64,000 nt of DNA, from positions 36,090 through 100,089 of the IMG/VR virus record IMGVR_UViG_3300043395_002349. The stretch is one strand, 5' to 3'. Origin of the DNA: a virus. The position numbers were made by a program, and so were the translations under genes. Under the pieces are notes generated by a model. It worked only from the letters and a program-made list of their open reading frames with translations, was not told where the DNA came from and did not search any database. Positions 1 to 64,000 of the stretch are shown here, in pieces. How positions within the stretch are numbered: position 1 is the first letter of the stretch; the number at the start of each line of letters is the position of its first letter.

Positions 1-378
1 TTTTGATGTTGAATATGGTGATATAGAGTGATGAATTGATGATGAACTACTGAAAATAACTTTACAATTATTTCTAAGTGCATAATCTAATACTTCTTTA
101 GTACCCGTTACATTTACTGAATATGTAATGTTTTGATTTTTGTATGAAGGTAAGACTCTACTATATGCTGCTAAATGATAGATACAATCATAATGTTTAT
201 TTGGTATATTTCCCATTGCTCTAATATCACCACCTAAAAAGTTAGCACCTTCTACTATTTCTGCTTCTTTTCCAATATAAAGATTATCTATAATATCAAC
301 TTCATACCCTTTATCTAAAAATCGTTTGGTTAACGCTTTGCCAATAAAACCACAACCACCTGTAATTAGTATTTTCAT
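1..378 (-). CDS. NAD-dependent nucleotide-sugar epimerase/dehydratase (partial)
   Basis: Only the N-terminal 126 residues are visible; the gene starts at 378 and runs off the left edge. Residues 6-13 read TGGCGFIG, the dinucleotide-binding turn of the extended short-chain dehydrogenase fold. An acidic stretch (VDIIDN) follows at the end of beta-2, then HLAA, and the visible part closes with YSTSK, which fits the catalytic YxxxK. Family members epimerise or dehydrate nucleotide sugars; the substrate cannot be told here. Its ATG overlaps the stop of the methyltransferase upstream, and a glycosyltransferase-like gene lies beyond that. The operon therefore looks devoted to making or attaching a sugar. 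Confidence 0.85.
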   Translation of the reverse strand, partial: MKILITGGCGFIGKALTKRFLDKGYEVDIIDNLYIGKEAEIVEGANFLGGDIRAMGNIPNKHYDCIYHLAAYSRVLPSYKNQNITYSVNVTGTKEVLDYALRNNCKVIFSSSSSIHHSISPYSTSK

Positions 379-1130
379 TTTCTTCTTACTAAAGTTAATC
401 CTGTTGATGCCGGTTTATTTTTTATGATACCAAAATTGAATAGGTCAAACACTTGCCATTTTTCAGTATCTATTTCTTTTGCTAATTGAATCGGCCCATT
501 CCAATCATCGAAATCACCTCTGTCTTTAACCTCATTTGTGACTATGTATTTATCTGCGTAATTAGGGTCAGTATCATGAATTGAAATAATACCATTTTCA
601 TTTACTAATTGAGAATATAATTCAAAATCTTCTTTTACGTTTTCGTAACTATGACCGGCATCAATATGTAAATAATCAATCTTAATATCATTTAATACAA
701 AGAAATTATGAAATGCATTTGCAGTTGTGTCATTTATAATTCTAGGTGAAAATAATCTTCTAAAGAAACTTTCTTCTTTAAACCAATTTACATTACCACC
801 TATACCATTCATCGCATCTACAACATAAGTTGTTCCAATATCACCCCAACTTTTATCATTGTTTCCTTCAAAAATATTTTGAGAATGTAAATCCATTCTA
901 GCCTGTGTCATTATTCTAGGTATAAATCCACCACCGCTTCCTAAACATACACATACCTTTGCTCTCATATACTGAATTAGTGAATATACGATTAACCCAT
1001 CTCCGAGATGGTCATCTGTTGCACCATGTGACCAACGATATGGGACATCTTTTAAAACTTCTTCACCAACTTCATTAAATTCTTGGTTATTTGTAATAAA
1101 TTCTTTAACGTAACTTTTATTAATTATCAT
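375..1130 (-). CDS. Class I SAM-dependent methyltransferase (Methyltransf_24-like)
   Basis: 251 residues. CVCLGSGGGF (about 60-69) is a glycine-rich SAM-binding motif I, and DYLHIDAGHSYENV (about 152-165) followed by ISIHDTD is the usual acidic/HxxxxV segment of small-molecule methyltransferases related to macrocin and cephalosporin-pathway enzymes. This family usually methylates sugars or small metabolites rather than DNA. The gene overlaps both neighbours by 4 nt (ATGA type), placing it in one translational unit with the glycosyltransferase-like gene and the epimerase. A role in sugar O-methylation is inferred from that context only. Confidence 0.7.
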   Translation of the reverse strand: MIINKSYVKEFITNNQEFNEVGEEVLKDVPYRWSHGATDDHLGDGLIVYSLIQYMRAKVCVCLGSGGGFIPRIMTQARMDLHSQNIFEGNNDKSWGDIGTTYVVDAMNGIGGNVNWFKEESFFRRLFSPRIINDTTANAFHNFFVLNDIKIDYLHIDAGHSYENVKEDFELYSQLVNENGIISIHDTDPNYADKYIVTNEVKDRGDFDDWNGPIQLAKEIDTEKWQVFDLFNFGIIKNKPASTGLTLVRRK

Positions 1131-2140
1131 TTGTTTAATAGGTTTACAATTTCATAAATCCATTCTTCTTTGTTAGTATAAGATTCTAATTCATCTTTTA
1201 GTTTATCAAACCAATATTGTCTTTCTACTTCAAAATCATTACACATTGTTTGATACACTTTTTTAAATTCTTCTTTTGTTGATGCTCTATATTTGTAATC
1301 AATATTAGGTAACCAATATTTGTGTATAATTGGAAGTTTACCATAATCAATTGCGTTGAATATAGAATAACCAAACGGTTCATTTACATAACAAGCGTGA
1401 AATGGTGTAAACTCTAAGTTAAAAAAATTTTTGTGATTTTCCAAAGAATATGGATAAAATCTTATTTTTCGTAAATCTAAGTTTAGCCCTTCTTTTAAAT
1501 TTTCAAACCCTATTTTATCCGTACATGCAAATCCTTTCATACCATCTAAAAAATGAAAACATTTACGAGTTTCACTTCTTGCTGCATATCCTATTTTTTC
1601 ACTTTCCCATTTATATTCTCTTTGTTCTTTCCATTCATAATAGTTTGGTATATTAATAGTTTTATTTTTAAAATCTTTTTGAACCATTCCATTATTACAT
1701 CCTATCCAAATTATTTTTTTACATTGATTTAATACATCTTGTTCCCATTGTAAATCCATAGTAGTAGGTAACCAAACTCTATCTAATCCTAAATCTATAT
1801 TTGTATTTATAATTTCTTTAATATAAGCGTGACAAAATATGGTATGAAATTTATGTTTATATTCCCACAATTCATCTCTACGGAAATAGTTGTTATGTAA
1901 AAAATGTATTTTTCTTGCATTTCTTAATATTGGTTCTACTAACAATGGTGCTTCTTTTGTAAACACATATTTACAAGGAATAGATAGTGGATTAAATCCA
2001 ACTGGCTTTTTACTATCAATTAACAGAACAATAGGGTAGTTTAAATATGGTACTACATATTCTATAAATTTGTTTACCCAAATATCACTACCACCAAATG
2101 TAACATTTCCGGCGCCCGTTGTAACTAAAACATCAAACAT
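1127..2140 (-). CDS. Glycosyltransferase-like protein, GT-B type
   Basis: 337 residues. The N-terminus has a glycine-containing segment followed by an amphipathic helix (GGSDIWVNKF, residues 16-25), as in the acceptor domain of GT-B enzymes. Near residue 260, NEPFGYSIFNAIDYGKLPII resembles the E-x7-E donor-sugar region of family 1/4 glycosyltransferases (EPFG followed by a helix and a G-x-P turn). No transmembrane segment is seen. It sits between the tail-fibre region and a methyltransferase and epimerase, so it may glycosylate a virion protein or a host glycan. Donor and acceptor are unknown. Confidence 0.6.
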   Translation of the reverse strand: MFDVLVTTGAGNVTFGGSDIWVNKFIEYVVPYLNYPIVLLIDSKKPVGFNPLSIPCKYVFTKEAPLLVEPILRNARKIHFLHNNYFRRDELWEYKHKFHTIFCHAYIKEIINTNIDLGLDRVWLPTTMDLQWEQDVLNQCKKIIWIGCNNGMVQKDFKNKTINIPNYYEWKEQREYKWESEKIGYAARSETRKCFHFLDGMKGFACTDKIGFENLKEGLNLDLRKIRFYPYSLENHKNFFNLEFTPFHACYVNEPFGYSIFNAIDYGKLPIIHKYWLPNIDYKYRASTKEEFKKVYQTMCNDFEVERQYWFDKLKDELESYTNKEEWIYEIVNLLNK

Positions 2141-2148
2141 ATTTTACT

Positions 2149-2415
2149 TTATAATTCAGGATCAAATGAACATACGATTTCATCATCGTATTTTAAACAA
2201 CCATATGAAATAGTACCATCAATATTAGTCTTTGTTGGTTCTATTTTAAATTTTAATAAAACTGGCTGAAAAGGGTATGTGAATTGAAGTGATGTTTCAT
2301 TTGATTTTACTAATACTACTTCTTTTCCTGTATTTTCTACATCTTGTGTATTATCATAATTAATGGTAATTTCCCAATCTATGCCATCATTTCCTTTGTA
2401 ATTTAATTGTTTCAT
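2149..2415 (-). CDS. Small unknown protein next to the tail fibre
   Basis: 88 residues, acidic, with alternating beta-type sequence and no recognised motif. It starts 4 nt after the tail-fibre stop codon in an A-rich context and ends 8 nt before the glycosyltransferase-like gene. Two cysteines (near positions 74 and 82) lie close to the C-terminus. The position immediately after a long fibre gene would suit a fibre-tip or fibre-assembly accessory protein, but nothing in the sequence shows this directly. Confidence 0.6.
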   Translation of the reverse strand: MKQLNYKGNDGIDWEITINYDNTQDVENTGKEVVLVKSNETSLQFTYPFQPVLLKFKIEPTKTNIDGTISYGCLKYDDEIVCSFDPEL

Positions 2416-2419
2416 AACT

Positions 2420-5400
2420 TTATTTTAATTTATTCTCTAATAATTCTACTTTTTTTGTTAATTCCTGAACTGCTTTCCACAAAATTGATGTTACTTTTTC
2501 ATAATCAATACCCGAAACTTTTTCTTCTTCATAAATTGCTTTACCATTTTTATCTGCTTCATATGTTACGGCTTGCCAAAAACCGTTATTATGTAAATCT
2601 TCTGCAATTAAACCAAATGTTTCAACTTCATCATCTGCCCATTTTTTATATTTAAATCTTTCAACAGGAACTTTTTGTATAATTTCTAATACATTTTCGT
2701 TTTCTTTCCAATTTCCAAAAATATTTTTTGTTTTACGCGATGATGAACTTGAAAATACATATCCATTACTTCTTACAATTTTAAGAGTATCATTTGTACC
2801 TGGATTAGATGGATTTAAAACTACACTAGTTAAATAAAGTTGATTATGTATATTGGTACTTCCACCCGTTCCTAATCCTGGTCCTGCAAAATAGTGAGAA
2901 CCTGCTGCAATTGTTGCAAATCCCTGGTTTAAATCGGATGTATTTTCAATATACATTCCACCATTTGTATATATACTAGACAATGAATTAGTAGTTCCGG
3001 TACTATTATTCATAGCAATATAAATCGGCGATGATGCATTTGTTCCTGCTACTTCTGAATAAAATTTAATACCCACACCTATTCCTGTACTTCCAGAATA
3101 ACCATCCATTTGGCTATAAACCACTTGACTTGTTGGTGCTACACCGGCTGTTAATCTAATACCACCTGGTACTATTTCAGTAAAGGAATTTAATTGTGGT
3201 GTACCAATAAATCCAGTTCCTGCTGGCCATTCCATTGTAGGATGTGTATTACCAATTCTAACTCTATAATAATTTGTATTACTAGAATCCATCACTGCAA
3301 ATTCTTTGTTTGTACTATCTAATCTAGTAATATTATCAGTTGATTTCAATTTATCAGTAGCAATATCCCAACCACCAATAGAACCAAGAGTTGCAGTTAC
3401 AGTACCATTAATACTTAGTGTAGAACCATCCCAACTTAATTTATCTTTTAATGAAAATTGGCCACTTCCATCTAAATATACGGATGTATCTGTGTTATTA
3501 TAATTTCCCGCTCCAACATAAATTCTTCTTGTTGCTGTTGTTGCATCTAAAACAATTGAGTTTGTATTACCAACCGTTACTTTTCCACTAAAATAACCTA
3601 AATTACCTGCTATGATTGGTGATGCAATGGTTGTACTACTTATAAACGTTCCACCACTATATGTTCCAGCGGCAATTGAATCTGCTACTGCTTTTGCATT
3701 TGTATATGCAGCACTTGCCATTGTCCACGCACTTCCACTTGCTGAACTTATTGCATTTGATTGTGCACTATTTGCTGAAGTGGTTGCCATCGTATATGCA
3801 CTTCCACTTGCTGAACTTATTGCATTTGATTCTGCACTATTTGCAGCATTTGTTGCAACAGTATATACACTCGCTGATGTTGCAGCATTACCGCCTGCTA
3901 CTGTTATATTTCCATTAATGCTTAATGTAGTTCCATCCCATGTAAGTTTATCTTTTAATGAAAATTGGCCAGCACCATCCATATAAACAGCTGTATTGGT
4001 ATTATTATATGTACCTGTTCCCACATATATTCTTCTAGTTGCGGTTGTAGCATCTAATACAATTGGGTTTGCTCCACTACCTACCGTCACTTTACCACTA
4101 AAGTATCCTAAATTACCTGCTATAATTGGTGATATTACACTACTTCCGTTTATAAATGTTCCATTACTTGAACCAGATGCAATTGAATCCGCTACTGCTT
4201 TTGCATTTGTATATGCAGAACTTGCTTGCAAATAAGCACTTGCAGATGCATTTGTATATGCTGCTCCCGCTTGGGTATAAGCACTTGCAGATGCATTTGT
4301 ATATGCTGTATTTGCTGATGTAGTTGCAACACTATAAACACTTGCCGATGTTGCTGCTGTTCCACCCGTTACATTTATTGTTCCATTGATTGTAAGATTT
4401 GAACCATCCCATAATAATGCATTCCCACCTGCACTTCCTGTCAAATAAAATATACCCGATGAACTTAAGAATGATGACCATTTTCCACCATCATAGTAAC
4501 CTAAATTTTTACTTCCTAAATATAAACCTGCACCGGATGGTGTTGCTGTTTTATTTATTAAACCGACAGTATCATTGAATATTCTACTATCTAAATTATT
4601 TGTAGTCGTATATATTGATGATGAGTATGCAGATGCTGATGTGTATGATCCCCATGCCGATGCTGATATAGTATTAACCGATGATGTTGTTGCTGCGTTT
4701 CCACCAACAATATTAATTGCACCTGCAATAGTTAAAACATTATTTTGCCATGTAAGATAATTAGAACCAGTTCCACTTAAATAGAAATTACCGGTATTAT
4801 CCATATATGTTTTCCAACTACTACCACTATAAAATCCTAAATTTGTACTACCTAAATATAAACCATTCGATGTACCTACTAATACGTTTGGTGGTCTTAC
4901 TATATTTCCACTAACATCTGTAAATATATTTGGTGTTATCGAAGCACTTAAGGATGATGTTCCACTATTAACACTTGCAGTTACTCCCGCTTTTGTTGCA
5001 GCGTTTGTAATCCCACCTTCTTGTATATTAATTTGTCCTTGAACTTGTAGTGTTCCTAATTGACCTGCCCATGCTAAAAATTGCCCATTTGAACCCGTTA
5101 AATAAAAATCACCCTGGTTATCCATATAGGTTTTCCAACCACTTGTAGATGAAGTTGCACTTGAACTATAAAATCCTAAATAAGTTGAACCTAAAAATAA
5201 ACCGTTTCCACTGGCAGTTGGTGGTTGATTTAATTTACCATTTTGATCGGTAAAAATAAATGTATCTAAAAATTGCGATGCAGAATAAACATTATACAAT
5301 GAATTTGATTGTGCCGTATAAATCGAACTACTTAAATTAGATAAAGATGTACTTACAGATGAACTTAAATTATATACACTTCCACTTACTACATTTATAG

Positions 5401-6883
5401 ATGAACTTAATGAACCACTAACTAATATAATAAAATTAGCGGATGATGCACTTACTTCACTTGCTGATTTAGAAATACTGCTTGTTAAACTTCCACTTAA
5501 TGAATTACTTCCACTCCAAACATCTTTAAAATATGATTGAGAAAATTCACTTGTATATGCATTTGATGCGGATGTTGATGAACTTATTATTATTAAAGTT
5601 CCACCTATATTGTTATTACCACCATTAAATAAAGCACTTGCAGTTACGGCTACTGGAACATAATTATTGTTTATATCATAAAACTCAAACTTAAAATTAA
5701 ATGTTTCGTTTCCCAATACCGTCGGCATAGATGTAATAAAACTAATTTCGTTTGGAGAAAATGCAGTATCTTGTGAAAGATTTAAACTTATATTACCAAT
5801 ATGCCATTGATTAGTTCCGCTAGATTGTGAAAAATATAAACTTGCAGTTGGCTCATCTTTTGGTATTGTAAATGCTGTCGTAGTTGTTCCAAAATTTTTG
5901 GTTGGTATTGAACCAGTAAATGTTGTAATTGGAAACTCTCCGTTTTGTGTACCACTTATATATGCTACTAAATTTCTTTCATGTGAACCAGTATAAAATG
6001 CATCTAGTTGTAGTTCATATGTATTCGAAGCTAATAGGTTCAATGAAGATGTATATTTTAATGTTCCACTACCTGTTAATTCTACGCCATCATCCACCCA
6101 TGTAGAATTTAATGTTGCGTTTAATGAACTTGTATTCCATACCGCACTTAAAGATTCTGATGTAAATAAACCCGCGTTTGCAACCACACTACTACTTAAT
6201 TCATATGTGGTTAATAAATTTCTAGATTCAATACCAATATCTTGTATTAACTCATAATCTGATATATCTCCCGCAGATGTTCTAAATACTTTTACTCTTG
6301 CTACATCACCTGCGAATGTTTCTAATTGATTTACAGTTATACTTGCAAATGATTGTGTTACTAATGATGCAACTTTACTACCACTTACAATTGAATATAG
6401 AGGTTCTAATAATTCTGTAATCGTAACTTTTGGTCTTTTATAAAATCTTACTCTTGTTGTATTTGGAAGTGCAGGATTAATATTAATGGTTTTTGTCCAT
6501 TTAACACTATATCTATTATTCCATTCAATTGGTGTATCTTTTAGTTGACCTAATATCGTAATTGTAGCTGGTCCAAATGCAGTATCAGTTGGATATACAT
6601 AAACAGCACATACCTTAGAATTTCCTTCATAATAATCAACTGGATATCCATTTGAAAATTCATGATAAAGAACCTTTCCATTAGCATCTCTAATTTGTAC
6701 TTTTACTTCTGTATTAGACAAAAGTTTATCAGAACCTGCTATTAGGAACGCATTTTTACCTCCTGATAATGTATCAGGAAGTTCTGTAATATTAAAATAT
6801 TCTGATGTTGGGTTGGTATCTTCTATTAGAACTTGAACTAATTCTAATTTTTCATCAGGTGCAACTTTTATTTCAACTGCCAT
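2420..6883 (-). CDS. Tail fibre with C-terminal intramolecular chaperone (peptidase S74-type) domain
   Basis: 1487 residues. The first ~200 residues look like a globular attachment region; the middle is low-complexity, Ser/Thr/Ala/Gly-rich and repetitive, with runs such as YTNASASAY and repeated GNAATSASVY units typical of trimeric beta/coiled-coil fibres. The last ~110 residues begin with SSSSSRKTKNIFG and contain ERFKYKKW and ETFGLIAED, then end in a Lys/Leu coiled coil. This matches the S74 intramolecular chaperone, which trimerises the fibre and often cleaves itself off at the Ser-rich junction. Two near-identical ~255-nt modules lie in the coding sequence. Two Fe(II)/2-oxoglutarate oxygenase genes lie directly upstream. 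A TATTTATA element precedes the start. Confidence 0.85.
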   Translation of the reverse strand: MAVEIKVAPDEKLELVQVLIEDTNPTSEYFNITELPDTLSGGKNAFLIAGSDKLLSNTEVKVQIRDANGKVLYHEFSNGYPVDYYEGNSKVCAVYVYPTDTAFGPATITILGQLKDTPIEWNNRYSVKWTKTININPALPNTTRVRFYKRPKVTITELLEPLYSIVSGSKVASLVTQSFASITVNQLETFAGDVARVKVFRTSAGDISDYELIQDIGIESRNLLTTYELSSSVVANAGLFTSESLSAVWNTSSLNATLNSTWVDDGVELTGSGTLKYTSSLNLLASNTYELQLDAFYTGSHERNLVAYISGTQNGEFPITTFTGSIPTKNFGTTTTAFTIPKDEPTASLYFSQSSGTNQWHIGNISLNLSQDTAFSPNEISFITSMPTVLGNETFNFKFEFYDINNNYVPVAVTASALFNGGNNNIGGTLIIISSSTSASNAYTSEFSQSYFKDVWSGSNSLSGSLTSSISKSASEVSASSANFIILVSGSLSSSINVVSGSVYNLSSSVSTSLSNLSSSIYTAQSNSLYNVYSASQFLDTFIFTDQNGKLNQPPTASGNGLFLGSTYLGFYSSSATSSTSGWKTYMDNQGDFYLTGSNGQFLAWAGQLGTLQVQGQINIQEGGITNAATKAGVTASVNSGTSSLSASITPNIFTDVSGNIVRPPNVLVGTSNGLYLGSTNLGFYSGSSWKTYMDNTGNFYLSGTGSNYLTWQNNVLTIAGAINIVGGNAATTSSVNTISASAWGSYTSASAYSSSIYTTTNNLDSRIFNDTVGLINKTATPSGAGLYLGSKNLGYYDGGKWSSFLSSSGIFYLTGSAGGNALLWDGSNLTINGTINVTGGTAATSASVYSVATTSANTAYTNASASAYTQAGAAYTNASASAYLQASSAYTNAKAVADSIASGSSNGTFINGSSVISPIIAGNLGYFSGKVTVGSGANPIVLDATTATRRIYVGTGTYNNTNTAVYMDGAGQFSLKDKLTWDGTTLSINGNITVAGGNAATSASVYTVATNAANSAESNAISSASGSAYTMATTSANSAQSNAISSASGSAWTMASAAYTNAKAVADSIAAGTYSGGTFISSTTIASPIIAGNLGYFSGKVTVGNTNSIVLDATTATRRIYVGAGNYNNTDTSVYLDGSGQFSLKDKLSWDGSTLSINGTVTATLGSIGGWDIATDKLKSTDNITRLDSTNKEFAVMDSSNTNYYRVRIGNTHPTMEWPAGTGFIGTPQLNSFTEIVPGGIRLTAGVAPTSQVVYSQMDGYSGSTGIGVGIKFYSEVAGTNASSPIYIAMNNSTGTTNSLSSIYTNGGMYIENTSDLNQGFATIAAGSHYFAGPGLGTGGSTNIHNQLYLTSVVLNPSNPGTNDTLKIVRSNGYVFSSSSSRKTKNIFGNWKENENVLEIIQKVPVERFKYKKWADDEVETFGLIAEDLHNNGFWQAVTYEADKNGKAIYEEEKVSGIDYEKVTSILWKAVQELTKKVELLENKLK
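3400..3655 (-). repeat. Tail-fibre internal repeat module, copy 2
   Basis: Encodes SPIIAGNLGYFSGKVTVG, then LDATTATRRIYVG, then QFSLKDKL and LSING, nearly the same as the copy at 3900-4165. Identical stretches of DNA such as tatcttttaatgaaaattgg occur in both. This looks like duplication of a fibre-shaft module. Confidence 0.7.
3900..4165 (-). repeat. Tail-fibre internal repeat module, copy 1
   Basis: First copy (in reading order) of the fibre-shaft module, with a spacing of about 510 nt from the second. Between the two copies lie Ala/Ser-rich coiled segments such as NAISSASGSA, themselves present twice. Confidence 0.7.
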
Positions 6884-6904
6884 ATGCTAAACAAATATTC
6901 TTTG

Positions 6905-7570
6905 TTATAAATATTTGTTCTCTGGATAATGTAACGTTTCAATTAAAGGTATTGATGTAAGAAACGTTTTTCTTTCAAATGTTTCGTTTAATATTGGTGT
7001 TACTTGGTGTTCCGGATTTGAATAGTAAAAATCAATAACGCCATATCTTCCAAATTCAGGTTTTATAATATGTTCTTTTTCTACAACCAATTCACCACCA
7101 TCACCTTCTTTATAATCTTCATTTAAATAAAATAAAATATTACATAATGCGGCACCACTACCACCATCTCTGTGGTTTTTTATGAAACATCCTTTATCAA
7201 ACAAAGTGTAATTAATATGTTTTATTTGATCAAATTTTGAAAATACTTCAATCGGATATAATTCCACAACAATTTTATTACATATATTTTTAAACCATTC
7301 AAACTCATCCTTTTCCCATCTGATAGATGAATCAAAATACCAATATTGCCAAGCTGTATTTTTTTCTAAACAATCTATTTTTTTAGATTTTAATTCTTTA
7401 AAAGGAGTATTATTAGAATAGTTATTTCCATATCCAGTATGACATGCGTTTGTAAAATTTCCTTCTTGGTGGTTTATGAAAATATTTTTAAGAATATTAT
7501 AGTCTTCTTGATTTAATTTATCCGTATAACAACCATTTGATTTTAATAAATTATTTTTTTCTATATTCAT
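6905..7570 (-). CDS. 2-oxoglutarate/Fe(II)-dependent oxygenase (prolyl hydroxylase-like)
   Basis: 221 residues. The double-stranded beta-helix core carries HRD (H133, D135), a distal histidine in PEHQV (H188) and an arginine twelve residues later (R200). These are the expected two-His-one-carboxylate iron ligands and the 2-oxoglutarate-binding base. The GEL strand before the distal histidine is also typical. Such enzymes hydroxylate protein or small-molecule substrates. It overlaps a second oxygenase gene by 4 nt and lies 21 nt before the tail fibre, making the fibre a candidate substrate. That link is inference. Confidence 0.75.
   Translation of the reverse strand: MNIEKNNLLKSNGCYTDKLNQEDYNILKNIFINHQEGNFTNACHTGYGNNYSNNTPFKELKSKKIDCLEKNTAWQYWYFDSSIRWEKDEFEWFKNICNKIVVELYPIEVFSKFDQIKHINYTLFDKGCFIKNHRDGGSGAALCNILFYLNEDYKEGDGGELVVEKEHIIKPEFGRYGVIDFYYSNPEHQVTPILNETFERKTFLTSIPLIETLHYPENKYL
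6906..6913 (-). promoter_or_regulatory. TATTTATA element upstream of the tail fibre
   Basis: The coding strand reads TATTTATA, 22 nt before the tail-fibre ATG and inside the last codons of the upstream oxygenase. The same octamer at the same 22-nt distance precedes the gene at 14983. Confidence 0.4.
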
Positions 7571-8322
7571 TTTGTTGTATATTGGTTATATAGTTCATCA
7601 TTTAAAGGAGTATAAATTGAATATCGTACTCTATCACTATAATTTGTAGTGACTTCATGCCTATAATTATAAATTTTTTGTTCCAATATAACAACTTTTG
7701 TAAAATCTGGAACTATTTCTATAACATCATTTTCTGAAAATATTTTTAATAACGATCCATCTTCTATCGTTCTATTTGAATTTATAAAAAATAAAGTAGT
7801 AAATAATCTATCGTTATTTGTAGTTTCATCGGTATGATCTTTAATGAAAGAATTTTTTGGATAAACATTAATATGTCCAAAATTTATTCTCACACCACTT
7901 AAGTTCAACTCAGTATCAAATAAATGTTCTAAAATATTTTTATATGCTTTTTTATATAATTCTTCTATTTCGGAATTAAAAAAATATACAATATCATCTT
8001 TTAAACTATTAAATGGTTGTCGATACATCATACAAAAATTAAAATAATCTTCCTTAGAAAATCCAAATTTTTGGTTAAATTCATTTAAATAAGAAAAATC
8101 ATTATAATTTAGATATTCTTTTTTTAACAAAGAGTTATAAAAATTAATATCGGTTTCTATAAGTTTTGTTTCTACTCTTTTAGACCATGCTAAAGATTTA
8201 TAATGACATTTAAAATAATCAAATGGTATATAAAAATGTGCTACTAATGTTTGTAACTTTTCAAATTCTGCTCTCGTTAAAAAATCTTCTATTTGAAAAA
8301 TTTTATAAGGAAAATCTATCAT
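7567..8322 (-). CDS. 2-oxoglutarate/Fe(II)-dependent oxygenase
   Basis: 251 residues. KDHTDETT supplies the HxD iron ligands (H163, D165), YRHEVT the distal histidine (H222), and R231 or R233 the 2-oxoglutarate contact. The N-terminal ~140 residues are helical and longer than in minimal phage oxygenases. It overlaps the next oxygenase (ATGA) and is separated from the Mre11-Rad50 gene by 11 nt. A close variant of the TATTTATA element (TATTTATT on the coding strand) lies 3 nt upstream of the ATG. Confidence 0.75.
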   Translation of the reverse strand: MIDFPYKIFQIEDFLTRAEFEKLQTLVAHFYIPFDYFKCHYKSLAWSKRVETKLIETDINFYNSLLKKEYLNYNDFSYLNEFNQKFGFSKEDYFNFCMMYRQPFNSLKDDIVYFFNSEIEELYKKAYKNILEHLFDTELNLSGVRINFGHINVYPKNSFIKDHTDETTNNDRLFTTLFFINSNRTIEDGSLLKIFSENDVIEIVPDFTKVVILEQKIYNYRHEVTTNYSDRVRYSIYTPLNDELYNQYTTK

Positions 8323-8333
8323 ACGAATAAATA

Positions 8334-11300
8334 TTACTTATATTGTATTTGTGAGAACCCATCTATTTTTTTAATCTCAACCAAAGTATCTACAATATCT
8401 CGCATTGCATCCAAATGAGAAATGATATTAATAAAATCAAATTGTGTTTTAAGATAATCAAACATCATAAAGATAGATTGTAAATTATCGCTATCTAATG
8501 TACCAAATCCTTCATCAATCACTAAGAAATTAGGACGAGGTAAATTACATACATTAATAAGTGCAACTCTGATTGCCAATCCACTAATAAACTTCTCCAT
8601 ACCACTACACATTTCCAATGGCCAATGTTGATCCTCATATACAATCCTAGCGTTCACATTTTTACCACTCATATCAAATACGATACCAAACTCTACAATT
8701 TGTTGTAAAATGTTATTAACCTCACCTTCTATCACAGGTAGAGCCTTTGCAATTAATTCATATGATACACCATCTCTCTTAACTGCATCTAAGTAATATT
8801 CATAGATTTTGAACTGCTCTTCCAATCCTTTTGCTTCTTCCATCTTATCTACAACTGATTGGATATAACCTTTTGTTTTTGCTATATCTGCATTTGCACT
8901 CAATAACTTTTGATTAATTTCTCTTAAATCTTTTGTTACACTACCTAACTCACTTCTTTTAGTTTCAATCTCATTATTTAATCTTTCGTTGTTTTGAATA
9001 CTTGCTTCGTTAGCATGGTATCTTTCAATATCAGATTCAACAGTTTCTAAATTCTTTTGTTGTAATTCTAAATCTTTATGTTGTGTAGCTAATTCTGCCT
9101 TTGCTCTATCTATAATGATTTTAGCTTTCTGATGTTTTTCTTTTAGTTCTTTATATTCATTATATTGTTCTTCTATACCTTCCCATCTATCTAACGTTTG
9201 TTGAATAGAGGTAGCATCTACTAATGCATCTGTAACTATTTGTTGTAATTCCGGCAATGCATTTTTTGCATTCATTGCATCTTTAACAAATGTATTATCA
9301 CAACAAAACTTACAATTAGGGTCGTACTGATGATTATCTAAGTGTTTAATTTTTTCTTCTGCTAAACTCAAATATACTTTTGCATTTGAATATACTTTCT
9401 CTGCTTCTACTAATTTCTTTTGTTCTTCTTGTAAATTTGAATACGCGATTTCTATATCAATACCATCTGATTTAGCTTTTTGTTTAATAACATCCGAAAG
9501 TTCTTCAATCTTTTCACTATAAGTTTTAATATTGCTTTCTTTTGTTTCAATTACATTTTCAGTATTTTTTATGGCTCTCAAAACACCATCTCTCTTATCA
9601 CTTAATTGTGTTACGTTTAAATTACCATCAATAGGAATTAACTGAGCAGATAATTCATTAATCTGTTCGTTTAATTCTTCTTGTCTATCTTCGTAACCTT
9701 CTTTCTCAATTTCTTCTTCTTCGTATAGTTCTTCTAATTCTTCTAACTTATTTTCTGCATTTGCCAATTCTGTTGTAAAATCAGTTCTCTTAAAATTTTT
9801 TAATAGAACTGCTACTTCTTTAATGTCTTCACTTGCTAAATCATACAATTTATCAAATACATTAATACCCATAAACTGAGCCAATAAATCTTTTCTTTCT
9901 GATTGTGATTTATCAATGAATAATGAATTGTTACCCTGTAAAGATAATGCAGTTAAAACGAAATCTTCGTATTTTCCTAAATAACTTTCAATCATCTTAT
10001 CGGTATCTCTACGTTCTGTTCCGTTTAGTGATACTACTTCATCACCTTCCATTTTGTAAAACTGAACATCTACTTTAACAGCATCACCCTTCTTATTCAT
10101 TTTAGCAGTTCTCTCAATAAAAAATCTTTCTTCATTGATTTCAAACTCTAACTTACAAAAGAATTCTGATTTACGATTATTTAATACATTTTGTGCTTTA
10201 AATGCTCTACTACTTTTATCAAAGATACAAAAAGATAATGCATCAAATAGAGAAGATTTACCACTAGCATTTGGAGCAAATACACCCAATAAACCTTTCA
10301 TATTTTCAAAGTTTACTATGTTATTCTCACCATAACTGAACATATTAGAAAACTCAAACTTAATTGGTTTCCAAAGTATGTTTCTTACTAAATCATCATC
10401 AGTCAAACGTTTGTTTAACTTATTATTTAAATCTTCAATCTTACCTAATGTATCATCATCTAACATATAATTTCTAGTTAGATAATCTTTAATAAGACCC
10501 GATTGATATTGTGCATCGTTTACATTACCTACATTTAATTTACCATCCCTATTACCAGTCCTTAATCTTGCTAATGTATCGGTACGTGTGATCGTAAATT
10601 CATCAACCTTATATTTCTTTTTAATTTCGGTTGTTACTCTTTTCATATCTGATGCATCTGTCTTAGATACCAAAACTCTTAATCTTGGTTTCTTAGGCAT
10701 ATCGGTTACATCAGGTACTTCACCATTCTCTACCATTAAAGTATAATAACCATAATCATTTGGAACATCTGCATATTCAACTGATAAATCTTCTAAATTC
10801 CAAATAGCGTAACCATGTTCAGTTAATTTCTCACCATGATTTTGCTGAACTAATGAACCAGGATAGACTACTTTACATCCTTTTGGTGAAATCATTTGTT
10901 GCCTTCTATGAATATCACCTAAAAGAGCCAAATCATATCCATCAAACATTTCTGTTGTAAAATGACGAGAAGAAATAGTAAATCCTATATCGGTTGTTGC
11001 ATCTAAAATAGGTCCGTGAAATAAAGCAATGTTAATTGTATCTGAATTTAACTCATCAAATTTCCAATTTTCTTTATCATCAAAGATAGAAAAAGTATCA
11101 AATCTAACTCCACCATAAACATAGGTAGAAGTATCTCTTAGATAAACTAAATTGGGTAAATTAAGTGCATCTACAATTGGACTCAATACGTCCAATCTAC
11201 CTACGTTGTTAAGATTACAATCGTGGTTTCCTGCAATTAAAATGGTATGGGTTAATTCACTACACCTTTTAAGGAAGTAATTTATTTCATTTACTAACTC

Positions 11301-11480
11301 AGGTGACATTTCTAATTTAGCGTGTGCTAGGTCACCCGCTAAATAAATTAAGGAGTCTTCAACTCCTCTTTTCTTAATATCATCAAACAATCTATCAAAA
11401 ACTTCTCTATACTCTTGATGTCTTTTTAAGTTTCTAATATGAATGTCTGCGATATGATAAATTCTTTTTATTTTATTCAT
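8334..11480 (-). CDS. Single-chain Mre11-Rad50 (gp47-gp46/SbcD-SbcC) fusion
   Basis: 1048 residues in one open frame. Residues 1-~365 are an Mre11/SbcD metallophosphoesterase: DIH (12-14), AGDLAH (48-53), AGNHD (83-87), HGP and LGDIHRR. Residues ~370-1048 are a Rad50/SbcC ATPase: Walker A APNASGKSS (402-410), long coiled coils, a zinc-hook CKFC (723-726), signature MCSGMEKF (957-964) and Walker B LVIDEGFG (986-993). In T4 these are two genes, 47 and 46. The complex resects DNA ends and drives recombination-dependent replication. The second half begins WKPIKFEFSNM, just where a separate gp46 would start. It is followed 3 nt upstream by the primase gene. Confidence 0.92.
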   Translation of the reverse strand: MNKIKRIYHIADIHIRNLKRHQEYREVFDRLFDDIKKRGVEDSLIYLAGDLAHAKLEMSPELVNEINYFLKRCSELTHTILIAGNHDCNLNNVGRLDVLSPIVDALNLPNLVYLRDTSTYVYGGVRFDTFSIFDDKENWKFDELNSDTINIALFHGPILDATTDIGFTISSRHFTTEMFDGYDLALLGDIHRRQQMISPKGCKVVYPGSLVQQNHGEKLTEHGYAIWNLEDLSVEYADVPNDYGYYTLMVENGEVPDVTDMPKKPRLRVLVSKTDASDMKRVTTEIKKKYKVDEFTITRTDTLARLRTGNRDGKLNVGNVNDAQYQSGLIKDYLTRNYMLDDDTLGKIEDLNNKLNKRLTDDDLVRNILWKPIKFEFSNMFSYGENNIVNFENMKGLLGVFAPNASGKSSLFDALSFCIFDKSSRAFKAQNVLNNRKSEFFCKLEFEINEERFFIERTAKMNKKGDAVKVDVQFYKMEGDEVVSLNGTERRDTDKMIESYLGKYEDFVLTALSLQGNNSLFIDKSQSERKDLLAQFMGINVFDKLYDLASEDIKEVAVLLKNFKRTDFTTELANAENKLEELEELYEEEEIEKEGYEDRQEELNEQINELSAQLIPIDGNLNVTQLSDKRDGVLRAIKNTENVIETKESNIKTYSEKIEELSDVIKQKAKSDGIDIEIAYSNLQEEQKKLVEAEKVYSNAKVYLSLAEEKIKHLDNHQYDPNCKFCCDNTFVKDAMNAKNALPELQQIVTDALVDATSIQQTLDRWEGIEEQYNEYKELKEKHQKAKIIIDRAKAELATQHKDLELQQKNLETVESDIERYHANEASIQNNERLNNEIETKRSELGSVTKDLREINQKLLSANADIAKTKGYIQSVVDKMEEAKGLEEQFKIYEYYLDAVKRDGVSYELIAKALPVIEGEVNNILQQIVEFGIVFDMSGKNVNARIVYEDQHWPLEMCSGMEKFISGLAIRVALINVCNLPRPNFLVIDEGFGTLDSDNLQSIFMMFDYLKTQFDFINIISHLDAMRDIVDTLVEIKKIDGFSQIQYK

Positions 11481-11483
11481 ATC

Positions 11484-12494
11484 TTATTTTAAAATGGAAG
11501 AACTTATATTATATAGTTTTTCTTTTAATAAGCTTTCCCAACTCAAAGTTACGGATTTTTTCTGATATTTCAAAATATTTTGGAAGGAAATTTCACCAGC
11601 ATCTTTCTCATCTAACTTAATGTTTTTCACCGACTTTACATATGATTTAATTTTATCATATAAGTTTAACGCATCATCTTGAGCATCATTATCTAAACAT
11701 ATATAAACCATTTCAGGTTTTCTACTCTTTAATTCGTTATCTAACCTTTTTTGTATAAATTTACCCAATAACGGTATAGCATTTCTTTTTAGACCTATTG
11801 CATCAAATACACCCTCACATAAAGTAATAGGTGCATTCCAATTTACTTGATTTTCGAATACAATTACATCTTTACTAACAGGAGGATTTTTGTACTTTTG
11901 TTTTTCATCCACAAATATACTTCTTGCTATAAAGTAATTTAATTGATTATTTTTATCATAAGAAGGTATTATAATTCTACCAGCATACAAACCCGTTTTA
12001 CAAAAACCAATGTTATATCTGATAATATGTTTTTTATTTATACCTCTTCTTTTTAAATATGCAATTGCTTGTCCTTCAATTGGAGATTCTAAATTATAAC
12101 TTAAATCTAATGCAGAAATAAATTCTTCAGGTAATAATAAAGTTGAATGTGAATCATCTTCTTCATCAACCATTTCATCTAAATTTTCTAATATATCTTT
12201 TATTGTTGTAATCCAATCGTTATTATTCTTTTTTATTTTTTCTAATATCTTTGAATATGTTCCGGTAAAACTAGATAGATTAATTAAATCGGTATCATTC
12301 ATACCAACTCTTTTTCCTAAATAATGTAAGTTACCACCCGCATTACAAGTCCAACAATGGAACTTATGTGATTTATCGTTTATCTGTAATTTTTGTTTGT
12401 GGTGATGACAAAATGGACAATAATACGCATACTCATTCTTTTTAAGAGTAAGATGTGAACCTAAATACTTGTCAAATAGTTGTATTATTTCCAT
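11484..12494 (-). CDS. DnaG-type DNA primase (CHC2 zinc finger plus Toprim)
   Basis: 336 residues. The N-terminal zinc-binding domain has CPFC (26-29) and CWTC (47-50), the CHC2-type primase finger. A Toprim core follows with CEGVFDA (about 225) and LDNDAQD (about 268), the acidic residues that hold catalytic metal. It is shorter than bacterial DnaG and shows no helicase-binding or helicase domain, so it is a stand-alone primase. It lies in a replication block with the polymerase and Mre11-Rad50 genes. No helicase gene is visible in this window. Confidence 0.88.
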   Translation of the reverse strand: MEIIQLFDKYLGSHLTLKKNEYAYYCPFCHHHKQKLQINDKSHKFHCWTCNAGGNLHYLGKRVGMNDTDLINLSSFTGTYSKILEKIKKNNNDWITTIKDILENLDEMVDEEDDSHSTLLLPEEFISALDLSYNLESPIEGQAIAYLKRRGINKKHIIRYNIGFCKTGLYAGRIIIPSYDKNNQLNYFIARSIFVDEKQKYKNPPVSKDVIVFENQVNWNAPITLCEGVFDAIGLKRNAIPLLGKFIQKRLDNELKSRKPEMVYICLDNDAQDDALNLYDKIKSYVKSVKNIKLDEKDAGEISFQNILKYQKKSVTLSWESLLKEKLYNISSSILK

Positions 12495-12519
12495 TAATCA
12501 AATATACAAAAAAAATACC

Positions 12520-14181
12520 TTAAATAAAAAAGTTTTCTAGTTTCTTTTCTGTACTTCCCACTAAATTATAAGGTCTAAAATCTTGTACTTCTATAAATGT
12601 TGAATTAAATTGTTCTTTTTCAATTCCCCAACCCTCAATACAACTATAATAACCAAACGGATATTTTTTTGTAATTACTAAATCTAAATATTTTCCATTA
12701 CCAACCCCAATTGTCATCAACACACAACTTTTACCATATCGGTTTAACTTTCTAAAATTTGCTACTAATCCTACAAAATATGTTTGATTACCTTCCGTTT
12801 CAACCCCCATATCAGGTAAGAACTCCTTTTTATCCCACCATCCTGTCTTTGTTAATTGATCGTATATTGTACCACTATTATCGTTTTGTAACTGCACACC
12901 ATTGATTATTGCTTCTCTTTTGTGTACCCACTTTTTATATGATGATTGATTATGTTTAAGTGTTGCTTCCCAAAACTTTTTAGGATTACGTGCTTTATGA
13001 TATGCTAATGCCCAAACCATTTGACCGTATGCTATTGAATGTCCTTTTGCAAACGAATATTTACGAAGATGTGTTAATTCTTCTAATACAGATTTATTAT
13101 TACATCTTTCTTTAAATTCTTTTATTATATCCTGTCTTAAATTTGCAAATCCTCTACGATACCTATCTGCTTCTGAAAGTGTACATCCAACTGCCGATGA
13201 TATAAATGTAAGTGCATCTTCATCATACACAAACATTGCTTTTCCATCTCTAAAATAACTTGCCTTTCTACCACCATCCGCTGCTGCAGGTCTGATAAGT
13301 GCTAATGCTAATGCAACATCGTACATATTCTTTGGTTGGATAGCTAGAATAGTTTTTCTCATTGTTCTACTCTCACTTTGTGTCAACCCTAATACATCAC
13401 CACTACATAATAATTCTGATGTAAGTTTATCATCAAATGGATAATCACATAATTTAGTTTGTGGATCTAATTCTCTTAGTTGTGCTAACCCTCTATTACA
13501 AAGTAAATCAATTTTTATCCAATTGTTATCTTCAACATCGTATTTATCTACTGCTATTTGGTTTTCTTTTAAAATTAAATCTTCAGGTATACCATCTTTC
13601 CAAATTACAATACCACCACAATGTTTACTCCAATTTCGTTGTGTACCCATTAATTCTTCGGCAATCTGATAACACTTTTGTTGTGTTTCTTTGTCACTAA
13701 AAATCTTTTCTACTTTAAAATATTTGGGAACGAACTTGCGATAACCACATTGTCGGATTGCTTCTCTTAATGCAGTTTTTTCAGAATATTTTACTCTGTT
13801 TGAAATACGAGAAACCATATTAGGATATATCTCACCCACATCTGAAAGTATTGTATCTCTTACATCGTATGGTACATCAATATCAAAATCAGGCTGGTCT
13901 TCTCTTGTCCAATTTAAGAATCTTTCTAACGGAATATTTTCTTTTATGGGGTCTATATCGTGAATACCCATATAGTATGCTACCAATGAACTAGCACCAC
14001 TTCCTCTTAATAACCAAAGTGAATTTCTTCGTTTGATAACTTGTACAATATCCCACACTTGTTTATAGGTTTCTACAAATCCCTTTGCCTCAATTATTTC
14101 AAACTCTTCTTTTAACCTTCTAACGTAATCAATGTGTGTTGGATATTCTTTTACAAATCGTTCTATCAACACTTTTGACAT
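12520..14181 (-). CDS. Reduced DNA polymerase III alpha subunit (C family), lacking the PHP domain
   Basis: 553 residues, about half the length of bacterial DnaE. It begins where the DnaE palm begins: RGSGASSLVAYYMGI (59-73), PDFDID (97-102) and KIDLL (223-227) carry the three catalytic aspartates (D100, D102, D225). ESRTMRKTIL and AKGHSIAYG match conserved finger segments. After about residue 460, VANFRKLNRYGKSCVLMTIG resembles the DnaE OB fold. The N-terminal PHP domain is absent, and no helix-hairpin-helix or clamp-binding tail is obvious. T4-like phages normally use a family B polymerase, so this is an unusual replicase. The missing domain could be encoded outside the window. Confidence 0.85.
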   Translation of the reverse strand: MSKVLIERFVKEYPTHIDYVRRLKEEFEIIEAKGFVETYKQVWDIVQVIKRRNSLWLLRGSGASSLVAYYMGIHDIDPIKENIPLERFLNWTREDQPDFDIDVPYDVRDTILSDVGEIYPNMVSRISNRVKYSEKTALREAIRQCGYRKFVPKYFKVEKIFSDKETQQKCYQIAEELMGTQRNWSKHCGGIVIWKDGIPEDLILKENQIAVDKYDVEDNNWIKIDLLCNRGLAQLRELDPQTKLCDYPFDDKLTSELLCSGDVLGLTQSESRTMRKTILAIQPKNMYDVALALALIRPAAADGGRKASYFRDGKAMFVYDEDALTFISSAVGCTLSEADRYRRGFANLRQDIIKEFKERCNNKSVLEELTHLRKYSFAKGHSIAYGQMVWALAYHKARNPKKFWEATLKHNQSSYKKWVHKREAIINGVQLQNDNSGTIYDQLTKTGWWDKKEFLPDMGVETEGNQTYFVGLVANFRKLNRYGKSCVLMTIGVGNGKYLDLVITKKYPFGYYSCIEGWGIEKEQFNSTFIEVQDFRPYNLVGSTEKKLENFFI

Positions 14182-14186
14182 ATAAC

Positions 14187-14600
14187 TTATTCATCAAACC
14201 ACTTATCTGGTATGGTTTTATCGGCATATTTAAAACCGTTTTTCTCACACCAATCTGCGTAAGTTGTTTTGGATTTTTTATTAATTTTGTTTTTGGAATT
14301 CGTAAATACAAAACGAATATCTAAATTAGGATTTTGTTCCTTTACTAATAAATGTTTCTTCCTATCTGCAAGAACAAATCTACCTTTCGTTTCTACCCTA
14401 ATACCATTGGGTAACTTAAAATCAGGATTGTAAGTATGTTCAGAAGCAGGTATAATATAAGCCACTTTTTCGGACTCATATTCAACTTTAATACCTTTAC
14501 TTTCGATTTGTTGGGATATAGACTCCTCAAGACCTGATTTAAATCCATTCTTTTTTCCTACCCATTTTGAACTTTTTTTTGTAACCTTTTTCTTTGTCAT
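14187..14600 (-). CDS. T7 endonuclease I-like Holliday junction resolvase
   Basis: 137 residues, close to the 149 of T7 gp3. SGLE (E25), NPDF (D60), ETKG (E70, K72) reproduce the spacing of the T7 catalytic residues E20, D55, E65, K67 exactly. The blocks ESKGIKVEYE, PASEHTYNPDF, DRKKHLLVKEQNP and YADWCEKNG resemble T7 gp3 closely. The enzyme resolves branched DNA before packaging, a job done by endonuclease VII (gp49) in T4. It starts 5 nt downstream of the 14606-14983 gene and is followed by the polymerase gene, consistent with a replication/recombination operon. Confidence 0.93.
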   Translation of the reverse strand: MTKKKVTKKSSKWVGKKNGFKSGLEESISQQIESKGIKVEYESEKVAYIIPASEHTYNPDFKLPNGIRVETKGRFVLADRKKHLLVKEQNPNLDIRFVFTNSKNKINKKSKTTYADWCEKNGFKYADKTIPDKWFDE

Positions 14601-14605
14601 TAACC

Positions 14606-14983
14606 TTATGGATTTGTAGGTTTTTTGTATCTTTTCACAGAGTTAAATCCTGTAATATTTGCACCATTGTATTTATAATCGTTATTAATATCTAATGGAT
14701 CAAAATCTGCGTTAGTTGTTTGTCCGCCTTCATTAATCATATTGAACAAACTAAAATTTTTATCACCAGGAGTTAAATTTGCAGTAAATCCTGAACTAGC
14801 ATCACCCTTATATTTAACAGGTCTTTCTTGTGGAGTTATACCTTTAATAAAGTCAGTTGTTACAGGTGCAGTTCCACCTGCTGCTTTAGCATTATCAAAC
14901 CCAACATATTCACCACCAAACTTTTTATTATCTTTGTAGGTATCTAATATTGAACCCTTCCATTGTACGCCATTTATTGCCAT
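14606..14983 (-). CDS. Unknown protein, possible virion component
   Basis: 125 residues, Gly/Asn/Lys-rich with no cysteine and no recognised domain. It begins MAINGVQWKG and ends in a basic RYKKP segment. A TATTTATA element lies 22 nt upstream, as for the tail fibre, which suggests expression together with virion genes even though the next gene downstream is a nuclease. A structural role is inferred from this regulatory similarity and from its glycine-rich, loop-like composition. Confidence 0.55.
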   Translation of the reverse strand: MAINGVQWKGSILDTYKDNKKFGGEYVGFDNAKAAGGTAPVTTDFIKGITPQERPVKYKGDASSGFTANLTPGDKNFSLFNMINEGGQTTNADFDPLDINNDYKYNGANITGFNSVKRYKKPTNP

Positions 14984-15005
14984 AGCTTAAATTCCTTTTG
15001 TTTTA

Positions 15006-15013
15006 TATAAATA
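15006..15013 (-). promoter_or_regulatory. TATTTATA element upstream of 14606-14983
   Basis: Coding strand TATTTATA, 22 nt before the ATG, in the short gap after the glycosyltransferase-like gene. Same spacing as the tail-fibre element. Confidence 0.4.
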
Positions 15014-15020
15014 TAATTAT

Positions 15021-15689
15021 TTATTTTATTTCGTAATCTTCTCTTTTAAAATAGGTATTATTAAAATCTATATTTTTTCTAATTGGATATGCTTCATAAA
15101 TTAATGGATTTTTTCCTAATCCCCAAAATCTGTTTTCAACATCCGTTCTTATAGTTCTATCACCAATTCTAGTATCTACTGATTTTGCGTATTCACCACT
15201 AACCGCCCAAAAATTACCTGTCATAAACCAAAACGGTTTATCCCAATCATATTCATGTTTACTTACACCATAAACATTATAATTTTTATTATCTAATATT
15301 TTTTTAATATTATCTATTTTTTCTAATAAAAAATAATTCATCATTTGTCTCCATGTAACAATTGAATTATAATTAGATTTATCAAAATGAGTAATTCCTT
15401 TTGTATGAATATAAATTATAATATCACTATCTTGAAATTTTTCCTTATCACCTTCTATAAGATTTAATGTACACCATTCTGAGTGGGCTGTTTGTAAATC
15501 TCTAATAATTCTTTTTTTATTTCTTAAAAAATGACATATATCATCTAACACTTTTATTTCATTCTCTAAACAAATTCCTATATTTAATTCGTAATCAAAA
15601 TTAAAGTGTTTTTCTATTAATGAAATTTGTTCTTCTACTATTGGAAGTACACCTTGTTTTGCAAAAATGTTGTAATAAATTCTAACCAT
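15021..15689 (-). CDS. Glycosyltransferase-like protein (HTKG / GNFWxxS type)
   Basis: 222 residues. IYIHTKGITHF (about 93-103) and WFMTGNFWAVSG (about 161-172) match a pattern I associate with a family of phage and bacterial putative glycosyltransferases, where IHTKG precedes a tryptophan-rich helix and GNFWW follows about 60 residues later. No classical DxD is obvious, although SDIIIY occupies a similar place. It overlaps the structural gene upstream by 1 nt, so it is probably expressed with the tail genes and may decorate a virion protein. Confidence 0.5.
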   Translation of the reverse strand: MVRIYYNIFAKQGVLPIVEEQISLIEKHFNFDYELNIGICLENEIKVLDDICHFLRNKKRIIRDLQTAHSEWCTLNLIEGDKEKFQDSDIIIYIHTKGITHFDKSNYNSIVTWRQMMNYFLLEKIDNIKKILDNKNYNVYGVSKHEYDWDKPFWFMTGNFWAVSGEYAKSVDTRIGDRTIRTDVENRFWGLGKNPLIYEAYPIRKNIDFNNTYFKREDYEIK

Positions 15690-16975
15690 TATGTATCAAA
15701 TCTAACTAAAAAGTTCACAGGTAAATCAGGCATTGATTTTACAGGTGTTGCTAATTTAGCTACTGCAACCATTTCCATATTTTCATCATATAACCCAATT
15801 GTTGTAATATAAGGTGCCACATAACTTCCAGTTGGATCAATTGATGAACTATATTCATATTCTAAAAACATATCCTTTTGGTATTTGTCACTATTTCTCC
15901 ATTTTACCACATTATCACTAAATTTTTGTAACGAACACCCAATCAAACCATCCTCTAAAATTTCTCTAGCAAAAAAATCATAAATAGTGTTTGTATCTAT
16001 TGCTAATGTTACTTCATTACCACCATCATCAGTATAACGTACAAATCCACCATCACCACCTAATAAATCTGCTGCAGATGCATCTATTTGATATTTGGTT
16101 ATTGTATTTAGATATATTGTACCAACTTCAACATTAGTTTCTGTTATTGCAGTTGGATTTGTTGAAGCATTAAATTCATCTTCACCTACTACGATTAAAT
16201 ATTCGTTTTCATATATTGTATTTGTAGATTTAAACAATAAATCAAACGTAGGAATATCTTCTCTATTTCCACCTTCATTAGAATCACCTGTAATTATTAC
16301 AATGCCATGTGAATATATAAGATTCCCTATAATTCCTTTTTCTAAATTTGAATTAGTAAATATTCCTAAAAATGTAATTTTATTTGTTTGAAAATTTACC
16401 AAAACATCTAAAAATATATCTTCGTCTTGCAACAACATGCTACCATTTTCTAAATTAATAGAAATAATTTTTAATACTATTTCATTATTTGTTGCATCTA
16501 AAAAATAAAAATCATCATTTTGAAAATCAATTGATATAAAATCAAATTCATTGAGATTTGATATTAAATTTCCAAATCCATCATCATATATTGTTTCATT
16601 TAAATTTTCATTATATAATTGAAATGATAATGGTTTTATTTCTTCTCCAAATTTAATTTGCGGAATAGTAAATACTAATGCTCTTTCTTTTAAATTACGT
16701 TGTTTCCCTAATTCATTTTCTGTGTAAATAGGCTTAAATGTACCATATGATATAAATGGATTTAATGAATTATTTGCATTATAATACATTGTTTTTAATT
16801 GATGATACAATCCATTTTCTTTCAACTGTTCGTCTGTTAAAGTTGAAATATCACTTGAACTATAATCTTTTGCAATTAATTTTTTTAACCACCCATCACT
16901 CTCAGTTGCAGCCCATCTTTTGTAAGCTTTAAATGGTCTAATATTAATATCTGATTTTGGTATCTGTTTTAACAT
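15689..16975 (-). CDS. Tail/baseplate structural protein sharing a C-terminal domain with its neighbour
   Basis: 428 residues, beta-rich. The last ~45 residues (YITTIGLYDENMEMVAVAK... then VRFDT) closely match the C-terminus of the protein encoded at 17048-18274 (YITTVGLYNDANELLAVAK...). A second block, GFVRYTD followed by FFAREI and LIGC, matches GFVNYTD...FSAREI...LIDC in the large protein at 18968-24034. The three proteins therefore share mobile structural modules. The gene has its own TATTTATA element 6 nt upstream, just after an intrinsic terminator. It is probably a peripheral baseplate or adsorption component. Confidence 0.65.
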   Translation of the reverse strand: MLKQIPKSDINIRPFKAYKRWAATESDGWLKKLIAKDYSSSDISTLTDEQLKENGLYHQLKTMYYNANNSLNPFISYGTFKPIYTENELGKQRNLKERALVFTIPQIKFGEEIKPLSFQLYNENLNETIYDDGFGNLISNLNEFDFISIDFQNDDFYFLDATNNEIVLKIISINLENGSMLLQDEDIFLDVLVNFQTNKITFLGIFTNSNLEKGIIGNLIYSHGIVIITGDSNEGGNREDIPTFDLLFKSTNTIYENEYLIVVGEDEFNASTNPTAITETNVEVGTIYLNTITKYQIDASAADLLGGDGGFVRYTDDGGNEVTLAIDTNTIYDFFAREILEDGLIGCSLQKFSDNVVKWRNSDKYQKDMFLEYEYSSSIDPTGSYVAPYITTIGLYDENMEMVAVAKLATPVKSMPDLPVNFLVRFDT

Positions 16976-16981
16976 ATCGTA

Positions 16982-16989
16982 TATAAATA
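16982..16989 (-). promoter_or_regulatory. TATTTATA element between a terminator and a structural gene
   Basis: Coding strand TATTTATA, only 6 nt before the ATG at 16975 and 11 nt after the terminator T-tract at 17001-17005. A promoter is needed somewhere in these 25 nt if the terminator is efficient. Confidence 0.45.
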
Positions 16990-17000
16990 TCTCTTTAACT

Positions 17001-17021
17001 AAAAACCCACCAAAAGGTGGG
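17001..17021 (-). terminator. Intrinsic terminator after the 17048-18274 gene
   Basis: On the coding strand a perfect 6-bp stem (CCCACC/GGTGGG) with a four-base TTTT loop is followed by five T. It lies 26 nt past the stop codon of the upstream gene. Confidence 0.85.
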
Positions 17022-17047
17022 TCATTAGGTTATATGTTATATTATAA

Positions 17048-18274
17048 TTAGAAATCTAATTTAACTTTTAATAATAATTCTTTACTAAATGATTTTGCAA
17101 TTGGTTGTGAAGTTTTTGCTACTGCTAATAATTCATTTGCATCGTTGTATAAACCTACTGTTGTAATGTAAGTCATAGGTTCAACCACAAATGTTGGTTC
17201 TGTAAATGAACCAGTAGCATCTACAAATGTTGGATTATTTGAGAAGTTAAATTCTCTATTATTAACTCTTACAAAATAATGTGCTGTTGATACATTTTCT
17301 ATTCTTCTTGCTTCAAAATATTCACCCTTTTTAATTGCGTTGAATAATTTTTTATGGTTATATTCATCTGATATATAAGAACCAGATGGAGTTAATTCGC
17401 TACCTATTAAATTAGATAATGCACTAGGATTAAATACTAATACACCATAATCAGGATAAAATTTACCAAAACCATATCCGTTTGATGCAGTATAAGTTGA
17501 GATAGTAGCATCGTTATTTGTTCCTAAATTTAATGTTCCACTTACAATATTAAATTCATTTGTACCACTATTTGTGATATTGAATTTTTCACCACTATTA
17601 TCAATAAATGTAAATTCTCCATTAGAACCACTTAAACTAATTTCCCAGTTTCCTGCATCTATTCTTTCTCTATAATTAGAACGTGCTACGTTAATTACAT
17701 AGATATCATCCGATGCATATCCATCTTGAGTTGTTCCATCATAAAAACGGAATTTGTTTTCACCCGTATCTGTCAATAATGCTCTATATTGAAAATATGT
17801 AGCTTGTGTAGATAAAGTTGCATTAGGGTCAGCTGCTGTTGTTGGGGCTCCTGCACCACTAATATGTCCGTATGATACCGCAAATTCAACTCCTAAAGAA
17901 GAAGTTAATGCAGGATCTCCACTATATACGTTATAATAGTATTTACTTGCACTTGAACCATTATGACCAGCAATATTACTTGTAGAACCCGTATAAAACT
18001 CATATAAAGTTCCATTTCCGTTGCTCCATAATCCTGTAGTAACAATTTCATTTTTAGCTGGAACAATATCCGTTGTATTAAATGTTTTATATACAGAGTT
18101 TGTAGTTACTCCTGTTTCCATCACCAATTTTTCACCCGTTGTAAGGTAATTGTTGATAATTGCAGCTAATTGTGTTGTATCTAACACTCCATTAGCACTT
18201 TGTCTTTGTTGATTAAGATAATTTGCTAAATCGTTGGTTAATTGTGTACCAGTTGTTGAACCTAATGTTGCCAT
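17048..18274 (-). CDS. Tail/baseplate structural protein
   Basis: 408 residues. The N-terminal ~60 residues are helical and polar, the remainder is Gly/Ser/Thr/Asn-rich and beta-type, and the C-terminal ~45 residues (YITTVGLYNDANELLAVAK, ending VKLDF) are homologous to the C-terminus of the next protein. No enzymatic motif is visible. It is the last gene before a strong intrinsic terminator and the first upstream neighbour is the 206-residue structural gene, 17 nt away. Abundant aromatic residues and low complexity suit a surface virion protein. Confidence 0.65.
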   Translation of the reverse strand: MATLGSTTGTQLTNDLANYLNQQRQSANGVLDTTQLAAIINNYLTTGEKLVMETGVTTNSVYKTFNTTDIVPAKNEIVTTGLWSNGNGTLYEFYTGSTSNIAGHNGSSASKYYYNVYSGDPALTSSLGVEFAVSYGHISGAGAPTTAADPNATLSTQATYFQYRALLTDTGENKFRFYDGTTQDGYASDDIYVINVARSNYRERIDAGNWEISLSGSNGEFTFIDNSGEKFNITNSGTNEFNIVSGTLNLGTNNDATISTYTASNGYGFGKFYPDYGVLVFNPSALSNLIGSELTPSGSYISDEYNHKKLFNAIKKGEYFEARRIENVSTAHYFVRVNNREFNFSNNPTFVDATGSFTEPTFVVEPMTYITTVGLYNDANELLAVAKTSQPIAKSFSKELLLKVKLDF

Positions 18275-18291
18275 ATCAATGTTTTATATTT

Positions 18292-18912
18292 TTATCCTGC
18301 TACATAAGTAACTGTTACTGGAATAGTTACACTACCACCAGTTTCATTACCAAATATAGTCAATGTTGTTATTAATGTTGAAGTTAATGAACTATTTGGA
18401 ATAAACGTAAACGTTAAACCTCTTTCTACTTGTGCTGTTGCTGTTACACTATTAGTAAATGTTGTTGTAGTTGTTACGTTTGATAAACCTTCACCAACAA
18501 TAGTTCCCGCATTTTTATTACCTAAAACAGCAGTGTATCCACCATTCTTATTCCCAGCAGGAGATGTAGAAGGATTAATAGGATATTGACCACCTGTTGT
18601 TTTTGCTGCAATCGAAGATACATTGATAGAAACAACTGGAATTTTTTGAGTTCCCTTTGGTAAAGTTACTAATTTATATTTTAATGCCTGAGTTTCATCA
18701 GGAGATGCTTCTAAAATTGGAGTTTTTAAAATTGCGTAATCATAAAAGGAAGAACCCTTTGGATGTCCCGTATCATATAAATCATAATCAATTTCATCAT
18801 CACCCAACGCAAATTGTGTAATGTTCAAAGGTTGTCCTGCCGCTAATTTTTCTCTACCTTTTTTAGTTAAGATAGCGTCTACTGTAATTGTTGTGTTATC
18901 TAAGTATGCCAT
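18292..18912 (-). CDS. T4-like tail structural protein (ILTKKGREKLA / FALGDDEIDY type)
   Basis: 206 residues. The N-terminus ITVDAILTKKGREKLA, followed by ITQFALGDDEIDYDLYD, is a pattern I recognise from tail/baseplate structural proteins of marine T4-like phages. The C-terminal half is Thr/Gly/Val-rich beta sequence, probably a small sandwich domain. A TATTTATA element sits 19 nt upstream. Neighbouring genes on both sides are large structural proteins. Confidence 0.65.
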   Translation of the reverse strand: MAYLDNTTITVDAILTKKGREKLAAGQPLNITQFALGDDEIDYDLYDTGHPKGSSFYDYAILKTPILEASPDETQALKYKLVTLPKGTQKIPVVSINVSSIAAKTTGGQYPINPSTSPAGNKNGGYTAVLGNKNAGTIVGEGLSNVTTTTTFTNSVTATAQVERGLTFTFIPNSSLTSTLITTLTIFGNETGGSVTIPVTVTYVAG

Positions 18913-18931
18913 AGTTCGTTTATTATTCTTT

Positions 18932-18939
18932 TATAAATA
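18932..18939 (-). promoter_or_regulatory. TATTTATA element upstream of 18292-18912
   Basis: Coding strand TATTTATA, 19 nt before the ATG, within the 55-nt gap after the large structural gene. Confidence 0.4.
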
Positions 18940-18967
18940 TATAAAATATTTTTTCTTTACATTATTT

Positions 18968-21900
18968 TTAATCAACTTCTAATATCGGTTCATTATTACT
19001 TCTACCTTGAGCGGTTACTCTTAATGTAGTTGGATTAGTTGTGAATGTTTCAACTGCTGCTTTACCATCTATCGTTGTATATGTAGTTTGTTTAGAACCA
19101 AAATAGTAAGAGTTTTGTAAACCTGTTGTTTTATCCCCAGTATAAATATAATGCGTAGGTAAATATCCACTTGCAGTTACTACATTAACAATGTTAGAAT
19201 CTACTTCTAAACTTGATGATTGATTTAATTCTTGGATTATAAATTCAGTACGATATGATGGTACAACTACACTTTGTTGTGTATTTTGTACGTTTACTAA
19301 TATACAATCTATTAAAGCATTTGTATTTATTTCTCTTGCCGAAAAATTGTATTCATTTCCAGGAATAGGTGCTAAAACTTGTTCTACACCATTTAAATCT
19401 GTATAATTTACGAATCCGGCGCCACTTAAAGGATTTATTGCAGTTGCATCTATATAATATCCTGAATTTATTTGAGTTATTGTTGGTGTCTGTTTAGTTA
19501 CTAAAAATCCTCTAATTCCCTTAGATTTAAATACCCCATTTTCCTCGTAATGATATTTTCCATATCCATTTGTAAAATAAGTATTAAAACCATAATTAAT
19601 ATATTTTTCATCCATCCCAATAATCTGTCCTGCATTTAAAATATCCAATTCAGTTAATATAGATGCACTAATTCTATTATAATTAATAGTTCCATCATAT
19701 GTAATCCAATCACCATTTGCAATATTATCTGTTATACCAAATATTTCAGCAGTATGTGTAATATTATCTGCACCAAAGTTATATATTTTAGATGCATCTA
19801 AATCTGCATCTTTTGATATAACATCACCATTAATTTTTTCAATAGATTCTGTTAAATTTAAAATACCTTCATTATAATCAAATGTAGAGTATAAATCAGT
19901 AATTTGCGTATCAGTTACAACACCTTCTAAACTTTCCGCCTGTACTGATGGTTTATTTCTTTTTACTTTACTCCTTTCCAAAAAGTGTGGTGCTATTAAT
20001 AAACCAGTAGTAACAACTGCTCTAGCTGGTAACATTTCTCTTAAATTGATAAATAAAGATTTATCATAATATTTTACCAAACGTATAAATTCATATAAAT
20101 TTCTTTCACCAACTCGTCTGAAATAATAGGTTCTTAATTCATCTAATTCAGGATATGTTGTATATCCGTATTCGTATTCCGGATTTCCTATATAATCATC
20201 TAAACTTTCACCACCCAATGATTTTGCAATATCCAAATCCAAATCTTTATTAGGTGAGAAAAATAATCCAACTCTATTAGAATCCTTTGCTGAAGTATCA
20301 AACGCTTTTTTGGTTGCTCTTTTTGTTGGCGATAAATTTGCTACTAAAGTTTGTTCTTCTAATCTTACTTTATTTGTATAGTATCTACTTGCACCGGTGT
20401 TAGGTATAACTAAAGAAATTTCTCTTTCATATACTTCATAGTTAAATGGATAATTAGTCTGAACACCAAACCCACTTGCACTCACATTTGTTACATAATC
20501 TAAATATGGTGCTACATTATTAATTGAACCGGTTAATGATAAATCTTGTGGTCTTTCAAAATCAAGTCTTATCAATAAATCATCAGTAGATGCTGAAATA
20601 TGATTACCATTAATTGCTTCTGAATTTATAACATGATTATCAAACACACTTTCACTCAATGCTGTTTTCCAAATTCTTAATTCTTCTAAACTACCACTAA
20701 AACCATGTCCATTTCCACCAAAATAAAGTGAAGTATTATTAGTAAAATCAACACTACTTGTTATCCACTCACCTTGTGTTACAATTGTATCTTTATCATT
20801 TGAGGCAGCATATACTATAAATGAAGAACCACTTAATTGTGCCAATATTGTATGATAGTTACCATCATAAAAAGGATAAGAAGTAGAAACCTGATTTCCA
20901 TTAATTGTAAATTTACCAAATATTCCATTTGTATTAATTACACTAATTCCCAATTCAAACCCACTTGCACTTATAAACGTATAGTTTTCTAATTCTGCAG
21001 GTTTTATTTTAAATTCAATTGCCTCAAATGTTGATGCTGTAACTGGAACTTCTATTTTTGCATTTGTATTATCAAATACTAAATTATGTGTTAAACTATT
21101 ATAAATAAATTTAGGCGAATCCGTTACCGTATCTGTATTTGGTCCACCAAATTCTATAATAGATAAATTAGATGATGGAATACCATAACAAGTTAATAAT
21201 GCATTTATACCTCTTATACTTCCTCTGTGCTTTAATAAATAAGGTAAGTTATTTGCAATTCTTCTCCAAATTTGTTTTGTTGCTTGTTGTGGTGTTATTA
21301 AAGTGTCATTATCACCTAAATAATTATCGGATGTAAGTGAACCTACAACTCCATCATTATTTACACCAAATGTATATTCCCAAAGTTGTTTATTTGAATT
21401 AAGATTTTTTGCATCCCACCCAAATGATTTCAAATATTGATATAAAAAATCATCATTAATACCAACTGTATTTGTTTCACTAATTTTCTTTTGTTCTGTG
21501 ATTCCTTTGATATATGCCCAAATAATATCAAAATAATTACCAATCATATCTAAGAATAATAAAAATTCTGCATTATTACTATCTTCTATAATGTGTAATG
21601 GTAAATTTCTTTTTAATAAGTTGTTATTATCTTTATCATATGTACTTGCTAATTCATAATAATCTGCATATAAATTTGTAGTATTTGAATAATAACCAAC
21701 AGGTTTTCCACTACTAAATCCACCCGATACAAATGAAGATGTGAATATACTTTGTGTAAGGTATGTTTCCCAACCATCAAAACCGGTAATTAAATTGGAT
21801 TTTTTAGTTTCAATATTCTTTATATCTAAATTTAATGTAATTGTATTATTTGATGAACTTACACTTAAATTTTGTATTTGCCAATCATAATATTCGGCTA

Positions 21901-24034
21901 ATTCTTTTTTATATCTAAAATTAGCTAATCTTTCAACGGCGCTACTATATTTTATAAAATTATTAAATGTGCTATAATCAATATTAACACCACTTACATC
22001 TATAAAATTTTCTGCTAAATAATATTCTACCAGTTGTTGTGTAGTTTGTGAACCACTTAGTAGTATTGAATCGTATGAATCAATACCGGTTGATTGCATT
22101 TTGACAAAATCAACATCTACATTAAAATTTGCCGATCTAAGAGGAATACATATTTCTTCATTATTTCCACTTAATATAACAGACTGTAAAATTGGAAGTG
22201 CGGATAATTCCGAAACCCAAAATGTATCATTTTTATTAATAGTGGTAGGTAATGGTTCGTATAATTTTAATACAATACTTTTGTTTATCTGACCGTCTGG
22301 AACCTGGTTACCTAATTCATCTGTTTTAAATTTAGTGAAGGTAGTGTTATCAACTTCCCAGTTTGAAACTAATATTTGCTTATCATCAATTTCAAAAGAT
22401 GCTAAATGATTTAAATATTTAGATTTATCTATACTTAATTTTAAATTTGATTGAATAGCATTTAATAATTCATCTTTAAAATTTTGTGTTGATATATAAA
22501 ACTCACTATCTTCAAAATTAATTATTATTCTTTCTATCTCACCTTTAATATTTCCGTTATAAGGAATTATCAATAAATCTAATGGTGAATTAATTATTTT
22601 TCTATTTTTTAAATCTTTATAATTTAAAATAATAGAATTTTTATTAGAAAAGTTTCCTAATATTGTTGTATCGTCTTCTTTTGTATGATAAACTAAAACA
22701 TGCGTTGCTAATGTAGATTCAAACTCAATTTTAAAATTTACATCACCAAAAGTATAAGAAGGTATATAAACATCAGTTGGATAGTTAATTTTATTTATAA
22801 TTGGTATATCTAACTGCTTTGATATTTTTAATGTAAATGATTGTGAATTTCCATCACCATAAAAATTAGAATATGGAGTTAATATAATTTTAAATTCACC
22901 TTCATTATTTTCAAAATCGGTTTTTAAATCAAAATCAATATATTTTTTAACCGCATTAACCGCTGTAATAGTTGTATTGTATTCTTTATATGGAGTTTTT
23001 ACTTTTACAATGTCAGAATTAGATAATGTAAATTCTACTCTTATTTTTTCCGATTTGGTTGATGATACAAATATTGATTCTGCAATTACTTTATTGATAA
23101 CATTTGAATCTAACGTTAATTTAGGATATAAACTATCGTTTGGTTCTACTTCAATTAATACAACTATGTTTGAATTAAATACATTAGCAGGAATTGTTAT
23201 TGTAGTATCGTTTCCTATTACGTTAAAATCATTTATATTAAAAACATAATTAGAATCAAATTTATTAGCGTATTGAAATCTTATATTTTTTAAACTAAAA
23301 TAATTTAATCCACTAATAGTAACCTTTAAATCCGATGAACTATTTTTAATATTTACAATGTCAAGAGATTCACCTAATTTTAAAATTCTATCATTAATTA
23401 AATCAGAAGAAGAAAGTTTTACAATAAGTTCATCTTTTAATTTTTGTGTATCATAGTTTGATGCTACATATACCGTTTGAATTCTTTCAAGTGTTGGTTG
23501 TACAATTGTTTTTTGTTCTAAATCAAATCCTAAATCTATTATTGCAGGTAATTGAACTTCTGAATAACTTTTCTGTGCACCCTCTGTTGAAAATTCTGAT
23601 ACAATTAATCCCGAAACTTTTATTGTTTCTATTATACCATTAATTTCAATATCTTTGTTTATTAATGCTTTTTCTAATTTCCAATAATTAGTAGATTTAA
23701 ACCCATCTTCTACTATCGGTTGTAATATTAAAACATCATTAATAGTGTTATAATTAAGTAAAGCTGAAGAGCCCTCAAAATACAACGAATTTTGAATATT
23801 AAACGTCATTTTATTTTTAAACGAACTTATATTCGTAAAAAATAATTTAATATCAGTATTGTTTTCTAATGTAGGAGATGATGGTATAGGTTGTTGTAAT
23901 GGTTCAGTAACAGATTGTTGTGAGGTATATGTTACACCACCGCCGCCAGATACTACACCTACAAATACATCATTGTATGGATAATATGTACCATTGTACA
24001 TTTGACTGCTATATAATTCATCTAAAGTACTCAT
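18968..24034 (-). CDS. Very large baseplate/tail protein with LamG-like domain
   Basis: 1688 residues. The first ~750 residues look like repeated beta-sandwich modules. Around 830-960 a helical region holds IWRRIANNLPYLLKHRGS and ALLTCYGIPSS, a pattern I associate with baseplate proteins of T4-like and jumbo phages. Next comes a lectin-like LamG sandwich ending SGSLEELRIWKTALSE. A helical segment with FRRVGERNLYEFIRLVKYY follows. Near the C-terminus GFVNYTD...FSAREI...LIDC is shared with the 15689-16975 protein. A TATTTATA element lies 4 nt before the ATG. It probably links baseplate to fibres and may bind glycans. Confidence 0.7.
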   Translation of the reverse strand: MSTLDELYSSQMYNGTYYPYNDVFVGVVSGGGGVTYTSQQSVTEPLQQPIPSSPTLENNTDIKLFFTNISSFKNKMTFNIQNSLYFEGSSALLNYNTINDVLILQPIVEDGFKSTNYWKLEKALINKDIEINGIIETIKVSGLIVSEFSTEGAQKSYSEVQLPAIIDLGFDLEQKTIVQPTLERIQTVYVASNYDTQKLKDELIVKLSSSDLINDRILKLGESLDIVNIKNSSSDLKVTISGLNYFSLKNIRFQYANKFDSNYVFNINDFNVIGNDTTITIPANVFNSNIVVLIEVEPNDSLYPKLTLDSNVINKVIAESIFVSSTKSEKIRVEFTLSNSDIVKVKTPYKEYNTTITAVNAVKKYIDFDLKTDFENNEGEFKIILTPYSNFYGDGNSQSFTLKISKQLDIPIINKINYPTDVYIPSYTFGDVNFKIEFESTLATHVLVYHTKEDDTTILGNFSNKNSIILNYKDLKNRKIINSPLDLLIIPYNGNIKGEIERIIINFEDSEFYISTQNFKDELLNAIQSNLKLSIDKSKYLNHLASFEIDDKQILVSNWEVDNTTFTKFKTDELGNQVPDGQINKSIVLKLYEPLPTTINKNDTFWVSELSALPILQSVILSGNNEEICIPLRSANFNVDVDFVKMQSTGIDSYDSILLSGSQTTQQLVEYYLAENFIDVSGVNIDYSTFNNFIKYSSAVERLANFRYKKELAEYYDWQIQNLSVSSSNNTITLNLDIKNIETKKSNLITGFDGWETYLTQSIFTSSFVSGGFSSGKPVGYYSNTTNLYADYYELASTYDKDNNNLLKRNLPLHIIEDSNNAEFLLFLDMIGNYFDIIWAYIKGITEQKKISETNTVGINDDFLYQYLKSFGWDAKNLNSNKQLWEYTFGVNNDGVVGSLTSDNYLGDNDTLITPQQATKQIWRRIANNLPYLLKHRGSIRGINALLTCYGIPSSNLSIIEFGGPNTDTVTDSPKFIYNSLTHNLVFDNTNAKIEVPVTASTFEAIEFKIKPAELENYTFISASGFELGISVINTNGIFGKFTINGNQVSTSYPFYDGNYHTILAQLSGSSFIVYAASNDKDTIVTQGEWITSSVDFTNNTSLYFGGNGHGFSGSLEELRIWKTALSESVFDNHVINSEAINGNHISASTDDLLIRLDFERPQDLSLTGSINNVAPYLDYVTNVSASGFGVQTNYPFNYEVYEREISLVIPNTGASRYYTNKVRLEEQTLVANLSPTKRATKKAFDTSAKDSNRVGLFFSPNKDLDLDIAKSLGGESLDDYIGNPEYEYGYTTYPELDELRTYYFRRVGERNLYEFIRLVKYYDKSLFINLREMLPARAVVTTGLLIAPHFLERSKVKRNKPSVQAESLEGVVTDTQITDLYSTFDYNEGILNLTESIEKINGDVISKDADLDASKIYNFGADNITHTAEIFGITDNIANGDWITYDGTINYNRISASILTELDILNAGQIIGMDEKYINYGFNTYFTNGYGKYHYEENGVFKSKGIRGFLVTKQTPTITQINSGYYIDATAINPLSGAGFVNYTDLNGVEQVLAPIPGNEYNFSAREINTNALIDCILVNVQNTQQSVVVPSYRTEFIIQELNQSSSLEVDSNIVNVVTASGYLPTHYIYTGDKTTGLQNSYYFGSKQTTYTTIDGKAAVETFTTNPTTLRVTAQGRSNNEPILEVD

Positions 24035-24038
24035 TCAC

Positions 24039-24046
24039 TATAAATA
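24039..24046 (-). promoter_or_regulatory. TATTTATA element upstream of the 1688-residue gene
   Basis: Coding strand TATTTATA, only 4 nt (GTGA) from the ATG, too close for a normal leader if transcription starts downstream of the element. Confidence 0.4.
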
Positions 24047-24054
24047 TTTTTTAT

Positions 24055-25284
24055 TTACAATATTGTAATTGTATTGTAATTAATATAATTTGCATCTCGC
24101 ATATTTCCGGTATAAACACTTGTGTAAGTACTTCCTCCTCCACCTCCCCCTCCATATGTAGGAGCGCCAGTTTCTATTGGTAAAATAGTTGATGGTGGTG
24201 GTCCTTCTATTTCTATTATTATAGGTGGATTTTCTTTAGGGGTTGTTTCTATTACAACCGCTTCAGGTTTAATAGTACCAAGTTTTTCTGTTTGTGTTAA
24301 ATTACTTATTTCTTTATAGTTTGTTGTCAATAAAGATTGTAATATTTGATTATCTTCTTTTGTTTGAATATAATCCTTAATATTTTGTGGAATTTCAATT
24401 TGAGATATATCTTTTGCGTTATATTCTATTGAATCACTTAATCTATTTACTATTAATTGATTTATTTCAACAGAACTTATAAAATCATCTAAACTTAATC
24501 CTAAATTACTATAACTGCCATATGTAGTCGAATTTATATCAAAATCTTTTCCTTCTAATTGATAATATACGGAAGTTCTAAAATCCTTATAAACTTTTTG
24601 TTTAAATAGATTATATCTATTTTCACTTCCAAATTTAAAATCTCGTAATAAAACATTCAGCCAACCTTGTCCATGTTTTTCAATAAAATATTTATCAATT
24701 AATGTACTTATATCATTTTCAATAAGATCAATAGATTTTTTTATATCATTTATTACACTTCTTAATTCACTTCCTTTATTTAAAAATGAATTATATCTTT
24801 TTTGTATTAAAGTATTTTGAGTTTCATCCGTAGTTAATAAAGGCATTATCCTTAATTCGGTTCTACTTGGTGAAACTTCATGAATCCAAACTCTTTGTTT
24901 TAAATTATCACTACCTAAATAATTTTTTAAAAAATTAAAAGCAATTTTAAACTCACCATTACCATAACCTGCTTCTCTAATTAATTTTTCTACATCTATA
25001 TCAAATATTCTTTCTTGTGTAGTTGGATTGATTTCATTTTTTAAATATTTTGGTAAATCATCCTTTTTAATATATCTTACTTTTATTCCATTTGTTTGTT
25101 CTAACAAGTTATTTGAAATATCATATATTCTAAATTCAATAACATCATTTTTAGACATTCCAAAATCAGTAACAATTTTAGCTGAACTTTTAAATATGTT
25201 TAAGTCCTTAGAGTCTATTAATTGTCCTTGTGAATCTAAGTTAAGATTTATGTTTTCAATATTTTTAAAATCGTTTATTGCCAT
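24055..25284 (-). CDS. Tail-associated structural protein with Gly-rich C-terminal linker
   Basis: 409 residues. The N-terminal ~150 residues form a beta-type domain (KSSAKIVTDFG...EFRIYDIS). The centre (~160-240) is helical with charged repeats. The C-terminus is proline-rich and then carries a run of seven glycines and Tyr/Asn-rich tail (MRDANYINYNTITIL). The Pro/Gly tail suggests a flexible connection to a partner. Spacing to the next genes is short and a TATTTATA element lies 7 nt upstream. No enzyme motif is seen. Confidence 0.55.
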   Translation of the reverse strand: MAINDFKNIENINLNLDSQGQLIDSKDLNIFKSSAKIVTDFGMSKNDVIEFRIYDISNNLLEQTNGIKVRYIKKDDLPKYLKNEINPTTQERIFDIDVEKLIREAGYGNGEFKIAFNFLKNYLGSDNLKQRVWIHEVSPSRTELRIMPLLTTDETQNTLIQKRYNSFLNKGSELRSVINDIKKSIDLIENDISTLIDKYFIEKHGQGWLNVLLRDFKFGSENRYNLFKQKVYKDFRTSVYYQLEGKDFDINSTTYGSYSNLGLSLDDFISSVEINQLIVNRLSDSIEYNAKDISQIEIPQNIKDYIQTKEDNQILQSLLTTNYKEISNLTQTEKLGTIKPEAVVIETTPKENPPIIIEIEGPPPSTILPIETGAPTYGGGGGGGSTYTSVYTGNMRDANYINYNTITIL

Positions 25285-25290
25285 AAGTTA

Positions 25291-26313
25291 TTATAAATAA
25301 GAATGAACTTTTCCTTTAAATGTTTTTGTTTCGGTACTACCACCCGTATCAGTATTTGTAACGTTAAAAGTAATAGTTTCTTCATAATCTATCCTACTAC
25401 TTCCCCATCCCAAAAATCCTCTATCACCGGATGGTACTCTACTTTGTATTGGTCTATCAAATGTTATTTTTTTAGTTGCATTTGCCTTTAATGTAAATGA
25501 ACTTTCAATACTAAAAAATGTTTGTAATATTTGTACATTTATATCTTTAGCACCCGCTACAATCTCTACAAAATTACTACTCCACGCCCCAGCATATCCG
25601 GCCGGCCCTTTAACATGGGCACCACCCTGGTCTAAATCCATATCATACGCATATCCATTCGCACCATTTTTAGATGGATCACCCTTTTCCCAAACTAACG
25701 TAGCTAATTCACCGGTTGAAACTCCACCCGCTGCCATAGCCTGTTGTTTAGCACTTAATTGTTGTTGTGCTACTTGTATTGTCGCATTTGCTTGTGCTAA
25801 TAAATTATTCAACGTATCAATTTGTTTAATTAAAGCATTTTTTTGAGCGGCTAAACCAGCGTTTTCTGCTTCTAACGCCGTTCTTTCTGTTGCCTCATTT
25901 AATGCTTTTGTCAATGATGTAGTTAAATTGCTTCTTAATTCAAATACAGTTTGTTGTGTAGAATATAAGGTATTTTCAAATTTTGCATTAACAATTCGTA
26001 AATTATCATTATCCGCATATAACGAACTGCTATCTGTTGTTAATAATTGTACCTGTGTTGTTAAAAAATCAATTGTTAATTGTAAATCATTAATTTGATT
26101 TTCTAATTCTATACTTCTCGTAACTTCTGCATCATAAATTGGTTTTGGAACTAAATCTAAATTAACATCCGGTAATGGTTTTATTAATTCTGTAACTTTT
26201 ATATCCAATGATTTTTCTAACTGAGACACATTGTATTCATCAACATATAATTTAGTTGCAACTGAAGCGTCGGTTACATCGCTGAAATTTATATATTTTT
26301 TTTCTATTGCCAT
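25291..26313 (-). CDS. Coiled-coil tail structural protein
   Basis: 340 residues. Residues ~65-195 form a long coiled coil (ELENQINDLQLTIDFLTTQV, later ATIQVAQQQLSAKQQAM). A Gly-rich hinge follows, then a compact beta domain ending KTFKGKVHSYL. This layout of a long helical stalk and a small head is typical of trimeric fibre or whisker proteins. It starts 4 nt after the stop of the preceding gene. Confidence 0.6.
   Translation of the reverse strand: MAIEKKYINFSDVTDASVATKLYVDEYNVSQLEKSLDIKVTELIKPLPDVNLDLVPKPIYDAEVTRSIELENQINDLQLTIDFLTTQVQLLTTDSSSLYADNDNLRIVNAKFENTLYSTQQTVFELRSNLTTSLTKALNEATERTALEAENAGLAAQKNALIKQIDTLNNLLAQANATIQVAQQQLSAKQQAMAAGGVSTGELATLVWEKGDPSKNGANGYAYDMDLDQGGAHVKGPAGYAGAWSSNFVEIVAGAKDINVQILQTFFSIESSFTLKANATKKITFDRPIQSRVPSGDRGFLGWGSSRIDYEETITFNVTNTDTGGSTETKTFKGKVHSYL
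25292..25299 (-). promoter_or_regulatory. TATTTATA element upstream of 24055-25284
   Basis: Coding strand TATTTATA, 7 nt before the ATG, overlapping the last codons of the upstream coiled-coil gene. Confidence 0.4.
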
Positions 26314-26317
26314 TTAA

Positions 26318-27424
26318 TTATTTAACAATTTCAAACGTTCCTATTTCAAAATATTCTTGATTATGATCATCAATTGATTTAACAAACAATGTGTATGTTC
26401 TTCCTTCTTCCCAATTTGTAAAATTAAGTTTTATAATATTATTGTATTGTCCCTTAATAACCCTAGTATTTACAGAATATGGTATAATATATTCACCAGT
26501 AATTGTATCCATTATGGCGTAATAAGATTCATCTGGTAAATAATATTTTCTTTGATATGCAAATGTAGAATTAAATTGTTTTACTGGATATAATTCTCTT
26601 GCATCAATTTTTATACTTACAGTTTGTCCTTTATAATAAGATGTTTTTAAATTTGGTGAATAACAACGATATACAACATCATATGAAGAACTTGCTGCAA
26701 AATCTAAAATGTTTTCTAAATCACCAGGAGTATCTAATTCACCATAACTTATAACTAATTTTGGATGATATATTGTATTTGATTCTTTTGAAAATATTTT
26801 TAATGAACCATAGTCTACGGTATCATTTTCTAAACTTCCACTAAATTTAATAATCAATCCGTTATTTTCATATGAACCACTATTCCAATTTCTAATAAAA
26901 TCGGTTATATCTAATTTTATATCTTCTAATGTATAATTAAAATCTTGAGTAGTTACTGATTCGGTATACCAAGCACCACCCAATCCATCCCAACTACCGG
27001 TAACTCCTGTACTATAAGATGCTGTAATTCCATCCATTGTATTATACCAATGAGTAGATGTATTATCACCATTTCTATAATACCAGCTAGTACCATTTGT
27101 AGTTAAATTATCAAAACGCGTACCGGTTCCCATTTCCCAACTACCACTAATAGCATATGCTTCTATACTAAATTTAGCTGGTATTTCATTTGCTTCAGTA
27201 ATTTTTAATTCTAATGATGCTGTAAATGTATTTGCATCTATTGTTCCATCTACTAAACTTTTTGATATATTATTTAAATCAAATTGAATTAATATTCTAC
27301 TATTATCTCTGGTATCACCATAATATACCTTAGATATTTCTAATATTTCATCTATACCTGTATTTTGATAAGGTTGTTGTAGGTAAATACTTGCATCTTT
27401 GGATGCTGTATAAAATAGTATCAT
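26318..27424 (-). CDS. Structural protein with DNRLRE/CBM-like beta-sandwich
   Basis: 368 residues. Residues ~1-230 contain the pattern SRILIQFDLNNI, ASLELKITEA, WEMGTG, LDITDFIRNWNSG and HPKLVISYG, which resembles the DNRLRE/CBM-type sandwich found in surface proteins (FDL strand, W-rich loops, DVT-x-V-x-W-x-G helix). The C-terminal ~130 residues are a second beta domain. Its ATG overlaps the stop of the gp6-like gene by 1 nt (TAATG), tying it to the baseplate operon. It may be a baseplate-periphery or carbohydrate-binding subunit. Confidence 0.6.
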   Translation of the reverse strand: MILFYTASKDASIYLQQPYQNTGIDEILEISKVYYGDTRDNSRILIQFDLNNISKSLVDGTIDANTFTASLELKITEANEIPAKFSIEAYAISGSWEMGTGTRFDNLTTNGTSWYYRNGDNTSTHWYNTMDGITASYSTGVTGSWDGLGGAWYTESVTTQDFNYTLEDIKLDITDFIRNWNSGSYENNGLIIKFSGSLENDTVDYGSLKIFSKESNTIYHPKLVISYGELDTPGDLENILDFAASSSYDVVYRCYSPNLKTSYYKGQTVSIKIDARELYPVKQFNSTFAYQRKYYLPDESYYAIMDTITGEYIIPYSVNTRVIKGQYNNIIKLNFTNWEEGRTYTLFVKSIDDHNQEYFEIGTFEIVK

Positions 27425-29478
27425 TATAATGCTCTCCCTTTAATATCTTTGTTAGGAAATTTAAGTTCAAAAATAGAAGGGTCTAATGATGGATAAACTA
27501 TTTTGTTTTTAGTTGCCTCTTTAATATCATATGAATATAGAGAATATCCACTACTTGTACCATCACCACATATATTATATATTTCAACTTTAGGCACCGA
27601 AGCAACTCCTTCAACGTTTGCAATTTCTAATTCTATTTCACTAATATTAATTGTTTGATTTATTTTTCTATTATAAACATTAAAATAATTTGTAATTGCT
27701 TGAATACAATTTAAAAGAACTTCTCTTTTATTGTAATTTGTATATGTTGTAATTTCAAAATCCACACCAATGTTAATAATAAACCCGTCTAATATATTAA
27801 TAGCATCAGTAACCATTCTATATTCATTCAAATATGTTTTTAAATTTTGTTTTGTCAATGTATTTGCCTGAACTAATTTTGCATTTGAATCATAACTTAA
27901 TATGTACATATTAATTGCAAATGGATTATTATCTGCGTTTATTGTTTTTTTAGTTTGTAGATAATTATCAACTGCGTTTTTAATATCATCCTCACTTTTA
28001 CCAACTAATGATTTTGTAAGATTAATAAATTCATCTCTACTCAAAGGATCTCTTAAAATATTTTGTGTAGGATTTATATCTGCCGCAGAATCTTGTTCAA
28101 CATATACTTTTGCTATACTTCCAAAAGATGCATCTAAAGATAACGCTCTTATTTCAAAATCTTGTTTAGTTACTGCTCTATTTTGTGATGAATAATTTGC
28201 TATTGCATTTTCTCTAATTTCATCTAAAGTTTCAATCCCCCTACCACCCGTTGCTGGTATTAAATTATCAACTGCTACTGATGCTTTTGAATTGTTATAT
28301 GTAGGTAAATTTATATTACTAAATGTTAATAAATCTTCATCAAATTCTATTGATGCAATTCTTCTTAAATCATTTGATGGAATATTTGCTCCCAAACCAC
28401 CACCACTTAAATATTTAATTTCTAAAGTTGCATCTTGAGGTGCAATTCCATAAGTTGATGTTTTTAAGAAATTAGAGGGATCAAATGATTGTTCTAGTCT
28501 ACTAATTGAATTATTTAATCCCAATCCAACATTTTTAGTATTTGGTATAATCATTTCATCCGCTGTTGTTTCACTCGCTGCACCAAATCTTATTTGAATT
28601 GTATCGGTATCAACAACTCTTGTAGTAAATCTTTTATTTGTTTTTACCAATTTTAATGTATATGGAACATTTGTATTATGTACTATTACATTATCACCTA
28701 TTGATTTTGTTTTTTCTTTTATAAAAATCATTTCTTGTGCTAAATACGGAACTTCATAATACATAGTATCATGTGTAGTATCTTTTATAGAAAGTATTTT
28801 TATAAAAGAATTATCCTTTATTTCATATATAGGATGTGGTTTAAACGGATTGTTAAAATTACTTATAGTAAGTGTCTTAATTTCTGCACTAACTGCACTA
28901 ACGGTTTTGGATAATAGATATACTTCAGGATGTCCATTGGATTGTGTATATACAGAAATTGTTCTACCACTCTCATCTGCAAAATCAACAATATCGTTTG
29001 TAATAAAACGTAAAGATTGATTTGAAACAGAACTTACTACCATTCCTTCTTTAATCTTTAAACAAAAGTTATAGTCAGGTTCATATTTATCATCTCCCGT
29101 ATACAAATTATCAGATGCCTTTAATTTACTAGGTATCGTTTGATAAACAGTAAGTGTTGTGGTTGCCGGTCTGCTAATTTTTGGAGTATATCCAAAATTT
29201 TGCGCGTGGTTAAGAATGTTTTTGTAATTAGATGCAACGTTGATAAAAGATTCTTTTAACTGAGCATCCGTATAATAAGATAAAACATCACCTACATATG
29301 CGGCCTGTTCTATAAACATCATACCCGGTGATGCATCACTAAAATCATTGTTAGTATTAGCAAAATATGCTTTTGTGAATTCTATTAATGCTTGTCTTAA
29401 AGATGCAAAATCTCTATTGATATATTTTACATCTTTTTTATTTGTAGACCAACTTTTATCTATCGGTTGTAGTGCCAT
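27424..29478 (-). CDS. Baseplate wedge protein, gp6/J family
   Basis: 684 residues, close to T4 gp6. Near the N-terminus SPGMMFIEQAAYVGDVLSYY (about 50-69) is the conserved start of baseplate J/gp6 proteins. The middle carries GRGIETLDEIRENA and TKQDFEIRAL, matching the family's central helical and beta core, and the C-terminal region (INISEIELEIANVEGVASV) matches its end. In T4 gp6 dimers form the inner baseplate ring and trigger sheath contraction. It follows the gp25-like gene by 1 nt, the same order as in many contractile systems. Confidence 0.9.
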   Translation of the reverse strand: MALQPIDKSWSTNKKDVKYINRDFASLRQALIEFTKAYFANTNNDFSDASPGMMFIEQAAYVGDVLSYYTDAQLKESFINVASNYKNILNHAQNFGYTPKISRPATTTLTVYQTIPSKLKASDNLYTGDDKYEPDYNFCLKIKEGMVVSSVSNQSLRFITNDIVDFADESGRTISVYTQSNGHPEVYLLSKTVSAVSAEIKTLTISNFNNPFKPHPIYEIKDNSFIKILSIKDTTHDTMYYEVPYLAQEMIFIKEKTKSIGDNVIVHNTNVPYTLKLVKTNKRFTTRVVDTDTIQIRFGAASETTADEMIIPNTKNVGLGLNNSISRLEQSFDPSNFLKTSTYGIAPQDATLEIKYLSGGGLGANIPSNDLRRIASIEFDEDLLTFSNINLPTYNNSKASVAVDNLIPATGGRGIETLDEIRENAIANYSSQNRAVTKQDFEIRALSLDASFGSIAKVYVEQDSAADINPTQNILRDPLSRDEFINLTKSLVGKSEDDIKNAVDNYLQTKKTINADNNPFAINMYILSYDSNAKLVQANTLTKQNLKTYLNEYRMVTDAINILDGFIINIGVDFEITTYTNYNKREVLLNCIQAITNYFNVYNRKINQTINISEIELEIANVEGVASVPKVEIYNICGDGTSSGYSLYSYDIKEATKNKIVYPSLDPSIFELKFPNKDIKGRAL

Positions 29479-29479
29479 A

Positions 29480-29905
29480 TTACAATTGTACCATTAATGT
29501 ATCAGTAGTCGGAACTGCTGAAAAATTTATTGAATATTTTAATTCTAAGTTTATTAAATGTTTATCTTTATTTTCATTACTTTTATCAAATATAATAGAA
29601 TCAATTGTTATATATGGCATCCATTTAAATATTGCCATTGTAATTGCTTCTTCTATATTCGTTTCAAAATCACCCTCAACATATGGTTCAAATATAAATT
29701 TTCTTAAAGGAGTTCCGAATAACGGATTTACCAATCTCTCACCAGGTTCAGTTAGAATCAAATTTTTTAGATTTGTTTTAATTTGATTTTTAGTTGTATA
29801 GTTTACTGCAAAGTAACCGTTATTAGAACTACCTAAAGGTAATGCTAATCCGATTGCTTTATCTTGCGTATCAACTATAAACTTCTTTTCTAACTCAACT
29901 GCCAT
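29480..29905 (-). CDS. Baseplate wedge protein gp25-like
   Basis: 141 residues, the usual gp25 length. TEPGERLVNPLFGTPLRKFI (about 52-71) is the signature of the gp25/lysozyme-like baseplate family, followed by a helix (IEEAITMAIFKWMPYITI) and a beta strand pair. In contractile tails gp25 sits at the wedge core and starts sheath polymerisation. The adjacent gp6-like gene and the spacing of 1-3 nt on each side support this. Confidence 0.92.
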   Translation of the reverse strand: MAVELEKKFIVDTQDKAIGLALPLGSSNNGYFAVNYTTKNQIKTNLKNLILTEPGERLVNPLFGTPLRKFIFEPYVEGDFETNIEEAITMAIFKWMPYITIDSIIFDKSNENKDKHLINLELKYSINFSAVPTTDTLMVQL

Positions 29906-29907
29906 TT

Positions 29908-30393
29908 TTAGCCTTTATTAAATTTTTTAACCAGTTGTGAATAATCTCGTGTCATTGCGTTCATAATACTTTGAGCAGCATCAGGATTTTTTCTTGCTGT
30001 CATTGCTACTTTATGCTCTAAAGGAATACCACCTTGTTCTTGCCCTTGTAAATAAGATGAATATTCACTTTGTTGTCCCAAACCGCCTTCATTTACAGAA
30101 CCCCAACTATTATCAGGTTGTGTATATTCACTAAACCCATCACCATATCCTAAGTCTGCTGGATTAATCATAGGTCTTGCAGGTCTTTTTGGTTGTGCTA
30201 AGTTTATTTCACCCCAACTACCATCATCTTTTGATTTAAATTCGTAACTTTCATTCACTTTTTTATTAGAAGTTTGTTCAACTTGTTCATTTAATACTTC
30301 GTGAACGGCATTTCGTATTTCTTCTTTAAGAGTTTTTCTAATATCTTCTCTTAAAATTTTAACTAATGCTTTAATTAATTGTGTTTGATCCAT
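29908..30393 (-). CDS. Unknown protein in the baseplate operon
   Basis: 161 residues. The first ~35 residues form an amphipathic helix (LIKALVKILREDIRKTLKEE). The middle has a repeated motif (DDGSWGEI and PDNSWGSV) separated by proline-rich sequence, and the C-terminus is helical and basic. It could be a baseplate assembly factor or an unassigned minor component. A weak variant of the late element (TACTTATA) lies 19 nt upstream. Confidence 0.6.
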   Translation of the reverse strand: MDQTQLIKALVKILREDIRKTLKEEIRNAVHEVLNEQVEQTSNKKVNESYEFKSKDDGSWGEINLAQPKRPARPMINPADLGYGDGFSEYTQPDNSWGSVNEGGLGQQSEYSSYLQGQEQGGIPLEHKVAMTARKNPDAAQSIMNAMTRDYSQLVKKFNKG

Positions 30394-30442
30394 AAAATAA
30401 TTGTTTTCTGTATATAAGTATTTGTTTTAAATTAATTTGTAT

Positions 30443-31465
30443 TTATCTAAATGAACCTTTACCATCTTCAATCATATAATCTTTAAATGATGTTCCATCT
30501 ATAAATCCTATATGTAAATGATTAAATGTTGAATCAAATGGATATGGCATAACTTCTCCTACAAATGCTCCTTTTGCAATAGGAGTACCTAACATTATAT
30601 ATGCCGGTTTGTTTTGCATATGTGCCATATAAACCTCTCTACCATCAATTGCTCTTATTCTTACACCATACCCAAACAATCGTTTACCATTTCTTTCAAT
30701 GACAGTAGGTCCGTAATCAACTGTATTTACAACAACACCTTCAATTGGTGAATAACATCTTGTACCAACATCTGTTACTATATCAATTGCATTACCACTT
30801 TGCCAGCCTGCTTGTCCTTTATGCGATAATTCCCCTTCATTTGTAACCTTTTTTCCTCCAAGTAACATATTTGAAAATAATGCTATTGGAGATGTAACTG
30901 CATCCATATCAGGAACTTTATATCCCGTCCATGTTAAAAACCCTGGTAGTATAGTATTATATATTGTAAATGCTGATGATGTTTGGCAAATACCCGAAAC
31001 ACTTGCTAAATGTATTTTTGCAAGCGATATAAATTGTTTTACAAATTTCCTAGCTGATTTCATTGGTGGTATTTTTACCGCCGGCCAAACTCCGGGTGAT
31101 GAAACATTGATAGATGTTACTGCTATATTATAATTACTACCTACTGCAGGTGTTAATGGTAAAACTGCTGGATGTAAAACTCCACCCGTCCAATATGCTA
31201 TAACAGCATTTCCAAATGAATTAAAATAAGAATCGTATACACTTGTACTAGCACTAGCACCCGCTGCAATTAATGTAAGTTTAATCAATTCCTCCATTAG
31301 TTGCACATTTCCTTTATTTATTTTGTTTTTTGTAACCAAATCTTGACCACTCTTAATGCATTCATCATACTTTTTGGCAAAAAATTTAGCGAATTCTTCC
31401 GGTGATTTTAATCCGTTAGATTCCATTTTACCTACTACCGCATTTTCAAATTGTGACCACGACAT
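30443..31465 (-). CDS. Tail hub-associated protein with degenerate M23 peptidase domain
   Basis: 340 residues. An N-terminal helical region (1-~65) leads into a Gly/Pro-rich middle. Residues ~210-325 resemble an M23 (LytM) endopeptidase: GNAIDIVTD, YMAHM and NHLHIGF. The HxH pair is present, but the first zinc ligand of the HxxxD motif is not (GNAID where HxxxD is expected), so peptidoglycan cleavage is doubtful. Position between the gp25 and spike genes suggests a lysozyme-like hub component that helps penetration or has kept only the fold. Confidence 0.7.
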   Translation of the reverse strand: MSWSQFENAVVGKMESNGLKSPEEFAKFFAKKYDECIKSGQDLVTKNKINKGNVQLMEELIKLTLIAAGASASTSVYDSYFNSFGNAVIAYWTGGVLHPAVLPLTPAVGSNYNIAVTSINVSSPGVWPAVKIPPMKSARKFVKQFISLAKIHLASVSGICQTSSAFTIYNTILPGFLTWTGYKVPDMDAVTSPIALFSNMLLGGKKVTNEGELSHKGQAGWQSGNAIDIVTDVGTRCYSPIEGVVVNTVDYGPTVIERNGKRLFGYGVRIRAIDGREVYMAHMQNKPAYIMLGTPIAKGAFVGEVMPYPFDSTFNHLHIGFIDGTSFKDYMIEDGKGSFR

Positions 31466-32778
31466 TATACTAAATAATTATTTTTAGAAAGAGTAGTTTT
31501 AAGTTGTGTTTTAATTGTAGTTAATTGTGTTTTAAAAGGTGCCATTGGTCCAGGTCCTACTGTTGGTCCCATATAAGTGTTAAATTGCATATTATTGATT
31601 ACATCAATTAATTTTCCTATTAAATCAACTAATTTGTTACCTAAAATAGCCTGTTGGTCTGCCCCATCTTTACCGTGATATATTTTAGCACCGGTACCAA
31701 CTTTGAAAATAATATTTTTATTATTTTTTGCACTTATTTCAATATTTCCATTTTGTGAAACATATTTAATGCCCTTTTCACTATCAATTGTAACTACATC
31801 ATCACTAAATACACTAAATGCTTTTTTACTAAATAAGAATGTTTCTGCTGTTTTAGATGAAAGAATTACTCTACCACTATTAACAACAATCTGATCACCT
31901 ATTAATTGATCCGATGATGGATAGTTTTGATTTGCTTCTTTTTTAACCTTTATTGTAGATGAAAATAAAGTTTTATATTTGCCCGAAGTTATCTGAATTG
32001 AAGTTCCATCATTATTTATATCCTCACTTACAACATCAAATACTTTTTTCTTTTGATTGTCTGAACTTTCACCATTTCTAATTAAAATTGCGGGATATTG
32101 TATACCATTATTTGTATCATCGTGAATATATCCACTAAAACGAATACTATTACCAAATCTACCTTGTAATAAGGTATCACCTTCTTTTAATGCTAATTGA
32201 TGTATTCTTAAATTTCTTTTAAAGTACTTGCCGGCAAATCCTTTTCTAATTGTTTCATTTTTACCAGAATTACCCGTTGTAATTTCAGAAATCCCAACCT
32301 GTGAATGTTCATTATATGATTCTGATTTTTCACCTGGATTTGTAATTTCCCCTTCCTTTGAAAATTTATGATTTATTAAATACAATTCTTTATTTGTACT
32401 AAAATTTGGTGAATTTTCATATGAAATTTTTTCATAAAAATCTCTACCTGCTAAATTATATATTTTTACAAATTCTCCAACAACCGGTATATTTAATAAA
32501 TCTCTTTTATATGGAAATGCATATGGTAAAATCTCTTCATTTAATTCTTTACCCGAACCAATTAGTTTGTATTTAATAGAAGCATAAAATAATGTATTCT
32601 TATCAATATAATCCGATTCTGAAATTTCCTGATAAATTTTTTCGATTTCGGGCAATTCCTGTTTTATATCATCAATATTTAATATGACTCTCTCAACAAT
32701 TGCAATTTCAAAAGGTACTGGTTCAGTACCCGGCTTAATTAATGCGTGTGTGTATGTAGATGAAAAAAAGTTACTCAT
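31465..32778 (-). CDS. Baseplate hub/spike protein with OB fold
   Basis: 437 residues. DTLLQGRFGNSIRFSGY (about 220-236) is typical of the OB-fold of spike proteins in T4-like phages (gp5 N-domain). Regular short beta repeats follow (DDVVTIDSEKGIKYVSQNGN, IEISAKNNKNIIFKVG), consistent with a triple-stranded beta-helix needle. The N-terminal ~200 residues are a separate domain. It overlaps neighbours by 1 nt on both sides, and the next gene encodes the degenerate M23 protein. In T4 these two functions are combined in gp5. Confidence 0.75.
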   Translation of the reverse strand: MSNFFSSTYTHALIKPGTEPVPFEIAIVERVILNIDDIKQELPEIEKIYQEISESDYIDKNTLFYASIKYKLIGSGKELNEEILPYAFPYKRDLLNIPVVGEFVKIYNLAGRDFYEKISYENSPNFSTNKELYLINHKFSKEGEITNPGEKSESYNEHSQVGISEITTGNSGKNETIRKGFAGKYFKRNLRIHQLALKEGDTLLQGRFGNSIRFSGYIHDDTNNGIQYPAILIRNGESSDNQKKKVFDVVSEDINNDGTSIQITSGKYKTLFSSTIKVKKEANQNYPSSDQLIGDQIVVNSGRVILSSKTAETFLFSKKAFSVFSDDVVTIDSEKGIKYVSQNGNIEISAKNNKNIIFKVGTGAKIYHGKDGADQQAILGNKLVDLIGKLIDVINNMQFNTYMGPTVGPGPMAPFKTQLTTIKTQLKTTLSKNNYLV

Positions 32779-33200
32779 TATTTACTTAATGTTTCTTTTA
32801 ACATATCAATCTCATATTCCAAATCTTCAATTTTATCATCAGTTTTGGTTTCGATTTGTTTTGCTGTTTCTTCTAATTCATTTAATAATTGTTTCTTATC
32901 ATCTTCACTTAACCAACCTTCATCGCCAGATTTTTTAGTATTTGCTAAAACTAATCTTTGTGCAATTGTTGCTATCTTAATAAGTGCATCATCATTAGAA
33001 ATACTTGCTTCTATAAGTTGTGTAATAATTGGTCCTATCATCGCTACATCGGATGGTTTAGTTACCAATTTTCTCATTTCTTCAATCAAAGCAGATATAT
33101 TCTTTTTCTTTGATTGTTGATTTTCGTAAATATCTTCTAAAATACCACTAAATGATTTGCCTTTAAACAAAGGAAAATCCATATCAATATTATTTGCCAT
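32778..33200 (-). CDS. Unknown helical protein, first gene of the baseplate operon
   Basis: 140 residues, almost entirely helical with charged heptads (DDKIEDLEYEIDMLKETLSK at the C-terminus). It overlaps the spike gene by 1 nt and has a TATTTATA element 11 nt upstream, so it appears to head the baseplate transcription unit. It may be an assembly chaperone or a small structural protein; there is no diagnostic motif. Confidence 0.6.
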   Translation of the reverse strand: MANNIDMDFPLFKGKSFSGILEDIYENQQSKKKNISALIEEMRKLVTKPSDVAMIGPIITQLIEASISNDDALIKIATIAQRLVLANTKKSGDEGWLSEDDKKQLLNELEETAKQIETKTDDKIEDLEYEIDMLKETLSK

Positions 33201-33211
33201 AAAATCTTTTT

Positions 33212-33219
33212 TATAAATA
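33212..33219 (-). promoter_or_regulatory. TATTTATA element at the head of the baseplate operon
   Basis: Coding strand ATATTTATAA, 11 nt before the ATG at 33200, in the 35-nt gap after the carbamoyltransferase gene. Confidence 0.45.
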
Positions 33220-33235
33220 TCGAAGGATAAAAAAC

Positions 33236-34936
33236 TTACTTACTTATTAAGTAATTACCTAAAACCAAATAATCCATTTCACAATCGTAAAATGTTTTTA
33301 TTGCAGTTTCAGGATCCAAAACCATAGTTTGACCTCTAAGATTAAATGAGGTATTAAGTAATATAGGATAACCACTTAGTTTTTCAAACTTTTTTAGTAA
33401 CATATAAATAAGTGGGTTAAATGTAGAACGAACTGTCTGAACTCGCGCACTTCCATCAATATGTGTAATAGAAGGTAAACCTGCAATAAAATCATCTTTT
33501 ACTTGAAATACTTGGTTCATATATGGAACTTCTTGTCCACACATATCAAAGTATTTATTTGCATCTTCAAATGAAACCATTGGTGCAAATGGTCTAAACC
33601 CTTCTCTCTTTTTAATTACTCTATTTACCTTTGGTTTAATATTAGGTATAGTTGGATTTGCTAATATAGAACGATTTCCCAAAGCTCTTTGTCCAAATTC
33701 ACTTCCATCTTGAAACCAACCAATTATTGCACCATCGCTGATTAATTCAGCAACTCGTTCTGTTAGTGGATAATAATTAGTGTATCTTTTATATTTGTCC
33801 GATGGTACTAATTTTACAATTGCATTCAAACAATCAACAGTTGAATGTGAAGGTCCTAAAAACGGAGTAGTATTTTCAATTTTCTTAGAATTTATATCTT
33901 TCATCCAACTCCATAAAGCAGCTCCAATTGCACTACCCGCATCAGATGGTGCAGGTGGCACATATACATTTTTATAATTTGTATATTTTGTTATTTTACC
34001 ATTTGCCAACCCATTATAAGCACAACCACCACTTAAACAAAGATTTTCATTTTTACTATGTGTTTGAAAGCTATTTAATAATTTGAAAAATAATCTTTCA
34101 TAATGTGCCTGTAATGAAAATGCAATATCTTTGTGTACTTGTTCTAACTCACTTTCTGGAATACGTGGTGTTATACCAAACAATTCAGCCATTTTTTCAG
34201 TATACATTTCTCTTTCTGAGTAGTGAAATGAAAAATATTTTAAATTAAGTTCAATATGATTGCTATCTGTAATTTTTGCTAATTGTTCAAATTCTTTTTT
34301 AAATTTATCTTTTGAACTACCGTATGCTGCTAATCCCATAACTTTATATTCACCACTATTAGGTTTAAATCCTAAGAATGCGGTGATTGTTGCATAAAGT
34401 AATCCTAACGAATGTGGAAAATAATTTCTTTCTAAAGGTTGTATGTATCTACCTTTTACTCCTAATGCACAAATTGATGTTTCATTTTCACCAACACCAT
34501 CAATTGAAATTAAATCTGCATTATCATACGGAGAAGTATAAAAAGAATATGCTAAATGTGATATATGATGTTCACAATATTGTATAATACCTTTATATCC
34601 TAGTTGTGTTCTTATAATTTTTTCAATATCATTATCTTTCTTCCAATTCCAAAGTTTTTTTGTTAATCTCCATGTTTTTGGAAAATATTTATGATATTGT
34701 TCTTTAAATCTTTCGTATTTCTTTTTTGGATCTTCGTACCAAACAATTTTATCTATTTGGTTTATTTTAATTCTATTTTGTTTTAGAATCCACTTAATTG
34801 AATTTATAGGAAATCTACTATCGTGTTTTATACCTGTGAATCGTTCTTCTTCTTGTGCTGAAACTACTTTTCCATCTATAATAAGTGCAGCGGCTGAATC
34901 GTGATAGTAACCTGAAATTCCTAAAATTTTCATCAT
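33236..34936 (-). CDS. Carbamoyltransferase (NodU/CmcH family)
   Basis: About 566 residues. The N-terminal ASKHA-type domain begins MKILGISGYYHDSAAALI and carries HHISHLAYS and SIDGVGE. The C-terminal domain holds EFGQRALGNRSIL, FRPFAPMV and LLNTSFNLRGQ. These are hallmarks of O-carbamoyltransferases, which transfer a carbamoyl group from carbamoyl phosphate via an adenylate to a sugar or antibiotic hydroxyl. I place the start at 34936, where ATG overlaps the sigma stop (ATGATG), with the second ATG equally possible. The acceptor is unknown; sugar genes nearby make a glycan likely. Confidence 0.9.
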   Translation of the reverse strand: MMKILGISGYYHDSAAALIIDGKVVSAQEEERFTGIKHDSRFPINSIKWILKQNRIKINQIDKIVWYEDPKKKYERFKEQYHKYFPKTWRLTKKLWNWKKDNDIEKIIRTQLGYKGIIQYCEHHISHLAYSFYTSPYDNADLISIDGVGENETSICALGVKGRYIQPLERNYFPHSLGLLYATITAFLGFKPNSGEYKVMGLAAYGSSKDKFKKEFEQLAKITDSNHIELNLKYFSFHYSEREMYTEKMAELFGITPRIPESELEQVHKDIAFSLQAHYERLFFKLLNSFQTHSKNENLCLSGGCAYNGLANGKITKYTNYKNVYVPPAPSDAGSAIGAALWSWMKDINSKKIENTTPFLGPSHSTVDCLNAIVKLVPSDKYKRYTNYYPLTERVAELISDGAIIGWFQDGSEFGQRALGNRSILANPTIPNIKPKVNRVIKKREGFRPFAPMVSFEDANKYFDMCGQEVPYMNQVFQVKDDFIAGLPSITHIDGSARVQTVRSTFNPLIYMLLKKFEKLSGYPILLNTSFNLRGQTMVLDPETAIKTFYDCEMDYLVLGNYLISK

Positions 34937-35649
34937 TTTCTCCAAACAAATTCGTTTTCTTTTTGTGTTATATCACCTTCATCTAAAAATTGATAATATA
35001 ACTTTAATTGAGTTTCTTTCATTTTTGAAACAACTTTAGTTATATAATGTGTTTTATAACCTGTCATTTCTCTTACCAATAAGTATAATGATTTTTTATT
35101 AAATGACTCAATATATTCTGCTCTTCTGAAGAGTTCTAAAACAGCGTCTGCAATTTGTATATCCCTTTTTTTAGTAAACTCTCTATTTAAATTAATATCC
35201 CAATACTCTAACATTCTTTCATTGAATGTTTTAAATTCTTCATTGTGTGTCGTTTGTTTAAAATCATTTTCTAAATCCCAACTCTCAGGCATTTCACTAA
35301 TTTGTGCTGTTGCCTTAAATCTTTTATAATTTGAATTATTATTTAAAATAAGATAGTTACGAGCTGCTATTGTAAAATAACTAAATGCTTTACCTTTGCC
35401 TTCTTCAAATTTATGTATTTTCTCTAATAAAAAAGATATAACTTCAAATTTAATATCTTCTTTATCATCATCAAAATAAGTGAAAGCCCATGTATTCAAT
35501 ACATTTTCAGCTAGCTTATAAAATGAATAATGGATATGTTCTGCGTAAAGTTTATCCCTTTCTTTTTGATCCGTTGATTTATTGAATGCTATTATAGCTT
35601 TTTCGGTATCTTCTGTAAAATATCTGGTATCTTTTTTCTTTCTTGCCAT
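34933..35649 (-). CDS. Late sigma factor, gp55-like
   Basis: 238 residues. DDDKEDIKFEVISFLLEKIH then FEEGKGKAFSYFTIAARNYL (about 60-115) is a sigma-70 region 2-like segment, the core-binding and -10-reading part, as in T4 gp55. The C-terminal half is helical with YLLVREMTGYKTHYITKVVS, which could be a short DNA-reading helix-turn-helix. There is no full region 4. In T4, gp55 with gp33 and the sliding clamp directs late transcription. A recurrent TATTTATA element upstream of virion genes in this window is a candidate target. Confidence 0.8.
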   Translation of the reverse strand: MARKKKDTRYFTEDTEKAIIAFNKSTDQKERDKLYAEHIHYSFYKLAENVLNTWAFTYFDDDKEDIKFEVISFLLEKIHKFEEGKGKAFSYFTIAARNYLILNNNSNYKRFKATAQISEMPESWDLENDFKQTTHNEEFKTFNERMLEYWDINLNREFTKKRDIQIADAVLELFRRAEYIESFNKKSLYLLVREMTGYKTHYITKVVSKMKETQLKLYYQFLDEGDITQKENEFVWRK

Positions 35650-35900
35650 TATTCGCCTCTTAATATTTTTTCGTTCTTCTCAATTAAATTTTTTAAATCA
35701 GTAAATGTAGAACCTACTTCATCATCACTTTCAAATGCACCGGTTGAATCTATCTCTTTCATAGCTTTAACAATTGATGTATATGTATTTAGATTTTCAA
35801 TTAACATATCTTCATATCTTTCTAATTTTTTTAGAAGATTCCATATACCATATCCAGCTGCTGCTAAAACTATGATTAAAATTATTATTATAAATTCCAT
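35649..35900 (-). CDS. Small single-pass membrane protein
   Basis: 83 residues. Residues 3-23 form one hydrophobic segment (FIIIILIIVLAAAGYGIWNL), followed by a charged helical cytoplasmic-type tail containing MKEIDSTGAFESDDEVG. I have seen similar small membrane proteins beside sigma and deformylase genes in T4-like phages, but no function is established. It sits 3 nt from the deformylase gene and its stop overlaps the sigma start. Confidence 0.75.
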   Translation of the reverse strand: MEFIIIILIIVLAAAGYGIWNLLKKLERYEDMLIENLNTYTSIVKAMKEIDSTGAFESDDEVGSTFTDLKNLIEKNEKILRGE

Positions 35901-35903
35901 AAA

Positions 35904-36521
35904 TTAAACGATTTCGTATCCTTGATTAAAATAATCTTTAATTTTCTTCTTTTTCACCATAACAGTTTCTTCACCTTTTTTCATCATTACTTTTTCATTT
36001 CTACCCATATGTTCAAATGAAGATTTAATAAGGGTTTCAGTGTATTGTCTATCTCTAATAGTTAAACCATTTAAATGGTCAATTTCATGTTGTACACAAA
36101 CTGCTTCCAATAAATCTAAATCGGAAAATAATTCATTAATATCTTTATGACCTCTTTTTTCAGTTCCAAATTCTAATACTTCTGGAAAATTATCTGCCTT
36201 AACCTTTACACCAAATGCTCTAACCGTTTTAATTGGTTTTCTCATAGTTTTTGGTAAAGATAAACATCCTTCAAAATAAACTAAACTTTCTTCGGTATAA
36301 GAAACAATTTCAGGATTAACCAAAATTAATGGTTCATCTTTTACGTTTACTACACAAATTCTTTTATTTAGTCCAATTTGGTTTGCACTCATTCCCAACC
36401 CTTTATGTTCAACTACGGATGTTAATAAAGCTGCTGTTGCTAATTCTTGTTCTTCTTTTGTAAATCTTGAAACTGGAATTGGTTGTTTCAATATTTTAGT
36501 GTCTGTAATTATTTTGATCAT
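35904..36521 (-). CDS. def: Peptide deformylase
   Basis: 205 residues. The three deformylase motifs are intact: GLGMSANQIG (motif 1, GxGxAxxQ type with Ser), EGCLSLP (motif 2, zinc-ligand Cys) and QHEIDHLNG (motif 3, HExxH). A C-terminal ~45-residue basic extension (KSSFEHMGRNEKVMMKKGEE and following) is longer than in minimal phage enzymes. Deformylases remove the N-formyl group from nascent proteins; phage copies are thought to support translation of viral proteins. The gene opens a short operon with the membrane protein and the sigma factor. Confidence 0.95.
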   Translation of the reverse strand: MIKIITDTKILKQPIPVSRFTKEEQELATAALLTSVVEHKGLGMSANQIGLNKRICVVNVKDEPLILVNPEIVSYTEESLVYFEGCLSLPKTMRKPIKTVRAFGVKVKADNFPEVLEFGTEKRGHKDINELFSDLDLLEAVCVQHEIDHLNGLTIRDRQYTETLIKSSFEHMGRNEKVMMKKGEETVMVKKKKIKDYFNQGYEIV

Positions 36522-36577
36522 TTTATATAATTTATATATACAAATATATTATTTTAATTTAACTATTCCAAATTATT

Positions 36578-37612
36578 TTAGAATAAATTCCAATTAACCA
36601 TAACTTCTTTAACAAATTTTTCCCAATAATAATAGGTTGGATGTCCTGTATCGAAAAATATTCCTTCTTTCATTTTATTTTTTGCACTTTCTATTGTCAT
36701 TTTTACTACAATATCCGTAGTATTTTCATGTCCAAATGATTGTGATATATCTTCTACATACAAAGCAGTATATTCAGTGTCTCCTTCTTTATATTCATTA
36801 TTTTTAAAAATCCACTCATGTATACCACCATATTTTAAATTATCATCTTCAAAAAACCATATATGTTCAGTATCTAATAAATTAAATAAATCAAAAACGT
36901 ATGGATCATAATTTATATTACCCAATAATTCTTTTTGTGGGAAAGTTTTATCAATAAAAAAACTTTTAAAATATGTTTCTACGTTTGTTTTATTTAATTG
37001 AAAAAAAGGTGAAAATGGTTTAGAAAAAACATCAAAATCAAAAAATATTTTGTATTGAATATTATTTGCTTTACAAAAATTTTGTAATAACAATAAATGT
37101 GTTAACGCTCGTATTTCAGAGTGTTCATGTGAAAAAGTATGATTTGATATTGATTCTGCTATTTTATATATTTGTTTATTTTCAAATGAATTTTCATTAA
37201 CATTATGAATTCCACCAAATAAATAAAAACCAGACATATCATCAGTAAACAAATATGAATTAGGAACGGGTGAACCCATTCGTTTGTATATGCCTTTTCT
37301 ATGTAAAGTTTCTTTTGAAAAATAAACAGAGGGTCTATAAAAATCAGGACAATTTAAAATTATGGAAAAATTAGAATTTCCTTCTTTTATTAATTTTGTT
37401 GCAAAAGATATAATTGATAAAACTGCTGGTTCTACTGAATTTCCTGCTACGGCTAAATTGTAGATTTTATTTCCATATAAATTATGTATTACTTCAGGAA
37501 ATGAATTTGTACCATAATTTTGGTTAAGTCCTCCAATACCTTGATAAAATACATTCTTATCTGCGTTTCTATAAGAAGTATTTGAACCACCACTACAAAT
37601 TATTTCTTTCAT
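36578..37612 (-). CDS. SGNH-hydrolase-like protein
   Basis: 344 residues. GGSNTS at residues 8-13 could be the block I nucleophile turn, NLAVAGNSVEP (about 52-62) a block II-like turn, and DTGHPTYYYW near the C-terminus a D-x-x-H-like block V. This arrangement recalls the GCSFTEG...GHPG proteins elsewhere in the window (42431, 47013). Assignment is weaker here because the GDS block is atypical. It ends 1 nt before the methyltransferase gene upstream of it. Substrate unknown, perhaps an acylated sugar. Confidence 0.45.
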   Translation of the reverse strand: MKEIICSGGSNTSYRNADKNVFYQGIGGLNQNYGTNSFPEVIHNLYGNKIYNLAVAGNSVEPAVLSIISFATKLIKEGNSNFSIILNCPDFYRPSVYFSKETLHRKGIYKRMGSPVPNSYLFTDDMSGFYLFGGIHNVNENSFENKQIYKIAESISNHTFSHEHSEIRALTHLLLLQNFCKANNIQYKIFFDFDVFSKPFSPFFQLNKTNVETYFKSFFIDKTFPQKELLGNINYDPYVFDLFNLLDTEHIWFFEDDNLKYGGIHEWIFKNNEYKEGDTEYTALYVEDISQSFGHENTTDIVVKMTIESAKNKMKEGIFFDTGHPTYYYWEKFVKEVMVNWNLF

Positions 37613-38173
37613 TTAATTTTTAAAAATAATTATTAAATTTCCAGGCTGTGAAGTATATACATTTTCATATCCAAAAATATTATAAATATATTCTCGTATT
37701 GCTGGTTGATTGATATCTTCAATTACATAGTAACCACCATTTTCGACTCTTTCATATAAATTATTAAAAGTAGATATTTGCGCTTCAGCTGTATGTAATC
37801 CATCATCAATTATAATTTTAAATTTCATATCTTCTAATGCTACATCACATTCAAATTTTGAAGTTGAATCAAATAAAAAAGTTTTAATTCTATCTTCTTC
37901 AAACTGTGTATCAAACTGAATATCTCCACCATATATCATTGCATTTTTAAAATATTCTTGCCAACTTCTTAAACTAGCACCTGGTTTATAATTTGGTACA
38001 CTTGTGTTCACCATACTGCTTTGTACACCTGGTATTATCGTACCAATTCCTATTTCTAACATCGAAAACTTTTCGTTTCTAATTGGTTCAAATACTTCTT
38101 CATATTTTGGTGTATAATTACTTAAATTTTTATCACTGCCATACAAGTCAATAATTTCTGTTAATGTTTTCAT
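37613..38173 (-). CDS. Class I SAM methyltransferase (macrocin/cephalosporin hydroxylase-like)
   Basis: 186 residues. It starts in the characteristic way (LYGSDKNLSNYTPKYEEVF), then MLEIGIGT (SAM motif I), LRSWQEYF, IYGGDI and IIIDDGLHTAEAQISTF followed by GGYYVIEDI. This set defines small methyltransferases acting on sugars or natural products. It lies between an SGNH-like gene and a 2-oxoglutarate oxygenase, in a stretch that looks devoted to glycan chemistry. Confidence 0.8.
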   Translation of the reverse strand: MKTLTEIIDLYGSDKNLSNYTPKYEEVFEPIRNEKFSMLEIGIGTIIPGVQSSMVNTSVPNYKPGASLRSWQEYFKNAMIYGGDIQFDTQFEEDRIKTFLFDSTSKFECDVALEDMKFKIIIDDGLHTAEAQISTFNNLYERVENGGYYVIEDINQPAIREYIYNIFGYENVYTSQPGNLIIIFKN

Positions 38174-38183
38174 ATTTTATTTT

Positions 38184-38840
38184 TTAAATTTTTTCAAAAT
38201 ACCCACCAACATCAAATTTAGATTTCATATTGATTGATCCAGCTTCGTTTGGTATAAATTTATTAGGGTCTACTAAACGGAAATCTACCGATACTCTCGT
38301 TTCACTACTTTCGTTTGGTTTATTACCATGAAATAAATTTGCACCACTAAATACTAAAATTTCACCATATTTTACTTCATATGGTCTATAATCACCTTTA
38401 TCTTCTTTACTTTCCATCCAAATAGTGTTATACTCATTGGTATTTACAAATGGCATCCAAAAATTCACTTCGGTTGTGCCGTGATTGTAAGTTCTATCTT
38501 TATGCCACTCACCTACACCTAAATTACCTTCTGCTAATTGAACTCTAAATGTTGGGATAGCCTGATAAATGATTTCATCATATCCAAATCTATCTTTAAG
38601 TTCTTTTACTAATTCTAAATATGTTGGTAAAAATTCGTTTTTATATTTTTCGTAATATCTTTTATGCCAAATAGTAGATTGGTCTTTTTCTCTTACTAAA
38701 ACATCATAATGTTCTAATTTATGCAAATCTTCCAATGGAATAGTATCTCCATCCCATACTTCTAACATTTCTGAAACTATTTTTCTAAATGGATACTTTT
38801 GTGTATCGTAACTGATTTTATATGGTGTTGCTAAATACAT
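38184..38840 (-). CDS. 2-oxoglutarate/Fe(II)-dependent oxygenase (StrG/phytanoyl-type)
   Basis: 218 residues. WHKDRTYNHG gives H113 and D115; LFHGN gives the distal H171; TRVSVDFR gives R182 as the co-substrate base. The layout W-H-x-D...E-x-N-F-W-x-P-F...LFHGN...TR-x-S-x-DFR resembles the StrG-like group seen beside aminoglycoside and glycan genes, distinct from the compact P4H-like enzymes at 47-58 kb. A small-molecule or sugar substrate is therefore more likely than a protein one. Confidence 0.75.
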   Translation of the reverse strand: MYLATPYKISYDTQKYPFRKIVSEMLEVWDGDTIPLEDLHKLEHYDVLVREKDQSTIWHKRYYEKYKNEFLPTYLELVKELKDRFGYDEIIYQAIPTFRVQLAEGNLGVGEWHKDRTYNHGTTEVNFWMPFVNTNEYNTIWMESKEDKGDYRPYEVKYGEILVFSGANLFHGNKPNESSETRVSVDFRLVDPNKFIPNEAGSINMKSKFDVGGYFEKI

Positions 38841-38842
38841 AA

Positions 38843-39478
38843 CTAAAATAAATTATATTGTTGTTTTAATTTTAAATCGTTTTCTTTAATTTTATTGAAT
38901 TCAATATCATTTGCATTTGCAGTATGCGTTGCCGAAACTTCACCTTCAACTTTAAAATTTACTAATTTGTAATTTTGTTTCCCCGCATTCCTATTTGTAA
39001 CAAATAACCAATCATCTTGTCCCCAAATCTTCATTTCTTCTGGTATTTCATTGTAGCTTTTTTTATGTACCCATAATGCACACCCCCATCCACCATTTCT
39101 ATGATTAATAGGCTCTAATCCGATACCCGATGTTTGTATAATATCATATGCGTTTTCTGCTAAACCGATTAGTCCTATTTTTGGTGTTATATAATCATAT
39201 AATGTATCTAATATTCTCCAATCCATCCAAGTATCATCATTTAAAATAAACAATCTATCATATGCAGCAAATTTAGCTCCTTTATTCCATGGAGCTGTTA
39301 CATATGTATTTTTTCCTTCTAAAATATGAGTAACTTTATCTAAGTTTTTAATTTTATTTGAATTTGATGTATTATCAAATAAAAGTATTTCTCCTACCAA
39401 TGGATGTGAATTTAGTTCTATAAGAGTTTGGTGTAATCTCTCACATTTCCACATTGTAGGTATAATAACTGAATACAT
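38843..39478 (-). CDS. Family 2 glycosyltransferase (GT-A)
   Basis: 211 residues. It begins SVIIPTMWKCERLHQTL, the GT-2 nucleotide-binding strand, then LILNDDT-type acidic motif (FILNDDTWMD, about 77-86) and WGQDDWLF (about 152-159), which corresponds to the catalytic xDD. No membrane segment. It adjoins the oxygenase gene by 2 nt and precedes the IscA gene. It probably builds the same glycan modified by the neighbouring methyltransferase and carbamoyltransferase, which is inference from context. Confidence 0.75.
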   Translation of the reverse strand: MYSVIIPTMWKCERLHQTLIELNSHPLVGEILLFDNTSNSNKIKNLDKVTHILEGKNTYVTAPWNKGAKFAAYDRLFILNDDTWMDWRILDTLYDYITPKIGLIGLAENAYDIIQTSGIGLEPINHRNGGWGCALWVHKKSYNEIPEEMKIWGQDDWLFVTNRNAGKQNYKLVNFKVEGEVSATHTANANDIEFNKIKENDLKLKQQYNLF

Positions 39479-39494
39479 AATTTTTTAATTTATT

Positions 39495-39827
39495 TTATAA
39501 TGAAAAACTTTCACCACATCCACATGTTCTGGATGCGTTTGGATTTTCCCATACAAACCCCTTACCATTTAAACCATCTGAATAAGTTAATTGTGTACCA
39601 AATAAATACAATACTGATTTTCTATCAATAACTACTTTTAATCCTGCTTCCACTTCTACAACTTCATCAGTATCTTCTATTGTATCATCGAAATCCATAA
39701 CGTAAGAAAGACCGGAACACCCACCACCTTTCACACCAACTCTTAAGTGATGCGTATCAGGCGTTATTCCACCTTCTATCATTAAGTTTAATACTTTATC
39801 TAATGCTTTTTCACTTAGAGTAATCAT
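39495..39827 (-). CDS. iscA: A-type Fe-S carrier (IscA/ErpA/HesB family)
   Basis: 110 residues. GGGCSGLSYVMDF places C37, and TCGCGESFSL at the C-terminus supplies C102 and C104, the three conserved cysteines of A-type carriers. The protein delivers Fe-S clusters or iron to apo-enzymes. Its start overlaps the IscU stop by 4 nt, so scaffold and carrier are translationally coupled. No IscS desulfurase, HscA/B or ferredoxin gene is seen in the window, so these would have to come from the host. Confidence 0.93.
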   Translation of the reverse strand: MITLSEKALDKVLNLMIEGGITPDTHHLRVGVKGGGCSGLSYVMDFDDTIEDTDEVVEVEAGLKVVIDRKSVLYLFGTQLTYSDGLNGKGFVWENPNASRTCGCGESFSL

Positions 39828-40234
39828 ATGTGTGATTCTTCAAATATTAGCTGTTCTAAACCTTGTTTTTTTCTATAATCATTTATAGCAGATTTAATTG
39901 CATCTTCTGCCAATACTGAGCAGTGTATTTTAACTGGAGGTAGATTTAATTCTTCTACCAAATCCATATTGTCAATTGTTACCGCTTCATCCAAACTCTT
40001 ACCTTTCAACCATTCGGTTGCAAGAGAAGATGCTGCAATTGCTGAACCACAACCAAATGTTTTAAATTTAGCATCGGTTATGATACCATCGTTTACTTCA
40101 ATTTGTAATCTCATTACGTCACCACACTCCGGAGCACCTACTAAACCAGTTCCAACATTAGATTTAGATTTATCTAATGTTCCTACATTTTTAGGATTAG
40201 AGTAATGGTCAAGCACTTTTTCTGAGTAAGCCAT
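39824..40234 (-). CDS. iscU: Fe-S cluster scaffold IscU
   Basis: 136 residues. APECGD (C37, D39), GCGSAIA (C62) and KIHCSVLAEDAI (H104, C105) carry every cluster ligand of IscU, with spacing nearly identical to E. coli. LPPVK (98-102), the segment read by the HscA chaperone, is also retained, so the protein looks able to work with a host ISC system. It overlaps the UvsE gene by 26 nt and is followed directly by IscA. Radical SAM and possible Fe-S enzymes elsewhere in the window are potential clients. Confidence 0.95.
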   Translation of the reverse strand: MAYSEKVLDHYSNPKNVGTLDKSKSNVGTGLVGAPECGDVMRLQIEVNDGIITDAKFKTFGCGSAIAASSLATEWLKGKSLDEAVTIDNMDLVEELNLPPVKIHCSVLAEDAIKSAINDYRKKQGLEQLIFEESHI

Positions 40235-41111
40235 AATTATTATCCCTATATTTTAATATTGTTAAATCTTTTTGTTTTGCCTCTACCATAATGTCTACTT
40301 TCACACCATAAGTATCAATTGTTTCACAAATATAATCAGAATGAGCCTGTGGTTTTTTATCGGTTGCACTTTCAGAATAGTGTACTGCTGGTGTTATATC
40401 TTCAGGCCATGTTGTTATAGCTAATTTCAATGCCTGTTCTTCGGTTAGGTCGCCTGTACAAAATTTATGATGATGATAATCAAATACAATTGGAATATTG
40501 ATTGCATTGTGAATATACATTAAATCTTTAACAGAATACATTGAGGCCTTATCATCATTCTCAATTGTAAGCCTATTTTGCACCGATTTAGAGAGTCTTC
40601 CAAAATTAGTGATAAATCTATCCATTGCACTCTTTTTATCCCCATATACCCCATTACAATGAATATTAATCTTGTTGTAAGGTGTTTGCGATAATTTCAT
40701 TGCATCCATAATTTTACCATGCACTTCCAAATCGTTAATTGTGTTTTGTACTACACTCTCTTTAGGTGAAGTCAATACACAAAAGGGACCTGGGTGAAAA
40801 GTTAAACGTTGTCCATATAATGATGCTTTACTACCAATACGCTCTAATATAGTTTTGATAGCTAGCCAATCTTTTAGTTGTGTAAATTCATATTCAGTAG
40901 CCCATGGGAACATATCACTACTCATTCGATAGAATTTTATTCCATTTTGTTCATTCCAATCTATAATTTTCTCTAAATCGGTAACATTTAATAGGACTAG
41001 GTCGGACACATAATCTAAACCCTTAGCTAAAAAGGTTTTTTTAATCATTGTTCGATTAGGGGTAATTTTCTTACCCAAACTAAGATTTATACAAGCATAA
41101 CCTAAATTCAT
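40209..41111 (-). CDS. uvsE: UV damage endonuclease UvsE
   Basis: 300 residues. It begins NLGYACINLSL and contains YRMSSDMFPW, LTFHPGPFCVL, IHCNGVYG, LTIENDD and VFDYHHHKF, the metal-binding strand ends of the TIM-barrel UVDE family (His and Glu ligands for up to three metals). The enzyme nicks DNA 5' to UV photoproducts and starts alternative excision repair. The last ~9 codons overlap the IscU start, an uncommon but clear arrangement. Confidence 0.93.
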   Translation of the reverse strand: MNLGYACINLSLGKKITPNRTMIKKTFLAKGLDYVSDLVLLNVTDLEKIIDWNEQNGIKFYRMSSDMFPWATEYEFTQLKDWLAIKTILERIGSKASLYGQRLTFHPGPFCVLTSPKESVVQNTINDLEVHGKIMDAMKLSQTPYNKINIHCNGVYGDKKSAMDRFITNFGRLSKSVQNRLTIENDDKASMYSVKDLMYIHNAINIPIVFDYHHHKFCTGDLTEEQALKLAITTWPEDITPAVHYSESATDKKPQAHSDYICETIDTYGVKVDIMVEAKQKDLTILKYRDNNYGLLRKSA

Positions 41112-41157
41112 AACTATAATTTAGTTAAAGATAAGAAAAATTGTTCAAATTACCAAA

Positions 41158-42240
41158 TTAATACGTTTTTATGTTATCGGTATTAATTTGCTCCATTTCG
41201 TTTAGGTGTTCTCTGTATAATTTATTGTATTTGTGGATAGAATTACCATTATTCATCCAATATTTAACCGCTAAAGGGTTATTTATCCACATATTTTTGT
41301 TATTCCAATCAAAATCATCTTTTTCCCAATATGGTGTTTCTTTTTCATCAATTTTTGGTTCTTCTGATTTATTTTCTATATTATTTTCCACTATAACCTC
41401 ATTTTCTTGCTCTTTTGTAGAATTTTTTCCACTATCTCCGTAAATTTGGTAATTTTTGTAGTTTTCTTCCATTAAATCATCTAACTTACCCTCATCATAT
41501 ACAAATTCTTCTCTTTTCTTGCCAATTAATCCGTTAAATGCGATAATAAGAGCTACTGCAAGTGGGTCAAACACAATTACAATCAAAAATATGAAGAATT
41601 TTACAACATTTTTTAATTCCATACCAAATGCTTCGGCAACAAACCTAAATCCACCAACTTCTTTCTCTAAATCTAAGTTTTTTAGCTTAATTTGGTTGAT
41701 TTTTTCGGTATTTTGAGCATTTTCAGTTTGTAAAACCTCAATTTTTTTGTTAATTTGTGAAGTTTGACGGTCTTTGTTATCAATTGAACGTAAAAGTCGG
41801 TTATTTACCTTACCTTTATCTAAAATTGTTGATTGAGTTTGTGATAATTGCCCCAATTGAGTGTTTAGTTGGGTAATTTGAGCCGTATTTTGGTCGATTT
41901 TTGTTTGATAAACAGCAATTTCTCTATCTACAACTTGCAATTTTAAAGATTGTGCCTGAAATGCGTTTGAAAGATAACCAAAAATACCAGCAGAGGTGAT
42001 TAACATTAATAATGCAACCGCTCCCGTTAAATACCATTTGTTAAATCCACTAATTTCATCCCATTTTTGTTTTAAATAGGTTGCTGCTACAAGTTTTGCA
42101 AGTTCCAATGATGATGCCATTACCATTACCGATAACGATGCACCTGCAAATAGAACCCCTAAACCTGTTACTGAAAAATAAGCCGCACAACCTGCGATAA
42201 TTAGTGCGGAAAAACCCACTAAAAACTTAAGCCAGTTCAT
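41158..42240 (-). CDS. Multipass membrane protein with coiled coil
   Basis: 360 residues. Hydrophobic segments lie at about 5-25, 28-50, 70-92 and 210-237. Between the third and fourth, residues ~100-200 form a Gln/Asn/Thr-rich coiled coil (DRQTSQINKKIEVLQTENAQ). The C-terminal ~110 residues are acidic and then W/N-rich. I recall similar proteins (starting with SVTGLGVLFAGAS-type sequence) in marine T4-like phages, without a known role. It could act at the inner membrane in exclusion, lysis timing or replication anchoring. Confidence 0.8.
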   Translation of the reverse strand: MNWLKFLVGFSALIIAGCAAYFSVTGLGVLFAGASLSVMVMASSLELAKLVAATYLKQKWDEISGFNKWYLTGAVALLMLITSAGIFGYLSNAFQAQSLKLQVVDREIAVYQTKIDQNTAQITQLNTQLGQLSQTQSTILDKGKVNNRLLRSIDNKDRQTSQINKKIEVLQTENAQNTEKINQIKLKNLDLEKEVGGFRFVAEAFGMELKNVVKFFIFLIVIVFDPLAVALIIAFNGLIGKKREEFVYDEGKLDDLMEENYKNYQIYGDSGKNSTKEQENEVIVENNIENKSEEPKIDEKETPYWEKDDFDWNNKNMWINNPLAVKYWMNNGNSIHKYNKLYREHLNEMEQINTDNIKTY

Positions 42241-42244
42241 TTTA

Positions 42245-42427
42245 TTATCCTTCTCTTTCTAAGTCAACTAATTCGTTGACTTTGTTTAACGAATATAAAA
42301 CTTCATCAATCATTTTAAGTGCATCTTGAGGAGTAATTGGTTTACTTCCTTCAGTAGCTTGTTTTAAATAATTCATTCTAATTTCAATAACGTTAAGATT
42401 TTGTCTTATTTGTTCTTTGTATCTCAT
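42245..42427 (-). CDS. Small helical unknown protein
   Basis: 60 residues, two predicted helices with a PITPQDALKMIDEV segment. It lies 4 nt before the membrane protein gene, with a TATTTATA element 4 nt upstream of its ATG. No function recognised. Confidence 0.65.
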   Translation of the reverse strand: MRYKEQIRQNLNVIEIRMNYLKQATEGSKPITPQDALKMIDEVLYSLNKVNELVDLEREG

Positions 42428-42430
42428 ATT

Positions 42431-43267
42431 TTATAAATATTTTTTGTTTAAAAAATTAATAATTCCATCTGCCCAAATTCGATGAGCAAAAATACCAGGA
42501 TGCCCATCACATGATATATCTATACCAACATCATCTGTTATTTGCATTTTATTATTACCCGCTAATGTAGTTATACAATCATATATTTTATTATTATATT
42601 CAATTTTTAATAAATGATTTTCAAAAAAATTTGGAAAATAATTGTTGAAATTAATATGATTTGTAAAATAGTGTAAACCACCTGATACAAAAAATTGAAT
42701 ATTGTTTTGTTTTAAAAATGAAATTAAACCCATAAAAGAATAACATACATTTTGTTCGTATTTTATTGGATTGATAAAATATTCTGAATATTCTTTTATT
42801 AAATTTCTTGTTTTGTTTCTATATTCTTCATCCATTTGAGGTCCATAAATCCAATCTAATGTAGTTTGTGTATCATTTATTTTTCCTGTATCTTTATAAT
42901 CAACATTTGCAACTAAATATCGGTTGTATTTGTTAGAATAAACATCTAATCTATTAATTGCACCCTGTATCTCAAAGAAGAATATTGTTTTTTGAGATTT
43001 TTTTATTCCGTTTTTTGTAATATATTCATATGCTTTTCTTACAATTCTTTCAGAACCACTGCCACTCTTAGCTTCATTGATTATTTTTATATTTGGAAAT
43101 TTTTTTTGTATTAATGCCGGATAACTTACATCTTTTTCCGAATTATATTCAATATTATATTTTTCTTTATATGCCAATTTAACATTAATTGTCCTTTCTT
43201 CTAATCCACCACCTTCGGTAAAAGAACATCCATTAAAATATAAAGTATTAAACTTATCCTGCCACAT
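42431..43267 (-). CDS. SGNH/GDSL hydrolase-like protein
   Basis: 278 residues. FNGCSFTEGGG (12-22) replaces the GDS nucleophile block, KSGSGSERIVRKA (about 62-74) matches the second block, and CDGHPGIFAHRIWADGI near the C-terminus supplies a D-x-H pair. The same pattern occurs in the 47013-47783 protein. Members of this fold are esterases or acyltransferases acting on lipids or acylated sugars. It overlaps the upstream DNA methyltransferase by 14 nt. Confidence 0.65.
   Translation of the reverse strand: MWQDKFNTLYFNGCSFTEGGGLEERTINVKLAYKEKYNIEYNSEKDVSYPALIQKKFPNIKIINEAKSGSGSERIVRKAYEYITKNGIKKSQKTIFFFEIQGAINRLDVYSNKYNRYLVANVDYKDTGKINDTQTTLDWIYGPQMDEEYRNKTRNLIKEYSEYFINPIKYEQNVCYSFMGLISFLKQNNIQFFVSGGLHYFTNHINFNNYFPNFFENHLLKIEYNNKIYDCITTLAGNNKMQITDDVGIDISCDGHPGIFAHRIWADGIINFLNKKYL
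42432..42439 (-). promoter_or_regulatory. TATTTATA element upstream of the 60-residue gene
   Basis: Coding strand ATATTTATAAAATATG, 4 nt from the ATG, inside the 3' end of the upstream SGNH-like gene. It is the only perfect copy in the 33.2-56.8 kb stretch outside obvious virion genes. Confidence 0.35.
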
Positions 43268-44171
43268 AATTAAAAAATTGTTGTAATTTATTTTCTTGTT
43301 CTAATTCATCAGGTGAGCAATACTTTGGAATATCATAATCTCCTGGTTTTCTAAACACTAAAAGATATTCATGTATTTTAGATGTATAACGTTTAGATGC
43401 AGTTTTACCAATTTGTAATGCTGCAAATGGTGAAATGTTTTCTAATATAACTATATCATGTTGTAAGAAACCATGCTTCTTAAATGAGTTGATAACATCA
43501 CCATGGAAATTATGAAATCCCTCATTAGTTCTCATATCACCAACAACCCAACATGCAAATGCACCACTTTTTAATACTCTAAAACAATTACCAATACAAA
43601 CATCTATTTTACTCATAAATGGTTCGTATTTTGGTTCATCACTTAATTGACCAGGAACGGATTCGTATTTTTCTAAATTAAAATAAGGTGGACAAGTAAA
43701 AATCAAATCTGCACTTTTATCCGATATTTCTTCCATTAATGTTCCATCACCATTTATAATATGTGGTTTCATACCAACACCTTCAAAATGATTATGTACT
43801 CTTTCATAGGTTTTTGGTGAAATTTCGAATCCAGTATAATCTCTACCCAATTTTGTTGCAACATATGCTCGTGTCACTCTACCTGCAAAAGGGTCTATTA
43901 TTTTACTACCTTTTAAACTCCAAAACTTTATTACATTTTCGGCTAACCCAGCGTGAAATTCTGAGAAAGAGTAATCCGGTAAATATTCAGTATTATCACC
44001 TCTTCTAACTTCATTTAGACCATCGTTTAGATATGCATCTTTCCAATTAATTTTACTTTCTTTCGTAGGTCTATAAATTGATAATGGTAACCAACCAAAT
44101 TGGTCTTTAATCTTTACATCCGTTCTTAGCGGCAATACTTGTGAGTATTCTATTTTTGTTCCACGTTTCAT
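43254..44171 (-). CDS. DNA (adenine-N6 or cytosine-N4) methyltransferase
   Basis: 305 residues. SAM motif I IIDPFAGRVTR (91-101) precedes the catalytic motif TCPPYF (159-164); YTGFEIS and FRVLKSGAF are further family segments. Phages use such enzymes to hide from restriction or to time events. No cognate nuclease is adjacent. It is the first gene after the Hsp20 terminator, so it probably has its own promoter in the 50-nt gap. Confidence 0.85.
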   Translation of the reverse strand: MKRGTKIEYSQVLPLRTDVKIKDQFGWLPLSIYRPTKESKINWKDAYLNDGLNEVRRGDNTEYLPDYSFSEFHAGLAENVIKFWSLKGSKIIDPFAGRVTRAYVATKLGRDYTGFEISPKTYERVHNHFEGVGMKPHIINGDGTLMEEISDKSADLIFTCPPYFNLEKYESVPGQLSDEPKYEPFMSKIDVCIGNCFRVLKSGAFACWVVGDMRTNEGFHNFHGDVINSFKKHGFLQHDIVILENISPFAALQIGKTASKRYTSKIHEYLLVFRKPGDYDIPKYCSPDELEQENKLQQFFNYVAG

Positions 44172-44174
44172 AAT

Positions 44175-44201
44175 AAAAAAGGGTAGTTGTTTAGACTACC
44201 C
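44175..44201 (-). terminator. Intrinsic terminator after the Hsp20 gene
   Basis: On the coding strand a perfect 7-bp stem (GGGTAGT/ACTACCC) with a 7-nt loop is followed by six T. It lies 25 nt past the hsp20 stop codon. Confidence 0.85.
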
Positions 44202-44225
44202 TCTAATATACACAAAATAACTAAA

Positions 44226-44624
44226 CTAACCAACTTTTAAGGTAAGTTTTTTTGGCTTTGATTCTTCTTTACGTTCTACAACAATAGAAAGAATACCATT
44301 TTTAATTTCTGCTTTTGCATTTCTACCATCTAAATCCTTACCTAAAGTAATTCTCTCATCAATATTAGCAATTAATTGCTCAAATGGAGTTTCTGTATCT
44401 TTTGTTTCTTTTTTAGCCTTTATTTCAATCTTATCTTCGTAACAATTGATTTCAATATTCTTAGGGTCGTGTCCTAATACTGATAATGCTATGTAAGCTT
44501 TATCATCTTTTACATCTACTGCGAATTTTGAAGGAACAAAAGTTCTTGAATGAGTTTCCCACAAAGGTCTACTGTCTGCTACTAATAATTTTTCAACGAA
44601 TTTGTCAAAATCTGAATAAAACAT
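44226..44624 (-). CDS. Small heat-shock protein Hsp20
   Basis: 132 residues. An alpha-crystallin domain spans about 30-132: FAVDVKDDKAYIALSVLG, INCYEDKIEIKAKK and the family signature AEIKNGILSIVVER. No C-terminal I-x-I motif is seen. The protein should be a holdase that keeps proteins soluble; phage copies are known in marine T4-like viruses. It is expressed as a separate unit, with a terminator directly downstream and 74 nt of AT-rich sequence upstream. Confidence 0.9.
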   Translation of the reverse strand: MFYSDFDKFVEKLLVADSRPLWETHSRTFVPSKFAVDVKDDKAYIALSVLGHDPKNIEINCYEDKIEIKAKKETKDTETPFEQLIANIDERITLGKDLDGRNAKAEIKNGILSIVVERKEESKPKKLTLKVG

Positions 44625-44698
44625 AATCTATAATTTTTTTGTTAATAATACCTAATATATTTCAATAACCATACCATTAAGGTAAAACTGACAATTTG

Positions 44699-45397
44699 TT
44701 AGAATTTACCAACATTAAATGTAAAATTGTCAGTAGAGTCTTGTCTTTTTATTTCATCCTGTCTTTCAATTATTGTACTCATAAAATCAGCCCAATGTAA
44801 AATATATTGAATAGATGAACGAAGGGTATTTTTAACATTAAACGTCTTTAAATATTTTTCATTATCTTCATCATACAATCCATCAGTAAGTTTAATACCA
44901 AAATATTCGTTTTCGTTATATTGAATACCATAGTGGTTTAATGTAAAAAACGTTCTATCCGTCAATGTCATAAATGGTATTTCATCATTACGTTTATAAT
45001 AATCCATACGATTTTCTATTTCCCATTTATTTGTATTTGGTACATAGTGTATTTGACCTTTAGTACCTAATTTACCTAAATCATGATGCAATGCTGCAAA
45101 TATTAATTCTTCATCTGTAAAATCAATTGTACCACCCTGTGCAGCAAATAATTCTTTTACCTTTAAAGAATTTTTTGTTACATTAAAAATGTGGTCAATA
45201 TAGCCACCATCATAACAATTGTGATACAACAATCTACCACTTGCAGGTGAAATTGTTAAATTCATTCCTAATTCATCTTCGGAATACATATGAAGTAATT
45301 TTTCAAGTCTTTCACCTTTAAAATACTTCTTTAGAACCAAAATAAATTTATCATAGTTCTCTTTTAATTCTTCTGCTGTTTTCTTTTTCTGTGTCAT
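44699..45397 (-). CDS. HD-domain phosphohydrolase
   Basis: 232 residues. GYIDHIFNV (about 70-78) supplies the first histidine and HHDLGKLG (about 107-114) the HD pair. A later LNHYGIQ could give the last ligand. The family hydrolyses nucleotides or cyclic nucleotides. In a phage it could degrade dNTPs, cyclic-nucleotide alarms or (p)ppGpp, but the sequence alone does not choose among them. It lies 3 nt after the second DNA methyltransferase gene. Confidence 0.75.
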   Translation of the reverse strand: MTQKKKTAEELKENYDKFILVLKKYFKGERLEKLLHMYSEDELGMNLTISPASGRLLYHNCYDGGYIDHIFNVTKNSLKVKELFAAQGGTIDFTDEELIFAALHHDLGKLGTKGQIHYVPNTNKWEIENRMDYYKRNDEIPFMTLTDRTFFTLNHYGIQYNENEYFGIKLTDGLYDEDNEKYLKTFNVKNTLRSSIQYILHWADFMSTIIERQDEIKRQDSTDNFTFNVGKF

Positions 45398-45400
45398 AGT

Positions 45401-46042
45401 TTATAGTTTAAAAAATTTATCTGCGTTTTTTATTTTACTAATTCTGTTTTCTGCAATTTTACAAGTACTCTCAATTATCTCACTACCAATATATTTTCTA
45501 TCGTTTTCTACACATACGATTGCCGTAGTACCACTACCCATAAAAGGGTCAAACACTATTTGTCCTTTTTTAGTATATGAGTTAATAAATTGTTTTACAA
45601 TATTAGGTGAAAAGTTATATGTGTACTCTGGTGTTGCAGGTACAAATTTTTCACTAAATACATCAGGTAAAAGTGGATGTTTTGTTGCGTTTCTATCAAA
45701 TGTTAAAATAAATGTATATCCGTGTCGGTACATATCAATAGTATCTTCCTTTTTTACCCATAATTTTTGTGATTTTAACGTCCAACCTGCATTATTCATT
45801 AAATCACAAATGAGTATATGTTTTTGTATAACTGTTCCTTCCGCTTTTCTATCAGAAACAAATATAGTAACTACATTTCCTTTTGGATTAAATTTTGCAA
45901 TTCTTTGGTCTAAGAAATCAACGTATGGTGTTATGTTTTTAGTATCTGCACCTATTTCATCAAAATCAGGTGGAGATGTAATAATATAATCGTACTCTAA
46001 ATTACGATTAAGTGTTTCTAAACAATCTTCATTATAAATCAT
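45401..46042 (-). CDS. DNA methyltransferase, beta-class, with SPPD in the catalytic motif
   Basis: 213 residues. The catalytic motif IV comes first (ITSPPDF, 21-27) and SAM motif I last (FDPFMGSGTTAIV, about 168-180), the beta-class order of N4/N6 aminomethyltransferases. The usual aromatic residue of (S/T/D)PP(Y/W/F) is replaced by Asp, followed by Phe. Either the Phe has taken over the aromatic role or activity has changed. It overlaps the next upstream gene by 4 nt. Confidence 0.8.
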   Translation of the reverse strand: MIYNEDCLETLNRNLEYDYIITSPPDFDEIGADTKNITPYVDFLDQRIAKFNPKGNVVTIFVSDRKAEGTVIQKHILICDLMNNAGWTLKSQKLWVKKEDTIDMYRHGYTFILTFDRNATKHPLLPDVFSEKFVPATPEYTYNFSPNIVKQFINSYTKKGQIVFDPFMGSGTTAIVCVENDRKYIGSEIIESTCKIAENRISKIKNADKFFKL

Positions 46043-46350
46043 TTTGTTAGATTTTCTTTTGTTAAGATTTTATATAATAATTCTACTTCTTCTTCGGTTT
46101 CTATCATTGGTAAATCTTGATAATCAAATAAAGATACTAAATAATGTCCTTCTTCTAAATCACAATTTTTCCATTCATCATTTGCTATTGAAATAAGGGT
46201 AGGACGTTCTGATATATCATCAACACTATCGTTTGGCATTGGAATAATGTAGTAATAATATTCACTATCACCATCATTTTCCTCAATCTTTATTGCATTC
46301 CATTTTTTAAAAGAATGCTCCGTAATTGGAGTTTGTGGCATTGTTATCAT
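46039..46350 (-). CDS. Unknown small acidic protein
   Basis: About 103 residues, acidic and tyrosine-rich (SEYYYYIIPMP). I use the ATG at 46350 rather than a TTG 15 nt upstream. It overlaps the beta-class methyltransferase by 4 nt. No domain recognised; a regulatory partner of the methyltransferase is possible but unsupported. Confidence 0.6.
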   Translation of the reverse strand: MITMPQTPITEHSFKKWNAIKIEENDGDSEYYYYIIPMPNDSVDDISERPTLISIANDEWKNCDLEEGHYLVSLFDYQDLPMIETEEEVELLYKILTKENLTK

Positions 46351-46374
46351 ACACAAAATATACAAAATTTTCTT

Positions 46375-46968
46375 TTATTCACAAATTATTTTTACAACTT
46401 TTTGTATAGAATCTATTTTAAATTTAGAAAATAAATTATCTTTTTTGGTTTCAATGGAATATTTTGCTTTACCAACAAATGTGATTGTATCACCTCTCAT
46501 TTCAGGAACAGTTTTAAATGTAATCTCTACTTTACCAAAACTTATATCAGATGTTTTATTAATACCATCATATAGATAAACACCATTAGGAACATAATTT
46601 CCTATTTTAACTGTCATCCATTTACCCAAATATTCATTAAAATAAGATTTCCAAATTTCGGTTGTGTTATTAGATGTTGTTAAAAAAGCATATGAACTTT
46701 TCCATTCAACTGAACCTACAACGGGCGATGGTATTGTATTTAATTTTCCATCTACTAAAAATTTTCCTACTATATTATTGTAATTAGTACGTGTAGAATC
46801 AATTTTAAGATGATAAAAATTATTATTATCTTTCGGTAAAGAATTTGTTTGTACTTGATTTAGTACGGAATCAATTGTAAATTCTACTTTTGGTTCGGTA
46901 TATTTTGGTTGTTGTATTTCTTTAGAACATCCAAATAAAATGATGCTAAAAAATAATAAAATTCTCAT
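46375..46968 (-). CDS. Predicted lipoprotein
   Basis: 197 residues. A short signal peptide (MRILLFFSIILFGC) ends in a lipobox LFGC at residues 11-14, so C14 should be lipidated. The mature part is beta-rich with LDS-type polar sequence and carries no enzyme motif. The residues after the cysteine (SKE) somewhat resemble the short acidic/basic export tags of Bacteroidota surface lipoproteins. Phage lipoproteins often block superinfection at the cell envelope, a plausible but untested role. It sits alone between two short AT-rich gaps. Confidence 0.75.
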   Translation of the reverse strand: MRILLFFSIILFGCSKEIQQPKYTEPKVEFTIDSVLNQVQTNSLPKDNNNFYHLKIDSTRTNYNNIVGKFLVDGKLNTIPSPVVGSVEWKSSYAFLTTSNNTTEIWKSYFNEYLGKWMTVKIGNYVPNGVYLYDGINKTSDISFGKVEITFKTVPEMRGDTITFVGKAKYSIETKKDNLFSKFKIDSIQKVVKIICE

Positions 46969-47012
46969 ATTTTTAGAGTTTATAGTTTATATCTAAAGAT
47001 ACGAAAAAATTA

Positions 47013-47783
47013 TTATATTTCCAAAAATGAATAATGTTTTTTTAAGTGTTTATATAACTTATTGGAATACAATGAATTATGCAATGGTCCTGGATGCCCT
47101 AAGTCTGCCCCATAATCTATAAAATTATCATAATCACCATCAAATCTATTTTCATCAATAAAATTATTATCTAATCTAAACCCATTCCATAAAAAAGGTA
47201 TATTTTTGTCTTTTAAAAAATATGTTATAAGAAGGTGTGTTCTATACCAATTATTAAAATCATTATATTCATTTTGTAATCTAGTATTTAATTCGTGTAT
47301 GTATCTCCCCTCCTCCGTTTCTTGCATAAATCCCCATTTTATACCCGGTATATAAGGTTCTATTCCACCCTCTTTTGAATACAATTCTCTCCTGTGTGGG
47401 TATGTGTACATAATTAATACTAAATCAGGTTTTACTTCATCAAAATATGTAAGTAAACATCTACTTATAAAATCATTACTTCTACCGGCTGTTCCAAAAT
47501 TTAAATTAACCCCATTTTTTATTAATTTTGAAATTTGTGCCGGCCATGTTTCATCGTCATTAACACCAACACCTTCTGTAAATGAACATCCAATTGACAT
47601 TATTTTAAATCCTTCTTTTTTTATACTATCACCTCTAAATCCCAATTCATTATAAGTGTAAGTACATTTTCCCGAATTATCAGAACCCGATGAATTAAAT
47701 GTATTATTAATTCTATTTGATAATTGAAATTTATATGATGATATTTCAAATGTATCTTTTTTCCAATAATTTAATATTTTCAT
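47013..47783 (-). CDS. SGNH/GDSL hydrolase-like protein
   Basis: 256 residues. IGCSFTEGVGVNDDETWP (about 68-85) is the nucleophile block with its usual following W-P, FGTAGRSNDFISR the glycine block, and ADLGHPGPLHN near the C-terminus the D-x-x-H-type block. It is a clearer family member than the 36578 gene. It is the last gene of the oxygenase/sulfotransferase operon, 3 nt after an oxygenase stop codon. It may add or remove an acyl group on the same product. Confidence 0.7.
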   Translation of the reverse strand: MKILNYWKKDTFEISSYKFQLSNRINNTFNSSGSDNSGKCTYTYNELGFRGDSIKKEGFKIMSIGCSFTEGVGVNDDETWPAQISKLIKNGVNLNFGTAGRSNDFISRCLLTYFDEVKPDLVLIMYTYPHRRELYSKEGGIEPYIPGIKWGFMQETEEGRYIHELNTRLQNEYNDFNNWYRTHLLITYFLKDKNIPFLWNGFRLDNNFIDENRFDGDYDNFIDYGADLGHPGPLHNSLYSNKLYKHLKKHYSFLEI

Positions 47784-47786
47784 AAT

Positions 47787-48290
47787 TTAAATTAATTTAT
47801 TTATAGTATTATTTTCTAAATGAAAATGTTGCAAAAACCATATTAATGAATATCTGTTTCCTTTTGTTATTTTAGTGATTTCATGATTTAATTTTACATC
47901 AAAAATATATGTATTACCAATTTCTTTTTTTAAAATAATTTCCGTTTTATCATAGATTTTAAATTCGCCACCATTAAAATCATCATTAAGTAAAACACCA
48001 ACTGAATATATTCTTTTATCTCTTATATCGTTGTGTACTCCAAAATAATCCCCCTCACTATATATGTGAAAATGAATTTGTTTTTTTAATGTTTTTATTT
48101 TTATAGATGTGTTTTGTTCAAAAAAATTTTTTAATTTTTCAAAAATCCAGTTTGTATCATTGTTTACTAAGATTGTGTACGATTTATATTTTCTATCACC
48201 ACTATCCCAATATTGATTATTTTTTTTAACTAAATTAATTATTTTTTGACATTCATCTTTATTAAATAAGATGGTTTGATGTAAATTCAT
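47787..48290 (-). CDS. 2-oxoglutarate/Fe(II)-dependent oxygenase (P4H-like)
   Basis: 167 residues. HND (H86, D88), NHEIT (H136) and GNRYSL (R146) give the full iron and co-substrate set, with GGEF before the distal histidine. I keep the ATG at 48290 although it overlaps the sulfotransferase gene by 29 nt, because the residues after it (a short strand, then KDECQKI) are the normal start of this family. The C-terminus ends NKLI, a weak form of the tail seen in the island. Confidence 0.8.
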   Translation of the reverse strand: MNLHQTILFNKDECQKIINLVKKNNQYWDSGDRKYKSYTILVNNDTNWIFEKLKNFFEQNTSIKIKTLKKQIHFHIYSEGDYFGVHNDIRDKRIYSVGVLLNDDFNGGEFKIYDKTEIILKKEIGNTYIFDVKLNHEITKITKGNRYSLIWFLQHFHLENNTINKLI

Positions 48291-48819
48291 TTTTTATTTC
48301 AATTCTATATTTTTTACCAATTGGAAAAGTTAATTCTTTTAATTCGGGTATATCAACATATTCAATTAATTTGCTTATACCATTTCTATAATACAATTCT
48401 TCATATGAAATAATAAATCCATTTCTTTTTTCATAAAATTTTTTAAATTCTTTTTTTAAATTTTGAAAACTATTTTTTCCTTCTTCATCATAATATTTTT
48501 CTTTGTTTGTCCAAAAACCATGCCAATTTTTTGTTTTCTGTGCATGTAACCAAGATTCTATTTGTAATTCTTCGTTTTCTCGATAAAGATATATTACCTT
48601 TTCTGAAATTTTAAATAGGTTTTCAAAATCCAGTCCTGAATGAAAATCTTCTTTAATTAATAAATGTTTTGTTTTGTATTTGTATGGAAATTCTTTTGTA
48701 TACCATTTTGAATTTATATTTGATGGTAAAAATAAAGTTGTAAAATCTTTATTCATAGAAAACCAAGTTGTTAAATTTGATGAACCGGTTCTAGGTTCTG
48801 CCAATATTAATATTACCAT
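48262..48819 (-). CDS. Sulfotransferase-like protein
   Basis: 185 residues. EPRTGSSNLTTW (8-19) is a typical 5'-phosphosulfate-binding loop (PRTGSS), and IYLYRENEELQIESWLHA (about 76-93) resembles the 3'-phosphate-binding strand and helix (R..n). The fold transfers sulfate from PAPS to hydroxyl or phenol groups. It starts immediately next to the stop of the upstream oxygenase. PAPS would come from host sulfur assimilation. Sequence alone cannot distinguish carbohydrate from tyrosine acceptors. Confidence 0.75.
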   Translation of the reverse strand: MVILILAEPRTGSSNLTTWFSMNKDFTTLFLPSNINSKWYTKEFPYKYKTKHLLIKEDFHSGLDFENLFKISEKVIYLYRENEELQIESWLHAQKTKNWHGFWTNKEKYYDEEGKNSFQNLKKEFKKFYEKRNGFIISYEELYYRNGISKLIEYVDIPELKELTFPIGKKYRIEIKNEFTSNHLI

Positions 48820-49341
48820 TTAAACTAATGTTTTATTTTTTTTTTCTTTTAATACTTTAAATGCTATTGTAATTCGCATATCTATCATTTCTTTTCTAGG
48901 TGCCATACCTCTATGCCAGATATTTCCATTAAAAAATACGGCACTATTTGGTATTGGTATATTACATATCAATTCATTATTGATTTTAAAATATGTTTCA
49001 CCTATTATTGATACATCATTATTTTTTGTAAAATAATACAAAAATGTATGTTCCAATTCATTATTATTATCTTGATGCCACATTCCATCTTGTCCTAATG
49101 TTTGACCATTTGCATATACTCTATCTAATGAATACTCCGTACCAATTATTTGTTGGATTTTGCCAAAAAATTCTTTTGTTATGAATTCAAATTCATTTAA
49201 ATCTGCATACCAAAAAAGAGATTTAGAATATGAGTTTAAACTACTAGATGCACCAAAAATCCACTTTACTTTATTTGATAAAATGTATTTAAGTTTATCG
49301 TATTCATCTTTATTTAAAATATTTTCATATTTTTCAATCAT
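48820..49341 (-). CDS. 2-oxoglutarate/Fe(II)-dependent oxygenase
   Basis: 173 residues. MWHQDNN (H89, D91), IWHRG (H143) and DMRITIAF (R156) form the active site. The distal histidine is followed by RG, as in the phytanoyl-like branch, and the Arg lies 13 residues later rather than 10. The C-terminus reads KNKTLV, one of the recurrent island tails. The stop codon runs into the ATG of the next gene, and its own ATG overlaps the stop of the gene before. Confidence 0.8.
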   Translation of the reverse strand: MIEKYENILNKDEYDKLKYILSNKVKWIFGASSSLNSYSKSLFWYADLNEFEFITKEFFGKIQQIIGTEYSLDRVYANGQTLGQDGMWHQDNNNELEHTFLYYFTKNNDVSIIGETYFKINNELICNIPIPNSAVFFNGNIWHRGMAPRKEMIDMRITIAFKVLKEKKNKTLV

Positions 49342-49832
49342 AATAATGTTGTTTGCTTTTTATCATTTTTAGTTGTTAATTTAAAAAATGAAACTAATGA
49401 ATATCTATTTCCTTTTTTTACTTTTGTTATTCTATGCCATAATTTATCATCCATAATTAGTGATAAATTTATTTCTGGATTAATTGTTACTTTATTATTA
49501 TTTTGTGAAATATATTCAAAATTACCACCTTCAAAATTTGTATTAAAATATGTAATTATTGTTAAATGTGAATTATCGTAATGAAATGTATCTGCGTTTT
49601 CGTCATTATTAGTTACTTTATTTATCCACATAGGCTGAAGCTCATACCTATCACCAAATGTTTGTTTAACATAATTGCTTATTTTATTTTTAAAATCTAA
49701 TAATTCATCTGTTTTAATTGTTTGTGTATTGTATATTTGAATAAAATCTGCAACAAAATTATTACATAAATTATTTAAGTAATCAATATCTTTATCCGAT
49801 AAGAAACCATATACTTTTATTAAATCAATCAT
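49338..49832 (-). CDS. 2-oxoglutarate/Fe(II)-dependent oxygenase (P4H-like)
   Basis: 164 residues. FHYDNSH (H84, D86), LWHRIT (H133) and GNRYSLVSFF (R143) complete the site, with EGGNFEY as the typical GGEF-like strand. It is closely similar in layout to the proteins at 47787, 51616 and 52138. The C-terminus ends KQTTLL and the stop/start junction is TTATTATGA, so the next ATG overlaps the stop. Confidence 0.85.
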   Translation of the reverse strand: MIDLIKVYGFLSDKDIDYLNNLCNNFVADFIQIYNTQTIKTDELLDFKNKISNYVKQTFGDRYELQPMWINKVTNNDENADTFHYDNSHLTIITYFNTNFEGGNFEYISQNNNKVTINPEINLSLIMDDKLWHRITKVKKGNRYSLVSFFKLTTKNDKKQTTLL

Positions 49833-50431
49833 AATAAACTATTTTCTTTTTTTGAAAATTCAAATCCTACATTTCCTGCTATTACTATTCTATCTAAATT
49901 AGCATTTGGAGCCGGCATTGGTGCATGTAATAAATCAGCCTGCATTATAATTAAATCATCTTCTTCTGGCCTTACCCAATATTCTTTTTTATTCTTACCC
50001 TTTATAAATAATACACCATCATTTTCATTCATAATATCTGGCATTTGAATATAATAAACATAAGTGTAAGTTGGAATAAAACTTTTGTTTTTTTCATTTA
50101 TTTCCGTATGTGAATGATATTTGTCCATAAAAATCCCATTATGAAAATTTAATTGAACAGGATTTTTAGCACTCACAATATTAATCCACTCTTCTGTTTG
50201 TATTGTATTAAATGGGATTTTTATAGTTGATTCGTACAATGCTTTGCACATATCAATTCCCAAATTGCAAATTTTATTTAATAGAATATCTTTTTTTGGA
50301 ATTGAAATAGAATCAAATTTATTTTTTGAATCAATCTTTTTAATTGAATCTATAATTAATTTTTTACTATCTAATAGATTTAATTTTGTTTTCCAAATAT
50401 ATGTTTCCGTGTCAAAGTAAATTTGCTCCAT
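49829..50431 (-). CDS. 2-oxoglutarate/Fe(II)-dependent oxygenase (HxH/E variant)
   Basis: 200 residues from the ATG at 50431, which overlaps the preceding stop (TAATG); an upstream TTG is less likely. YHSHTE (H106, H108, E110) stands where HxD is expected, LLHAP gives H169 and DRIVIAGNV gives R181. This pattern, with YVYYIQMP in the core, matches a group of phage oxygenases and is shared with the protein at 56889. Ends ENSLL. Confidence 0.7.
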   Translation of the reverse strand: MEQIYFDTETYIWKTKLNLLDSKKLIIDSIKKIDSKNKFDSISIPKKDILLNKICNLGIDMCKALYESTIKIPFNTIQTEEWINIVSAKNPVQLNFHNGIFMDKYHSHTEINEKNKSFIPTYTYVYYIQMPDIMNENDGVLFIKGKNKKEYWVRPEEDDLIIMQADLLHAPMPAPNANLDRIVIAGNVGFEFSKKENSLL

Positions 50432-50967
50432 TATAACAAACTTTTTTCTTTTTTGACTGATATCCAATCTACCAATAAATGTATTCTATCTTCATCTCCA
50501 TCATTAATTACACCATGTACTTTTTCCGTATTATTGATTTCCCATAATTCACCTTCTTTTAAATTTTTAGTTTCTATATCCACACTAAAAAAACATTTAT
50601 CGTTTGTAATAATAGGAATGTGTATTCTGTGTGATATTTCAAAACTTTCATGAACATCGGTATGTGTTTTAATTGCTTTGCCTGCTGGTAAATTTATTAA
50701 TAATGCATTGAATAAATAACCATCACCAATTTGTTTTTTAAAAATTTCAGATATTATTTCTAAATCATCTTTAAATAATTCATATTCTTCTCTGTATATA
50801 GCCTTTTTTCTTTCTTCATCAAAAATAATAGGTACTGATTTTGTGTGTATATGAACTCCTTCTGACATTTTTTGTCTGTATTTCCATGACTCCCAATCTA
50901 ATTTAGAAAGCTTTTTCTTTATTTTAGAAACATCTATTTTACCATAATATTTAAAGTTCATATTCAT
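50431..50967 (-). CDS. Aspartyl/asparaginyl beta-hydroxylase-like oxygenase
   Basis: 178 residues. KTHTDVHESF (H102, D104), SHRIHIPI (H113, R114), EKVHGVINDG (H151) and DRIHLLVDW (R161) reproduce the Asp/Asn beta-hydroxylase family, in which the metal is held by two histidines and the RIH segment binds co-substrate. Eukaryotic relatives hydroxylate Asp/Asn in EGF domains; bacterial ones act on Asp in peptides. It overlaps the sulfotransferase gene by 17 nt and ends EKSLL. Confidence 0.8.
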   Translation of the reverse strand: MNMNFKYYGKIDVSKIKKKLSKLDWESWKYRQKMSEGVHIHTKSVPIIFDEERKKAIYREEYELFKDDLEIISEIFKKQIGDGYLFNALLINLPAGKAIKTHTDVHESFEISHRIHIPIITNDKCFFSVDIETKNLKEGELWEINNTEKVHGVINDGDEDRIHLLVDWISVKKEKSLL

Positions 50968-51616
50968 ATAGTTTAAAATCGTTTATATACATATCATATA
51001 TTTTTTTACCAAACTGATTTTTAAAGGATTCGTAATTTACTATATTCTTTTCACCCATATTTGGTCTTATATTTTTTAGCTCAACTAACTCTATGTTTAT
51101 ATATTCCGATAATGGTTTTATATCTTTTGTTATTTCTTCAAATTTAAAAATTTTTATTTCTTTTTTTGATTCATTCCACCAATTCTGCTCCCACCAAAAT
51201 CGCAAACCACCCCAATTTTTATTGTGAAATTTTATTTGTTTATAAGTTAATCCACCATAAAATTTTTCATAAAAGTTATCCATATTTGTTTTGGATATAT
51301 TTTTATATGTTTCTACCTTTTCTATCATTTGTTCTAGTGATATATCTTCCCTTCCCATTATTTCTATTTGATGTATATAAGCTGAAATAAATCTATCAAA
51401 TGGATTTCTAACAAATTGTATTACTTTATATTCATCTATATTTTGTATATTATATAAATCAATTATTTCATCTAACGTTAAATGTGTTATTGGGTGTTTT
51501 ACATTTTTTAATGGAGTATTAAATACAACACCAATTTCTTCCAAACTTCTTATAATAGAATTTGATGCTGTTTTTGGTGGTGTTAGTAATATTAATTTGT
51601 GTTTATTAGAAACCAT
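50951..51616 (-). CDS. Sulfotransferase family protein
   Basis: 221 residues. TPPKTASNSI (12-21) is the 5'-phosphosulfate loop (PKTASTS type), and FVRNPFDRFISAY (about 68-80) is the classic 3'-phosphate-binding motif (RNPxDRxxSxY) of PAPS sulfotransferases. Together they are strong evidence. The ATG overlaps the oxygenase stop by 1 nt. Carbohydrate and tyrosylprotein sulfotransferases share these motifs; the acceptor is unknown. Unlike its neighbours it ends YEYEL, without the recurrent tail. Confidence 0.88.
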   Translation of the reverse strand: MVSNKHKLILLTPPKTASNSIIRSLEEIGVVFNTPLKNVKHPITHLTLDEIIDLYNIQNIDEYKVIQFVRNPFDRFISAYIHQIEIMGREDISLEQMIEKVETYKNISKTNMDNFYEKFYGGLTYKQIKFHNKNWGGLRFWWEQNWWNESKKEIKIFKFEEITKDIKPLSEYINIELVELKNIRPNMGEKNIVNYESFKNQFGKKIYDMYINDFKLYEYEL

Positions 51617-52134
51617 TATAATAGACTGTTAATATTTTTAATACTTTTTTTGATAAAAATAACTAAAACCTCTCTATTCCCACTTTCAACAGGCGTAACA
51701 CTATGCGTTAAATCTGCATCAAATTCTATCATATTACCAAATTTTAATTCAATGTGTTTTCCATCTAAATAAAAGTTCCCCCCTTCAAATCCATTACTTA
51801 GTATCATTACACATGTCCTTATTGATGAATGAGTATCGGTATGTTCATGTGCACCCTGACCAATTCCATAATTTACATAATGTACATCTGCTATATATTC
51901 TTGTTTTATATCGTACTTTACATATTTTTTAACAATGTCCATCAATTGTTTATTATGTAAATCACACCAAAAATTTTCTGAATAATCAAATAAAAAAGAA
52001 TTATAATAAGTTTTATCGACTCGTTTGTTGAATTTGTTTTCTAAATCATCACCTGAATTTTCATTTCCTATTTTATACACTTTTTTTATTTCTTCAATAT
52101 CATTTTCTTTTATATCGTAAATGTTGTATATCAT
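51616..52134 (-). CDS. 2-oxoglutarate/Fe(II)-dependent oxygenase (P4H-like)
   Basis: 172 residues. HEHTDTH (H98, D100), LTHSVTP (H144) and GNREVLVIF (R154) give the active site; EGGNFYLDG precedes the distal histidine. An additional histidine-rich patch (AHEHTDTHSS) surrounds the metal site. C-terminal INSLL and the TAATG junction with the sulfotransferase follow the island pattern. Confidence 0.85.
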   Translation of the reverse strand: MIYNIYDIKENDIEEIKKVYKIGNENSGDDLENKFNKRVDKTYYNSFLFDYSENFWCDLHNKQLMDIVKKYVKYDIKQEYIADVHYVNYGIGQGAHEHTDTHSSIRTCVMILSNGFEGGNFYLDGKHIELKFGNMIEFDADLTHSVTPVESGNREVLVIFIKKSIKNINSLL

Positions 52135-52137
52135 ATA

Positions 52138-52641
52138 TTACAATAATGTTTTTTGTAATTTAGTATTTTTATTTTCAAAAAAACATACAAAACTAAATCT
52201 GTTACCATTTGTTACTGGTAATACTCTATGCCATACATTATCAGTCATAATTACTGCTGAATTTATTTTTGGTAAATATTTTTTTTGTATTCCATTTTTA
52301 TCAATATATTCCAATTCACCACCATCAAAATTATCATTTAGATATATTACAATTGATACCTCTGCTATATCTTTATGAAAGTTATCATTTTTATTAGTAG
52401 TAGTATTAATATAGTTTATCCATGTTGATTTTGATGGAATTAATATATATTCATCACCCAATTCATTTAGTAATATTGTATTTACACTTTTAATAAATTC
52501 TGGAATTAATTTTTGATTAATTTCTATTCTATTATAGAAGTTATTAAAATTAGGTTTATCTGTTATTACAAAATTGTTGCATTCGTTTTGTAATATTTTC
52601 AGCTCTTCATTATTTAATATGTTATCGACTATTTTTATCAT
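52138..52641 (-). CDS. 2-oxoglutarate/Fe(II)-dependent oxygenase (P4H-like)
   Basis: 167 residues. FHKDIAEV (H89, D91), VWHRVLPV (H138) and GNRFSFVCFF (R148) give the full site; DGGELEY precedes it. Its layout closely follows the protein at 49338, suggesting a duplicated pair. It overlaps the radical SAM stop codon by 4 nt and ends LQKTLL. Confidence 0.85.
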   Translation of the reverse strand: MIKIVDNILNNEELKILQNECNNFVITDKPNFNNFYNRIEINQKLIPEFIKSVNTILLNELGDEYILIPSKSTWINYINTTTNKNDNFHKDIAEVSIVIYLNDNFDGGELEYIDKNGIQKKYLPKINSAVIMTDNVWHRVLPVTNGNRFSFVCFFENKNTKLQKTLL

Positions 52642-53681
52642 AAAAGTTTATTCTTTGTTTCTATAAAGTATTTTTCGACAATATCATTCATATTATGAAT
52701 TGCTTTAAATTTTAAATTAATTTTTTTTAATTCTTTTAAAAATAAATTAAATTCAGGATGATTCTCATCCCAAATTTGTTTTATCATAAATTGACTATCA
52801 CTATATGTTCCCCAATTAGTTATTTTATTAAAAAATACATCAACCTTATTATTAAATATCTTCATCATTAAATTATAAAAATCTTCCATTTGTGTATAGT
52901 TTGTATCTTGAACAACAAATGATACTTTTTTATTTCCTATTTTTATTTTAGATATAAACTCTAAATTTTTTATTAAGGTATTCCAATTTCCACCACGTCT
53001 TATTAATTTATAAGTTTCTTCATTGGCTGCATCTATACTAATTTCTATTGTTTTTATTAAGTTGTGTATGTGTGATAAATCGTTCCAAAGTTTTTCTGTT
53101 AATAATAATCCATTAGTGTGTATGTGTATATTTTTTAAATTTTTAAATTTTGTTTTATCAAAATTTAAAAGTAATTTTCTTATAGATTTAGAGGCAAATG
53201 GGTCGGCTGTGCCTGATAAGTACAATAATGCAATATCTTTTCCAAATTTTTCGGTGATTTTATCTATCATATCATCTATAAAAATGATATCATCTTCATT
53301 TGCCATTATGTTTTCTGTTCTGCAGGATGGGCATGATAGATTACAACTTCTATCAAATGCAAGATTTATGTTGACTGGAGTTTTATAATCTTCTTCTTTG
53401 AAATCCGATTTATTTATAAAACAAGAATGTTTTTTTCCCGTTGTTAATAATTCGGATAAATAAGGACATTTTGTTTTTGAACAATATGAGTATGAACCAT
53501 CTAAAATTGATTCTTTTATTTTTTTATACTCTTCCGTATTCCATGCGTTTTCTATATCTTCTAAAGATGAAAGTTTAACTGGAAGCCAAGACGGGCAACA
53601 GCTATATACAGCGTGCCTATGTGCTTCCATATAAACAAATGGAGTGATGCATACAAATTGTTTTAATATATCGTTATTCAT
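52638..53681 (-). CDS. Radical SAM enzyme with N-terminal SPASM-like cysteine region
   Basis: 347 residues. CNLSCPSCR (113-121) is the CxxxCxxC cluster motif of radical SAM enzymes; LYLSGTADPF and SIDAANEETY match later SAM-binding strands. Before it, cysteines at 11, 28, 29, 67, 72 and 87 form a SPASM-like set (SCCPSW, then CSKTKCP), normally found at the C-terminus and used for a second Fe-S cluster in peptide-modifying enzymes. It lies in the middle of the oxygenase/sulfotransferase operon and ends TKNKLL. A peptide substrate is plausible. Confidence 0.88.
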   Translation of the reverse strand: MNNDILKQFVCITPFVYMEAHRHAVYSCCPSWLPVKLSSLEDIENAWNTEEYKKIKESILDGSYSYCSKTKCPYLSELLTTGKKHSCFINKSDFKEEDYKTPVNINLAFDRSCNLSCPSCRTENIMANEDDIIFIDDMIDKITEKFGKDIALLYLSGTADPFASKSIRKLLLNFDKTKFKNLKNIHIHTNGLLLTEKLWNDLSHIHNLIKTIEISIDAANEETYKLIRRGGNWNTLIKNLEFISKIKIGNKKVSFVVQDTNYTQMEDFYNLMMKIFNNKVDVFFNKITNWGTYSDSQFMIKQIWDENHPEFNLFLKELKKINLKFKAIHNMNDIVEKYFIETKNKLL

Positions 53682-54370
53682 TATAATAATTTATTTTTTA
53701 TAAATGGTTTTTCAAACCGTTCCCAAATAAAATTTTTTAATGTATCATCTATAATTATTTTGTTATTTTCTGGTCTGTTTTTATTTTTTTTATCTAACGA
53801 TTGTTTTATTTTTTTACCATATTTTGTTTCTAAAAAATTATAAAAAGAGTTTATATTTTTTAAATCAAATTCATATGTACAACGTTCCCCATCTTTCCAA
53901 TAGTTTTCAGGTAAAAACATTGAAATATGACCTACAAATTCTAAATTATCTGTTTTTACTAATTCTTTATAAATTGTTTCCCAATTTTTCCATTTTTCTT
54001 TTGTAACAAATCCTGCAATTAATTTATTTGAAAATTGATAATCAAAATGTTTATATATAAAATTATTATCAATATCCTTATATTCTATAATAGTTTCTAA
54101 ATTATGATTATATTGTGTACCATCAAAAAAATATTGTAAAGCACTCATCCATCTATCAAACCAATTTCTTGTAATACAAATCGTTTCTTTAATTCCAAAT
54201 TCATTGTATAGATGTGATTTTCGTATATGAAAATGTTTATCTTCATTTTCTAATAACAAACTTGCTTTTTTTATTTCTAATTCAGAATTTAATAAATCAT
54301 ACTCGATAGTAGTACTTGCACATCTTGGTACGGAAATCCAAATCAAGTCATTGTTTATCAATAATGCCAT
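53681..54370 (-). CDS. Sulfotransferase-like protein
   Basis: 229 residues. WISVPRCASTTIEY (11-24) is a phosphosulfate loop of the PRCAST type, and CITRNWFDRWMSAL (about 84-97) the 3'-phosphate segment (RNxxDRxxS). Both match membrane-independent sulfotransferase families. The protein is divergent from the other two in the window. Ends IKNKLL; stop and next ATG overlap as TAATG. Confidence 0.82.
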   Translation of the reverse strand: MALLINNDLIWISVPRCASTTIEYDLLNSELEIKKASLLLENEDKHFHIRKSHLYNEFGIKETICITRNWFDRWMSALQYFFDGTQYNHNLETIIEYKDIDNNFIYKHFDYQFSNKLIAGFVTKEKWKNWETIYKELVKTDNLEFVGHISMFLPENYWKDGERCTYEFDLKNINSFYNFLETKYGKKIKQSLDKKNKNRPENNKIIIDDTLKNFIWERFEKPFIKNKLL

Positions 54371-54373
54371 ATA

Positions 54374-54919
54374 CTAATATAAGGATTTTTTTTGAATTTT
54401 CAAAAAAGGCCAACAATTTAATGAATATCTTATACCGTCTGTTATTTCGTTTATTTGGTGTTCTATATTAGAATCAAATATAAAAACACTGCCTATACTT
54501 TTTTCTATTGTATGTTCTATACCATCTATTTTATATACAATATCACCATCTACATAATCATCATTTAATTGAAATATGAATGTTAGTGTTGCACCCAAGT
54601 TCTTTATTGCATGACTATCTGAATGATATTTTAAAAAATCCGTCTTTATATATTTGTTAAATGCAAAATAATCTATTTTTGTGTAAATAGAATTTTTATA
54701 CACATTTAGACCGTTTATAAAATCTAAAATTTTGTTTTCTAAATTTGGGAAATTATTTGGTGGTATAAAAGTTAAATGTCTTTTATTTATTGTATTGTTT
54801 TGTATTGACCCATTTTTACTATACGTTTCCGATTGTTGAAGTTCTAATGAATTTCCAAATAAAATAATTTCCTCACACTCTTTTTGTGTAAGAAAATTTT
54901 TTTTAAATAACGTAAACAT
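54374..54919 (-). CDS. 2-oxoglutarate/Fe(II)-dependent oxygenase (P4H-like)
   Basis: 181 residues. KYHSDSH (H99, D101), IEHQINE (H154) and GIRYSLNCW (R164) give the site; VDGDIVY stands in the GGEL position. The ATG overlaps the stop of the small cysteine-rich protein by 1 nt. C-terminus KKSLY, a variant of the recurrent tail. Confidence 0.85.
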   Translation of the reverse strand: MFTLFKKNFLTQKECEEIILFGNSLELQQSETYSKNGSIQNNTINKRHLTFIPPNNFPNLENKILDFINGLNVYKNSIYTKIDYFAFNKYIKTDFLKYHSDSHAIKNLGATLTFIFQLNDDYVDGDIVYKIDGIEHTIEKSIGSVFIFDSNIEHQINEITDGIRYSLNCWPFLKIQKKSLY

Positions 54920-55221
54920 TATAAAAGTGTTTTAGAACCTTTAGGTTTATCTAATATATCAGTTGCGTTTTCATCTATTTCTTGCCATTTATTTAATTGA
55001 CAAGCATTATATTTACGTGAATATATTTTTTTGTTTAAAGGACAGTTACAATCATTACAATATGAATCATTTTTAAAAAATCTATTAGGTCTAAAATGTT
55101 CACAACCTAAACAAATTTCATATCTTTTTTGTGCTAATTCTAATTGTCCAGGTCGTTTCTTTTCATCATCTGTAAATGAATCATACCAGGACAAAATTAT
55201 TTCCTTAATATCTATACCCAT
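54919..55221 (-). CDS. Small cysteine-rich (zinc-ribbon-like) protein
   Basis: 100 residues. Residues 37-73 hold six cysteines: CLGC, then CNDCNC and a later C before QLNKW. The pattern C-x2-C-x13-C-x2-C-x-C-x13-C suggests a zinc or Fe-S site. Rest of the protein is helical and charged. It ends GSKTLL, so a structurally unrelated protein carries the same tail as the oxygenases. It could be a partner, a metal donor or a substrate of the neighbouring enzymes. Confidence 0.75.
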   Translation of the reverse strand: MGIDIKEIILSWYDSFTDDEKKRPGQLELAQKRYEICLGCEHFRPNRFFKNDSYCNDCNCPLNKKIYSRKYNACQLNKWQEIDENATDILDKPKGSKTLL

Positions 55222-55245
55222 AACTTATTTATTTAACACTAATTA

Positions 55246-55323
55246 TTACGAATTTGCTGTGATAATTAATCCACCAATTTGCGTAAGTATAGTATTCATT
55301 GTATCTTTTTCTGCTGCTGTCAT
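55246..55323 (-). CDS. Possible 25-residue peptide gene
   Basis: A short frame lies in the 120-nt gap between the cysteine-rich protein and the Hint-like protein. It has an ATG after AAAAAATAAAAAA, a good start context for this genome, and ends in TAA. The peptide begins MTAAEKDTMN and ends GGLIITANS, with a double glycine near the middle. It contains no Cys, Pro or Tyr. It may be a real small gene in the modification operon or chance. Confidence 0.35.
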   Translation of the reverse strand: MTAAEKDTMNTILTQIGGLIITANS

Positions 55324-55341
55324 TTTTTTATTTTTTATAGG

Positions 55342-56844
55342 TTATACACAATAATATTGGCAAATATTTACTGGTGAATTTTTACAACATTGTGCCATCG
55401 GGCAACATCCATTTACATATCCAGGTTGATACGGAGGACATTGTTTTGAATAACAAGCAATATTGTGTTCAATAGTTGCATATGATGTATTTGAATCCGA
55501 ACCTGTTTTTGTTAAGAAATAGTGTGTTCTGGAAACTGTTATATACCAACCATTAAAAAATTCTTTACTAGTAGATATACTTGCAATTTCTTTTAATTCA
55601 TATTGTAGTTCACCATTTGTAGTGTCTACCATTATAATTTTATCACCAACTACCATTTCATGTAAATAAATAAATTTAACATTATTATCTTTTAAACTTA
55701 AATAACTTGAAATACCAGTATCATTCCAATCCGAACCATCTGTAAATGTTAAATTAAATCTACTTGTAAATGTAGATACTTTCACTTTTCCCAATACTTC
55801 ATTTGTTGAATAAGTAGAACCACTTACCAATTGTTCAAAGTTAATATTGAAATTTTCTTGCTCATCAATTGGATTTGTAATTTGTCCATTTGTATCAATA
55901 TCAATTGTTTTTAAAACATCACCAACTTCTAATTCTAATGCAGTTTTAAATGTTCCATCTGCCAATTCCACTAAATCATCATCTTCTAATTTTGGTAGGC
56001 CACCGATTTGATTTTTAGAAACAATATATGACCATTTATTATCTGAACTTATTTCAAATGTACTATTATCGTATACAGGAATTACTGGAACTTCCATTTG
56101 TGTAAATTTAGTATATGCACCTACCTTAATTGATTCTAATGATGGGGGATATAATAAATTTATACTTCTAATTACCTGAATATGGTTTTGATAAAGATTG
56201 CTTTCATTAAAATGATATTCCATTAAAAAATAATCTTTATTTACAAAATTTGCTATTACACTATTTAATTCGTCTTGTGAAGATACCTTAAATAATTTTG
56301 GATATACATTTATATCGTAGAAAGGTAAAACCGCTTTTAATATAAAGTTTGGATTGTTACCATTATCAGGTATAGATGTAATATGATTTACAATAGCATT
56401 AGTTTCATCCATATATGCAAATTGTGAACCAAACTCTGTATCTTTAATTAGATTAAGAAATCCTACTTTATTTTTACAATATTCTTCATCAACAATTGCA
56501 GTTGTATCATATGCACTTCTAATAATAAGAACATCTGCAGAATCTTCTACATATGGAACTGTAATTGAATCTTCACCTACTTTATGATTTTCATATGCAA
56601 CACCTATGTTATTTAATTCGGCCTCTAATACGACACCAAATTCTTTATTTAAATTACCAATGTAATGAACTTTGGTAAAAGAGTTGGATTGAATAAATGC
56701 GATAAGTTCTGCTAAATCAAATATATCGTTTTTATTTTCTAATGTAATATCACCATCTATTCCTAATGCGGTATTTATTTCAACCGGTACTAATTGACCG
56801 GCTTTATTATACATAAAATCTGTACCTAAAAGTATTGTTCTCAT
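55342..56844 (-). CDS. Large protein with Hint-like region and 8-cysteine C-terminal tail
   Basis: 500 residues. The first ~260 (LLGTDFMYNKAGQLVPVEIN..., later FILKAVLPFY and FLMEYHF) resemble a protein I recall from T4-like marine phages, loosely ATP-grasp-like; this is uncertain. Residues ~280-460 look like a Hint (intein/hedgehog) fold: LVELADGTFKTALELEVGD, then EMVVGDKIIMV and SRTHYFLT, closing in EHN. No nucleophilic Cys/Ser is seen at the expected block A position, so autoprocessing is doubtful. The last 37 residues hold eight Cys plus several Pro and Tyr (CPPYQPGYVNGCCPMAQCC). Two overlapping TATTTATA copies precede it. Confidence 0.7.
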   Translation of the reverse strand: MRTILLGTDFMYNKAGQLVPVEINTALGIDGDITLENKNDIFDLAELIAFIQSNSFTKVHYIGNLNKEFGVVLEAELNNIGVAYENHKVGEDSITVPYVEDSADVLIIRSAYDTTAIVDEEYCKNKVGFLNLIKDTEFGSQFAYMDETNAIVNHITSIPDNGNNPNFILKAVLPFYDINVYPKLFKVSSQDELNSVIANFVNKDYFLMEYHFNESNLYQNHIQVIRSINLLYPPSLESIKVGAYTKFTQMEVPVIPVYDNSTFEISSDNKWSYIVSKNQIGGLPKLEDDDLVELADGTFKTALELEVGDVLKTIDIDTNGQITNPIDEQENFNINFEQLVSGSTYSTNEVLGKVKVSTFTSRFNLTFTDGSDWNDTGISSYLSLKDNNVKFIYLHEMVVGDKIIMVDTTNGELQYELKEIASISTSKEFFNGWYITVSRTHYFLTKTGSDSNTSYATIEHNIACYSKQCPPYQPGYVNGCCPMAQCCKNSPVNICQYYCV

Positions 56845-56863
56845 AATTTGTTTTGTTTACCTC

Positions 56864-56877
56864 TATAAATATAAATA
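56864..56877 (-). promoter_or_regulatory. Tandem TATTTATA elements upstream of the Hint-like gene
   Basis: Coding strand ATATTTATATTTATAG contains two overlapping copies, 19 and 25 nt from the ATG at 56844. It marks a likely separate transcript start inside the modification island. Confidence 0.45.
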
Positions 56878-56888
56878 TCTTTAATTAT

Positions 56889-57497
56889 TTATAAAATTGT
56901 TTTTGTTCTTTTTTTATAACTTTTTTCTAAATCTAATATACAATAGTTTCCTGCTAATACTATTCTTTCTTTATCTGAACCTAAATTTATTTCAGGTCTA
57001 TGTGGCAAATCAGCCGAAAAAAATATTAAGGAACCTTCCATTGGTTTTATTTTATGTTCTATTTGAGTATCATCTGTTCTAAATAAAATTCTACCCGAAT
57101 TTTCACCTTCACCTAAATTTGTAGGTAGTTGAATGTAAAAAACCCAAGTATATTGGTTTTCTAAATAAAGTTCATCATTTAAAGTATGAATATGATATCC
57201 CGAATGTTTATTTTTTTCATCACTAATATAACACCAATATTTTAAATGATAAGGGGTATTAAATTCATAACCATATATTTCACAAAATTTTTCCCAAATA
57301 ATATTTTTTAATTTTGATAAAGATTCGGTTTGTATTAATATATCAGATTGTATACCTGGTTCCTTTTCTGTGCCTTTTTCAAATGTCCGTTTACTTACAT
57401 CGACATTAAATTTAATTTCTTTAATAAGTTGTTCTTTATTATATTCAATATCTTTAATGATATTAATTTTATATTTTTCTGAAAGTTGTAATTCCAT
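56889..57497 (-). CDS. 2-oxoglutarate/Fe(II)-dependent oxygenase (HxH variant)
   Basis: 202 residues. GYHIHTLND (H102, H104), LPHRPEI (H166) and KERIVLAGN (R178) parallel the protein at 49829; FYIQLP in the core is shared as well. This makes the two a subfamily in which a histidine or later acidic residue may replace the Asp ligand. It ends RTKTIL although the next gene starts 45 nt later, so the tail is kept without start-codon overlap. Confidence 0.72.
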   Translation of the reverse strand: MELQLSEKYKINIIKDIEYNKEQLIKEIKFNVDVSKRTFEKGTEKEPGIQSDILIQTESLSKLKNIIWEKFCEIYGYEFNTPYHLKYWCYISDEKNKHSGYHIHTLNDELYLENQYTWVFYIQLPTNLGEGENSGRILFRTDDTQIEHKIKPMEGSLIFFSADLPHRPEINLGSDKERIVLAGNYCILDLEKSYKKRTKTIL

Positions 57498-58022
57498 TTA
57501 AAATACCTTTTTTTCTTTGGTTAAAAAACATTGTAATGAAATTCTTATATCAGCATTTAAATTTATAGTGGTAACACAATGTTTTGTTCCACCTGTTAAA
57601 AATACGCCTGTGTTTTTATCTGGTTTTATTGCCTTTATTTCATCATCTTCTTCATACATAAAATACCCACCCCAATCACTTTCCCATTTTTCATTTAAAT
57701 AAACTGTAAGTGCTCCTTTATATAAACCATCATTGTGCCATGTAATATAACTTAATTTAGGCCAAAAATGTATTTTTAAACCCGTTACAAAAAATGGTAT
57801 TTGTAATTCTATTTCTTTTTTAAGTAGATTAAATATTTCACTATCTTTATCTGAAAAATCATATATTACAACCGGTGTACTACTATTAATTAAATATTCA
57901 TCCCAAAATGCAGTGCTTGTATATAAATTACTATTTTTGTCCGTTTTGATTTTTTTAATATAATCAATTAGTTTAGTATATGTTTCATCCGAAAAAAATG
58001 AATTAAATTTAGTAACACTCAT
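57498..58022 (-). CDS. 2-oxoglutarate/Fe(II)-dependent oxygenase (P4H-like)
   Basis: 174 residues. TWHNDGL (H96, D98), TKHCVTT (H148) and ADIRISLQCF (R160) give the site; WGGYFMY is the GGEF-like strand. Cys follows the distal histidine. The stop runs into the next ATG (TTTTAAATGG). Ends EKKVF, a weaker form of the tail. Confidence 0.82.
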   Translation of the reverse strand: MSVTKFNSFFSDETYTKLIDYIKKIKTDKNSNLYTSTAFWDEYLINSSTPVVIYDFSDKDSEIFNLLKKEIELQIPFFVTGLKIHFWPKLSYITWHNDGLYKGALTVYLNEKWESDWGGYFMYEEDDEIKAIKPDKNTGVFLTGGTKHCVTTINLNADIRISLQCFLTKEKKVF

Positions 58023-58561
58023 TAAAATAACGTTTTTTTATTTTTTAATTTATCTTTTTTATACATTAAATAAAGTTGAACAACACTTTCATTTTCACCA
58101 CAAACCAATGTATCTCTCCAATGTTCAAATTTATTAGAATCAATAATAACCAACGCATCACCAACTTTTATATCATATCCAATTTGGTTACCATCAATTA
58201 AAAAATATAAAGGCCATTCCTTATTTGTTTTTTGTAAGCATACTGAAATGGTTATGTTTATTGAATCTTTATCTTTATGTTTTTCTAAATGAGAACCATT
58301 TCTATATTCTCTAATATATGCATTAAAATTTTCAATTCGTATTTCTTTATCGTTTATTATATTTTTAACAACAGGTTTTAATTTTTCTACATATTCATCA
58401 AAAAATTTAACTAATCCAAATCCATAAGAATTTGCACCACTATCTACAATTGGAATATCTAAATCAATATTGTATCTATTTCTTTTTTTTTCTTCGTAAA
58501 ATTTATCTAATAATATTTTACATTCATCTACCGAAACTATGTTTTTTATATATGAAACCAT
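58022..58561 (-). CDS. 2-oxoglutarate/Fe(II)-dependent oxygenase, HWR subfamily
   Basis: 179 residues. EKHKDKD (H95, D97) and FEHWRDT (H147) hold iron, but the usual Arg about ten residues after the distal histidine is missing; the region reads GENESVVQLYLMYK. I recall a subfamily with HWR...G...Q-x-FLHY in this place, so co-substrate binding may differ. Ends KNKKTLF and overlaps the next gene's ATG as TAATG. It is the first oxygenase gene of the island in reading order. Confidence 0.7.
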   Translation of the reverse strand: MVSYIKNIVSVDECKILLDKFYEEKKRNRYNIDLDIPIVDSGANSYGFGLVKFFDEYVEKLKPVVKNIINDKEIRIENFNAYIREYRNGSHLEKHKDKDSINITISVCLQKTNKEWPLYFLIDGNQIGYDIKVGDALVIIDSNKFEHWRDTLVCGENESVVQLYLMYKKDKLKNKKTLF

Positions 58562-58572
58562 TTTATATTAAT

Positions 58573-58962
58573 TTAAATCACTTTTGGTTTTCTTTTTGTA
58601 TATTTTCTTTTTGGTTTTGGTAAAGGTGGATTATCAATTGCTAAAATAGCATCTCTAATTGGAATACATTGTTCATAATCCTCTTTATCTACAAAATATT
58701 GTAACATTCTATTTAAAAGATCTTTATATTCACTCTTTGGGATAGTTGCAAATACTTTACTATCGGTAAACTTAATGATAGCAACCTCTTCTAAATTATC
58801 TTTAATTGCTTGAGTAAGGATATCTAAAATCCATGGGTATAACTTATCTCCATTTTGGGATATGTATTGTTTAACTGCCGGTGATGCTGTATCATCGAAA
58901 TAATTTTTCCAATCTGTTTTAGCGTACATATCTGTAATTTTTAATAACTTATTAATATCCAT
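58573..58962 (-). CDS. Unknown protein with basic tail
   Basis: 129 residues, helical, ending in a proline/lysine-rich basic tail (PKPKRKYTKRKPK). The tail suggests nucleic-acid or protein contact. A near-copy of the late element (TATTTATT) lies 6 nt before the ATG. It may be the first gene of the island transcript. Confidence 0.6.
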   Translation of the reverse strand: MDINKLLKITDMYAKTDWKNYFDDTASPAVKQYISQNGDKLYPWILDILTQAIKDNLEEVAIIKFTDSKVFATIPKSEYKDLLNRMLQYFVDKEDYEQCIPIRDAILAIDNPPLPKPKRKYTKRKPKVI

Positions 58963-58976
58963 ATCATTAATAAATA

Positions 58977-59699
58977 TTATCTTTGTACATCTCTTAGATA
59001 ATCATCTAAGTTTGTTACCTTTTGTATTACCGGCTTTACAACATCTGTTGATGCTGGTAGATTTGGTAAAATCACACTTCCGTTATCTAATTGATATTTT
59101 AAATTTTTATAATAACCCATTGAAGGTTCATTGGTTTCTTCAAAAACGTAAAGTATATGTTTTATAATATTATCATCATTTAATATATCACTTCTATTAT
59201 TTTTATAAAATTGATATTCAATATCAGTTACACCAGCTAAACCAAATCTTGTATCTGAACCTTGTGTAATGTTTGCGTTAACCTGAATAATTGATGCTGT
59301 AATTTCTAAATTAGAAGAGGTTACATCTACCGCTACTCCTGTATAAGTTACTGTCGAAGTTTCAATATTAGAACCATATTTACTTTCAATGTACGAAAGT
59401 GTTTTGGATAAATCCATTTCTATTGTAATTAAATCGTTTACAGTATAGTATGGATTATTCTCCTCGTATGCAGTTTTTAACTTATCGAAAATATGTTTAG
59501 GAATATAAGTAGATGTACCTAATTTAATTGCGAAATTAATAGATTCAGATGGGGCGGTAAAAACTTTATATGATTCTTCGGTTGGATTAATTGTTTTTAA
59601 TTCAATAAAATTCTTATCAAATACTCCTTTTAATAGAATAGTTGTTGAATCTTTTGATGAATAAGAACCATAATCGTTTGTTACTTCTCTACTAAACAT
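58977..59699 (-). CDS. Unknown beta-rich protein, possible structural component
   Basis: 240 residues. It has regular beta/Thr/Ser-rich sequence in the middle (TSTVTYTGVAVDVTSSNLEI) and helical flanks. No cysteine and no enzyme motif. It starts 2 nt after the small basic protein gene stops. Composition is similar to tail proteins at 15-30 kb. Confidence 0.5.
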   Translation of the reverse strand: MFSREVTNDYGSYSSKDSTTILLKGVFDKNFIELKTINPTEESYKVFTAPSESINFAIKLGTSTYIPKHIFDKLKTAYEENNPYYTVNDLITIEMDLSKTLSYIESKYGSNIETSTVTYTGVAVDVTSSNLEITASIIQVNANITQGSDTRFGLAGVTDIEYQFYKNNRSDILNDDNIIKHILYVFEETNEPSMGYYKNLKYQLDNGSVILPNLPASTDVVKPVIQKVTNLDDYLRDVQR

Positions 59700-59701
59700 T
59701 T

Positions 59702-59836
59702 TTATAATCTGCCTTGACCACGATAGTTCTTTTCGGTTCTGTCGTGTTTGTTGTAAGATTTTTGTGCCTTACCTTTTTTTCTTTTGCCAAACGAAACCTT
59801 TTGGCTGTCTTTTGCTGACGATTTTGCCTTTGCCAT
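59702..59836 (-). CDS. Small, very basic protein (44 residues)
   Basis: Begins MAKAKSSAKDSQKVSFGKR and contains KKGKAQKSYNKHDR then NYRGQGRL. Lys/Arg make up about a third. It has one of the few good Shine-Dalgarno sequences in the window (AAGGAG, 8 nt before ATG) and a TATTTATT element 18 nt upstream. I have seen similar SFGKR...NKH...RGQGR peptides in other phages but know no function; nucleic-acid or ribosome binding is a guess. Confidence 0.7.
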   Translation of the reverse strand: MAKAKSSAKDSQKVSFGKRKKGKAQKSYNKHDRTEKNYRGQGRL

Positions 59837-59875
59837 AATGTTACTCCTTTTAGGAATAAATATTATGGTTTAAGA

Positions 59876-60064
59876 TTAATCTACTTTTTTTCCGTACTTA
59901 ACTAACTCTTCAAAGTTTGGTGCCAATTGATTAAATTTCATTCCCATAGCCTGAAGAATTAATTTAATATCTTCGATTGTATTTACTTTACTAAAATCAA
60001 ATTCATACCAATCAATTTTAATTTCTGTTGGTTGTTCTACTACGTTTTCTAATTGTTCGCTCAT
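59876..60064 (-). CDS. Small acidic unknown protein
   Basis: 62 residues with an acidic N-terminus and TIEDIKLILQAMGMKF in the middle. It begins 5 nt after the preceding small gene in an A-rich context. No domain recognised. Confidence 0.55.
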   Translation of the reverse strand: MSEQLENVVEQPTEIKIDWYEFDFSKVNTIEDIKLILQAMGMKFNQLAPNFEELVKYGKKVD

Positions 60065-60069
60065 TTTAT

Positions 60070-60279
60070 TTATTTTTTAATTTGAAAATCTTTTCCGTAT
60101 ATATTATTATCCTTCAACCATTGTATTATTTGCAATACTGAACGTGCTTCTATACTACTTTCACTTAATGGTCTTTCTTTATTAATTTCTAATTTATTTT
60201 TCGCGGCAGTTTCAATCTTTTCCAATTCACTTCTTTCTATAATAAGAAACTCTTTATACTGTCCTAATATTTGTTCCAT
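60070..60279 (-). CDS. Small helical unknown protein
   Basis: 69 residues, mainly helical (YKEFLIIERSELEKIETAAK), ending GKDFQIKK. Its leader is unusual: the 49 nt before the ATG contain the C-rich complement of the G-run at 60290-60314, so the mRNA carries a C-rich leader next to the start codon. Confidence 0.55.
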   Translation of the reverse strand: MEQILGQYKEFLIIERSELEKIETAAKNKLEINKERPLSESSIEARSVLQIIQWLKDNNIYGKDFQIKK

Positions 60280-60289
60280 AACTTATTTA

Positions 60290-60314
60290 AGGGGGGAGGG
60301 GCGGAATGAGGGGG
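60290..60314 (+). other. G-rich tract, possible G-quadruplex
   Basis: The plus strand has G6, A, G4, C, GG, AATGA, G6 in 25 nt, in a genome that otherwise almost lacks runs of G or C outside glycine and proline codons. It lies in the 49-nt gap before the gene at 60279. Confidence 0.7.
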
Positions 60315-60328
60315 GTTCGTTGTCGTTG

Positions 60329-60523
60329 TTACGATTTTTTTGAAACCACTTTCTTTTTCTTAGCTTTTATCTTCTTATTCTCTTTTACTTCATATGTAAT
60401 TGGTCGAAAAGATTCCGCGTATAAGAACATATCCGTAAACTCATCACTATATTCGGTAATAAATGTACGTTGTGGTGCGAAAAATTTAGAGAAAAGTTGA
60501 TTTATAGCCTTCATTTTACCCAT
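60329..60523 (-). CDS. Small basic unknown protein
   Basis: 64 residues, starting MGKMKAINQLFSKFF and ending in a lysine-rich tail (KIKAKKKKVVSKK). It could start at the fourth codon. It follows the acidic/basic protein by 5 nt. The tail recalls the basic tails at 60529 and 62685. Confidence 0.55.
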   Translation of the reverse strand: MGKMKAINQLFSKFFAPQRTFITEYSDEFTDMFLYAESFRPITYEVKENKKIKAKKKKVVSKKS

Positions 60524-60528
60524 ATATA

Positions 60529-61158
60529 TTACTTCGCCTTTGTTTTCGGTGAAGTTTTCTTAGTTTTTTTAGTATTTTTTTTAGTTTTTATTTTTTTATC
60601 CTCTTTTATTTGTGCATCGTATTGTTTTTTAGCATCTATTAGGACTTTATTTGGTTTACAATCTTCACAATCTTCTTCTATTGGTGTTTCGTTATCCCAC
60701 TCATCGAATTGACCATCATAATCTTCACCATCGAATTGATAATCTTCAAAACCATCACTATCGTAATGTAATCCTTCATTACCATTTTGTCCTATAATAT
60801 CCATTCTCTTTGATGCAATTGTCTCATCCCAATCGTAATGTGGTTTTGGTTCTTCTACCTCAGGTCCTTCTGTCCATTCACCAAAAAAATCGTTTTCTAA
60901 TTCTTCTCTATCTTCGTATTTCCAATTGTTTAATTGTTTCTTTAAATTTTCATTTTCTTCTTCTATCAATTCTTCCGCCATAGATTTTATTTGATTATTC
61001 CATGTATCCATATGATATCCCAATCCAACAATTAATGTTTGAAAGGCATCAAATAATTCATCAATGCTTGTATCACTATGGTCTATTTCAACGGTTACTT
61101 TAGTTCCATATTGTTGTGCGGTAAGAATGGTAGGCTTTACAAAATCTTTTAAATTCAT
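60529..61158 (-). CDS. Unknown protein, acidic body with lysine-rich tail
   Basis: 209 residues. N-terminal ~70 residues form an alpha/beta domain, ~80-170 are strongly acidic with a tandem DGFEDYQFDGEDYDGQFDEW stretch and a CEDC pair, and the last ~35 are Lys/Thr-rich (KKNTKKTKKTSPKTKAK). The charge layout suggests a scaffold, a nucleic-acid mimic or a histone-like partner; nothing is conclusive. Confidence 0.6.
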   Translation of the reverse strand: MNLKDFVKPTILTAQQYGTKVTVEIDHSDTSIDELFDAFQTLIVGLGYHMDTWNNQIKSMAEELIEEENENLKKQLNNWKYEDREELENDFFGEWTEGPEVEEPKPHYDWDETIASKRMDIIGQNGNEGLHYDSDGFEDYQFDGEDYDGQFDEWDNETPIEEDCEDCKPNKVLIDAKKQYDAQIKEDKKIKTKKNTKKTKKTSPKTKAK

Positions 61159-61196
61159 AATAGTATAGTTTAATAACTACAATATACAAAAAAGAT

Positions 61197-62411
61197 TTAA
61201 GATTGCCAAATATTGTCGGATATAATTAAAGGAAGTAGAGAAGTATTGTATATAAGATTATGTATATGTAAACGATTCTTTTCAGCTATATCATTAGCAA
61301 TTTCTATACGAGAATTAAACTCATTCTCATCCATACCCAACAACCAATCTATGTTTTGTTGTAGTAAGGATAACCAATGAGTATAGTTCTCATCTGAAAA
61401 TCTTTGAATATCTTCTGTCTGTAAATTCTCTTTATGTGAAAAAGAATTATAAAAATCTAATAGCTGAGGTGTATAGAGTGATTCGTAGGGTTGAATACCG
61501 AAAACCTTTAATAGAGAATGTGAAATCATATCCGAATGAATAAAAGGCTTTCCTAAAAACAATAACTTAATCGTTTTCTCATTCCATTTAATAAGGTGAG
61601 GGAAAGAAACGTTGTGGGTTGATGTCTCATACACTATCTCCATTTTAGAATACAATGTCATTTCAATAAATTGTTTTAAATACCAATTCTCCGTTATGTT
61701 ACCCGAATCTAAAAGTGGAGTAATAGCCGTATCGAATATATTAGATTTAAACGTGTCCGTAGATGTGAAAAACAATTGTGGATGTTTTAGTTCACCTAAG
61801 TATTTGTATAAAAACTTTCTAACCTTTGTCGTCCTTTTATTAATATGAAAACCTACTCTATACCTTTTATCAAATCTTTTAAATATATCATATCCATACT
61901 CAAATATGGCACCGGATTGAAATGTGGGCTGGTTGTGATAGTTGTGGAAAAGGACTTTAGGATTGAAAATAAAATTCTTAAATGGAAGGTCAATGTCCCA
62001 AATCACTCTTACATTATCAAAAGTTCCGATAGTATCTAATACTTCGGTATTTTGCATTAATGAATTAGAAATCCAATAATCTTCCGTATGTTTACCTATT
62101 AATATAAATTTCTTATCTGAATGTTTTCTGAATTCGTTTAGTAATACATCCAATGGTTCGTTTCTTACTACCCCATATAATACTAAAACGTTTATGTCAC
62201 TTAACGTATCTATATCAAACCCACTTTCTTGTATTTTCCAAACTTTATTTGGATATACCGTTATATCAGCATTATGTAAAGAAAATGTATAAGGTCCGTT
62301 TACAGGTGGTTCAAACTTAAATACATTAGAATCTTTACTTTGTAATTCTTCTAATTCATTTAATGTCCAACAATATGTTTCTTTGTTAAGTTGAAAAATT
62401 GAAACTGTCAT
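61197..62411 (-). CDS. Glycosyltransferase-like phage protein
   Basis: 404 residues. The C-terminal half contains YETSTHNVSFPHLIKWNEKT then IKLLFLGKPFI and LKVFGIQPYE. The pattern 'EKT..p...GkPFi......L...GF..f' is common in a family of phage and eukaryote-virus glycosyltransferase-like proteins. The N-terminal half has a Rossmann-like region (INVLVLYGVV, KFILIGKHTEDYW). No membrane segment. It is the first gene after a 273-nt intergenic region. Confidence 0.5.
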   Translation of the reverse strand: MTVSIFQLNKETYCWTLNELEELQSKDSNVFKFEPPVNGPYTFSLHNADITVYPNKVWKIQESGFDIDTLSDINVLVLYGVVRNEPLDVLLNEFRKHSDKKFILIGKHTEDYWISNSLMQNTEVLDTIGTFDNVRVIWDIDLPFKNFIFNPKVLFHNYHNQPTFQSGAIFEYGYDIFKRFDKRYRVGFHINKRTTKVRKFLYKYLGELKHPQLFFTSTDTFKSNIFDTAITPLLDSGNITENWYLKQFIEMTLYSKMEIVYETSTHNVSFPHLIKWNEKTIKLLFLGKPFIHSDMISHSLLKVFGIQPYESLYTPQLLDFYNSFSHKENLQTEDIQRFSDENYTHWLSLLQQNIDWLLGMDENEFNSRIEIANDIAEKNRLHIHNLIYNTSLLPLIISDNIWQS

Positions 62412-62684
62412 TTATATTAAGTAAATTTATTTTTATAATTGTAACACAATTAAATATTTGGTACTACCAATAAGTATATTAATTTCCTATAGTCAAAAAT
62501 TTTTACCCCACAATATATGCGTACATGGTCCATATATAAATTTTTTTTAATATGTCGACTTACGGGAAATGGAGAAGCTCCACCTACACTACAACACAGG
62601 CCAGGCATAGGTTTGGCAGGGCATAAAAAAACCGGAGTGTAGAAACACCCCGGTAAAATTCAAGAGACTGAGAGAAATAATCCG
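62412..62684 (-). other. Intergenic region with terminator and GC-richer segment
   Basis: The only long gap in the window. It holds the terminator at 62625-62653, then a segment (about 62560-62624) clearly richer in G and C than its surroundings with a small perfect hairpin GGAGCTTCTCC on the coding strand. AT-rich sequence follows to the next ATG, including TTGACTATAGG and TTAATATACT blocks that might belong to a promoter but are badly spaced. A small RNA or a promoter region for 61197-62411 is possible. Confidence 0.4.
62625..62653 (-). terminator. Intrinsic terminator after the lysine-rich basic protein gene
   Basis: On the coding strand a 9-bp stem with one A-C mismatch (CCGGGGTGT/ACACTCCGG) and a four-base loop is followed by seven T. 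It lies about 30 nt after the stop at 62685. Confidence 0.9.
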
Positions 62685-63110
62685 TTATGCAAATTCAGTT
62701 TGTAATTCTTTTGCTAATGTTCTGCTTTTCTTTGCAGTGTCTATACTATGATTAGCTAACTTAATAAGTACTTCTTGATTGATATAGTTACTTGCTAACC
62801 TTTCGTTAATAAATCTTTTTAGTGTCTTTGTTCTATATACTACATTGAATACATCTTGCATCAAGTTCTCGCTGTATTGTTTCACTATCTTATATTGGTT
62901 AGTGTATTTATCTTTTAGTGTCACTCTTGCTGTTTTCTTTTTTGCTACCGCCTTTGTTTTCTTTGCTACTACTTTCTTAGTTGTTACTTTCTTTGCTTTC
63001 ATTGTCTTAGTTACTTTAGTATTCTTTTTCATATTGTATAAATTTTGTTGATAAAAAAAATTTTGTTCATCTTCCCATCTATCCGCGAGTATTTCTATAT
63101 CTACCCACAT
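62685..63110 (-). CDS. Lysine-rich, histone H1-like basic protein
   Basis: 141 residues from the ATG at 63110, which follows the previous stop by 1 nt; an alternative ATG at 63032 would give 115. The middle (about residues 27-62) is a Lys/Ala/Val/Thr repeat (KKVVAKKTKAVAKKKTA), like bacterial histone H1-like tails. The C-terminal ~80 residues are a helical domain (YKIVKQYSENLMQDVFNVVY). It is likely to bind DNA or RNA. An upstream GTG start is less likely. Confidence 0.65.
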   Translation of the reverse strand: MWVDIEILADRWEDEQNFFYQQNLYNMKKNTKVTKTMKAKKVTTKKVVAKKTKAVAKKKTARVTLKDKYTNQYKIVKQYSENLMQDVFNVVYRTKTLKRFINERLASNYINQEVLIKLANHSIDTAKKSRTLAKELQTEFA

Positions 63111-63111
63111 A

Positions 63112-63393
63112 TTAGTTGTGTTGGTTTTCAGTTGAGAATATGTTTTGTAGCATTGCTTCACCTTTCATTTGCGGTACTAACTTATTCAATGCCTGTACAA
63201 ATGCCGCACCCATCTCATTCATATCATCATCCTGTTGAAAAGGTCCTTTAGGTTCATTGAATACATGCTGTAAAGTATCCATTGTTGCTTTCTTTGTATG
63301 TAATGGCGTTCTCGGTGATGCCATAATAGCGTGAATGATACCAAACATATGCATTGCTACTAATTCAGCTGGTGTGTGTTGTTCGTTACTCAT
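63112..63393 (-). CDS. Unknown helical protein
   Basis: 93 residues, helical and methionine-rich (VAMHMFGIIHAIM). Starts in ATTGTTATTATTGTT context 12 nt after the stop of the next gene upstream. No domain recognised. Confidence 0.6.
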   Translation of the reverse strand: MSNEQHTPAELVAMHMFGIIHAIMASPRTPLHTKKATMDTLQHVFNEPKGPFQQDDDMNEMGAAFVQALNKLVPQMKGEAMLQNIFSTENQHN

Positions 63394-63405
63394 TGTTATT
63401 ATTGT

Positions 63406-63657
63406 TTATTGTTTTTGATAATCTTGTTGCATATCCCATTCTACTCTATTCAATTCGGTATCGTATTCCATACCCATCAGGTCATTCATATTAAAACGAG
63501 TATCAAACCATTCATTTGCTGCACCTTCTAATGCTGCGTGTTTGATGGCTTGCTCTACTGTCATTTCACCATCTTCTACCTGGCTAATAAGAAAGTCAGT
63601 TATATGTTCTACATCAAAGTGCTCTACTATCTTATAAGGTTTGTTTTTGTTGCTCAT
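63406..63657 (-). CDS. Unknown small acidic protein
   Basis: 83 residues, acidic and helical (HITDFLISQVEDGEMTVEQA) with an asparagine/methionine-rich centre. It lies 2 nt after the GIY-YIG-like gene and 12 nt before the next one. Function unknown. Confidence 0.6.
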   Translation of the reverse strand: MSNKNKPYKIVEHFDVEHITDFLISQVEDGEMTVEQAIKHAALEGAANEWFDTRFNMNDLMGMEYDTELNRVEWDMQQDYQKQ

Positions 63658-63659
63658 AA

Positions 63660-63989
63660 TTATTTTTTTACTTTTGTTGAATTTAATTTATATTCACCGG
63701 TCCTTAACAATTCCGTTTCTATTCTATGTGCTTCTCTCTTACCCCTTACTACTTCTACAACGTACACATCATAAACATCAGCACCGAATTTATTAATATC
63801 CTTATACAATGCCCAATCTTTATTTTCACATTTTGCTCTACTAACATGCTTTTGAAAACGGCGAAGGGCACTATAATTAAATGCCCTTCCAATACATGCT
63901 GTAACTCCTATATAACGTTTGTGGTTTTCGTTATTATAAAGTTCGTATATAATGTGATTTCTATCTGACCGTTTCTTTCTCATACTCAT
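63660..63989 (-). CDS. GIY-YIG-type nuclease-like protein
   Basis: 109 residues. YELYNNENHKRYIGVTA (about 15-31) stands for the GIY...YIG pair (here YEL...YIG), followed by R, a conserved H/K-rich helix and HRIETELL (about 87-94) with the metal-binding Glu. It could be a stand-alone homing-type or host-DNA-degrading nuclease; no intron or neighbouring target is visible. The second ATG (MRKKRSD) is an equally good start. It begins 11 nt from the right edge. Confidence 0.6.
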   Translation of the reverse strand: MSMRKKRSDRNHIIYELYNNENHKRYIGVTACIGRAFNYSALRRFQKHVSRAKCENKDWALYKDINKFGADVYDVYVVEVVRGKREAHRIETELLRTGEYKLNSTKVKK

Positions 63990-64000
63990 TTCGTTTGTTT

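What the first reader, a model, noticed from the sequence alone, without database searches (positions are those of the whole stretch)
47013..58561. Operon-sized island of eleven oxygenases, three sulfotransferases and a radical SAM enzyme
Eleven Fe(II)/2-oxoglutarate oxygenase-like genes of at least four subtypes (P4H-like, HxH variant, Asp/Asn hydroxylase-like, HWR type) are packed with three PAPS-sulfotransferase-like genes, one radical SAM gene with a SPASM-like region, two Cys-rich proteins and an SGNH-like gene, nearly all overlapping. Isolated oxygenases are common in T4-like marine phages, but this number with sulfotransferases and radical SAM looks like a dedicated modification pathway. 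The substrate could be a virion protein, a host envelope protein, or the Cys/Pro/Tyr-rich tail encoded inside the operon. The motifs are seen directly; the joint function is inference.
Basis: partly seen in the sequence, partly recalled or inferred. Interest (0 to 1): 0.88.

Follow-up and report, generated by a model that had tools for sequence, protein, structure and literature searches.

The report
Phage factory for modified cysteine-rich peptides
This stretch of an uncultured, probably Flavobacterium-type phage encodes a self-cleaving precursor protein that ends in a small cysteine-rich peptide, plus about fifteen unrelated modifying enzymes most of which carry the same short address tag at their C-terminus; related islands occur in many uncultured phages but in none of the isolated phages or bacterial genomes searched, so it looks like an undescribed viral way of making decorated peptides.

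Summary
The island is real: 11 2OG-Fe(II) oxygenases, three sulfotransferase-like proteins, a twitch-type radical SAM enzyme and a zinc-ribbon-like 100-aa protein surround a 500-aa 'hub' (55342-56844). (1) The hub is ATP-grasp (glutathione-synthetase-like, circularly permuted order) + Hint (intein/BIL fold) + hypervariable Cys-rich C-terminal peptide starting directly after an invariant His-Asn. In 93 distinct hubs, all 77 C-terminal cores have an even Cys number (6, 8, 10 or 12). Thirteen other hubs bracket the core with an S74 autoprotease and one with a second Hint, so the core is very probably excised. (2) Non-homologous enzymes share a C-terminal tail (~K-x-[TS]-L-[LI]-stop): 13 of 17 island proteins in this window, 39 families across relatives, including flavin halogenases, methyltransferases and SET proteins. 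The tail is an amino-acid, not a DNA, signal. It disappears in homologues without a hub, including a natural empty site (L219). Halogenases occur only with Trp-containing cores (27/27 islands). Best reading: a phage-encoded, RiPP-like pathway in which tagged enzymes dock on the hub, decorate the Cys-rich core, and Hint cleavage frees it. Biochemistry is untested; the product's role is unknown.

The parts
55342..56844 (-). Hub/precursor, 500 aa: residues 1-270 ATP-grasp-like, ~285-461 Hint (ends T-I-E-H460-N461), 462-500 Cys-rich core IACYSKQCPPYQPGYVNGCCPMAQCCKNSPVNICQYYCV (8 Cys)
   Evidence: AF2 pLDDT 79.8, pTM 0.77; Foldseek: inteins/BIL/hedgehog E~3e-7; glutathione synthetase 1m0t 3e-5
55342..55461 (-). 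Predicted released Cys-rich core peptide (39 aa, 8 Cys, plus stop) directly after His-Asn
   Evidence: HN invariant, cores hypervariable with even Cys
54919..55221 (-). Cys100: zinc-ribbon-like protein (CxxC...CxxCxC...C), PHROG 13558; tail GSKTLL
   Evidence: relative at hub-less site L219 has no tail
54374..54919 (-). 2OG oxygenase (HSD...H...R); tail KKSLY (below threshold)
   Evidence: (PF13661 0.02)
53681..54370 (-). Sulfotransferase-like (PRCASTT loop); tail KNKLL
   Evidence: a divergent relative hits PF00685 at 0.006
52638..53681 (-). Radical SAM, twitch type (CNLSCPSC); tail TKNKLL
52138..52641 (-). 2OG oxygenase (HKD...H...R); tail QKTLL
51616..52134 (-). 2OG oxygenase (HTD...H...R); tail NINSLL
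50951..51616 (-). Sulfotransferase PF03567; no tail (EYEL)
50431..50967 (-). Asp/Asn beta-hydroxylase-like oxygenase PF05118; tail KEKSLL
49829..50467 (-). 2OG oxygenase, HxH type; tail KENSLL
49338..49832 (-). 2OG-oxygenase-like (HYD...H...R motif only); tail KQTTLL
48820..49341 (-). 2OG oxygenase (HQD...H...R); tail NKTLV
48262..48819 (-). Sulfotransferase-like (EPRTGSS loop); tail SNHLI
   Evidence: (relative PF13469 0.04)
47787..48290 (-). Prolyl-4-hydroxylase-like oxygenase PF13640; tail TINKLI
47013..47783 (-). SGNH/GDSL-like protein at the end of the island; no tail here, tailed in some relatives
56889..57497 (-). 2OG oxygenase, HxH type; tail TKTIL
57498..58022 (-). 2OG oxygenase PF13640; tail EKKVF (below threshold)
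58022..58561 (-). 2OG-oxygenase-like (HKD...H motif only); tail KKTLF

Best explanation
The island is a phage-encoded peptide-maturation pathway. (1) The 500-aa hub is both scaffold and precursor: an ATP-grasp domain, a Hint domain, then a Cys-rich core. (2) Oxygenases, sulfotransferases, the radical SAM enzyme and the zinc-ribbon protein are recruited through a common C-terminal tag (about K-x-[TS/K]-L-[LI]-COOH), most likely read by the hub, because the hub is the one part that always accompanies the tag and does not carry it. (3) The enzymes hydroxylate, sulfate or otherwise modify the core while it is attached. (4) The Hint domain, which keeps only its C-terminal His-Asn, cuts after Asn and frees a 25-110-residue, probably disulfide-rich, decorated peptide that leaves the cell at lysis. 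Shown here: anatomy, conservation, tag, linkage, even Cys counts, bracketing autoprotease modules. Inferred: docking partner, cleavage, modification, release, and function outside the cell.
For: Hub fold. His-Asn 100% in the column of 88 hub representatives, with the core beginning right after it. 77/77 C-terminal cores and 13/13 S74-bracketed cores have even Cys counts. Core bracketed by Hint and S74 (the weak PDB match 3gud begins at the S74 self-cleavage Ser) or by two Hints (L288, PF14890 3e-10). Core is 45-60% identical where the rest of the hub is 65-84%. Tag: a leave-one-family-out model puts 128/160 island proteins above the 95th and 96 above the 99th background percentile; 13 of the window's 17 non-hub island proteins exceed the 99th with a model trained on other phages. 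Later loci: 329/645 genes within 4 kb of a hub versus 4/97 beyond 7.5 kb. Tail Leu codon usage equals that of gene bodies, and K-T-L-[LI] is spelled 43 ways in 151 genes. Tag absent from hub-less homologues: L211-L214, L218, L219, other oxygenases of this phage, halogenases and oxygenases of HTVC008M, P-SSM2, S-H38. Tagged families include PF04820 halogenases, FkbM and CmcI-like methyltransferases, SET, GT90. Halogenases occur in 27 of 70 islands with Trp in the core and in 0 of 36 without.
Against: No biochemistry. Block-F His of the Hint is not conserved (Asp in about half), and Cys1 is missing, so only C-terminal cleavage can be argued. The tag's reader is not identified. Some island enzymes lack the tag (window 50951; a 156-aa oxygenase subfamily ending NFWFH; GNAT). 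The halogenase-Trp association is confounded by hub clade (p=0.015 within the MHN clade, still not corrected for relatedness). Two hub variants (L310/L311, L312) lack His-Asn or the S74 end. Disulfides would not form in the cytoplasm, so even Cys counts could also mean metal or thioether pairs.
Confidence: 0.66

Rival explanations
1. The hub is a virion or tail-fibre component and the Cys-rich core is a displayed tip; the tagged enzymes modify that structural protein, and the tag sends them to the assembling virion.
For: S74 domains otherwise act as chaperones of trimeric tail fibres and spikes (established knowledge; papers listed), and 13 hubs carry one. In one relative the island is followed directly by tail sheath-like genes (L132).
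Against: Most hubs (77/93) have no S74; cores are as short as 25 residues; the Hint cut would detach the core from the hub; no known structural domain was found in the N-terminal part, which is ATP-grasp.
Confidence: 0.17
2. The shared tail is a degron of the ClpX MuA type (RRKKAI), timing removal of the enzymes, not a docking tag; the pathway is otherwise as described.
For: Basic residues followed by two hydrophobic residues at the extreme C-terminus resemble MuA's RRKKAI (PMC8138137).
Against: The tag follows the presence of the hub: the Cys100 relative at the hub-less site L219 lacks it while keeping its place among the same backbone genes, and hub-less phages with like enzymes lack it. Position -3 prefers Thr/Ser, unlike MuA.
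Confidence: 0.12
3. Independent auxiliary genes: an accumulation of oxygenases and sulfotransferases with unrelated small-molecule or glycan substrates, kept together by recombination at gene ends, which also copies the tails.
For: Single oxygenases and halogenases occur in T4-like marine phages without a hub; cassettes are reshuffled between relatives.
Against: Tail codons are diverse and match gene-body usage, so tails are not simply copied DNA; linkage to the hub is near universal; tails cross about ten unrelated folds.
Confidence: 0.05

Closest known systems
RiPP biosynthesis with enzyme-core fusion precursors (e.g. borosins, from own knowledge) and graspetides (ATP-grasp)
   Same: Ribosomal precursor with C-terminal hypervariable core; clustered tailoring enzymes; an enzyme domain fused to the core; ATP-grasp fold
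   Different: Phage-encoded; core follows a self-cleaving Hint; tailoring enzymes carry the common address tag; no RRE or known RiPP maturase family identified in the hub
Bacterial intein-like (BIL) A-type Hint domains (PMC7765530)
   Same: Hint fold; conserved C-terminal His-Asn; C-terminal cleavage by Asn without ligation; variable flank
   Different: No N-terminal Cys1; block-F His not conserved; fused to ATP-grasp and to a Cys-rich peptide; embedded in a tailoring island
Glutathione synthetase-like / LysX-ArgX ATP-grasp enzymes
   Same: Fold match (1m0t 3e-5, 5oev 2e-4; LysX/ArgX 5k2m weak, 0.06); ExN motif at the N-terminus as in the permuted eukaryotic-type enzyme
   Different: Substrate unknown; no significant sequence match
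Peptidase_S74 intramolecular chaperones (phi29 gp12 neck appendage, 3gud; endosialidase)
   Same: S-D self-cleavage motif and domain in 13 relatives of the hub
   Different: Absent from the window's hub; here it follows a Cys-rich core next to a Hint
Phage flavin halogenase VirX1 of cyanophage Syn10 (PMC8407142)
   Same: Phage-borne flavin halogenase, like the halogenases of related islands
   Different: The cultured-phage halogenases checked here carry no tag and no hub neighbour; VirX1 itself was not checked; the window itself has no halogenase
T4-like Flavobacterium phage immuto (MW353177)
   Same: Same phage group (terminase 55% identical)
   Different: No hub, no oxygenase island annotated

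Membership tests
RiPP pathway | Ribosomal precursor with a core downstream of a conserved leader | tested here: met
   Conserved 460-aa body, hypervariable C-terminal core
RiPP pathway | Co-localised modifying enzymes conserved with the precursor | tested here: met
   189 hub loci, near-universal linkage
RiPP pathway | Enzymatic modification of the core | not testable with these tools
   Only indirect: halogenases restricted to Trp-containing cores
RiPP pathway | Removal of the leader | not testable with these tools
   Predicted from Hint His-Asn and bracketing S74/second Hint
RiPP pathway | RRE-type leader recognition | not tested
   No RRE-specific search was run; Pfam and NCBIfam scans showed none in the hub
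Hint / A-type BIL domain | Hint fold | tested here: met
   Foldseek to inteins, BIL2, hedgehog, E~3e-7 to 1e-6
Hint / A-type BIL domain | C-terminal His-Asn | tested here: met
   100% of 88 representatives; exception L310/L311
Hint / A-type BIL domain | N-terminal nucleophile Cys/Ser (needed for N-side chemistry) | tested here: not met
   No conserved Cys/Ser at the Hint start in alignments A2 and A7
ATP-grasp ligase | ATP-grasp fold with conserved metal/ATP residues | tested here: met
   E22, N24, R109, D113, K170, R226 at 99-100%, E209 94%
ATP-grasp ligase | Ligase activity | not testable with these tools
ClpX MuA-type degron | RRKKAI-like C-terminus recognised by ClpX | tested here: inconclusive
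   Loose resemblance; hub dependence argues against
Scattered T4-like auxiliary oxygenases | Single genes without conserved linkage | tested here: not met
Known anti-phage defence system | Match to PADLOC models | tested here: not met
   Only a generic radical-SAM match to pVip (3e-9), hub none

The most novel reading that the evidence does not exclude
Uncultured phages run an undescribed class of peptide natural-product assembly: a self-excising ATP-grasp/Hint/core precursor acts as docking hub for a swappable set of unrelated tailoring enzymes, all addressed by one C-terminal tag, yielding hypervariable disulfide-rich peptides (hydroxylated, sulfated, halogenated, methylated) that are released or displayed during infection. 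The tag may even be chemically used by the ATP-grasp domain, which in its relatives activates C-terminal carboxylates.
Probability: 0.5. Interest if true: 0.96.

Novelty: categorically new. Interest (0 to 1): 0.93.

Why it matters
The parts are known but I know of no system that combines them: one short C-terminal tag shared by dozens of unrelated modifying-enzyme families, coupled to a self-cleaving precursor that ends in a hypervariable, even-cysteine peptide. If true, phages make elaborate peptide natural products whose role (killing or excluding competitors, receptor binding, metal capture) is open. The tag could be moved to other enzymes to direct them to a substrate, and the islands are a source of peptide-acting halogenases, sulfotransferases and oxygenases. 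It also offers a concrete substrate hypothesis for some of the many orphan oxygenases and halogenases seen in aquatic phages.

Tried and rejected
Hub sequence searches in 50,697 phage records, in single-sequence viral scans and in 84,980 bacterial/archaeal species (limited by peptide patterns) found nothing; only the tail-based DNA pattern and alignment scans reached relatives. The first AF2 model with 6 sequences was poor (pLDDT 47) and was replaced. The first tail statistics had a background contaminated with cassette genes; redone with a cleaned background. Considered and rejected: tail as ribosome-binding or overlap artefact (codon test); SPASM assignment; defence system. PDB profile search of the sulfotransferase family gave nothing. 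BFVD fold search showed essentially Hint-part matches. A literature search for a phage Hint/ATP-grasp/Cys-rich system returned no paper.
Full report
OBSERVATION. The window is G000:36090-100089 of a 100,089-base linear IMG/VR contig. Its terminase is 55% identical to that of Flavobacterium phage immuto, which places it among T4-like phages, probably of Flavobacteriia (inference). Eleven proteins carry the 2OG-oxygenase metal motif and nine have Pfam support. Sulfotransferase support is strong for one gene and weak for two. The radical SAM protein is twitch-like rather than SPASM. Nine related contigs have 0-2 PF13640 genes each, so the density is exceptional.

THE TAG. Reading the C-termini showed that oxygenases, sulfotransferases, the radical SAM enzyme and the 100-aa Cys protein end alike: NKTLV, QTTLL, ENSLL, EKSLL, INSLL, QKTLL, NKLL, SKTLL, TKTIL, KKTLF, INKLI. 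Three oxygenases and two radical SAM genes elsewhere in the same phage do not. A DNA pattern joining the oxygenase 'NR[YF]' motif to K-T-L-L-stop was run over all viral contigs. It returned nine loci, and every one is an island of the same kind: a homologue of the 55342 protein plus tagged oxygenases, sulfotransferases and, in most, a radical SAM gene. The pattern did not select for that neighbour.

STATISTICS OF THE TAG. A position model of the last seven residues was trained leaving one homologous family out at a time and tested against non-island genes of the loci, of phage immuto and of this phage. 128 of 160 island proteins exceed the 95th background percentile (8 expected) and 96 exceed the 99th. 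AUC is 0.95-1.0 for most families, and lower for SGNH, GNAT and SET. With the model trained on other phages only, 13 of the 17 non-hub proteins of this island exceed the 99th percentile; outside the island 5 of 85 genes exceed the 95th. On later loci, 329 of 645 genes within 4 kb of a hub carry the tag versus 4 of 97 beyond 7.5 kb. Leu codons in the tail are used as in gene bodies, and K-T-L-[LI] is written in 43 ways among 151 genes, so the signal is in the protein, not in DNA or RNA. Across all islands 39 families contain tagged members (a few small ones may be chance), among them tryptophan-halogenase-type flavin enzymes (5e-93), FkbM and CmcI-like methyltransferases, SET proteins, GT90 and short-chain dehydrogenases.

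THE HUB. The one protein that accompanies the tag and lacks it is the 500-aa hub. AF2 with 29 relatives gives pLDDT 79.8 and pTM 0.77. Foldseek assigns the middle to the Hint fold (TvoVMA intein, BIL2, hedgehog; about 3e-7 to 1e-6) and the N-terminal part to ATP-grasp of the glutathione-synthetase type (1m0t 3e-5, 5oev 2e-4; LysX/ArgX 5k2m weakly). The E-x-N metal motif lies at the N-terminus, as in the permuted enzyme. A profile search of the PDB gave only non-significant but motif-consistent matches. E22, N24, R109, D113, K170, R226 are conserved in 99-100% of 88 representatives, so an active ATP-grasp is plausible. The Hint has no conserved N-terminal Cys/Ser, but His460-Asn461 is invariant. 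A-type BIL domains with His-Asn cleave their C-terminus through Asn without ligation (PMC7765530). Block-F His is not conserved, which is a weakness of this argument.

THE CORE. Directly after His-Asn comes a Cys-rich segment. Among 93 hub clusters (90% identity), 77 end with it (25-73 residues) and every one has an even number of cysteines (47 with 6, 27 with 8, 2 with 10, 1 with 12); 13 continue into a Peptidase_S74 domain with the S-D cleavage motif, and their cores also all have even Cys; one (L288) continues into a second Hint with intact Cys1; two are otherwise built. S74 is supported by Pfam (1.3e-5, above cut-off in the best case; 5 of 9 members) and by alignment to phi29 neck appendage 3gud beginning at the cleaved Ser, though that match alone is weak (0.058). 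The core is 19% Cys versus 0.5% in the rest and diverges faster than the body. Three different arrangements that put a predicted cut at each non-terminal end of the core are the best argument that it is the product.

COUPLING OF TAG AND HUB. Of 145 loci fetched with two island families as bait, 28 lacked a detected hub: 22 are cassettes that run off or lie close to a contig end, and the remaining six (L211-L214, L218, L219) have untagged homologues. L219 is informative: the backbone genes that flank the island in this window are adjacent there, hub and enzymes are absent, and the Cys100 relative is present without the tag, ending ILKDTL. In cultured phages, halogenases and oxygenases without a hub (Pelagibacter phage HTVC008M, Prochlorococcus phage P-SSM2, Synechococcus phage S-H38) have no tag.

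ENZYMES AND CORE. Halogenase genes occur in 27 of 70 islands whose core has Trp and in 0 of 36 whose core has none (p=2e-6; within the MHN clade 25/41 versus 0/5, p=0.015; not corrected for relatedness). APS kinase, a nucleotidyltransferase and DUF2061 precede the hub in several relatives, as expected for PAPS supply; none was recognised in this contig.

MECHANISM. Shown: domain anatomy, conserved residues, tag, linkage, core features. Inferred: tagged enzymes dock on the hub; they modify the core; Asn cyclisation releases it; the peptide leaves at lysis or sits on the virion. The reader of the tag is inferred from co-occurrence only. The role outside the cell is not determined; a competitor-directed or receptor-binding peptide are both compatible.

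NOVELTY. No hub was found in 50,697 phage records or in 84,980 species genomes at the sensitivity used, nor any paper describing the combination. The system works like a RiPP pathway but is not filed as one, since modification and cleavage are untested and its recruitment logic differs.

Noticed in passing
L219 (viral contig 3300035670_000291) 9696-11235: Natural hub-less site: backbone genes adjacent, Cys100 relative without tag between them.
   Followed up: yes
MHN-type hubs, e.g. L237:3228-4718, L234:10314-11804: Cores of this clade end x-K-[LIVA] (PKL, NKI, EKA), faintly like the enzyme tail; perhaps read by the same pocket or used by the ATP-grasp domain.
   Followed up: no
L310:8001-9914 and L311 (245-311 kb contigs): Hub variant without His-Asn (SVQSNAGVC) and with a large Cys/Pro-rich C-terminus, preceded by a tagged Cys100 (NTTLI).
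   Followed up: partly
L111 and L139 (contig 3300042892_005961, 211 kb): Two hub islands in one phage contig with different cores.
   Followed up: no
L313 (Pelagibacter phage HTVC008M 57442-65157): Cultured phage with five oxygenases and a tryptophan halogenase near terminase genes, no hub, no tag.
   Followed up: partly
L096:3758-4784, L288:8599-9672, L312:5801-7984: APS kinase, a nucleotidyltransferase (GRWQxWHKGH) and DUF2061 upstream of the hub: likely PAPS supply for the sulfotransferases.
   Followed up: partly
G000 about 9.6-36 kb (L002, L003): A second large set: sugar epimerases, glycosyltransferases, SGNH-like proteins, two radical SAM and three oxygenase genes without the tag; looks like a glycan pathway.
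   Followed up: no
window 33236-34945, 35904-36521, 43254-44171, 45401-46042: Carbamoyltransferase, peptide deformylase and two DNA methylase genes in this phage.
   Followed up: no
L222:5131-6411 and relatives (26 members), L123:15173-16342 and relatives (27 members): Two tagged families of about 420 and 390 aa with no recognised domain; the first is in all 13 S74-type islands examined.
   Followed up: no
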